This document shows, in pieces, positions 1 through 33,462 of a stretch of 33,462 bases of DNA. The DNA is from Caulobacter sp. S45 (GTDB taxonomy: Bacteria; Pseudomonadota; Alphaproteobacteria; Caulobacterales; Caulobacteraceae), in assembly GCF_903642205.1 (NCBI RefSeq), contig NZ_CAHJWH010000017.1, positions 1-33,462 of the forward strand, given 5' to 3'. How positions within the stretch are numbered: the first letter of the stretch is position 1; each line of letters begins with the position of its first letter. Below the pieces are notes generated by a model, which saw nothing but the letters and a program-made list of their open reading frames with translations, was not told the origin of the DNA and searched no databases. The translations under genes and the position numbers were made by a program.

Positions 1-2
1 CG

Positions 3-323
3 GAGCCGCCCCATGTGCTGGCGGCCGGCGGCGGCGCCTTCATGGACCCGGCGACCCGCGCCCTGGCGCGGCGGGCGGCGCTCTGCGTCTGGCTGAAGGC
101 CGACCTGGAACTGATCGCGCGGCGGGTCGGCAGGCGCAATACCCGCCCGCTGCTGCACGGGCGCGACCCCATGGAGGTGCTGACCGCCCAGGCCGCCCAG
201 CGCTACGCCCACTATGCCGAGGCGCACGTCACGGTGGAGACAGCCGACGCCAATGTGGCGGTCAGCGTTGAGGGCGCGCTGGAAGCTCTGCACGCCCACC
301 TTGAGCGGGAGGCGCAGGCGTGA
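3..323 (+). CDS. aroK: Shikimate kinase, C-terminal part (5' truncated by window)
   Basis: The reading frame is open from the window edge and ends in TGA at 321-323. It carries a GGGAF segment followed by MDPATR and, further on, the run [13 protein letters not shown]. Shikimate kinases have a VLATGGGA-type segment (Walker B region) and an RPLL segment after the lid arginines. The family phosphorylates shikimate with ATP in the cytoplasm, a late step towards chorismate. About 106 residues are visible, so the N-terminal P-loop lies outside the window. The stop overlaps the GTG start of aroB (GTGA), so the two are very probably co-transcribed and translationally coupled, an arrangement common in alphaproteobacteria. 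Identity rests on these motifs and on the aroB neighbour. Confidence 0.9.
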
Positions 324-1456
324 ACGCAGAGGCCGGGCGGCGGGTGCAGGTGGACCTGGGCGGCCGCGCCTATGAGGTGCACATCGGGACCAGACTGATC
401 GACCAGGCCGGTGAGCTGCTGGCCCCTCACCTGCCGCGGCGGCGGACGGTGGTGGTCACCGACCGCCACGTCGCCGATCATCACGGCGAGCGGCTGGCTG
501 CGGCGCTGGAGGCCGGCGGGATCGCCGTGGACATGGTCGTGCTGCCGCCGGGCGAGCAGACCAAGAGCTTCGCGGGGCTGGAGGACCTGATCGCCCGGCT
601 GCTGGTCCTGAAGCTGGACCGCGGCGACCGCATCGTGGCCTTCGGCGGCGGCGTGGTGGGCGATCTCGCAGGCTTCGCGGCGGCGATCTACAAGCGCGGC
701 ATCGACTTCATCCAGGTGCCCACCACCCTGCTGGCCCAGGTGGACAGCTCGGTGGGCGGCAAGACCGCCATCGACACGGCCGCCGGCAAGAACCTGGTCG
801 GCGCCTTCCACCAGCCGTGCTTCGTGCTGGCCGACCTTGACGTGCTGGCCACCCTGCCCGAGCGCGAGCTGCGGGCGGGCTATGGGGAGGTGCTGAAATA
901 CGGCCTGCTTGGCGACGCCGCCTTCTTCGGCTGGCTGGAGGCGAACGGCGGGGCCGTGCTGGCGGGCGAGGCCGGACCATTGGCCCATGCGGTCGCCCGC
1001 TGCGTGGAGATGAAGGCGCAGATCGTGGCCGAGGACGAGCGCGAGACCGGCCGGCGCGCCTTGCTGAACCTCGGCCACACCTTCGCTCACGCCCTGGAGA
1101 GCGAGACCGGGTTCGGCGAGGCCCTGCTGCACGGCGAGGCTGTGGCCGCGGGCTGCGCCCTGGCCTTCCGCTTCTCCGCCGAGCTCGGGGTCTGCCCGCC
1201 GGAAGCCGCCGCGCGGGCGGAGGCGGCGATCGCGGGCGCCGGCCTGCCCACCCGCCTACGCGCCCTGGCCGGCGCGCCGTTCGACGCCTCGCGCCTGGTT
1301 GACCACATGGCTCAGGACAAGAAGGCCGAGGCGGGCGGCCTGGTGTTCGTGCTGGCGCGGGGCATAGGAGAGGCCTTTATCGCCAAAGGCGTGGACCGCG
1401 CCGCCCTGCTGCGCTTTCTGGCCGCCGAAGGGGCTCGATTGGGGCCGGCAGGCTGA
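320..1456 (+). CDS. aroB: 3-dehydroquinate synthase
   Basis: This 378-residue protein is full length for AroB. It converts DAHP to 3-dehydroquinate, the second step of the shikimate pathway, using NAD+ and a divalent metal. Visible signatures are the glycine-rich [11 protein letters not shown] (about residues 109-119), [19 protein letters not shown] (about 134-152) and [11 protein letters not shown]. The expected metal ligands are also present: Glu in GYGEVLKYG, His in [10 protein letters not shown] (about 250) and His in [10 protein letters not shown] (about 268). The GTG start overlaps the aroK stop by four bases, which fixes the start and implies coupling. GC-rich codon use matches the neighbours. 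Nothing is unusual and the call is secure. Confidence 0.97.
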
Positions 1457-1571
1457 GGCGATCTGGATTACTCGGCAAAAACAGCCGTCTAGCGGTCAGG
1501 CTTGCCTAGGCCGGGCTTCGCGCCCTTGCTCCTGCACATAGTAAATTCAAAGGGTTAACGCGGCGCGTGGC

Positions 1572-1587
1572 TGGTCCCGGCTTTGCG
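1572..1587 (+). promoter_or_regulatory. Sigma-54-type promoter for the flagellin gene
   Basis: The sequence TGGTCCCGGCTTTGCG has the invariant GG (1573-1574) and GC (1585-1586) with exactly 10 bases between them, the -24/-12 layout of RpoN promoters. It lies 81 bases before the flagellin ATG, leaving a 5' leader of about 70 nt. In Caulobacter, the late flagellin genes are sigma-54 and FlbD dependent and the leader is a target of FlbT control. The match to the consensus outside GG/GC is partial, so this is a good candidate rather than proof. Confidence 0.6.
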
Positions 1588-1667
1588 AAGAGGGGCGACA
1601 GAGTAGTCTCGCCGCCGACGTCGCACGACGATCCGGACCCGCCCTGAGATCGAAGAGGACCGCCCTG

Positions 1668-2501
1668 ATGTCGATGAACAGCATCAACACCAACACCGGC
1701 GCGATGATCGCGCTGCAGTCGCTGAACATGACCAACGCCTCGCTGGACATGGCGCAGAACGAGGTGTCCACCGGGCTGAAGGTCGCCGGCGCCAAGGACG
1801 ACGGGGCCATCTGGAACATCGCCCAGAGCCAGCGGTCCCAGATCTCGTCTCTGGGTGCGGTGACCGACTCGCTGAACCGCGCCTCCTCGGTTCTGGACGT
1901 GGCGGTGTCGGCCGGCCAGACCATCTCGGACCTGCTGAACCAGATGAAGGCCAAGACGCTGGAGGCGTCGGACACCTCACTCTCGACGTCGGACCGCGCG
2001 GCGCTGAACTCCGACTTCCAGTCGCTGATCACCCAGATCAAGAACGCCGTCAGCAATGCCAGCTTCGACGGCGCCAACATGATCGAGAGCGGCGGCACCA
2101 CGCTCTACGCCCTGTCAGGCCCCAGCGGGACCAACAAGCTGACCCTCGCCGCCCAGTCGCTGGCGCTCGGCGGCGCCAACCTGACGGTGGCCGCCACCGC
2201 CAGCTTCACAACCGCCACCCAGGCGTCCACCCTGCTGACCACCATCAACAGTTCCATCACCAACGTGAACCTGGCCGTGTCCAAGCTCGGCACCGAGGCC
2301 AATCAGGTGACCGAGAGCCTGACCTTCGTGTCCAACCTGAGCGACAGCCTGACGACTGGCGTGGGCAACCTGGTGGATGCCGACGTGGCTGCCGAAAGCG
2401 CGACGCTGCAGGCCCTGCAGACCAAGCAGCAGCTCGGCGTCCAGGCCCTCTCGATCGCCAACGCCTCCTCCTCCAACCTGCTCAGCCTGTTCCGCGGCTG
2501 A
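1668..2501 (+). CDS. Flagellin (FljK/FljL type)
   Basis: This 277-residue protein has the two conserved flagellin ends and a very short variable middle, as in Caulobacter flagellins of about 273 residues. The N-terminal D0/D1 part (residues 1-140) starts SMNSINTNTGAMIALQSLN and includes the STGLKVAGAKDDGA segment. The C-terminal part includes VDADVAAESATLQALQTKQ and ends in ANASSSNLLSLFRG. It is exported by the flagellar type III apparatus, so no signal peptide is expected or seen. GAAGAGGA lies 8-15 bases before the ATG and supports the start. The gene stands alone: no flaF, flbT or other flagellar gene is adjacent. A sigma-54-like promoter lies upstream. Which flagellin paralogue it is cannot be decided from this window. 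Confidence 0.93.
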   Translation: MSMNSINTNTGAMIALQSLNMTNASLDMAQNEVSTGLKVAGAKDDGAIWNIAQSQRSQISSLGAVTDSLNRASSVLDVAVSAGQTISDLLNQMKAKTLEASDTSLSTSDRAALNSDFQSLITQIKNAVSNASFDGANMIESGGTTLYALSGPSGTNKLTLAAQSLALGGANLTVAATASFTTATQASTLLTTINSSITNVNLAVSKLGTEANQVTESLTFVSNLSDSLTTGVGNLVDADVAAESATLQALQTKQQLGVQALSIANASSSNLLSLFRG

Positions 2502-2515
2502 GCGGGCGCAACAAG

Positions 2516-2549
2516 GCGGCGCGCGAAAGCCCTCGCGCATGCGCGCCGC
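2516..2549. terminator. GC-rich hairpin between convergent genes
   Basis: A perfect 9-bp stem, GCGGCGCGC (2516-2524) and GCGCGCCGC (2541-2549), encloses a 16-nt loop. It lies in the 53-base gap between the flagellin stop and the convergent DUF3089 stop. It could act for either strand. There is no T tract, so intrinsic termination is uncertain. Confidence 0.35.
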
Positions 2550-2554
2550 GCCGC

Positions 2555-3652
2555 CTACCGGCGCGTCCAGGCGGCGCTCTCCGCCGCCAACACGTCCAGG
2601 ATGTTCCCCTGCGGCAGGCCCATGTCCAGCCGGTGCAGACCCCAGCCTGAGCCGCTGGCGGACCGCTCCAGCCGCGCCGTCAGCCTCGCCTGGTAGCGCC
2701 CGGGCAGGACGCTCACCCGCACCACATGGCCCTGCGCGTCGGCCTGGCACTGCGCCGACAGCTGGCCGACCAGTTCGATCCAGGGCGGATCGCCGTCCGG
2801 AGCCTCCTCCGGCTTGGCCAGATACGCCTTCAGCGAGCCCGCGCCGCCTCCGGGCGCCGCCGGACTGACGCAGCCGGCGACTAGGCCGCCGCCGGGGCTG
2901 TGGCCGAACAGGCGATGGGCGTCGGCATCGTCGGCGACATAATCGGCCCAGACGTAGACGCAGCCCACCTCCCCCGCCGCGGCGCAGAGCGGCGTCGACT
3001 TGAACGTCCCGCCGACCCGCGCGCCGTGCGGCACGGACAAGGCGGGATCGCCGGCCAGGAAGGCGCCGACGAGCCGCTTTTGCGCCGGCTTGCCGTCGAT
3101 CTCCTCGGCGATGAGCTGCTGCAGCAGGATCGTCCCCTGGCTGTGGCCGACGATGACCACGCCCCGGCCATGGTTGTCGTGCGCCATGTACCAGCGCCAG
3201 GCGGCGCGCACGTCCGCATAGGGACGGCTCCAGTCGATCGGCCGGTTGCTTCCCAAGATCTGGTCCAGCCCCGCCGAGGTGAGCTGGCGGTAGATCGGCG
3301 CGTAGAGCCGGCAGCGGGAGGTCAGCCGCCCCGCCTGCGACCGCACCGTGGCCACCACCTCAGGGCTCGCCGCCATGTCGGCATAGGCGGTCGGCTCCTG
3401 AGAGACGGTGGGGTATACGTAGAAGCAGTCGATGGGCGGATCGGCGGCGGGCTGGAAGGTCTGCGGGGTGCGCGCCCCGTCGGCGGTGATCACCATGGCG
3501 TCCAGACCCGTGGTGCAGGCCGTCTCCTCGCCAGGGCGGCAGACCCAGGCGGCGGGGTTGGCGTAGTCGGGGAGCGGCGGGGTGCTGGGCTGGGCGGTCG
3601 CTCCGACGGCGGATAGGGCTAAGAGCACGGCGGCCAGGGCGAACGAGCGCAT
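2555..3652 (-). CDS. DUF3089 alpha/beta-hydrolase-like exported protein
   Basis: This 365-residue protein opens with a clear Sec signal peptide (MRSFALAAVLLALSAVGATA, cleavage near residue 21) and so acts in the periplasm or outside the cell. The mature part has the DUF3089 features: an early DCFYVYPTVSQ segment, RLYAPIYRQ, and the nucleophile-elbow motif GHSQG (serine near residue 170) followed by TILLQQLIAEE. GxSxG in this setting suggests an alpha/beta-hydrolase fold, but the substrate of DUF3089 proteins is not known. GAGGA lies about 7 bases before the ATG. The gene runs leftwards, convergent with the flagellin gene, and sits 28 bases downstream of the methyltransferase gene on the same strand, so the two may share a transcript. 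Confidence 0.85.
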   Translation of the reverse strand: MRSFALAAVLLALSAVGATAQPSTPPLPDYANPAAWVCRPGEETACTTGLDAMVITADGARTPQTFQPAADPPIDCFYVYPTVSQEPTAYADMAASPEVVATVRSQAGRLTSRCRLYAPIYRQLTSAGLDQILGSNRPIDWSRPYADVRAAWRWYMAHDNHGRGVVIVGHSQGTILLQQLIAEEIDGKPAQKRLVGAFLAGDPALSVPHGARVGGTFKSTPLCAAAGEVGCVYVWADYVADDADAHRLFGHSPGGGLVAGCVSPAAPGGGAGSLKAYLAKPEEAPDGDPPWIELVGQLSAQCQADAQGHVVRVSVLPGRYQARLTARLERSASGSGWGLHRLDMGLPQGNILDVLAAESAAWTRR

Positions 3653-3680
3653 GGAATGTCCTCAGACGTGACGGACCAGA

Positions 3681-4496
3681 CTACCCGCGGCGATCTTCGG
3701 CGTCATCTGGCTCCCTTGAGGAGAGAGGATCGGCGGACGACTTGGCGAAGGTCCGGCCGCGCCCCCTCACCAAAGCGGTGATCACCCCGCGGAAGGTCCT
3801 CGCCTCCTGCTCGGTGAAGCGGGCGCGGCCGAGCGCGACGCGCAGGTTGCGCTGCATGGATGGCTTCTTCTCCGGCGGGAAGAAGAAGCCGGCGCGGTCC
3901 AGCTCGCCCTCCAGGTGCTCGTAGACGCCCATCATCATCGCTCCGTCGGCGATCGCCGCCTCCCCGGTCAGGCGCGGGGCCGCGGCGTCGGGGGCGCAGG
4001 TCCACCACTCGTAGGCGTTCACCACCACAGCCTGGGCCAGGTTCAGGGAGTGGAACTTCGGGTCGATGGGGATGGTGACGATGCCGTGGCAGAGGGCGAT
4101 GTCCATGGTCTCCAGCCCGGCCCGCTCCGCCCCGAACAGCCAGGCGCAGCGCAGGCCAGCCGACACGGCGGTCCGCAGTTCAGTCGCGCCGTGATGGGAG
4201 GTGAGCACCGGCAGGTGGGTCTCCCGCGGCCGGGCGGTGCAGGCGTAGACAAGCTGCAGGTCGGCCACCGCGTCGGCCACCGTCTCGAACACCCGGGCGT
4301 CCCGCAGCGGCCAGTCGGCGCCGGACGCCGACGCCCAGGCCCGGTCCTGGGGCCAGCCGTCGCGAGGGCTCACCAGCCGCAGCTCGTGCAGCCCGAAATT
4401 GGCCATGGCCCGGGCGACCGCCCCGATGTTCTCCGCCAGCTGAGGGCGGTCCAGGATCACGACGGGTGGGGGGTTCAGGGGAGTTTCGGCGGGCAT
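3681..4496 (-). CDS. TrmJ-type tRNA/rRNA 2'-O-methyltransferase (SPOUT family)
   Basis: This 271-residue protein belongs to the TrmH family, group 1. The three SPOUT knot motifs are readable: motif 1 ILDRPQLAENIGAVARAMAN (about residues 14-33), motif 2 LFGAERAGLE (about 119-128) and motif 3 HSLNLAQAVVV (about 148-158). Family members such as E. coli TrmJ use SAM to methylate the 2'-OH of nucleotide 32 in tRNA; the exact target here is inferred. A charged C-terminal tail of roughly 25 residues extends beyond the bacterial TrmJ core. No clear Shine-Dalgarno precedes the ATG. The gene diverges from icd across 106 bases that must hold both promoters. Confidence 0.85.
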   Translation of the reverse strand: MPAETPLNPPPVVILDRPQLAENIGAVARAMANFGLHELRLVSPRDGWPQDRAWASASGADWPLRDARVFETVADAVADLQLVYACTARPRETHLPVLTSHHGATELRTAVSAGLRCAWLFGAERAGLETMDIALCHGIVTIPIDPKFHSLNLAQAVVVNAYEWWTCAPDAAAPRLTGEAAIADGAMMMGVYEHLEGELDRAGFFFPPEKKPSMQRNLRVALGRARFTEQEARTFRGVITALVRGRGRTFAKSSADPLSSREPDDAEDRRG

Positions 4497-4602
4497 CAGG
4501 ATGGTTTGAACCGGGGCGGCGGCCCTCGCAACCCGGGTTTGCGCGGGGCTTCGATGGGGCTATGACAGCGCCCGCCCCCTGCCTTCAAGGTCGCCACCGC
4601 CC

Positions 4603-5832
4603 ATGCCGCTGTCCAAGATCAAGGTCGCCAACCCCGTCGTGGACCTAGACGGCGACGAGATGACCCGCATCATCTGGAAGATGATCAAGGACAAGCTGAT
4701 CTTCCCCTATCTCGACCTCGATCTCGACTATTACGACCTCGGCATAGAGCATCGTGACGCCACCGACGACAAGGTGACCGTCAAGGCGGCCGAAGCGATC
4801 CTGAAGCACGGCGCGGGCGTGAAGTGCGCCACCATCACTCCGGACGAAGCAAGGGTGAAGGAGTTCGGCCTGAAGAAGATGTGGAAGTCGCCGAACGGCA
4901 CCATCCGCAACATCCTGGGCGGGGTGATCTTCCGCGAGCCGATCATCTGCAAGAACGTGCCGCGCCTGGTGCCCGGCTGGACCCAGCCGATCATCGTCGG
5001 CCGCCACGCCTTCGGCGACCAATACAAGGCCACCGACTTTAAGGTTCCAGGTCCGGGCAAGCTGACCATCACCTTCTTCGGTGACAGTGGCGAGAAGATC
5101 GAGCACGAGGTCTACCAGTTCCCGGGCTCGGGCGTTGCGTTGGCCATGTACAACCTGGACAGCTCGATCCGAGACTTCGCCCACGCAAGCTTCGCCTATG
5201 GCCTGCAGCGCAGGTATCCGGTGTATCTGTCCACAAAGAACACCATCCTGAAGGCCTATGACGGCCGCTTCAAGGACATATTCCAGGAGATCTACGAGGC
5301 CGAGTACGCCGACCAGTTCAAGGCGCTCGGCATCCACTACGAACACCGGCTGATCGACGACATGGTGGCCAGCGCGCTGAAGTGGTCCGGCGGTTACGTC
5401 TGGGCGTGCAAGAACTACGACGGCGACGTGCAGTCCGACATCGTGGCCCAGGGCTACGGTTCGCTCGGCCTGATGACCAGCGTGCTGCTCACCCCCGACG
5501 GCAGGACGGTGGAGGCGGAAGCCGCGCACGGCACTGTCACCCGCCACTTCCGCCAGCACCAGCGCGGCGAGAGCACCTCCACCAACTCGATCGCCTCGAT
5601 CTTCGCCTGGACCAAGGGGCTGGAGCAGCGGGCCAAGCTCGACGGCAACACCGAATTGACCCACTTCGCCGGGACGCTGGAGAAGGTCACCGTCGACACC
5701 GTGGAAGCCGGGTCCATGACCAAGGACCTCGCCCTGCTGGTCGGCGAGAACCAGGGCTGGCTGACCACGGAAGGGTACTTGGACAAGGTTTCCGAGAACT
5801 TGGAAGCCGCCATGGGCAAGCCAGGAGATTGA
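4603..5832 (+). CDS. icd: Isocitrate dehydrogenase, NADP-dependent, homodimeric type
   Basis: This 409-residue protein is the eukaryote-like homodimeric form common in alphaproteobacteria. It oxidatively decarboxylates isocitrate to 2-oxoglutarate in the TCA cycle. It begins [20 protein letters not shown]. Substrate-binding segments are [12 protein letters not shown] (about residues 96-107) and [25 protein letters not shown] carries metal-binding aspartates. [15 protein letters not shown] marks the coenzyme site, where the Arg-His pair is typical of NADP preference. Length and motifs are intact. The upstream gap of 106 bases is shared with the divergent methyltransferase gene. Its product, 2-oxoglutarate, is also the co-substrate of two oxygenases encoded nearby, which may be chance. 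Confidence 0.96.
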
Positions 5833-5857
5833 CGCCCGCGGCAAGGGATTGCGCGGC

Positions 5858-5879
5858 CCGGGCGCTGCTCGCCGCCCGG
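5858..5879. terminator. Possible hairpin between convergent genes
   Basis: CCGGGCG (5858-5864) pairs with CGCCCGG (5873-5879) around an 8-nt loop, in the 91-base gap between icd and the convergent oxygenase gene. No T tract follows on either strand, so it is only a candidate bidirectional terminator. Confidence 0.3.
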
Positions 5880-5923
5880 AACGAGAGCAGCCCGCTCGCA
5901 GGACGTCGCGCTAACCAGGTCCG

Positions 5924-7774
5924 TCACGCTTGAGGATCCGCCGGCGCGCGAGGTGACGGCGTCAGGTCGAAGGCTAAGGTCAGTCGATGCCGGTCGCTCG
6001 AGAAGGGCCGCGTCCCGTGCCATAGATAGGCGGGAAACAGTGCAAGCAGCCCCCGTTCAGGTTTGATGAAGTGGTCCGGTGCGAGACCAGGGCGGGTGGG
6101 TATGCCGGGTTCGCCGAACTGCAGCCAGCCGGCGTGCTCATCTCCGCCGGTTCCCGGTAGGGCGATATAGCAGGCTGAAGAGATCCAGCCTTCCGGATGG
6201 ATATGGCTGCGATGGAAGCCGCCGGCGGGCAGCCGCACGGACCAGGCGCCGTCAAAACCGTAGCGGCCACGATTGCGGCTGGACATCGGGTCGGCGCCTC
6301 CCGAGCTTTGGGCGAGGAAGCGCAGGATCGGTCCCTTGGCCGCGTCGAAGAAGGCCTTGATCACGGGCTCTGCAGACGCGTTCAGGTGCGAAATCTGGCT
6401 GCCATGTCGCACGGACTGGCCGAGCGGGTGAGTCCGGAAGGCGTGCCGCGCCTCGAGCGTGGCCTCCAGGTCGTCCAGATATCGGTCCAGGCTGGCCCAG
6501 CCGGCCGGGGTTTCGAGCGCGTCGACCGAGGTCAATCGGTCATAGTCTGTCCAGTCATAGTAGCGCCCGTCGCTCAGCAATCGCCAGCAGGTCAGGAGAT
6601 AGGCGATCAGCGCCTGGTCATGCGGTTTGATCCGCAGCAGGCGTTCGGCCTGCGCCGCTGCGGCCTTGGCGTCACCCACGCCGAGCCACGCTTCACAGAG
6701 GGCCAAGGCGACGTTCGGATCGCGAGGCGCGCGTCCTGCGGTCGCCTCCACGTGCGCCAGCGCCGCCTCGGGGCAGCCGAGGAGCGCGGCCAGGCGTGCG
6801 GCGGCCACGCTCAACTGGACGATCTCAGGTGCGTTCTGCGCCGGACGCCTGAGAAGATCGTAGGCAGCCTGAACCTCGCCGGCCGAGCTCAGCAGGTCTG
6901 CTTTCAGGATCAGCAGGTCGGCTTGGACGGCCGGAGAGGCAAGGGTGCGATCGAGCGCCACCGTCGCGGCCCCGATATCGCCTGTCCGCATCCATAGCAG
7001 TTGGGCGCTGTCGCGATGCGCCTCCAGATAGTGCGGTCGGCGGCGAAGCGCCTGTGCGAACGCAGCCTCTGCAGCCTCAAAGCTGTTCTGGTTCATGAGG
7101 GATCGCCCAAGAACAAGCCAAGTCTCCGGCGCATCAAGGCCTTTGGCTTGCGCCCTGAGCGCCGCATCTTCTGCTTCGGAAAATCGCCCGATATCGGCCA
7201 GGGTGCTGGCGACGTTGTGCTCGGCGAGCCCGCTGGAAGGGTGGAGCCGCACGGCGCGTTGATAGATACCGAGCGCCTCATCCCATCTTCTTGCGCCCTT
7301 CAGCGCCCGGGCATGGATCGCCAGCAGGGCATGACTGGCGTTTGGAGACGCCACGGCGGCGGCAGTCGCTTCGATGGCGGCTTCCACGCGCCCCAAGCGC
7401 AAGAACAGCTCGGCCAGACCAATGGCGGCGGCCTCATGGCTCATGTCGAGCTCCAGGGCTCGTGTGAAGGCGGTCTCCGCACCTGCGTCCTCGCCCCGCG
7501 CCGCCAGGGTTTCAGCCAGGGCTGCGTGGTAGCCGGCCTGGGGATCTGCCCTAACAGCAGCGACCAAGGCGGCTTCAGCTCCGGCCGCATCGCCCGCGGC
7601 CCTTCTGGCGAGGCCGAGCAGATGCTGGCCTTCCGCCCAGTCCACGTCTCCCGCCAGAAGCTGCTCGGCGACGCGGCGACCTTCCTGCGCCTGCCTGCCT
7701 GCCAGCAGCATGCGTACACGCTGCAACGCGGCGGAGGCTGCAGCGGACCGGCTGCTCTCCGTCAGAGACGTCAT
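5924..7774 (-). CDS. TPR protein with C-terminal 2OG-Fe(II) oxygenase domain
   Basis: This protein has 616 residues from the ATG at 7774; a GTG at 7795 would add seven. Residues 15-420 are a long array of about ten TPR-like helical pairs, for example EAAEAAFAQALRRRPHYLEA. Residues 430-616 resemble the putative 2OG-Fe(II) oxygenase family found C-terminal to TPRs. They contain HRSHIHPEGWISSACYIALP (about 520-539), the likely proximal metal-binding histidines, and FPAYLWHGTRPF followed by DRHRLTLAFDL, holding the distal His and the 2OG-binding Arg. Such enzymes hydroxylate amino-acid side chains or small molecules; the substrate is unknown and the TPRs could recruit it. No signal peptide is seen, so it is probably cytoplasmic. 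It diverges from the first sulfotransferase gene across about 100 bases. Confidence 0.8.
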   Translation of the reverse strand: MTSLTESSRSAAASAALQRVRMLLAGRQAQEGRRVAEQLLAGDVDWAEGQHLLGLARRAAGDAAGAEAALVAAVRADPQAGYHAALAETLAARGEDAGAETAFTRALELDMSHEAAAIGLAELFLRLGRVEAAIEATAAAVASPNASHALLAIHARALKGARRWDEALGIYQRAVRLHPSSGLAEHNVASTLADIGRFSEAEDAALRAQAKGLDAPETWLVLGRSLMNQNSFEAAEAAFAQALRRRPHYLEAHRDSAQLLWMRTGDIGAATVALDRTLASPAVQADLLILKADLLSSAGEVQAAYDLLRRPAQNAPEIVQLSVAAARLAALLGCPEAALAHVEATAGRAPRDPNVALALCEAWLGVGDAKAAAAQAERLLRIKPHDQALIAYLLTCWRLLSDGRYYDWTDYDRLTSVDALETPAGWASLDRYLDDLEATLEARHAFRTHPLGQSVRHGSQISHLNASAEPVIKAFFDAAKGPILRFLAQSSGGADPMSSRNRGRYGFDGAWSVRLPAGGFHRSHIHPEGWISSACYIALPGTGGDEHAGWLQFGEPGIPTRPGLAPDHFIKPERGLLALFPAYLWHGTRPFSSDRHRLTLAFDLTPSPRAPADPQA

Positions 7775-7877
7775 GGGACCTCGTTCGACGAGCACCTTCA
7801 GCCTATGCTAGTCAGCGCCGGCCCGCTAGGCGAAGGGTCCGCTCGCCATCACTGGGCGGCTCCCCGCAGGAGACACC
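7775..7877. promoter_or_regulatory. Divergent promoter region between oxygenase and sulfotransferase genes
   Basis: The 103 bases between the two divergent starts must contain promoters for both directions if neither is read through from elsewhere. I see no convincing -35/-10 pair. The only clear signal is AGGAGA just before the 7878 ATG, a Shine-Dalgarno for the sulfotransferase. A shared control region would tie expression of the oxygenase and the sulfotransferases together. Confidence 0.35.
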
Positions 7878-9506
7878 ATGCCCTCCGACACGACCGAGAG
7901 ACCCAGCTCCGTCCTCGGCATCCAGGCCGCGGCGGCTCGCGGAGACATGGAGAACGCCTTCGCCATGATCGACGGAGCGCTCGCGGCGGGTGAGATGGAC
8001 CCGCTCCTCTACAAGCTGCGGGCTGTGCGATCGGAACGACGCGGGGAGTTCGCTGCCGCGGTCGAGGACTTCGAGCAGGCGCTTGCGCTGACGCCATGGG
8101 ACCCGGCCGTGCTGAACGCGCTGGGGCTCTGCGAAGCCCGGCTCGGTCGGCGGCCACGGGCGCTGCAGCATCTAGGCGAGGCCTTGCGTCTCCAACCCGA
8201 CTTCGCCGCAGCCTATGTAAATCGCGCCTGGGTGCTCGAGGGGTTGGGGGAATTGGAGGCTGCTTGCGCGGACTACCAGCAGGCAGTCTCGTTTGACGAG
8301 CACCAGCCGTTCGCCTGGGCCGCCCTGGCCATGCTGGCTGCGCGACAGGGGGATTGGCAGGCGGCCCGCAGCGGTGCGGCGCGAGCGCACGCGGACGGCA
8401 AGGACGTTCCCACCGCTATCATCGCGCTTGCCCTGGCGGATGCGGGGGAGGACCGGCCGGCGGAGGGTTGCGCGCGCTTGGAAGCTCTGCTCCTGACACC
8501 GCATCTGCAGCAGGACGAGCGGGCGCTTGCACAGGGCGTCCTTGCGGACCTTCTTGACCGTCTGGGTGACACCGCGGCGGCGTTTCGGCTGTATGTCAGC
8601 TGCAACGCCGATCTGGAGGCCGCGAACCCGGAGGCTGTGGCCCACTGGCGAGTTCGCGGCGCCCGCAGCGTGGTGGCACGCCTCCTGGACACACCCGCGG
8701 AGGACTTCCGCAGCGATGGCGCCGGGAGCCGCACGCCCGATCCCCGCGCGCCCGAGACGCACGTGTTCCTAATCGGTTTTCCGCGCTCGGGAACCACTCT
8801 GCTCGGACAGGTGCTCGCAGGCCATCCCGAGGTTTCCACCCTGGACGAGCGGGAGACCCTGGCCGACGCTGCGCAAGTCTTCCTCCAGGACGGCGGCGGG
8901 CTGCAACGCCTTCACGATCTCGATCCGGATACGGCCGACACCTTCCGCCGGCTCTACTGGGACCGGGTCACCGCTGGAGGCGTAATGCCTGGGCGCAAGG
9001 TCTTCGTCGACAAGCTGCCCATGAACATCCTGGGTCTGCCGATCATCCACCGGCTCTTTCCGCAGGCGCTGATCCTGCACAGCGTGCGTGATCCTCGCGA
9101 TGTGGTGCTGAGCTGCTTTCGGCAGCGCTTCGCCCTTGGACCGAGCACGGTCGAGTTCCTGGAGTTGCACTCAACAGTGGGCTTCTACGCGGATGTCGTG
9201 TCGTTTTGCCTTCGCGCCCTGGAGACGTCGCCGCTGGGCTGCCTGCAGCAGCAGCATGAGGCGTTGGTCCTCGATTTCGAGGGTGAGACCAGACGCCTGT
9301 GCCACTTCATGGGTGTCGATTGGACGCCGATCATGCAGGGGTTCGCTTCGCAGGCGCAGGCGCGGTTCGTCGCCACACCCAGCAGCGCCGACATCTCCGG
9401 GGGCCTGTCCGACCGCTCGATAGGCCGCTGGCGGCGCTACCAGGCCGAGCTGGGCTCCGTGCTTCCCCGTCTCGATCCCTGGGTACGGCGGTTCGGCTAC
9501 CCTTGA
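7878..9506 (+). CDS. TPR-sulfotransferase, first of a tandem pair
   Basis: This 542-residue protein has TPRs over residues 8-235, e.g. GEFAAAVEDFEQALALTPWD, followed by a sulfotransferase domain. The 5'-phosphosulfate loop for PAPS is FLIGFPRSGTTLL (about residues 297-309). The 3'-phosphate segment is HSVRDPRDVVLSCF (about 400-413). An acidic residue in STLDERETL and the lysine in VFVDKLPMN sit where tyrosylprotein sulfotransferases have catalytic residues. The end, SDRSIGRWRRYQAEL, is typical of TPR-linked sulfotransferases. The family transfers sulfate from PAPS to a hydroxyl group; a protein tyrosine is one possibility but no acceptor can be read from sequence. AGGAGA sits 5 bases before the ATG. 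The TGA stop overlaps the start of the next gene. Confidence 0.88.
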   Translation: MPSDTTERPSSVLGIQAAAARGDMENAFAMIDGALAAGEMDPLLYKLRAVRSERRGEFAAAVEDFEQALALTPWDPAVLNALGLCEARLGRRPRALQHLGEALRLQPDFAAAYVNRAWVLEGLGELEAACADYQQAVSFDEHQPFAWAALAMLAARQGDWQAARSGAARAHADGKDVPTAIIALALADAGEDRPAEGCARLEALLLTPHLQQDERALAQGVLADLLDRLGDTAAAFRLYVSCNADLEAANPEAVAHWRVRGARSVVARLLDTPAEDFRSDGAGSRTPDPRAPETHVFLIGFPRSGTTLLGQVLAGHPEVSTLDERETLADAAQVFLQDGGGLQRLHDLDPDTADTFRRLYWDRVTAGGVMPGRKVFVDKLPMNILGLPIIHRLFPQALILHSVRDPRDVVLSCFRQRFALGPSTVEFLELHSTVGFYADVVSFCLRALETSPLGCLQQQHEALVLDFEGETRRLCHFMGVDWTPIMQGFASQAQARFVATPSSADISGGLSDRSIGRWRRYQAELGSVLPRLDPWVRRFGYP

Positions 9507-11098
9507 GGCCTGCGCTAAGCCAGGCGGCCGCACTGCTGGAGGCGGCTGATCGAACGTTCCGCAGCGGTGACTTGTCGGCGGCGCGCACCCTTGTGGCCAG
9601 GGCGACGTCAGCCGATCCGGAGCACCTGGACGCCTGGCTGCTCCGAGCGGACCTCGCGCGGACGGCCGGCGATGTCGACGAGCTGCATGAGGACCTCGGT
9701 TGGGCCGAAGGGCTCACGCGCGACGTGGCCCTGCGTTCGGTGCTCAGCCTCGACAGGGCCTGGGCTCTGTTCCGGGCCGGGCGGACGGGCCAGGCGCAGG
9801 ACCTCGCCCGGACCCTGACCAGCGTCAGCCGTGACCGGCTCGGCATCTGGACGGCGCTGCTGGACGCCGTGGGCCTGTCGGAGGAGGCGGACCGTGCAGC
9901 TCGCCAGTGGATCGGACAAAGCCCCTCCGACGCCAGCGCCTGGCTGAGCCTGGCCAACATCAACGTGTGGCTCGGGCGACCGAAGGTGGTGCTCGAAGCC
10001 TGCGGACAGGCTCTCGCCGCCGGGCAGGCGTCGGCTTCCGCGTACCTGACCTTGGCGAGCAGCAAGCGCTGGACGCGGGCGGACGATGACGAGTTGGGCC
10101 GAATGCAGCGCGCCCTCGGCCAGGCCCGGAACGCTGTCGACCAGGCTCATCTCGGTTACGCCTTGTTCAAGGCTCACGACGACCTCGGAGACTCTGAAGC
10201 CGCTTGGTCAGCCTTGCAGAGGGGCGCCCGCGGGGCGCGAGCCGCCTTCCCGCCCCCTCTCGAGACCGCCGCACCCGCACCCGCCCTCGCCCGGCGCCCG
10301 GCCGTGGGCGGCCCGAGGCGATCGCCGATGCCCCGGACGATCTTCATCGTCGGCCTTCCTCGCTCCGGCACGACCCTGGTGGACCGCGTGCTGAGCGCCC
10401 ACAGCCGTGTGCGGAGCCTTGGTGAACTCAATACCTTTGGCCTGCTGGCGCGCACGGCAGGTGAGCAGGCCTTCCTCCCCTACGGAGACCTGGTGGCTAA
10501 GGCTCGCCTGCGCCGCAGCGGTTGGAGCGCGGTGGGCGCCGCTTATCGGACGGAAGTGGCGCAGATGGCCGGCGGCGCGACCGTCACCACCGACAAGAAC
10601 CTGCAGAACTGGCTGCTGGCGGACGGCATCGCACAGGCCTTGCCCGAGGCGCTCTTTGTCCACGTCCGTCGCGACCCCATGGACTCCCTGTTCGGCGCGT
10701 ACAAGCAGCTTTTCGTGGGCGGCGAGTACCGCTGGTCATTCGACATGGCGGACTTGGCGGATCACTATGGGCGCTATGCTGTAGAGACGACGACTCTGGC
10801 AGAACGGCTCAACGATCGCTGGATCGAGCTGTCCTACGAGGAGCTCGTCCGTCAACCTCCGGTTATGATCGCACGGCTGCTCGCCGCCTGCGGCCTCGAG
10901 TTCGAGACGGCCTGCCTTGACCCCTCCGCAGACCCGGCGGCGGTACGCACCCTCAGTGCGCAACAGGTGCGTGAGCCGATCAGCGATCGAAGCATCGGCG
11001 GCTGGCGCCGGTATGCCGACCAGCTGGAACCGCTGCGCGTCCGCCTGGAGGCCTGCGACCTGCTCGGGGACCACTCCGGATCGGCAGGCGCCTCGTAG
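9503..11098 (+). CDS. TPR-sulfotransferase, second of a tandem pair
   Basis: Protein-like sequence in this frame begins just at the upstream stop, so I place the start at TTG 9503-9505, overlapping the preceding TGA (TTGA). This gives 531 residues. Extending the frame back to 9299 adds only an Arg-rich shadow of the upstream gene. Residues 5-230 are TPR-like. The sulfotransferase domain has FIVGLPRSGTTLVDRVLSAH (about 281-300), the acidic SLGELNTF, DKNLQNW, and VHVRRDPMDSLFGAYKQLF (about 385-403), ending ISDRSIGGWRRYADQLEPL. It is a diverged paralogue of the upstream gene; both keep the PAPS-binding motifs but differ around the acceptor side, suggesting different acceptors. Its stop lies two bases from the stop of the convergent hydroxylase gene. 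Confidence 0.83.
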   Translation: MRPALSQAAALLEAADRTFRSGDLSAARTLVARATSADPEHLDAWLLRADLARTAGDVDELHEDLGWAEGLTRDVALRSVLSLDRAWALFRAGRTGQAQDLARTLTSVSRDRLGIWTALLDAVGLSEEADRAARQWIGQSPSDASAWLSLANINVWLGRPKVVLEACGQALAAGQASASAYLTLASSKRWTRADDDELGRMQRALGQARNAVDQAHLGYALFKAHDDLGDSEAAWSALQRGARGARAAFPPPLETAAPAPALARRPAVGGPRRSPMPRTIFIVGLPRSGTTLVDRVLSAHSRVRSLGELNTFGLLARTAGEQAFLPYGDLVAKARLRRSGWSAVGAAYRTEVAQMAGGATVTTDKNLQNWLLADGIAQALPEALFVHVRRDPMDSLFGAYKQLFVGGEYRWSFDMADLADHYGRYAVETTTLAERLNDRWIELSYEELVRQPPVMIARLLAACGLEFETACLDPSADPAAVRTLSAQQVREPISDRSIGGWRRYADQLEPLRVRLEACDLLGDHSGSAGAS

Positions 11099-11100
11099 GG

Positions 11101-12285
11101 TCAGAGCGAGGCCGGCGGCGTTTCCATGAACAGGTCCATGCCGGTCATCAGTTCGGCGATCTGCTCGCGCTCGTCCTCGGAGAGTTCCGGCCGCCAGATG
11201 TCGCAGATCATCACGATGCGCACCTGATCGCCGTCGTTCCACGCCTCATGTTCGATCGTGTCATCGAAGACCCAGGCCTTGCCCTCGCGCCAGGGACGCG
11301 TCTCGTTGCCGACGCGAAAGCCGCAGTCGCCGGGAACCACCAGCGGCAGGTGCAGCACCACGCGGGTGTTGGCGACGCCCGTGTGCGGCGGGATGCGCGT
11401 GCGCGGGCGGAGGACCGAGAACATGGCCGCGGGCGAGCGCTCCTGGACGTGCGGCTGGGGAAGCCGGTCGAGGGCGGCCATGGTGCGCGGGCATGCGGCC
11501 GTGTGCTCGGCCACTGGCTCGCCGTAGAGATAGAGGTGGATCGCGGACCAGTCCGGCGAACGGTTCAGCGCCGCCCATTGGTCGAGCGGGACTGTGTCCG
11601 GGTAGTCGACATAGGGCACGACGTTACGGCTCGTCGCCAGGAGCTCCAGGGCCTCGGCCCGGATGGACGCCGTCTCCGCCTCCAGGGCGGGAAGCCAGGG
11701 GAACAGCTCGTTGGGAAGAAAGTCGTAGACCGGCAAGTCCGGATAGAAGAAGTGCGTCGGCTCCTGGCGGTAGTTCTTGCGCAGGCCAAGGGCCAAGTCG
11801 AGGAAGTGGTCTATGCGGCCAGCCTGCGCCGGCGCTCTGGACGCGGCGCGCCGATAAAGCCGCTGGCGCAGGAATTCCCGTTGCTCTTCAAGGTGGAGGC
11901 GATGGATGTCGCGGCCGTGCTTCAGAGCCCGTCGGGTGGGTTCATCGAGCGCCGCATCACCAGGCGCCTGGGTAAGAGCGACGCCGTAGGCGCGCCCCGC
12001 CTCGCGCGTCCGACCCAGCCGCTCCAGAACCGAGGCCTTCATCAGCAGCGCCATGAACATTCGCGGATCGAGGGTCAAAGCCCCCTCCAGCGTACGAAGG
12101 GCGCCGCTCAGGTCTCCCAGCGCCCGGTGCGCTGCGGCGAGGTTCAGCCGGATCGCCGGATCTGCAGGGTCGAGACCGACTGCATGCCGAAGCAGCTGGA
12201 GCGCCTCGGCCGGCGCCCTTGCAGCCAGGGCGCGGGTGGCCATGCGGTTGAGCTGCTGTGGGTCGTCTACCGGGGATGACTGCAC
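11101..12285 (-). CDS. TPR protein with aspartyl/asparaginyl beta-hydroxylase domain
   Basis: This protein has 394 residues from GTG 12285; ATG 12243 is an alternative that cuts into the first TPR helix, so the GTG is preferred. Residues 8-115 are three TPRs. The C-terminal half is an Asp/Asn beta-hydroxylase domain very like that of mammalian AspH: IPPHTGVANTRVVLHLPL holds the first iron-binding His and the 2OG-binding Arg, GNETRPWREGKAWVFDD follows, and IEHEAWNDGDQVRIV holds the second His and Arg. AspH-type enzymes use only two protein ligands for iron and hydroxylate Asp or Asn, classically in disulfide-bonded loops. The gene follows the receptor gene on the same strand, but an intrinsic terminator stands between them. 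No signal peptide is visible. Confidence 0.88.
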   Translation of the reverse strand: MQSSPVDDPQQLNRMATRALAARAPAEALQLLRHAVGLDPADPAIRLNLAAAHRALGDLSGALRTLEGALTLDPRMFMALLMKASVLERLGRTREAGRAYGVALTQAPGDAALDEPTRRALKHGRDIHRLHLEEQREFLRQRLYRRAASRAPAQAGRIDHFLDLALGLRKNYRQEPTHFFYPDLPVYDFLPNELFPWLPALEAETASIRAEALELLATSRNVVPYVDYPDTVPLDQWAALNRSPDWSAIHLYLYGEPVAEHTAACPRTMAALDRLPQPHVQERSPAAMFSVLRPRTRIPPHTGVANTRVVLHLPLVVPGDCGFRVGNETRPWREGKAWVFDDTIEHEAWNDGDQVRIVMICDIWRPELSEDEREQIAELMTGMDLFMETPPASL

Positions 12286-12297
12286 TGCACAGCTCGT

Positions 12298-12330
12298 AAA
12301 AACAGAACGGCGGCCCGAGGAGGCCGCCGT
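12298..12330 (-). terminator. Intrinsic terminator of the TonB-dependent receptor gene
   Basis: Read on the minus strand, ACGGCGGCC and GGCCGCCGT form a perfect 9-bp stem (12330-12322 with 12315-12307) around a 6-nt loop, followed at once by TCTGTTTTT. This is a textbook factor-independent terminator 25 bases after the receptor stop. It ends only 12 bases before the GTG of the hydroxylase gene. Confidence 0.85.
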
Positions 12331-12354
12331 CCGCTATAGCTCAGATCGGGCCGC

Positions 12355-15300
12355 TTAGAAATCGGCCACCAAGTTCATGAAGATGTAACGGCCGACCGCA
12401 TCGTACACCCCAGGATAGGTGTTGCCGTTGTAGAAGGAGTTGTTGCCCCCCGTCGAAGAGCCGACCAGCGGCGGCAGCGTATCGAGCACGTTGTTGCAGC
12501 CGACCGTGAGCCGGTAATGGTCGGTGATCTTCCAATCCACGGTTGCATCCCAGTAGCTCTGCTCCGAGATGTGGGAGTCGAACGGGAAGGCCGAAGTGGC
12601 GTTGTCGACGTAGGACTTGGTCACGTCGGAAGACACCGCACCGTTGTAGCGCCACTGGCTGGAGAGGGAGATGCCGTAGAAGGGCGTCTGCCAAGTTGCC
12701 CGGAACTTGTGGCGATACTTCGGGGTAGGATTGCCGCAGACTGCGCCGTACAGGCCGTCGCAGTCGTAGGGGACGGCGTGTGGGATGCTCTGATACTTGA
12801 ACTCGCTCGTGTAGGTGCCGACGTAGTTGAAGCTGATCGGCCCGAAGTTGGGAAGGTTGTAGTCCGCCCAGACAAAGCGGTAGTCGCCCGTGAAGTCGAT
12901 GCCGGAGGTGCGCACCGAACCGGTGTTCAGGTTGGTATCCTGAACGTAGTCATTGGTGTTGAGGAACAAGTTGCCGTTGTTCGGGTCCCGGTGGACGAGG
13001 TTGCAGAACTGGTTGCTGTTGAGGCAGTCGTTAAGGATGGTCTGGCCGCCAATGCCGCCGATCTCGCCGGTCACGCGGATGTTGAAGTAGTCGGCGCTGA
13101 AGCTGAAGCGATGCAGCGGCCCGGTCTTGGGAGCCACCACGATGCCGCCGCTGACGGTGTCAGCCTGCTCGGGCGCCAGGTCCGGGTTGCCGCCCGTCAG
13201 GCCATTGTACTGGTTGGCCGTGCTCGCAGGCACACGTCCATACTGGTTGGCCTTCACTCCGCTCTGCTCACACTGGGCCAGCGACGCTGTGGGCGTGGCG
13301 CCGGCGCAAGGGTCGTTGGTGAAATCGCCAGTCGATTCGTGCTGGTCGGTGAACAGCTCGATCACATTGGGCGCCCGGACGGCGCGGTTGAAGCCGCCGC
13401 GGACCGTCAGGCCGGTGATCGGCGTGTACTCGCCATTCATCTTATAGGTGTTGGTGATGCCGGCTGTGCTGTAGGTGGAGAAGCGATAGCCGCCGTTGAA
13501 AGACAGCGCCTTCACGAACGGCTTGTCCTGGACGATCGGGATTTCGATTTCGCCGAACAGTTCATAGACGTCGAAGGATCCCGAGGTGTCCGGCTGCGGA
13601 CCGGCGCCGCCCGAAAGGTCCCCGGTCTGAAGCTCCAGGTCGTTCTGGATCGACAGGCCTTCGCGCCGATACTCGGCGCCCAGCGAGACGTTCACCCCGT
13701 CGGTCGCCAGCGGCGACCTGACACCGTAAACTCCGAGAGACCCGGTCAGGTTCATCTGGATATCCTGCTCGGTGGTCGTGCCCTGCTGGTAGCCGGGGAC
13801 CTGCAGGTAGTTCAGAGCCGCCTGGGTCACGGCGCCCGGCGTGAAGATGTTGTAGGGCACGCACGCCGTGTCGGTCCCGCTGAGCACGGAGGCGCAAGTG
13901 GGTTGGCCGGTCGCCGGATTGGTCACGACGTTCAAGGCGTTGCCGATGCGCGCGGTAGAGAAGTAGTTGGTGTTGCCGGTCGACAACTGGGTCTGACCGT
14001 ACTGGCCAGAGACGTCGTAGCTGAACGCGCTGTTCAGGTCGCCCTTGGCGCCGATCACGATCCGGAAGTCGTCGTGGCGGATGGAGGAGACGCGGCCGCC
14101 GCCTTCCTGGTTACGCCGCAGCACCGCGATCGAGGCGCTCTGGGCGGGGGTCAGGCCTGCCGCGGTGCAGAGCGTTGCGACCTGGGCGGCGGAAAGCAGC
14201 GGGTCGGCGCAGGGGATCGACACCGTGTTCCCGAATATCCCGCCTGGCGCGATCTGGGCCGTCGTATTGTCGTCCATGAACATGGCGGACGAATAGACGT
14301 CGATCTTGGGATCGACCTGGTAGTGGGCGAAGGCTCCGAACGTGTAACGCTGATCCGGACGCTGATAGTAGTTGTAGGGTCCGTAGTTGAAGTCCTTGAT
14401 GTTTTGGCTGAGAGAGCCGCCCGCGCCGACCTGATAGGCATAGGGCAGACTGGCGCCGTAGAGGTCGTTGCTGAGCAGGACGGCGGGATTCGTTGTTTCG
14501 GATCCCGCGCACTTCGCCAAGGTCGCCGTCTCCTTCAGCGTACAGGCGCTGTAGTCGCGGGAGCTCTGCAGGATGGGATCTTGGTGGCGATATTCGGCAT
14601 AGGCCGTCACGTTGCCACGCCCGTCCGGATCGTTGGCGCCCAGCAGCAGGGTTATGTCTTCCTGACCGCCGTCCACAACGTTGCCGGTCGGGACCGGGAA
14701 GCCGGCGGTCCGGTTCAGGCCGTCCACGACCTTGCTTTGGTTGCTGTGCTGGTCGAAGGCGCCGGTGGCGTTCAGCTCGACGCCCTGAAAGTCCTTCCTC
14801 ATGATGAAGTTGACGACGCCGCCCACGGCATCGGAGCCGTACACCGCAGAGGCGCCGCCCGTCAGCACGTCGACACGATCGATGAGGGCGGCCGGGATGA
14901 AGTTGAGGTCGGCCACGGGATCGGTGGCGTCACCGGGCTGCAGGCGCTTGCCGTCGATCAGCACCAGGGTGCGCTTGGCCTCGAGGCCGCGCAGGTCGAC
15001 TTCCGCGGTGCCGGTCGCCCCGTTGGAGATGGAGCTGCCCTGGCCCGAGAAGGCCTGCGGCAGGTTGTTGATCAGGTCCTCGACCCGGGTGGCGCCCTCC
15101 AGCCGGAACTCCTGGCTGTTCACCACCGTGATCGGGCTCGAGCTCGTCAGGTTCGGTGAGGCGACGCGCGAACCGGTGACCACAACCTCCGTCACCGATG
15201 CAGAGGCGGCCTCGGAGGTCGGGGTCACGGGGAGCGCCGCGCCTGTGGCGCCGGAGACGGCCTGAGTGCAGTTGGCGTCCGTCGAGCCTGGCGAGCAATT

Positions 15301-15426
15301 CGTGGCAGGGTTCGGCGCCGTCTGCACCGCACCTTGTGCAGCCGCATGGCCGACGCCGAGCGATGCAAACGCACCGGCGATCATCGTCGACGCAAGCAGA
15401 CTGCCACGCATGGACATTGTCTTCAC
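12355..15426 (-). CDS. TonB-dependent outer-membrane receptor
   Basis: This protein has 1023 residues from GTG 15426, chosen because AAGGGG (15433-15438) lies 6 bases upstream; TTG 15441, ATG 15432 and ATG 15417 are alternatives. A signal peptide ends near HAAAQ (about residue 31). A TonB box-like TEVVVTGSRV follows, then a plug domain with SSPITVVNSQEF, VDLRGLEAKRTLVLIDGKR, DVLTGGASAVYGSDAVGGVV and NFIMRKDFQG. The remainder is a 22-strand barrel in outline, ending YIFMNLVADF with the expected terminal Phe. These receptors import siderophores, cobalamin, glycans or peptides using TonB-ExbBD; the ligand is unknown. About seven closely spaced Cys pairs lie in likely loops. It is flanked by a TPR-hydroxylase gene and the giant repeat-protein gene, all on the minus strand. 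Confidence 0.93.
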   Translation of the reverse strand: MKTMSMRGSLLASTMIAGAFASLGVGHAAAQGAVQTAPNPATNCSPGSTDANCTQAVSGATGAALPVTPTSEAASASVTEVVVTGSRVASPNLTSSSPITVVNSQEFRLEGATRVEDLINNLPQAFSGQGSSISNGATGTAEVDLRGLEAKRTLVLIDGKRLQPGDATDPVADLNFIPAALIDRVDVLTGGASAVYGSDAVGGVVNFIMRKDFQGVELNATGAFDQHSNQSKVVDGLNRTAGFPVPTGNVVDGGQEDITLLLGANDPDGRGNVTAYAEYRHQDPILQSSRDYSACTLKETATLAKCAGSETTNPAVLLSNDLYGASLPYAYQVGAGGSLSQNIKDFNYGPYNYYQRPDQRYTFGAFAHYQVDPKIDVYSSAMFMDDNTTAQIAPGGIFGNTVSIPCADPLLSAAQVATLCTAAGLTPAQSASIAVLRRNQEGGGRVSSIRHDDFRIVIGAKGDLNSAFSYDVSGQYGQTQLSTGNTNYFSTARIGNALNVVTNPATGQPTCASVLSGTDTACVPYNIFTPGAVTQAALNYLQVPGYQQGTTTEQDIQMNLTGSLGVYGVRSPLATDGVNVSLGAEYRREGLSIQNDLELQTGDLSGGAGPQPDTSGSFDVYELFGEIEIPIVQDKPFVKALSFNGGYRFSTYSTAGITNTYKMNGEYTPITGLTVRGGFNRAVRAPNVIELFTDQHESTGDFTNDPCAGATPTASLAQCEQSGVKANQYGRVPASTANQYNGLTGGNPDLAPEQADTVSGGIVVAPKTGPLHRFSFSADYFNIRVTGEIGGIGGQTILNDCLNSNQFCNLVHRDPNNGNLFLNTNDYVQDTNLNTGSVRTSGIDFTGDYRFVWADYNLPNFGPISFNYVGTYTSEFKYQSIPHAVPYDCDGLYGAVCGNPTPKYRHKFRATWQTPFYGISLSSQWRYNGAVSSDVTKSYVDNATSAFPFDSHISEQSYWDATVDWKITDHYRLTVGCNNVLDTLPPLVGSSTGGNNSFYNGNTYPGVYDAVGRYIFMNLVADF

Positions 15427-15656
15427 TGTCATCCCCTTCAAGGAGCACGGCGACCGCCCGCTCCTCCTGTTGAACCGATGCGCCGTGAGGCACCCCCTTA
15501 GGATTGGCTACAGTGAGCGGTCAGCGGAGGAATACGTCAACTGCTGCGCCTCATTTCGGCGCGGGTTCGGCCACAGTGTCATCCTTTGGCCACACCGCGC
15601 GACCCGGTGGCCTTTTTAAGGGCGCCGTGTCTCCACTTCGGTGCATCACGCTCGAA
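15427..15656. promoter_or_regulatory. Upstream region of the receptor gene
   Basis: This non-coding stretch precedes the receptor gene (minus strand). It holds the AAGGGG Shine-Dalgarno at 15433-15438 and, on the minus strand, a TTGACG hexamer at 15540-15535 that could be a -35 element. I cannot place a confident -10. No Fur box or extended palindrome was recognised by eye, so the inducer of the receptor is unclear. Confidence 0.3.
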
Positions 15657-15881
15657 ATGCAGGCTGCCGCCAAGTCACCGTCCTTGCTGAACGAGCCGCT
15701 GTGGCCGATTGTCTCTGTGTCGAAACCGACAGTCGACGAGTTGCCTCCAAAGCTTCGCGCTGAGCTGGTCTCGGCTGCCGCACTTCGGACGCAAGCAGCG
15801 CCTAGGCCGCACAAATGCTGGGACAAGCTCGAGCCAATTTTAGCTGAAGTTCGCGCGGCAACTTGCACCACAAACGTGTAA
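15657..15881 (+). CDS. Possible small hypothetical protein
   Basis: A 74-residue frame starting at ATG 15657 lies in the 530-base gap between the receptor and giant-protein genes, on the opposite strand. Its sequence has a protein-like character, with LNEPLWPIVSVSKPTVDELP followed by KLRAELVSAAALRTQ and KCWDKLEPILAEVRAA, which could form two amphipathic helices. No clear Shine-Dalgarno precedes the ATG, third-position GC is only moderate compared with neighbouring genes, and I recognise no family. It may be a real small gene, a remnant of a longer one or chance. The frame is open further upstream to 15504, but that part looks non-coding. Confidence 0.3.
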   Translation: MQAAAKSPSLLNEPLWPIVSVSKPTVDELPPKLRAELVSAAALRTQAAPRPHKCWDKLEPILAEVRAATCTTNV

Positions 15882-15956
15882 AGTGAATTGCGGCAGGCCC
15901 TAGAACGCGTGGGGGACTCGCGTCTATTCAACTTCGTTGCATCAAGGCGCCGGATG

Positions 15957-18900
15957 TCAGAAGTGCCTCGTTGGAGCGTTGGCGAGCATGGCTCCCTCCA
16001 GCGAGGCCATTGCGGCTGCAGTTGATGCAGTGGCGCCGATCGACGGTGTGGCGGCGCTGCTCTGGAAACCTGCCATCGACTGGACGAGCGCTGCGTTGGT
16101 GTTGAGGGCGGCGTGCGGCGTGATGTCAGTCCCGCCCTGCCCGTCCGATGCAACCAAGAACATGGACGCCGCATTCCCCGAGAGGTTGAAGTGCAGGGTC
16201 TTGGCGCCGTCGACCAGGGTGAGCAGGCTTCCCGCGAGGGTCGCTGTCGCGCCCGAGGTGTAGGCGACAGCGCGCAGGTCTAGGGTCTCCGCCGACCCTG
16301 AGAAGTTCTGGATTGTGTTGGCGAAGATCCCCTTGTTGGCCGGGGTCGCCGCCGCGTCGATCTGCAGCGTCTCTCCAAGTCCGACGCCGTTGTAGGTAGC
16401 ACCCTGGAAGTAGACGGCGCCGGCGCCGAGACCGCCGCGGGCTGCGAGTTCCAGCGTACCGTCCACCAGGGACCCCAAGCCCGTGAAGCCCGACGCGGCG
16501 GCGGAAACCACCAGGACGCCGCCTTGACCTTCGCTAAGCACGCCGTCGCCCGACAGCGTTCCCGCCACCGTGTCGCCGGCCTCCTCCACCGTGCCGTTGT
16601 CCACCAGGGTGGCTCCCGCCTGGGCGTCCAGGATGTAGGCCAGGCCGCCGGCGGTGACCGTCACCGAGCCGCCCGACTGGACGGTGGTCTCCTGCGCCTG
16701 GTCGATGGCGCCACTGAGCAGCCTGACGCCGCTCACGAGCGTGGTCGCGGTGGCGGTCCCGACGGTCAGCGACGCGCCGTTGGTCACGGTGGAGCTCTTC
16801 AGGACGAGCGTCACCCCGCTCCCCACGGTCACGCCCGACTGCGTCGCGCCGTTGTCCAGATAGTCGATGCCGCTGGCCACGGTCACGCCCGTCGCCGACC
16901 CGCCCGAGAGCACGTTCAGATAGCCGTCCACCGCGCCGGCCCCGGACAGCACACCGCCTGAGGACACCGTGACGTAGCTTGCGGACGCGCCCGAGGCGAG
17001 ATCCAGCACGCCAGCCGACTGGACCGTGGCGTTGTCGATCTGAAGGAGCGCCCCGGCCTCCAGCGTCACACCGTCGAAGGTGGTGGCCCCCGTTCCTCCG
17101 GCGCCGGACAGCGTGACCGACTGCCCGCTGGAGATGACCAGGGTCGTCTCCAGCGTGCCGCCGCTGGAGACCGCCAGAGCGACCGTCTTGGCGCCCTGGT
17201 ACAGATATTCCAGCCCGCCGGACAGCACGGTCCCGCCGCTCGCCGTTGCGCCGCTGAAGACGTATTGCCGGCCGCCGTTGGACACAGCGTCGTCCACGGC
17301 CGAGCCATAAACGCTTTCCGACGCCCCGCTGTCGATGGCGGTTCCGCTTTCGCTGGCGCCCACCTCGATGGTCTCGCCGCCACCCGAACCGAGGGTCAGG
17401 CCGCTGGTGAGGCCCCGGTTGTCCAGGTAGCCGTTCAGCGTGACTCCATCGATCGTGCCGGCATTGTAGGAGGAGGAATAGCCGGAGTTCGTGAGCAGGC
17501 CCGCGCCCGAGACCAGGCCGTAATTGTAGACCGAGCTGGTGGCGCCGCCCGCCTCGATCACCAGGGTCGCGCCGCTTGCGACGGTCAGGCCGTCATAGTC
17601 GATGAGGCCGCCGCTCAAGACGGTGACGCCGTCGAAGCTCGTGGTGGCCGTGACCGGACCGTCCGACAGCACCCCGCTCTGCACCGTCCCATAATTGGCG
17701 AAATGGACCTGGCCACCGCTCGACACCACCGAGCCCGACGCGGCGCCGTAATAGCTGAGCGACAAAACGCCGCCGGCCAGTACGGTGGTGGCGCTCGCCG
17801 TGCCCTGGACATCCTGCTCGCCGCCGTCGTAGACGGTCGCGCCGCTGGCGACGCCGCCGTATCCCACCGTCTCCTGCCCGCCGGCGTGGATCAGGACGCC
17901 GTCGTCGTCACCGTAGACGCTGGCGGAACCTGCACCGCCATCGCCGAGCACGGTGGCGCTGGTCACGCCGCCGTACTCCACGGCCAGGGTCGAGCCTCCG
18001 CCGACCACGCTTCCGCTGGCGTAGCCGGCGGACTCCACCTCGGCCGATCCGCTCAGCACCGTCACGCCGCCGGCGGCGCCACCCGACTCCACCAGCAAGG
18101 TGGCGCTGCTGGCCACCGTGACTCCGCTGACAACGCCGAAGTCGTCGACCAGCACCGCCTCATATCCGTTGCCGATCACCTCTCCCGGCCCGGCGAGATA
18201 GCCGCCCGAAGACACGATCACGCCACCGGTCACCGCGCCGGAGGTCAGCGACACCAGGCCGCCGCTGAGCACCGTTGTGCTCGCGACCTCGAGATGGCCG
18301 CCGGCCTTGACGGTGACCCCCTCCAGGGTCGTCTGGCCGGCGAACGACGAAGCCGGCACGACGAGGCTCTGGCCGCTGGAGACCACAGGCGCGAGGTACA
18401 GGTAGCCGCCGCTGGACACGGTCGTGCCGACGGCGGTTCCGCCAAGCAGATCGAGTTCCGCGCCGGAGAGAATGACCGATCCGCTGTCGACTCCGCCGCT
18501 GTAGATGTCGAGGAAGCCGGAGACGGTTGCACTCCGCAGCATGCCTCCCGACGAAACGACGACAATGCCCTCGCGATCGACGTTGATGTTATCGGCGAGA
18601 CCGCCAGATTCGATCTGCAGATATCCGAAGGAACCGCTCAAAGGGCCGGCATAGACGGCGGGAGCGGCCCCGCCCTTGCGCTGAACCGCGGCGAGGGTTG
18701 TGCCTGAACCGGGAGTGCCGATGTCGACGCCGCTGACCATGCCGAAGTCGGTGACTTCGGCGATGAGCGCGCCGGCCCCGGAGACGACGCCGCCCGAGGA
18801 TATGGTCAGGCCTGCTGCGGCGCCCTTCGATGTGACCGACAGGACTCCGCCGCTGGCGATGGTATAGTCCTCATAATCCACCGATCCGCCGCTCAGCACC

Positions 18901-21900
18901 TCTATGCCGCTGCCGACGGATTGATTGGCGGAGAACTGCCCGCTGTCGACCAGCACCGTGTTCGCCTTCACCGTGCCGCTGGCGAGATCCAGGCGGGCGC
19001 CCCTCGACACCACCGTCCCTGTCGCCACGGCGCCGCTGGCGATGAACTCGAAGGCGCCGGCGAGAAGGTGGGCTGAGCTGGCGACGCCGCCGCTGTAGAT
19101 GTACTGCTCTGCGCCGCTGGAGAGGACGGCGCCGTTCGCCGAGCCGCCGGAGAAAACCTCAAGAAAGGCGCCCGAACTGACCATGGCGCCGTTCGCCACG
19201 CCTCCAGACTTCACGTCCAGCTCGGAGAAGTAGCTGATGGTCGGAGCCGACAACACGCCGTAATCGACCGCATCGCCCAACAGTTCGACCGAGCCGACGA
19301 CGACGCCCCCCGCATCCAAGGTGAGGTCGTAGGCCGTGGCGCTGGAGGTGAAGGACAGCGTCGCGCCGCTCGCCACCGTGACGCTGTCGTAGGTTATGAC
19401 GCCGCCGCTCAGGACCGTCACGCCGCTTAGGGTGGTGGTGGCCGAAACCGCCCCTGCGGTGAGGGTGGCCCCGCTGCTGAGTGTGAAGCCCGAGGAGAAG
19501 ACCTCGAAATAGCCGCCGCTCGACACCGTCGCGGACACGGCGGTGGCGCCGGGATTGAGGTTCAACGCCCCGCCGGACAGCACCGTGGTGTTGCTGGTGA
19601 CGGCGGTGATCGCCACCGCCTCCAGCGCCCCGCTAGAGATGATGGTGCCGACGGCGACGCCTCCGCCGTCCACGGCCTGATAGCTTCCGGAGGACAGGGT
19701 CGTGCCCACGGCCGAGCCGTAGACGTTCTCCCGGTCGCCGACCGCCCCGCCGTAGCCCAGCACGGCGGCGCTGACGACGCCGCCGCGGCTGACGGTGATG
19801 GCGTCGTAGTCGCCCGCGACGGTGACGCCGCTGACCACGCCGCCGCCGTCGTAGGTGATGATCTGGCCCGCGTTCAGGGTGATGTTGTCGGCGACCGCGC
19901 CGGCGATGACATACAGGAAGGCGTAGCCGGATGTGAGCAAGCCGGAGTTGGGGTCGCCGATACTGACGCCGCTGACGGTTCCGTAGTCGAAGATCGAGGA
20001 ACCGACGCCGCCGAGTTCGCCGGGCCCGTTCAGCACGCCGCCGGACTCGACCTGGACGAAGCCGGACACCACCGCGCCCGCCGCCAGTGTCAGCGTACCG
20101 CCGCTCGACACCTCCGCGCCCATGACGCGCAGCGCGCCGCCGGCCCTCACCGAGACGCCGCTCAGGGTCGTGGCCCCATCGGGCGCAGCCAGGCTGATGC
20201 TCTGGCCGGAGGACACCACGGCGGTCAGGTCCACCGTGGCGCCGCTGGACACGGTGACGGCGGTCGCCATCGCACCCGAGGACAACACGTCAAGGCCGCC
20301 GGCGTAGACGATGCTGCCGCTGTCGACGCCACCGGCGCTGACAATCTGTGTTCCGCCGCTGGAGATCAGCGAGCCGTTGGCGTTGCCACCGGACCAGACT
20401 TCGAGCGTCGCGCCGCTGGAGATCCTGGTCCGGCTTTCAGCGCCGCCTGAGGCAACCAAGACCTCGCCTGCCACCAGCAGGACGCCGCTTGTCAGCCCGC
20501 CGGACTGAACGAGGAGTTCGCCCGTGTCGCCGGCCGAGTTCCCGACCTGGAGCGTATCGGCCTTGCCCATGACGGCGAGCTGGCCTTCGAGCAGGACGCC
20601 TGAGACCAGGCCGGCGTCCGCACTGTCCCCAGCCAGCACGCCGACGCCCGATACCGTTCCTCCTGCCGCAACAACGATGCTGTCTCCAACTCCGCCGGGC
20701 CCAAGCGAAAGGACTCCTCCGCTGAGGACCGAGAGGTCGGCGTAGTCGACCACGGCATCTCCAAAGAGCTTCACGCCGCTGGACGTGACTGCGGCGCCGA
20801 CCCGCCCAGCCACTACGGTCGTCCCCGCTGCAACCGTTCGGCCATCGAACTCGACCGCGCCGCCGCTGTAGACCAGAGAGCCACTGGCGATACCGCCGGA
20901 CGCCACTCGCATCAGACCGCCCGCGGAGACCCGCGTAACGCTGGCCACACCCCCGCTCTCGACAACGACCTCAGCTCCGGACTGCACCAGCGTAGCGCTG
21001 GCCGATCCGCTGGACGACACGATCAGAAGGCCATCCGCGACGGTCACCGCGTGGGCGATCCCGCCCGACGCGACATCGAGCTCGCCCGCGCCGCCGAAAT
21101 CGGTGGCCACGCCTGCGCCGAGCGTCACAGCGCTCACCACGCCGGCATCCAGGCTGACGTCGGAGAAGCCGCCGCCGAGCACGCCCGGCCCGCTCAGATA
21201 GCCGCCGGCCTGCACGGTCACGCCGCTGGCCGTCGCGCCTGCGGCTAGCCTGAGGGTTCCCCCGCTTTGAACGGTCGCCGAGGGAAGCTCCAGCCCGCCG
21301 CCGGACAACACTCTCACGCCGTCCAGGGTGGTGGTCGCGGCCGCAAGGGGAGAGCCGGACAGGGTGAAGCTCGTCCCCGACGAAATGATCGCGTCGAGCA
21401 CGGCCAAGCCGCCGCTTGAGACGGTCACCACGGCGCTTGCGTCGGCGTCCAGGATTTCGCCGCCGCTCGACACGATTACGCTGCTGGCGGTCGCGCCGGA
21501 GTTCAGGATTTCCAGGCCGCCAGACTGCACGATCGTGCGGCCCGCAAAGCCGCCGCTCGACACGAGCTGGACGCCGCCGTTCGACACGGTCGCGGAGAGA
21601 TCTACGCCGCCGGACTCGACAATGTCCATGGCGCCGCTCGACACGGTCGTCAGCATCGCCGAACCGTAGACCTCGTCGAAGGCGCCAGGCCCCCCGGCTT
21701 CGCCCAGAACGGTGCGGCTCGCCACCGCGCCGGCCTGGACGAACAGCTCCGACCCGTCTCCGTCGATCACCGCGCCGGTGGCGGAGGCGTTCACGTCGAG
21801 CTCCAGGTAGCCGTTCGCGACGGTGACCGCATCGGCCACGGCTCCATAGCGGACATAGAGGTTTCCGCCCTGTGAAGCGTCGCCGATGGTCACGCCGCTG

Positions 21901-24002
21901 ACTGTCCCGGAGTCGGTGTTGAACGGATACGTGCCGCCCGCCAGTTCTCCCGGGCCGTCGAGTGTGCCGCCCGAGGAGATCGTAACCGAACTGACCACCA
22001 CGCCGGAGGCCAGCGACAGGGTCGCGCCGCTGGACACGGTCGCGCCGGTGAAGTCGAGAGCGCCGCCTGAGCGCACCGTCACACCGTCGAGAGTGGTCGT
22101 GGCGGCGGCGAGCGGGGAGGCGGACAGCACGAAGGTCCCGCTGGAGATCACCGCGTCCAGCTCCACCGTGCCCCCTGCGTAGACGGTCACGGCGGCGGCC
22201 GTCGATCCCGCCTGGAACACCGCAGAACCGCCGGAGAAGACCTGCGTCTGGCTCGCCAAACCCCCGTCCTCAACGACCTGAGTCCCGCCCTGAGAGACCC
22301 GCGTCGCCCGTGCGATCCCTCCGCTCTCGACCGCTTCTTCGCCGCCAAGCACCGTCGTGGACACCGCGGAGCCGTAGACGAGGTCGGAACCGCCGCTCAC
22401 GATCGTGCCGCTCGCCAGACCCTGGCCGAGGATGCTCAAGGACCCCTGCACGATCGTGACCGCATCGGCCAGGCCGCCCGAGGACACGGTGAGATAGCCG
22501 TTCCCCAGAGCAGGATCGCCGAGCGCCACGCCGCTGACCGTTCCGAGATCGACGCTCTGGCTGTAGTCGGTCAGGTCTCCGGGTCCGTAAAGCTCGCCGC
22601 CGCTCAGCACGCTGACGCCGCCGACGGTGACGCCCGAGCCCAGCGACAGCACGCCCCCGCTGGAGACGGTCGCACCGGTCAGCTCCAGGGTGGCGCCCGC
22701 CTCCGCGGTCACGCCACCAATCGACTCGGCGGCGGTGAGGGAGCCGCTGGAGATCGTCAGCGGCGAGCCGCTGATCACGGTGGCGGCCAGTTCGAGCAGG
22801 GCGCCGCTCTTCACATCGACGCCCGAGACGGTGGCGCCGGAGGCAACCACTTCCGTCCCGCCCGACAGCACGGTGGTGGCCAGCGCGACGGCGCCGGACT
22901 CCACATCCTGCTCGCTGCCGGACGACACCGTCGTGCCGCTCGCATAGCCGCCCGAATAGATGGCCTGGCTGCCGTTGACCACGGTGGTGGCCAGCGCCGA
23001 TCCGTAGACCACGGAGCCGCCCTTGGACGTCCCACTGCCCAGCACCGTGCCGCTGATCAGGCCGCCGCTCTCGACCTGGATGTCGCTGAACGCCTGCAGC
23101 GTCCCGTTGGCGCGACCGCCGGAGCGCACGTCCATGAACCCGATCATGGTGACGCTGTTCGCGATGCCGCCGGCCTCCACGTCGAGTTCGCCGAAGTTGA
23201 AGTCGCTGACGACGATGCCGTTGACCGTGCCGAAGTCGTCGCAATAGTTCGCCACGCCCGCTCCGCTCAGCGTTCCGCCCGCCTGCACGGTGGCGCTGCT
23301 GACGACCGCGCCCGAGGCGAGGCTCAGGGTCGCGCCCGACTGCACCGTCGCATCGGTCAGCACGAGATCCGCGCCGGACCTCAGCGTCACCCCTCCAAGG
23401 CTGGTGGCGGCGAAGGCGTTGGACTGGAGCGTGTAGGTGACGCCGCTGGAGATCACCGCGGCGAGATCGACCACGCCCCCGCTGGAGATGGTGACGCCGC
23501 TCGCGGCTGCGCCGGCGATGAGGTCAACGAAGCCGCCGGACATGACGGTCAGGCCGCTGACCACGGCCCCGCCGTACACAAACTCCCGGCCGCTGTTCAC
23601 CACGGTGTCGGCATAGCTGGAGGCGCCCGCCGAGACGACCAGCACGCCCCCGGCGCCTACGGTGACGCGGCTGGTCTCGCCGGGCCCATAGACGTTCATG
23701 CTGCCGTAGAGCGTCACATTGCTGACCAGGCCCTGATCAGTGACCTCGCCGTAGAGCGCGCCGCCTCCGTAGAGTTTCGCTCCTTCACCGACATAGGTGT
23801 CGCTGGCGATGCCGCCGCTGTAGAGCACTATGCTGCCAGAATAGATGGCGTCGCTCAGCGATTTCGCGCCGGACGAGACATACTCGATCCCGCCGTTATC
23901 GACCGAGCCGTAGGACACGCCCCCGGAAAGCACCCTAAGCGTGTCTCCGGACGACAAGTTGTAATCGGAGGTGACGCCGGACGATATGAAGTAGGCGGTC
24001 AT
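15957..24002 (-). CDS. Giant AIDA-like repeat surface protein (2681 aa)
   Basis: This 8-kb gene encodes almost nothing but short beta-helix-type repeats of the form xVxSGGxAxxTTVxSGGxxxV, as in AIDA-type adhesins. They are arranged in about ten longer modules marked by DxGTVSGV, LxVxSGGxAxxVTV, VYGSAxxTTV and LxGVTVxSGGxL. It starts MTAYFISSGVTSDYNLSSGD with no signal peptide. The C-terminus (about residues 2560-2681) has NFSGSAETLDLR, SGATATLAGSLLTLVDGAK and VASDGQGGTDIT, then a tail with LVQSMAGF and MLANAPTRHF. There is no autotransporter barrel. Cys occurs once that I can find and Lys is rare. A parallel beta-helix adhesin or biofilm protein on the cell surface is likely; the export route is unknown. 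GGAG (24009-24012) sits 6 bases before the ATG. Confidence 0.85.
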   Translation of the reverse strand: MTAYFISSGVTSDYNLSSGDTLRVLSGGVSYGSVDNGGIEYVSSGAKSLSDAIYSGSIVLYSGGIASDTYVGEGAKLYGGGALYGEVTDQGLVSNVTLYGSMNVYGPGETSRVTVGAGGVLVVSAGASSYADTVVNSGREFVYGGAVVSGLTVMSGGFVDLIAGAAASGVTISSGGVVDLAAVISSGVTYTLQSNAFAATSLGGVTLRSGADLVLTDATVQSGATLSLASGAVVSSATVQAGGTLSGAGVANYCDDFGTVNGIVVSDFNFGELDVEAGGIANSVTMIGFMDVRSGGRANGTLQAFSDIQVESGGLISGTVLGSGTSKGGSVVYGSALATTVVNGSQAIYSGGYASGTTVSSGSEQDVESGAVALATTVLSGGTEVVASGATVSGVDVKSGALLELAATVISGSPLTISSGSLTAAESIGGVTAEAGATLELTGATVSSGGVLSLGSGVTVGGVSVLSGGELYGPGDLTDYSQSVDLGTVSGVALGDPALGNGYLTVSSGGLADAVTIVQGSLSILGQGLASGTIVSGGSDLVYGSAVSTTVLGGEEAVESGGIARATRVSQGGTQVVEDGGLASQTQVFSGGSAVFQAGSTAAAVTVYAGGTVELDAVISSGTFVLSASPLAAATTTLDGVTVRSGGALDFTGATVSSGATLSLASGVVVSSVTISSGGTLDGPGELAGGTYPFNTDSGTVSGVTIGDASQGGNLYVRYGAVADAVTVANGYLELDVNASATGAVIDGDGSELFVQAGAVASRTVLGEAGGPGAFDEVYGSAMLTTVSSGAMDIVESGGVDLSATVSNGGVQLVSSGGFAGRTIVQSGGLEILNSGATASSVIVSSGGEILDADASAVVTVSSGGLAVLDAIISSGTSFTLSGSPLAAATTTLDGVRVLSGGGLELPSATVQSGGTLRLAAGATASGVTVQAGGYLSGPGVLGGGFSDVSLDAGVVSAVTLGAGVATDFGGAGELDVASGGIAHAVTVADGLLIVSSSGSASATLVQSGAEVVVESGGVASVTRVSAGGLMRVASGGIASGSLVYSGGAVEFDGRTVAAGTTVVAGRVGAAVTSSGVKLFGDAVVDYADLSVLSGGVLSLGPGGVGDSIVVAAGGTVSGVGVLAGDSADAGLVSGVLLEGQLAVMGKADTLQVGNSAGDTGELLVQSGGLTSGVLLVAGEVLVASGGAESRTRISSGATLEVWSGGNANGSLISSGGTQIVSAGGVDSGSIVYAGGLDVLSSGAMATAVTVSSGATVDLTAVVSSGQSISLAAPDGATTLSGVSVRAGGALRVMGAEVSSGGTLTLAAGAVVSGFVQVESGGVLNGPGELGGVGSSIFDYGTVSGVSIGDPNSGLLTSGYAFLYVIAGAVADNITLNAGQIITYDGGGVVSGVTVAGDYDAITVSRGGVVSAAVLGYGGAVGDRENVYGSAVGTTLSSGSYQAVDGGGVAVGTIISSGALEAVAITAVTSNTTVLSGGALNLNPGATAVSATVSSGGYFEVFSSGFTLSSGATLTAGAVSATTTLSGVTVLSGGVITYDSVTVASGATLSFTSSATAYDLTLDAGGVVVGSVELLGDAVDYGVLSAPTISYFSELDVKSGGVANGAMVSSGAFLEVFSGGSANGAVLSSGAEQYIYSGGVASSAHLLAGAFEFIASGAVATGTVVSRGARLDLASGTVKANTVLVDSGQFSANQSVGSGIEVLSGGSVDYEDYTIASGGVLSVTSKGAAAGLTISSGGVVSGAGALIAEVTDFGMVSGVDIGTPGSGTTLAAVQRKGGAAPAVYAGPLSGSFGYLQIESGGLADNINVDREGIVVVSSGGMLRSATVSGFLDIYSGGVDSGSVILSGAELDLLGGTAVGTTVSSGGYLYLAPVVSSGQSLVVPASSFAGQTTLEGVTVKAGGHLEVASTTVLSGGLVSLTSGAVTGGVIVSSGGYLAGPGEVIGNGYEAVLVDDFGVVSGVTVASSATLLVESGGAAGGVTVLSGSAEVESAGYASGSVVGGGSTLAVEYGGVTSATVLGDGGAGSASVYGDDDGVLIHAGGQETVGYGGVASGATVYDGGEQDVQGTASATTVLAGGVLSLSYYGAASGSVVSSGGQVHFANYGTVQSGVLSDGPVTATTSFDGVTVLSGGLIDYDGLTVASGATLVIEAGGATSSVYNYGLVSGAGLLTNSGYSSSYNAGTIDGVTLNGYLDNRGLTSGLTLGSGGGETIEVGASESGTAIDSGASESVYGSAVDDAVSNGGRQYVFSGATASGGTVLSGGLEYLYQGAKTVALAVSSGGTLETTLVISSGQSVTLSGAGGTGATTFDGVTLEAGALLQIDNATVQSAGVLDLASGASASYVTVSSGGVLSGAGAVDGYLNVLSGGSATGVTVASGIDYLDNGATQSGVTVGSGVTLVLKSSTVTNGASLTVGTATATTLVSGVRLLSGAIDQAQETTVQSGGSVTVTAGGLAYILDAQAGATLVDNGTVEEAGDTVAGTLSGDGVLSEGQGGVLVVSAAASGFTGLGSLVDGTLELAARGGLGAGAVYFQGATYNGVGLGETLQIDAAATPANKGIFANTIQNFSGSAETLDLRAVAYTSGATATLAGSLLTLVDGAKTLHFNLSGNAASMFLVASDGQGGTDITPHAALNTNAALVQSMAGFQSSAATPSIGATASTAAAMASLEGAMLANAPTRHF
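17440..23235 (-). repeat. About ten super-repeats inside the giant surface-protein gene
   Basis: The protein marker G-[TVLM]-[VLI]-[SND]-[GA]-V/P recurs on the minus strand near 23225, 22540, 21903, 21135, 20600, 19978, 19252, 18735, 18130 and 17450. The spacings are about 520-765 bases (mean near 640, roughly 214 residues). Each module carries the same order of sub-motifs: a GPG-type linker, the GTVSGV marker, an LxVxSGG block, usually a VYGSA block, several 20-residue SGG repeats and a TTLxGVTV block. Modules have diverged at the DNA level, so this is an old duplication series rather than a fresh tandem array. Confidence 0.75.
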
Positions 24003-24445
24003 GAGGTGCTCCAGATAGGTCGAGCCACAGGTGAGGCGCTATCCCGTTGGCGCTCCGCCCCCCCGTCATGGGCGGGCGGGCGCCCTCCGAAGTCGCGAGG
24101 GGCAAGCACAGGCATCAGTTCCATCGACCCTGGCGCACACCCTATGCAGGCCACCCGATACGCCACTCGTCCCTACAGCCCTGAAGCGCGTCGCAGTTAC
24201 GGATCACCCGCGCTCCGACCTTGCGTTGTCTGCCGCAATTCAGGGCTCCGCACATCATCCAAATGGACTAGTCCTGCAGGTCAAACGTGAGCTCCAGGCT
24301 GGGGCGGAGACATAGTCACGGCGTCAAGCTTGAGCTTGGCAGATCGATCGGGCAGGCGTCCTGACCTTGTCCATTCGTGGGCGGGGACCTTCGGCGAAGT
24401 CATCTGGCCAGACATCGCCTTCCTTTGGATGGTGGCGGAAAAGGG
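24003..24445. other. Intergenic region upstream of the giant surface-protein gene
   Basis: These 443 bases contain no frame that looks coding. They must hold the promoter of the giant-protein gene (minus strand) and the 3' flank of the ketopantoate-reductase-like gene. Apart from GGAG at 24009-24012 I see no recognisable promoter, operator palindrome or RNA gene. Confidence 0.4.
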
Positions 24446-25354
24446 TCAGAGGGCTGGCTTCATCGCCGCGAGGGTGGGGACCAGGTCGGGGCGTACTGAG
24501 GCCGCCTCAACCATCCGATCGACCAGCGCCTGCGCCTCCGGGCCGCCGGTCGCCAGCAGCTCACGGAAAGCGCGGACACGCGACATGCCCCAGAGCAGCG
24601 CGGCTAGGGTCGATGTCGGCCATCGTCGCATGCGTCGCTTGGACTGCGGATAGACCGTCCCGCCAAGAGACTCGATCAGTGCGAAGCCGCCTTTCACCCC
24701 TTGCGCGAGGACCCGGGCCTCGCCCCAGGAGGCGGCGCCGCCGCGGCGCATGCCCGCGACCGACACGCTCTCGAACGCGACGCAGAGCGGCGCGTGAGAG
24801 CGCAGCCAGCTCGGCATGTCGAGCTCCAGCACCGACGGCAACCCTGCCGCGTCGAACAGGTCGACCCAGCGCCGCCGGTCCCTCATCGTCTTCTGGCCCG
24901 CGCCGCCGACGTGGGCGTCGAGGCGCCCGTCTCTGTCCAGCCGCGCCCGGATGAACGGCATTCCCAGACCGCACCGCTCGGGTCCGATCGCCTGCGCCAG
25001 ACGCTCGGGCTCAAAGGTGTTGAACATGAACTGCACGCAGCCGGCCGCACTGCGCCGGAGCGCCGGCAGCACAGTGTCGACCTGATGGGCGAGCAGCGTC
25101 ACGATCACGAGGTCGTAAGGCGTCTGCTCATCCAGGGCGTCGAGGACCCGGACCGGCGCCCGCTCGCCCGCGGCGCTCACGATCGCACCGTCACGTCGCA
25201 GCTGATCAAGCCGGAGAGAGCCAGGGCGTGCGACTACGGTGACAGTATGTCCGCCGTGATGGGTGAGGTTGAAGGCCAAGGCGCTGCCGATCTGGCCCAC
25301 GCCGATGACGGCGAGGTGGAGCGGTATGGAAGGGGGAACGAAGCTGGCGGTCAT
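24446..25354 (-). CDS. Ketopantoate reductase family (ApbA/PanE-like) oxidoreductase
   Basis: This protein has 302 residues from ATG 25354; a GTG at 25390 would add twelve poorly conserved residues, and neither start has a good Shine-Dalgarno. The N-terminus is a Rossmann fold with LAVIGVGQIGSALAFNL, the GxGxxG dinucleotide-binding motif of NADP-dependent ketopantoate reductases, followed by VTVVARPGSLRLDQLRRDG and DLVIVTLLAHQVD. The C-terminal half is helical and less conserved, lacking the Lys/Asn/Glu signature I would expect of PanE. I therefore call it a family member of unknown substrate rather than the pantothenate enzyme. It stands alone on the minus strand, with no pan genes nearby. 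Confidence 0.75.
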   Translation of the reverse strand: MTASFVPPSIPLHLAVIGVGQIGSALAFNLTHHGGHTVTVVARPGSLRLDQLRRDGAIVSAAGERAPVRVLDALDEQTPYDLVIVTLLAHQVDTVLPALRRSAAGCVQFMFNTFEPERLAQAIGPERCGLGMPFIRARLDRDGRLDAHVGGAGQKTMRDRRRWVDLFDAAGLPSVLELDMPSWLRSHAPLCVAFESVSVAGMRRGGAASWGEARVLAQGVKGGFALIESLGGTVYPQSKRRMRRWPTSTLAALLWGMSRVRAFRELLATGGPEAQALVDRMVEAASVRPDLVPTLAAMKPAL

Positions 25355-25555
25355 AAGATCGCGGTACGCGCGGCGGCCCAAACCGTCCACCGATCAGCGA
25401 CGGCAGGGGCCGCAGCCGACTCGCCGCCGGCCTTCAACGTGGATGGGGGGCGAGACCTTCCATGACCCGCCACTACAGCCAACGACACGGCGGACGTGAA
25501 GATCGGCGGGCCACAGCTCCGCCGGACACGAGAGTCCGAATGGGATGGGGAACGG

Positions 25556-25723
25556 TCAAGCCTTTGCGGCCGCCAGTCCTCCCAAGGCGAGCGCCTCGCG
25601 ATTAAACTGGTGCACCGTCTTGCAGAGCGGGCACCAAACCACCAAGCCCGACTTCAGGGCTTCCAGCTGGCGCGGCGTCATCGAGGCATGTGTGTCGATG
25701 TTGTGCCCGGTGATTGGACACAT
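25556..25723 (-). CDS. Small zinc-ribbon-like protein
   Basis: This 55-residue protein starts MCPITGHNIDTHASMTPRQL. The two knuckles CPITGHNIDT and VVWCPLCKTVHQFN give a Cys...CPxC...H arrangement expected for a small zinc ribbon, and the layout (a CPxTG opening, then CPxC plus His-aromatic) recurs in short uncharacterised alphaproteobacterial proteins. The frame is open further upstream to 25792, but residues before the MCP are Arg-rich and unlike the family. No clear Shine-Dalgarno is seen. Function is unknown. An EcfG-like promoter about 70 bases upstream suggests stress induction. Confidence 0.6.
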   Translation of the reverse strand: MCPITGHNIDTHASMTPRQLEALKSGLVVWCPLCKTVHQFNREALALGGLAAAKA

Positions 25724-25793
25724 GGCCGTTATGCGACGCTGCGCCGACCGAACTCCCCACCTGAAAAGCAACTTAGCCCCCCGAAGCTCCATA

Positions 25794-25820
25794 GAACTTC
25801 AGCCGTGCAAATCGCGTTCC
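25794..25820 (-). promoter_or_regulatory. EcfG (general stress sigma) type promoter candidate
   Basis: On the minus strand, GGAAC (25820-25816) is followed after 17 bases by AGTT, close to the GGAAC-N16/17-CGTT consensus of alphaproteobacterial EcfG/SigT promoters with one mismatch. It points towards the zinc-ribbon gene, whose ATG is about 70 bases downstream. Confidence 0.35.
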
Positions 25821-25835
25821 AGATGGGCGTCGTCG

Positions 25836-25928
25836 TCAGATTGCCCGGGTGACCCGTAGGGCAGCGGTTATCAGTCCGGCCCACAAGGCCGCCGAGACCG
25901 GCGTTGCGATAGCTATAGCCTTCAGCAT
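25836..25928 (-). CDS. 30-residue hydrophobic micro-ORF (putative membrane peptide)
   Basis: The minus strand holds AGGAGG (25942-25937) exactly 8 bases before ATG 25928, the strongest Shine-Dalgarno in this part of the window. The frame reads MLKAIAIATPVSAALWAGLI, then TAALRVTRAI and TGA at 25838-25836. It would be a single membrane-spanning helix with one Lys near the N-terminus and two Arg near the C-terminus. It lies 112 bases upstream of the zinc-ribbon gene on the same strand. The start signal and hydrophobic pattern argue for a real small membrane protein, but length alone gives little statistical support. No family is recognised. Confidence 0.45.
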   Translation of the reverse strand: MLKAIAIATPVSAALWAGLITAALRVTRAI

Positions 25929-25942
25929 CCAAAAGTCCTCCT

Positions 25943-26435
25943 GCGGCTCTGTCGGCCGCTGAGTCTGAAGCTACGCTCTCCGGAACGCGTGGCAAGTGTC
26001 CTCTTTGGTCGGAGGGTCTTTCCTTCGCTGGCCGGACGCACGCTTTCGCGACCGGAACCTGCGCCGTGGCGACGGTCGGCCTGCCCTTCGTCAGCCAGGT
26101 GATTGAGGCCTCTCCCGCCCGGCCCTGCGTTGGCACGAAGCTGAGGCTCGACCCCGGCGTGATTGCCGACCTGCTGCTGACTATGCGGGATGCCGCTCCA
26201 TGCACGATGTCAGCAAGACTGCAACTTCCGGGTGTGTTGTGCGTACCACTCGCCGGCCATGCTTCACTACTGGTGAGAGGTTCAGCGGGCGCGTATGGGC
26301 GATGCGCTCTCCCCTGCTTCGCTAAGCCGTGCAAGGCAGGCAAGCTCCAGAACAAGAGAGCCGCGCTTCAGCCGTCCCTTCGTTTTGGACACGCAGCCGG
26401 TTATTCTGCAATCGAGACCGAAAATTGGGTGGAAG
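25943..26435. other. Intergenic region with no recognised gene
   Basis: About 490 bases between the micro-ORF and the DUF6134 gene. Open frames here (for example 26066-26443 on the plus strand and 25729-26355 on the minus strand) read as low-complexity shadow sequence without family motifs. Promoters for the two divergent neighbours must lie inside, but I could not place one. AT-richer bases near 26380-26435 lead into the DUF6134 start. Confidence 0.35.
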
Positions 26436-27095
26436 ATGTTTGACGTCGCGAAGCGCCGCACGATCCTGGCGGCGGGCTTCTGCCTGCTGCAACCCGCACG
26501 ATTGCTGGCCCAGTCGACGACCTTCCGGCGCCCGCTCGCCTTCGAGGTCTGGCGCAAGGGCCATCAGATCGGCACGCATACCGTCAGCTTCCGGGGCGAC
26601 AGCAAGGACTTCGCCGTGGCCACAGACGCCGAGCTGCTGGTCAAGATCGGGCCAGTTCCGGTCTTTCGTTATCATCACCAGGCATCGGAGTTCTGGCGTG
26701 CCGGTCGCTTCGTCCAGCTCGAAAGTCACACGACCACAAACGGGTCTGAGGTGCATGTCACCGCAGTCCGGAGCGCGGACAGCGTCACCGTGAGCACTTC
26801 CAAGGGGCAGGTGCTGCACGCTCCGCCCGGCGCCTGCCCGCTGACGCACTGGAACGCCGCCGTTCTCGGCGGCCCGGTGATCAACCCCCAGAACGGCGAG
26901 CTGCCGCACGAACGGGTGACGCGCACGCTGGGCGACGTGGTGCAACTCGCCGACGGCCGCAAGATCCCCGCCACCCGCTGCACCCTCACCGGTGATGCGG
27001 ACCTCACCGACTGGTATGATGGCGAAGGCGTGTGGACCGCCCTGCAGGCGAAGGCGCCTGACGGCTCGCTGATCGACTACCGCCGTACGGTCTGA
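26436..27095 (+). CDS. DUF6134 family exported protein
   Basis: This protein has 219 residues from ATG 26436, preceded by GGGTGGAAG. Starts further upstream give only Arg/Ser-rich leader sequence. The N-terminus is a signal peptide with a KRRTILAAGFCLL core and likely cleavage after RLLAQ; the twin arginine could indicate Tat export but lacks the full motif. The mature part matches DUF6134 as I know it: FEVWRKGHQIGTHTVSF, GPVPVFRYHHQASEFW, the LTHWNAAVLGGPVINPQNGE block, and a C-terminal WYDGEGVWTALQAKAPDGS. Function is unknown, but members lie near CFA-synthase-type lipid genes, as here. Its last 19 bases overlap the 3' end of the convergent DUF1365 gene. Confidence 0.8.
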   Translation: MFDVAKRRTILAAGFCLLQPARLLAQSTTFRRPLAFEVWRKGHQIGTHTVSFRGDSKDFAVATDAELLVKIGPVPVFRYHHQASEFWRAGRFVQLESHTTTNGSEVHVTAVRSADSVTVSTSKGQVLHAPPGACPLTHWNAAVLGGPVINPQNGELPHERVTRTLGDVVQLADGRKIPATRCTLTGDADLTDWYDGEGVWTALQAKAPDGSLIDYRRTV

Positions 27096-27874
27096 AGGGG
27101 GCGGTTGACGCCTACGCTTACCGGGTCGGCCGGGGCCGGCAAGCCGCCGCGGAGGCGGACCCCTTTCAGCAGGATTTTCAGCGCTTCCCAGTGGATGGCC
27201 GCCATGACCTTGAGCGTCAGCAGCGGGTGGGTGGCGCAGGCGCCAATCAGAGAGCGATCGGTGAGCTCCTGGCGCGAGCCCGCGAACCCGGCGGACAGCA
27301 ACAGACCGTCTGCGTCAAACGTGTCGATCATCACCCGCACCCTGTCGTCAGGCGACAGGACCTTGAAGTCATAGCTTAGCGCCATGTCCATGAACGGCGA
27401 GACGTGCAGCCGCTTGGCGGCGCTCTGGCGGACCTCGGCCAGGGCGCCATCGGCGGGGATCAGGTAGGTGTGGCGTTCGCCGAACGTGGAGCTGACCTCA
27501 TACAGGATGGCGGCAAGGCTTCCGTCCCTGCCGTAGCAGAAATAGAGACTGAGCGGATTGAAGACGTAGCCCAGCACCCGCGGCAGGCAGAGCAGCCGGA
27601 TCGCGCCGCCGTCCGGCTCGATGCCGGCAGCGACGAGGTGACGCTCGACCTGCGTCGCCAGCGGCGTCGACGAACCGTCGCCGTGATCGCGTTCCTCGAA
27701 ACTCACCAGGTTGAACCGGCCAAGAGAAAACCAGCGCAGCCGCCGGTTCAGTTCCGTCAGCTCGCGCAGATCCAACAACAGCATGAACACGCCATAAGTC
27801 AGAACGTGCCTGCGAGGTCTCAGGCGCGTGTGGCCTACGCGACCGATGTATAGGCCCGACCGGAGCTTGCTCAT
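27077..27874 (-). CDS. DUF1365 protein of the lipid-modification cluster
   Basis: This 265-residue protein has the DUF1365 signatures: an N-terminal SGLYIGRVGHTRLRPRRH, the FNPLSLYFCYGRDG segment, a YEVSSTFGERHTYLI block and SPFMDMALSYDF. Its ATG overlaps the stop of the upstream flavoprotein gene (ATGA), so the two are translationally coupled. DUF1365 genes accompany a flavin amine-oxidase-like gene and a CFA-synthase-like methyltransferase in many proteobacteria, and a role in modified fatty-acid formation is inferred from that. No signal peptide is seen. Biochemical activity is not established. Its 3' end overlaps the DUF6134 gene on the other strand. Confidence 0.88.
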   Translation of the reverse strand: MSKLRSGLYIGRVGHTRLRPRRHVLTYGVFMLLLDLRELTELNRRLRWFSLGRFNLVSFEERDHGDGSSTPLATQVERHLVAAGIEPDGGAIRLLCLPRVLGYVFNPLSLYFCYGRDGSLAAILYEVSSTFGERHTYLIPADGALAEVRQSAAKRLHVSPFMDMALSYDFKVLSPDDRVRVMIDTFDADGLLLSAGFAGSRQELTDRSLIGACATHPLLTLKVMAAIHWEALKILLKGVRLRGGLPAPADPVSVGVNRPLQTVRR

Positions 27875-29241
27875 GCCGCCACGCCTTGGGAACGTTCACG
27901 CAGAGGCGTCACGTGTATGCGGCCGGACTCGCTCTGGACGGTCCAGGGACGGCGCACGCCGCCGAGTTGCTCGGCCACCGCCAAGCCCGACTGCAAGCCA
28001 TCTTCATGGAAGCCCGCCCCGAAGTGGGCGCCACAGAACCAGACGCAGCCCTCGCCCTGCAGCGACCAGAGCTGGCGTTGCGCTTCAAGGCTGGCGGTAT
28101 CGAACAGGGGATGCTCATAGTCGAAGCGGCCAAGCACCTTGACGGGGTCGGGCTCAGTGCGTGGGTTCAACGTCACGAACACGTCGCGGGTCTTGGGCAG
28201 CCCTTGCAGCTCGTTCATCCAATACGTGACGCAGAAGCCGTTCGGCTCATCGCGCAGTCCGACGTGGTTCCAGGCCGACCAGGCGGCGCGACGGCGGGGC
28301 ATCTGGCTGATGTCGGTGTGAAGGACGGCTACGTTCTGTGAATAGCGGAACGCGCCGAGCAGCCTGCGTTCATCGGGCGTGGCGACGCTGAGCAGACGCA
28401 GCGCCTGGTCGGCATGTGTGGCCAGCACGACGTGGTCGTAGCGGGCCTCATGGCCCGCGGCGTCGCGCACCAGTACGCCCGCAGCCGTTCGACGCACCGA
28501 CCGCACCGTCTCGCCTCGCCGAATGCGACCGGAGAAGACCCTGGTGATCGCCTGCACATAACTATGGGAGCCGCCCGTCACCGAGCGCCACTGGGGCCGG
28601 TTCATTATCTTCAGCAGCCCATGGTTTTCGAAGAAGCGGATCAGGGGCGCGGCCGGATAGTCCCGCGCCTGGCCCGCCGAACTCGACCAGATGGCGCCCA
28701 CCTGTGGCAGCAGGTGGTCTTCCTGGAAGGCGCGGCCGTAGCCGCCACGGTCCAGCAACTGGCCCAGCGTCTCCGGCTGCAGCTGCAGGGCCGCCAGCGC
28801 GGTTGGCGCCTCGCGGTAGAAGCGGACCAGGTCCATCATCATCGACCAGAAGCGTGGCTTGAGCGCGTTGCTGGGCTGGGCCAGCAAGGCCAGCGGATGA
28901 GCGCTGCCATATTCCAGCGCCCCGTGATCCAGCGACACGCCGAAGGACATCTCGGTGGCCCGAGTCGCCACGCCAAGATGAGCAAAAAAGGCTGTCAGAT
29001 TCGGATAGGCCGCCTCGTTGTAAACGATAAAGCCGGTGTCCACCGCCACAGACGCTGCGACAGACCCAGCGGCCGCCGGGACATCCACGGTGTTGGTATG
29101 GCCGCCTAGGCGCGGCTCGGCCTCGTACAGCGTCACCTCGTGGCGAGGATCTAGTAGCCAGGCGCAGGACAGGCCGGAGATGCCGGACCCGATGACGGCG
29201 ACCTTCAGTCTGCGGACGCACGACGAGGGCACAGGCGCCAT
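27871..29241 (-). CDS. FAD-dependent amine-oxidase-like oxidoreductase
   Basis: This 456-residue protein starts with the FAD-binding Rossmann motif VAVIGSGISGLSCAWLL (about residues 14-30), then LYEAEPRLGGHTNTVDVP, the GG motif of flavin amine oxidase/phytoene-desaturase-like proteins. Further segments are DTGFIVYNEAAYPNLTAFF, YDHVVLATHADQALRLL (about 268-284) and the C-terminal FCGAHFGAGFHEDGLQSGL. This class is encoded next to DUF1365 and CFA-synthase-like genes and is thought to oxidise or reduce acyl chains; related flavoproteins act in 10-methyl and furan fatty-acid pathways. The exact reaction here is inferred. GAGAG lies 6 bases before the ATG. It begins a leftward operon that diverges from the DUF1295 series. 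Confidence 0.88.
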   Translation of the reverse strand: MAPVPSSCVRRLKVAVIGSGISGLSCAWLLDPRHEVTLYEAEPRLGGHTNTVDVPAAAGSVAASVAVDTGFIVYNEAAYPNLTAFFAHLGVATRATEMSFGVSLDHGALEYGSAHPLALLAQPSNALKPRFWSMMMDLVRFYREAPTALAALQLQPETLGQLLDRGGYGRAFQEDHLLPQVGAIWSSSAGQARDYPAAPLIRFFENHGLLKIMNRPQWRSVTGGSHSYVQAITRVFSGRIRRGETVRSVRRTAAGVLVRDAAGHEARYDHVVLATHADQALRLLSVATPDERRLLGAFRYSQNVAVLHTDISQMPRRRAAWSAWNHVGLRDEPNGFCVTYWMNELQGLPKTRDVFVTLNPRTEPDPVKVLGRFDYEHPLFDTASLEAQRQLWSLQGEGCVWFCGAHFGAGFHEDGLQSGLAVAEQLGGVRRPWTVQSESGRIHVTPLRERSQGVAA

Positions 29242-29372
29242 TGCGGTCTCTCAGCTCTTCGCGAACAAAGCCGCGCCCATGTTCAGCTACGATGTGACGC
29301 GAAAGCCGGATGCAGCTTCATCCCGACGCCGTCCGCTCTCGTAAATGCAGGCGGGACCCGGGGGAGAAGCCG
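29242..29372. promoter_or_regulatory. Divergent control region of the lipid cluster
   Basis: These 131 bases separate the leftward flavoprotein operon from the rightward series. In related clusters, expression is driven by an ECF sigma factor, but I find no convincing ECF or housekeeping promoter here, and no sigma or anti-sigma gene lies in the window. GGGGGAG near 29360 is the apparent Shine-Dalgarno of the small ORF that follows. Confidence 0.3.
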
Positions 29373-29663
29373 TTGCAGGCAATTGGATCAGTCAGGCCTG
29401 GGCGCGAAGGCGCGCCGGTCTGGTCCCGGCTGAGCGCGTTGCCTGGTGTCGGGGGCCTGTTGATAACCTGCTCTAGCACCGTTCCCCTGGCCGCCAAGGT
29501 GTGTGGCGCCGACGGCCCTGTTAAGACGCGCGAGCACAGGAGCCTGAGTCAGGAGCTGCTGGTGGCGCCGTCGCCACGCCTGCTCACGCCTGTGCTGCGC
29601 GACATGACCAGCTTCATCGGCGCCCACGCCAGCGGCGACGAGCTTCCGGAGACGTGGGCATGA
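29373..29663 (+). CDS. Small unknown protein coupled to the DUF1295 gene
   Basis: This frame of 96 residues starts at TTG 29373 with GGGGGAGAAG just upstream; ATG 29310 would give 117. From about 29410 the codons have the high third-position GC of real genes in this window, and the stop overlaps the DUF1295 start as ATGA, typical of a coupled operon. The protein includes LPGVGGLLITCSSTVPLAAK and LVAPSPRLLTPVLRDMTSF. I do not recognise a family. The lone short hydrophobic segment does not look like a full membrane helix or a lipobox. It may be the remnant of a larger gene, or a small cluster-specific protein. Confidence 0.5.
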   Translation: MQAIGSVRPGREGAPVWSRLSALPGVGGLLITCSSTVPLAAKVCGADGPVKTREHRSLSQELLVAPSPRLLTPVLRDMTSFIGAHASGDELPETWA

Positions 29664-30460
29664 TCACCCTCGTCTCGGCCGTCATGGCGGCCATGGCCTT
29701 GGTGATGATCGCCGGGTGGGCTTTCCAGCGAGCCATGAACAACGGCGGCTGGACCGACGTGTTCTGGACCTATGGCACCGGAACGAGCTGCGCTCTGGCG
29801 TCGCTGGCGCCCTTCGGTGGGAATGGGGCACCAACCTGGCGCCAGGACATGGTTGCCATCCTGGTGGCGGTCTGGGCGCTCAGGCTCGGTACCTATGTTG
29901 CTCTACGGGTGGCGCGGGGACCTGAGGACGCGCGCTATGCCGGCCTGCGCGAGGGCTGGGGCAAGGTGTTCCAGCGCAACATGTTCTTCCTGCTGATTGT
30001 GCAGGCGCCGGCGACCGCGCTTCTGAGCATCTCGGTCCTGTTCGCCGCCCGCGACCCCCATCCAGCCTCCCGCATAGCGGACCTGATAGGGATTGCGATC
30101 ATCGTCGCCGCCATCGTGGGCGAGAGCGCGGCCGACCGGGAAATGAAGGCCTTCAAGGCCGACCCCGCCAACGAGGGGAAGGTCTGCGACGCCGGCATGT
30201 GGGCCTGGTCACGCCATCCCAACTACCTTTTCGAGGCGCTGGGCTGGTTTGCCTATCCTGTGATCGCGCTGAACCCCGCGCACCCTTGGACCTGGTTATC
30301 TTTTGCTGCTCCTGTGACGATGCTCGGCATCCTTCGCTACGGAACCGGCGTACCTCCCCTCGAGGCGGCGATGGTGCGGTCCAAAGGCGAGGCCTACCGC
30401 CGCTACCAGGCCAGGGTCAGCCCCCTGCTCCCGCGGCCGGCGACGAAGGTGGACTCATGA
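29660..30460 (+). CDS. DUF1295 integral membrane protein (steroid 5-alpha-reductase-like fold)
   Basis: This protein has 266 residues from ATG 29660, which overlaps the preceding stop; GTG 29654 is also possible. Several membrane helices are visible (TLVSAVMAAMALVMIAGWAF, IADLIGIAIIVAAIVGESAA and others). The DUF1295 hallmark CDAGMWAWSRHPNYLFEALG (about residues 175-194) corresponds to the NADPH-binding region of the steroid 5-alpha-reductase/isoprenylcysteine methyltransferase-like superfamily. A C-terminal MVRSKGEAYRRYQARVS fits the family. Reduction of an unsaturated lipid is plausible but not proven. The stop overlaps the next ATG (ATGA), so the gene is coupled to the methyltransferase downstream. 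Confidence 0.88.
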   Translation: MITLVSAVMAAMALVMIAGWAFQRAMNNGGWTDVFWTYGTGTSCALASLAPFGGNGAPTWRQDMVAILVAVWALRLGTYVALRVARGPEDARYAGLREGWGKVFQRNMFFLLIVQAPATALLSISVLFAARDPHPASRIADLIGIAIIVAAIVGESAADREMKAFKADPANEGKVCDAGMWAWSRHPNYLFEALGWFAYPVIALNPAHPWTWLSFAAPVTMLGILRYGTGVPPLEAAMVRSKGEAYRRYQARVSPLLPRPATKVDS

Positions 30461-31482
30461 ACGCCCTCGCCTCCGTCATCACCGCCTTCGAGGGGGCGCC
30501 CCTGCCCGATAGCTTGCGCCGGGTGGCCGTGCGGATACTGGTGGAGGGCGCGAGGCGCAACCTGGCCGCCGGGGTCGACGGCGACGCCGCTTTCGCCAAG
30601 GAGATGGCGGCCCGCCCCATCGCGGAGCACACAAAAGCAGCCAATGACCAGCATTACGAGCTGCCCGCCGCCTTTTTCCAGCGGGTGCTCGGACCGCGTC
30701 TGAAGTATTCGAGCTGCCTCTACCCTACTGGCGGCGAGACCCTGGGTGAGGCCGAAGACCTGGCCTTGCACGATACCGTCGCTCACGCCGAGTTGAGGGA
30801 TGGTCAGCATATCCTGGAGCTCGGCTGCGGCTGGGGCTCGCTCAGCCTGTGGATGGCTGAAGTCTACCCGAACGCGAAGATAACCAGCGTCTCCAACTCC
30901 GCTTCCCAAAAGGACTTCATCGACGGACAAATGAAGTCGCGCGGGATCGGCAATCTTCAGGTCGTCACCGCTGACATGAACGAATTCACCACCGAAGGCC
31001 GCTTCGACAGGGTGGTATCGGTGGAGATGTTCGAGCACATGGCCAATTGGCGCGACCTGCTGGCCAAGGTTCACGTCTGGCTGCTGCCCGAGGGGCGGCT
31101 TTTCCTCCACGTATTCAGTCATCGCACCACGGCCTATCGCTTCAACGCCGACGATCCGACCGATTGGATCGCCCAGCACTTCTTCACCGGTGGCCTGATG
31201 CCGAGCCACGAGCTGGTACGTCAATTCAGCGACCTGTTCATTCTGGAGCAGGACTGGCGTTGGAGCGGCGGACATTACGCCCGCACCGCCAACGACTGGC
31301 TGAAGAACTTCGACGACCACGCCGGCGAGATCGGCGAGGTTCTGCGCGAAGCCTATCGTGAGGACGCCAAGCTGTGGGCTCGGCGCTGGCGGCTGTTCTT
31401 CCTGGCGACAGCCGGTCTATTCGGCCATGCCGGCGGCCAGGAGTGGGGCGTCAGCCACTACCTCCTGCGGCCCGTCGCCTAG
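30457..31482 (+). CDS. CFA-synthase-like SAM methyltransferase (first paralogue)
   Basis: This protein has 341 residues from ATG 30457, set by the ATGA overlap with DUF1295; the frame extends upstream to 30199 but that is shadow. The SAM site is ILELGCGWGSLSLWMAE (about residues 119-135). NDQHYELPAAFFQ and YSSCLYPTGGETLGEAED precede it; VVSVEMFEHMANWRDLLAK and LFLHVFSHRT follow. This is the shorter branch of the cyclopropane-fatty-acid synthase family that also resembles plant coclaurine N-methyltransferases; it lacks the N-terminal domain of classical CFA synthase. It probably transfers a methyl or methylene group to an unsaturated acyl chain at the membrane surface, but a different acceptor is possible. 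Encoded in a coupled series with DUF1295. Confidence 0.85.
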   Translation: MNALASVITAFEGAPLPDSLRRVAVRILVEGARRNLAAGVDGDAAFAKEMAARPIAEHTKAANDQHYELPAAFFQRVLGPRLKYSSCLYPTGGETLGEAEDLALHDTVAHAELRDGQHILELGCGWGSLSLWMAEVYPNAKITSVSNSASQKDFIDGQMKSRGIGNLQVVTADMNEFTTEGRFDRVVSVEMFEHMANWRDLLAKVHVWLLPEGRLFLHVFSHRTTAYRFNADDPTDWIAQHFFTGGLMPSHELVRQFSDLFILEQDWRWSGGHYARTANDWLKNFDDHAGEIGEVLREAYREDAKLWARRWRLFFLATAGLFGHAGGQEWGVSHYLLRPVA

Positions 31483-31505
31483 ATCCTCGGTCGCGGAGAT
31501 TGGCA

Positions 31506-31916
31506 ATGCAACGGCTTGTCGTCGCCTATGTCGTCACGGGAATGATCTTCCTGACGCTGGACGGAGGCTGGCTCACCCTGGTTGGTCCCACTCTTTACAA
31601 GCCCGAGATCGGGCCGCTGCTGGCCGGGAGGGTTCGCGCTGCGCCGGCGGTGCTGTTCTACCTGCTCTATGTGGTGGGCCTGATCTACTTCTGCGTGGCG
31701 CCTAACTTCGAGAAGGGATGGATGAAAGCCGCCGTCGCGGGTGCGATGCTCGGCCTCGTCGCCTACGGCGCCTACGATCTGACCTGCCAGGCAGTGATGG
31801 CGACCTGGTCCACCAGGGTCAGCGTGGCGGACATGATCTGGGGCGCCTTCGCCAGCGCCGCGGCCTCCGCGATTGGCGTGGCGGTCACCCGCACCGCTTC
31901 CAGAAACCGGGGCTGA
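31506..31916 (+). CDS. DUF2177 integral membrane protein
   Basis: This protein has 136 residues from ATG 31506, with GGAG eight bases upstream. About four membrane helices can be read: VVAYVVTGMIFLTLDGGWLT, APAVLFYLLYVVGLIYFCVA, AAVAGAMLGLVAYGAYDLT and MIWGAFASAAASAIGVAVT. The early DGGWL and the central AYGAYDLTCQAVMATWS are typical of DUF2177. Function is unknown, but the family is repeatedly found in CFA-synthase clusters, where it may help transport or position lipids. It lies 23 bases after the first methyltransferase and 2 bases before the second, so it belongs to the same operon. Confidence 0.85.
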   Translation: MQRLVVAYVVTGMIFLTLDGGWLTLVGPTLYKPEIGPLLAGRVRAAPAVLFYLLYVVGLIYFCVAPNFEKGWMKAAVAGAMLGLVAYGAYDLTCQAVMATWSTRVSVADMIWGAFASAAASAIGVAVTRTASRNRG

Positions 31917-31918
31917 AC

Positions 31919-33151
31919 GTGGCAAGCCTGACGTTTAGGCCCGATCGGGTCTCTGCGGCCTCGCGTCGCTCGCGACCCGCGTTCACCGTCAACGCAATGG
32001 TTGCGGGCCTGCGCCACGGCTGGACCGAGGGCAGCTTGACGGTGGCGGGCCCGGATGGGGCCGTCCACCGGATCGAGGGCGCCGAGCCCGGGCTGGACGT
32101 AGGCTTCGACATCCACGACAGCCGCTTCGTGCGCCGGGTGCTGGGCGGCGGTGACGTGGGCTTTGCAGACAGCTACGTCGCCGGCGAGTGGGACAGTCCC
32201 AACCTCGCCAAGCTGCTCACCGCTTTTTCCGCCAACTTCGACCGGATCACGCGTCTGTTGGCCGGCAATCCGATGATGCGCGCGGTCAACGCGGCCGCCC
32301 ACGCCCTGAACCGCAACAGCAAGTCCGGCTCCAGGCGCAACATTCAGGCCCACTACGACCTTGGTGACGACTTCTATCGCCTGTGGCTCGACCCTGGCAT
32401 GAACTACTCATCCGCTTTGTTCTTGGACGATCGGCACGACCTTGTGGCTGGCCAGCGCGCCAAGCATGCGGCGCTCGCCCAAACCATGAACCTCCAGACC
32501 GGCCAGAGTCTATTGGAGATTGGCTGTGGCTGGGGCGACTTCGCCCGCTTCGCCGCCATCGAATATCAGGCTCGCGTCACCGCCGTGACGGTTTCCAAGG
32601 CGCAACACGATCACGCGGCCCACATGATCCAGCAACAGGGACTGAACGATCGGGTAACGATCAAGCTTTGCGATTATCGTGACCTGGATGGCCGGTTCGA
32701 CCGCGTCGCCTCCATCGAGATGCTCGAGGCGGTGGGCGAGGCCTATTGGCCCACCTATTTCCGCAAGCTGGCGTCCCTGATGGCCCCGGGCGGTCGCGCC
32801 GGGCTACAGGTGATCACCATCCGCGAGGACCTTTTCGAGGGCTATCGTCGTCGACCGGACTTTATTCAACTAAATATCTTTCCAGGCGGCATGCTGCCGA
32901 GCAACCGGCGCCTGCGCCACGAGACAGATCGCGTGGGGCTCACTTGGACGGACCTACGCCGCTTTGGCCAGGACTATGCCGACACTTTGACTGAATGGGC
33001 GCGCCGTTATGACGAGCGTCTTGGCGCGGTGCACGCCCAGGGCTTCGACATGCGCTTCGACCGGCTGTGGCGTTACTATCTCGGCTATTGCGAAGCGGGC
33101 TTCCGCACCGGCCGCACCGACGTCATCCAGTTGGGCTTGTCGGCCGCCTAA
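31919..33151 (+). CDS. Cyclopropane-fatty-acyl-phospholipid synthase (second paralogue)
   Basis: This protein has 410 residues from GTG 31919, two bases after the DUF2177 stop, with GGGG about 6 bases upstream; the frame extends upstream only as shadow. The N-terminal domain (residues 20-130) includes GFADSYVAGEWDSPNLAKLL. The catalytic domain has NIQAHYDLGDDFYRLWLDPG, SLLEIGCGWGDFARFAA (SAM site, about residues 198-214), FDRVASIEMLEAVGEAYW and FPGGMLPSNRRL. These are diagnostic of CFA synthase, which adds a methylene group from SAM across cis double bonds of phospholipid acyl chains. The expected bicarbonate-site Glu and Tyr are present, but the Cys of E. coli Cfa is Ser here and the His is Ile, as I align them. 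It closes the operon. Confidence 0.92.
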   Translation: MASLTFRPDRVSAASRRSRPAFTVNAMVAGLRHGWTEGSLTVAGPDGAVHRIEGAEPGLDVGFDIHDSRFVRRVLGGGDVGFADSYVAGEWDSPNLAKLLTAFSANFDRITRLLAGNPMMRAVNAAAHALNRNSKSGSRRNIQAHYDLGDDFYRLWLDPGMNYSSALFLDDRHDLVAGQRAKHAALAQTMNLQTGQSLLEIGCGWGDFARFAAIEYQARVTAVTVSKAQHDHAAHMIQQQGLNDRVTIKLCDYRDLDGRFDRVASIEMLEAVGEAYWPTYFRKLASLMAPGGRAGLQVITIREDLFEGYRRRPDFIQLNIFPGGMLPSNRRLRHETDRVGLTWTDLRRFGQDYADTLTEWARRYDERLGAVHAQGFDMRFDRLWRYYLGYCEAGFRTGRTDVIQLGLSAA

Positions 33152-33462
33152 AGTTCGGACTTGGCAGCTGGGCTTTTGCTACGGTGGATTATTATCGGAA
33201 CGCAGGCTGTCGGTCAGACCTGTGAGATCTTCAGGGGTGGAGCCTCATCCGTCCTCGGCTCACTCGATACGGCCAAACGGCATCGACCTGAGGGCCGAAG
33301 GCTCGAACTGGGCCATAGCCGTCCGCCTGGCCTGGTCTCAGGAGCCCGTCGCTTCATCGCCGACCCGACCTACCCAGTTTCGGAAGTAATACCAGCCGCC
33401 TGAAGCCCTGACTCCCGGCAGGGATTCCCAAGGAGCGCGGAACGTGAGTCGATGAGGGCTCA
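33152..33462. other. Non-coding tail of the window
   Basis: I see no convincing gene in these 311 bases. Frames such as 33161-33403 lack protein-like character. AAGGAG at 33430-33435 and an ATG at 33454 might precede a gene that starts beyond the window, but the spacing is too long to be sure. No clear terminator follows the CFA synthase stop. Confidence 0.35.

Follow-up and report, generated by a model that had tools for sequence, protein, structure and literature searches.

Which molecule do four predicted modifying enzymes act upon when their genes stand next to that of a TonB-dependent receptor (TBDR)? The question is raised by a cluster at positions 5924-15441 of a 33,462 nt stretch of DNA (hereafter the window) from Caulobacter sp. 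S45 (assembly GCF_903642205.1, contig NZ_CAHJWH010000017.1; Table 1). A preliminary description of this DNA had recognized four modifying enzymes beside a TBDR, and Pfam confirms this composition, the TPR part of one sulfotransferase being a weak match.

Table 1. Genes of the cluster, with their positions in the window
Name	Predicted product	Position	Strand	Remarks
OXY	TPR-fused PF13759 2OG-Fe(II) oxygenase	5924..7795	-	623 aa; GTG start, alternative ATG at codon 8
ST1	TPR-fused PF13469 sulfotransferase, TPST-like	7878..9506	+	542 aa
ST2	Second PF13469 sulfotransferase, weak TPR match	9503..11098	+	Probable TTG start
ASP	TPR-fused PF05118 Asp/Asn beta-hydroxylase	11101..12285	-	394 aa; GTG start
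TBDR	TonB-dependent receptor	12355..15441	-	At most 1028 aa from TTG at 15441; in-frame ATGs a few codons inside

Pfam places the PF13759 domain of OXY at residues 517-610 (77 bits), with TPRs N-terminal of it, and detects TPRs together with PF13469 (101 bits) in ST1 and with PF05118 (157 bits) in ASP. ST2 exhibits a PF13469 domain of 125 bits and weak TPR similarity (PF13428, 34.6 bits; PF13432, 25.4 bits, below cut-off). The receptor sequence contains both the plug (76.7 bits) and the barrel (107.5 bits). No EGF-like family matches any of the five proteins in Pfam. The likely start of ST2 is the TTG at 9503 rather than position 9299 of the listed ORF; this TTG overlaps the ST1 stop codon as TTGA. 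OXY is divergent from the ST1-ST2 pair, and the TBDR gene is followed by ASP in the same direction after 69 bases. A giant AIDA-repeat protein (15957-24002) was considered as a partner and rejected: no such gene was noticed, by eye, in the linked loci listed.

The preliminary description held that the four enzymes lack a signal peptide. Consistent with this, none of them has a strongly hydrophobic N-terminal stretch: the hydropathy maximum over the first 60 residues (19-residue window), a simple measure other than a signal-peptide predictor, is 0.19-0.91 for the enzymes and 1.44 for the TBDR. Judged from their sequences, OXY, ST1, ST2 and ASP thus look cytoplasmic. The genome also encodes an APS kinase for the supply of PAPS.

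When the catalytic domain of ST1 is compared with solved structures, seven of the eight sequence matches are protein-tyrosine sulfotransferases (TPSTs). The ST1 model superimposes on TPST1 with a Z score of 20.3 (rmsd 2.9 over 234 residues, about 20% identity), and its TPR part matches OGT (Z about 19.5). Residues R303, E324 and K379 of ST1 are invariant in two sulfotransferase alignments (n=12 and n=15) and align with an Arg, a Glu and a Lys of TPST, which we take to be the catalytic ones. ST1 also exhibits the PAPS-binding PRSGTT loop along with this active-site triad. ST1 shares with TPST1 and TPST2 the catalytic-domain fold and the Arg/Glu/Lys set, and of the proteins with solved structures these are the most similar to it in sequence. 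TPSTs lack TPRs and reside in the Golgi membrane, whereas ST1 looks soluble and carries an N-terminal TPR array. Because no membrane anchor or export signal (no strongly hydrophobic stretch in the first 60 residues) was found in ST1, we do not class it as a TPST; sequence and model nevertheless suggest that it may work like one.

ASP has human AspH as its best solved relative (catalytic domain E-value = 2.3e-29), and the HTG...R and HE.W...R stretches, which hold the expected His and Arg residues, align between the two. Both proteins have the order TPR, then PF05118. AspH is an ER enzyme whose substrates are disulfide-bonded EGF-like domains; ASP differs in having no evident signal peptide. 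Among 41 ASP homologues, 28 match the first stretch strictly and 27 the second, with variants such as HEARN and a few sequences without the second motif. In OXY, residues H521, H524, H526, H586 and R597 (numbered from the codon-8 ATG) do not vary among 36 aligned sequences; these, like the invariant residues of the sulfotransferases, are presumed to be catalytic. The OXY model is of high confidence (pLDDT 94.8). Its fold search is dominated by TPR matches, the catalytic end being hit only by 3bvc and 2rg4 among the 50 matches listed. OGT places a TPR superhelix before its catalytic domain, as do ST1 and OXY, and the TPR parts of both models match it; OGT modifies proteins, although its catalytic domain and reaction differ from theirs.

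The enzyme genes are found together far more often than expected. In the 41 genomes of Caulobacterales examined, a TPR-sulfotransferase gene is found no more than 10 kb away from 7 of 26 ASP genes (0.45 expected) and from 6 of 23 OXY genes (0.49 expected), and 5 of 26 ASP genes have OXY at the same range (0.13 expected), the expectations being Poisson values on rounded genome sizes that ignore kinship. OXY entries in these counts have an open frame of at least 440 aa and less than 100 bits, short or ≥100-bit PF13759 entries being dropped; also dropped were a single fragment and those sulfotransferase entries that scored less than about 200 bits. The co-occurrence check proposed in the preliminary description has thereby been carried out with a positive outcome, and the families are also found together in several orders and classes.

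Of 36 sulfotransferase loci, 26 have a TBDR at a distance of 3 kb or less, as do 19 of 40 ASP loci and 22 of 80 OXY loci, the latter being the best 80 of at least 555. Examples of linked loci are L143 of Phenylobacterium aquaticum KACC 18306, with OXY, two TBDRs, ST and ASP, and L101 and L117 of Phenylobacterium sp. Root700 and Root1290, where OXY and a TBDR are present. The remaining 58 OXY and 21 ASP loci exhibit no TBDR at this distance, some of the stretches ending early. Linked loci served to train the first receptor profile, which may bias these counts; when 27 other TBDRs were used in a generic search, only 4 further receptor genes came up. Counting TBDR genes up to 1 kb from OXY gives 16 in 142 kb, or 112 per Mb, a density obtained with the first, linked-locus-trained profile from the same best 80 of at least 555 loci, leaving out the 6 without a called OXY. 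Two whole genomes provide the background, one having 26 TBDRs (3.26 Mb) and the other 34 (3.7 Mb). The genome of Caulobacter sp. S45 itself has six TPR-sulfotransferase entries (one cut by a contig end) at four loci, each with a TBDR. Among 20 TPR-sulfotransferase regions outside Caulobacterales, 10 lack an adjoining TBDR and one is too short to judge. A second, receptor-free setting of OXY is also evident: a family resembling pseudouridine synthases is a common neighbour at 28 of the best 80 of at least 555 loci.

These counts bear on the possibility that expanded families of TPR enzymes and TBDRs meet by chance, or share regulation but no function. TBDRs and TPR-sulfotransferases are indeed multi-copy, copies of OXY and ASP are also found with no TBDR nearby, and half of the regions outside Caulobacterales lack one. 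Against this, the enzymes are co-located 12 to 38 times more often than expected (kinship ignored), and TBDRs are about 12 times denser next to OXY than in the background. We regard mere neighbourhood as very unlikely. The preliminary description had read the cluster as a modification system. This reading is favoured by the co-occurrence, the cytoplasmic look of the enzymes, the protein-acting solved relatives of ST1 and ASP and the APS kinase; the many OXY, ASP and sulfotransferase copies without a nearby TBDR speak against a tight, fixed system.

The co-occurring TBDRs belong mostly to one clade. When 71 TBDRs are arranged in a tree, membership of a linked locus (44 entries, 4 of which have no enzyme up to 3.5 kb away) requires 3 changes, against a mean of 21.7 after shuffling, and none of 500 shuffles was as low. 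The duplicate receptors UL163, UL167 and UL169 were left out of the tree, and L048, the same stretch as L071, was dropped from the tree, the 3-kb counts and the distance correlation. The latter, between sulfotransferases and TBDRs over 24 pairs, is modest at 0.32 (2 of 2000 permutations as high; species relatedness ignored). A close relative of the window TBDR in the same genome (L198) has no such enzyme adjoining. Receptors of linked loci contain on average 11.0 cysteines (n=44) against 3.4 in the others (n=27), and exhibit conserved DPC...C and C...C stretches. These were considered as the residues targeted in the receptor and set aside: the same stretches occur in receptors with OXY alone adjoining, so that we propose no target site.

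We estimate at about one half the probability that the cluster encodes a receptor-linked cytoplasmic module whose substrate is a protein or peptide. The TPR arrays would bind a polypeptide that is unfolded or flexible and offer it to the catalytic domain, in the manner of AspH and OGT. OXY and ASP would hydroxylate this polypeptide, ST1 and ST2 would add sulfate from PAPS, and both modifications would precede export. The most likely polypeptide would be either the nascent receptor or a small partner destined for export, and its modification would be needed for ligand binding or uptake by the receptor. The occurrence of similar enzyme sets beside related receptors in other bacteria suggests an unstudied finishing of receptors or of accompanying peptides. 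A stricter version is less likely: TPR-guided enzymes would hydroxylate and sulfate specific receptors, or a co-exported peptide, before the inner membrane is crossed, and the receptors would work only when modified.

A close described parallel is CciT of C. crescentus, a TBDR that strictly requires the cytoplasmic 2OG/Fe(II) dioxygenase CciO and is still produced without it, according to the available portions of the report (PMC12004947). CciT-CciO, like Fiu-YbiX and PiuA-PiuC, resembles this locus type in that a TBDR and a cytoplasmic 2OG/Fe(II) dioxygenase are encoded together. It differs from the window cluster in that those portions describe no TPR-fused sulfotransferase or AspH partner; the word "sulfotransferase" is absent from the text of PMC12004947. 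A dioxygenase of the YbiX/PiuC family, homologous to CciO, occurs in six related loci (L040, L071 and L180 by NCBIfam; L068, L118 and L129 by profile) and adjoins a TBDR in L068, L071 and L180. The window has no match to this family, and the genome has two YbiX-family genes above cut-off away from the cluster. The models offered for CciO, in the same portions of PMC12004947, are that it makes the transporter's substrate, breaks down an inhibitor or oxidizes the substrate, and PiuC is proposed, in the portions available of PMC12004943, to metabolize an imported siderophore-drug. These models would fit enzymes acting on a small molecule, such as an imported compound, a lipid of the envelope or a siderophore-like ligand that the cell makes itself, with the receptor as importer and the TPRs only as scaffold. 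ASP is matched best in NCBIfam by two lipid hydroxylases, OlsC and LpxO, at scores far below cut-off, which points the same way, as do an Opp/Nik-like permease (below cut-offs) and peptidases S9, M14 and M20 in some loci. However, ST1 and ASP have enzymes acting on proteins as their closest solved relatives, and no siderophore synthesis genes were noticed, by eye, in the linked loci listed; we consider a small-molecule substrate unlikely.

The substrate might instead be a dedicated, small exported RiPP-like peptide that is re-imported or sensed through the receptor, which we judge quite unlikely. A candidate is a family of small secreted Cys-pair proteins whose genes adjoin ASP, ST or OXY at several loci; their N terminus is signal-like, and they share a C-x(14-15)-C-x(5)-W pattern (L039, L053, L056, L073 and L084; further loci L085, L095, L098, L110 and L180). 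Of 45 copies or tandem groups, five have a TPR enzyme gene no more than 10 kb away, against 1.11 expected (p 0.006, kinship ignored); the other 40 lie away from these enzymes, the search profile was partly built from linked copies, and the window contains no member. Among 20 further regions around Cys-pair copies, a receptor and a TPR-sulfotransferase adjoin only in L180 (by profile). With 1 of 20 regions and 5 of 45 near the enzymes, the family is kept as a weak rival substrate. A table in PMC10040529 numbers sulfotransferase and aspartyl beta-hydroxylase clusters next to lasso-peptide genes (adjacency read from the numbers). The lasso B2 domain PF13471 has no match in the Caulobacter sp. S45 genome and nine in 7 of the 41 genomes, none of the nine being 10 kb or less from any listed enzyme gene, so that this search does not support a lasso-peptide origin.

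The preliminary description considered such a bacterial system uncharacterized; likewise, our literature search found no description among the matches listed. For a further lead, tryptophan halogenase with SapC and cupin genes by TBDRs, it found no paper. Should post-translational modification explain why CciT needs CciO, the present locus type, in which hydroxylases and sulfotransferases adjoin the receptor, would be a place to catch the modification by mass spectrometry. If true, the proposed module would be the bacterial equivalent of TPST, AspH and OGT, with outer-membrane proteins as its targets, and protein sulfation and Asp/Asn hydroxylation would join the chemistry of these proteins in bacteria. 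It would also give a reason for the TPR-sulfotransferase families, which 60 out of 150 genomes sampled from the phylum contain (nine candidates scored per genome).

The genome of Caulobacter sp. S45 (3.26 Mb, 265 contigs) carries the cluster on contig C17, the whole of which is the window. Five genes form the set: a TPR-fused 2OG-Fe(II) oxygenase (OXY, minus strand), two PF13469 sulfotransferases (ST1 and ST2, both plus), a TPR-fused Asp/Asn beta-hydroxylase (ASP, minus) and a TonB-dependent receptor (TBDR, minus). These family assignments, first made from the sequence by a preliminary description, were each confirmed with Pfam. The absence of signal peptides from the four enzymes is also supported by a simple hydropathy measure, their N-termini being without a strongly hydrophobic stretch; the receptor N-terminus has one. 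The ST1 and ST2 reading frames share the overlap TTGA; TBDR and ASP lie on the same strand, 69 bases apart. The AIDA-repeat protein adjoining the cluster exhibits AIDA-type SGG repeats, with no signal peptide evident by eye, and is likely an adhesin; looking by eye over the relatives' loci in which a TBDR accompanies these enzymes ("linked" loci), we did not notice such a gene. The flagellin gene stands alone amid genes judged by eye to be housekeeping-like.

Features of the window, of the source genome (G000) and of related loci
Feature	Location	Strand	Setting	Basis
Flagellin gene	1668-2501	+		PF00669, PF00700
Isocitrate dehydrogenase gene	4603-5832		one flank of cluster	named by eye
AIDA-repeat protein, 2681 residues	15957-24002	-	other flank of cluster	PF16168
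YbiX/CciO-family dioxygenase	G000:C39:16703-17380		about 1 kb from TBDR match	
Sel1-like + PF13640 2OG oxygenase fusion	L073:7290-8240, L084:7097-8062, L098:7137-8108		between ASP and sulfotransferase	Pfam run on L073 copy; Sel1 match below cut-off
Small sulfotransferase-like genes	L099:14793-15635, L215:7638-8423		beside linked receptors	named by eye
Small sulfotransferase-like gene	L129:13972-14610		beside linked receptor	PF03567, only Pfam match of these three

The OXY sequence exhibits invariant H521, H524, H526, H586 and R597 residues (alignment of 36 sequences; numbering from the ATG at codon 8), the set expected for a 2OG oxygenase. Its confidently predicted structure (pLDDT 94.8, pTM 0.90) consists of a long OGT-like TPR superhelix followed by a catalytic domain resembling two uncharacterised proteins, 3bvc (Z 17.8, rmsd 3.4 over 178 residues) and 2rg4 (Z 17.4, rmsd 3.9 over 181 residues). 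In a fold search with the ST1 model (pLDDT 89.2, pTM 0.85), the TPR part matches OGT (Z about 19) and the catalytic domain matches the tyrosylprotein sulfotransferases (TPSTs) TPST1, tick TPST and TPST2 with Z 19.7-20.3 (rmsd 2.8-3.1 over 234-243 residues, 19-21% identity); the olefin-synthase sulfotransferase 4gox ranks below them (Z 16.7, rmsd 4.9, 224 residues). Alignments of 12 and 15 proteins show no variation at ST1 residues R303 (in the PRSGTT loop), E324 and K379, which pair with TPST residues that we take to be the catalytic Arg, Glu and Lys. An APS kinase gene is present elsewhere in the genome, so PAPS should be available. The best solved relative of ASP is human AspH (E-value = 2.3e-29, residues 239-376); the best NCBIfam matches to ASP, OlsC and LpxO, are both far below cut-off.

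The gene sets recur in shuffled order and strand in regions around ASP matches in Caulobacterales genomes: ST-ASP-TBDR-ST (L039), OXY-dioxygenase-ST-ASP-ST-TBDR (L040), OXY-ASP-ST-TBDR (L044), ASP-TBDR-ST-ST (L046) and TBDR-ASP-ST-TBDR-OXY (L049). In other regions (e.g. L042, L043, L050, L052, L054) ASP has neither a TBDR nor the other enzymes beside it. Co-occurrence in related genomes, which the preliminary description had made its check, was borne out by coordinates in 41 genomes: a TPR-sulfotransferase lies within 10 kb of ASP in 7 of 26 cases and of OXY in 6 of 23, and OXY lies within 10 kb of ASP in 5 of 26, against 0.45, 0.49 and 0.13 expected under a Poisson model that ignores kinship among the genomes. 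The source genome itself holds nine PF13469 matches. Six TPR-sulfotransferases (one cut by a contig end) fall in four loci, all four with a TBDR; the stretches fetched around the PF13469 genes on contigs C16 (not of TPR length) and C3 have no labelled TBDR.

In a wider survey, the OXY alignment was run against named genomes and the best 80 of 555 loci were kept; these span Caulobacterales, Hyphomonas, Maricaulis, Sphingomonas, Sphingobium SYK-6, Rhodanobacter, Rubrivivax and others. Of these 80 loci, 74 have a called OXY, and within 10 kb of it there is a TBDR in 26, a sulfotransferase in 15, ASP in 15 and a YbiX-like dioxygenase in 4. TBDR density within 1 kb of OXY is 112 per Mb; across two whole genomes it is about 8 and 9 per Mb. 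Once a generic receptor search was included, 26/36 sulfotransferase, 19/40 ASP and 22/80 OXY genes have a TBDR within 3 kb, some fetched stretches ending early and the first figure not being a free sample, since its loci were fetched via ASP, OXY or the source genome's own sulfotransferases. A phylum-wide sulfotransferase search matched 60 of 150 genomes; among 20 regions hand-picked from these matches, a less constrained sample, nine have a TBDR beside the TPR-sulfotransferase (including TBDR-ST-OXY in L224 and ASP..ST..TBDR in L217), ten have none and one is too short to judge. A pseudouridine-synthase-like family, named by eye, recurs in 28 of the best 80 OXY loci, mostly near OXY, and marks a second, receptor-free OXY setting in Caulobacteraceae (seen in L074, L107, L114, L133, L141 and other OXY-scan loci); an ATP synthase assembly chaperone-like family, also named by eye, is found in 14 of the 80. 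One OXY locus resembling those of Caulobacteraceae (L146) lies in a record labelled as the cyanobacterium Pseudanabaena biceps and is possibly a contaminating contig.

A tree was built from 71 receptors: 44 come from linked loci, four of them lacking an enzyme within 3.5 kb, and the other 27 from two genomes. Placing the linked label on this tree, which has several long, unsure branches, takes three changes, compared with a mean of 21.7 after shuffling (0 of 500 as low); the label depends in part on the way receptors were recognised. Linked receptors are longer (1010 versus 816 residues) and richer in cysteine (11.0 versus 3.4). Other receptor types adjoin another group of TPR-sulfotransferases (L059, L206-L209), and a close relative of the window TBDR (L198) lies on a 16 kb contig with none of these enzymes.

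TPR arrays joined to TPST-like and AspH-like catalytic domains argue that the enzymes would act on a polypeptide in the cytoplasm. That mostly one receptor clade keeps appearing beside these enzymes points to the receptor itself, or to something passing through or with it, as the likely polypeptide; that the cluster genes are mere neighbours seems very improbable. We give the predicted reading as a whole, cytoplasmic modification of the receptor or its companion, a probability of about 0.5. A dedicated small exported peptide as substrate appears rather unlikely. A table in PMC10040529 includes sulfotransferase and aspartyl beta-hydroxylase clusters whose numbers adjoin those of lasso-peptide genes. 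A small-molecule substrate is somewhat less doubtful than such a peptide, though still unlikely. As excerpted from PMC12004947, CciT of Caulobacter crescentus has a strict and specific need for CciO, is still produced without it, and is the subject of three models by the authors that concern a ligand or inhibitor; according to a second paper (PMC12004943), PiuC was proposed to metabolise an imported siderophore-drug.

The window has no match to a YbiX/CciO-family dioxygenase gene. Two such genes above cut-off lie elsewhere in the genome, and the one on contig C39 likely forms a CciT-CciO-type pair with its neighbouring TBDR. The small dioxygenase from three loci passes NCBIfam NF003974 (Fe2+-dependent dioxygenase; 195, 182 and 200 bits, cut-off 143), with the YbiX model lower in the same search. 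We file the proposed modification system as a variation on the receptor-dioxygenase partnership, not as categorically new. The earlier claim of novelty stood insofar as TPR-sulfotransferase or TPR-AspH loci beside TBDRs are undescribed among the literature matches listed; absence is unproven, as subscription papers were mostly outside the search.

Related loci contain further genes. A small secreted family with the motif C-x(14-15)-C-x(5)-W is seen in L039, L053, L056, L073, L084, L085, L095, L098, L110 and L180; across 41 genomes, 26 have matches, 61 in all and often arranged in tandem, and seven proteins tested gave no convincing Pfam match. The Sel1-like/PF13640 fusion adds one more oxygenase type to such loci. 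OXY-linked receptors in L099, L101, L110 and L128 have S9-, M20- and M14-family peptidases nearby, along with an Opp/Nik-like ABC permease, which suggests that these receptors import peptides.
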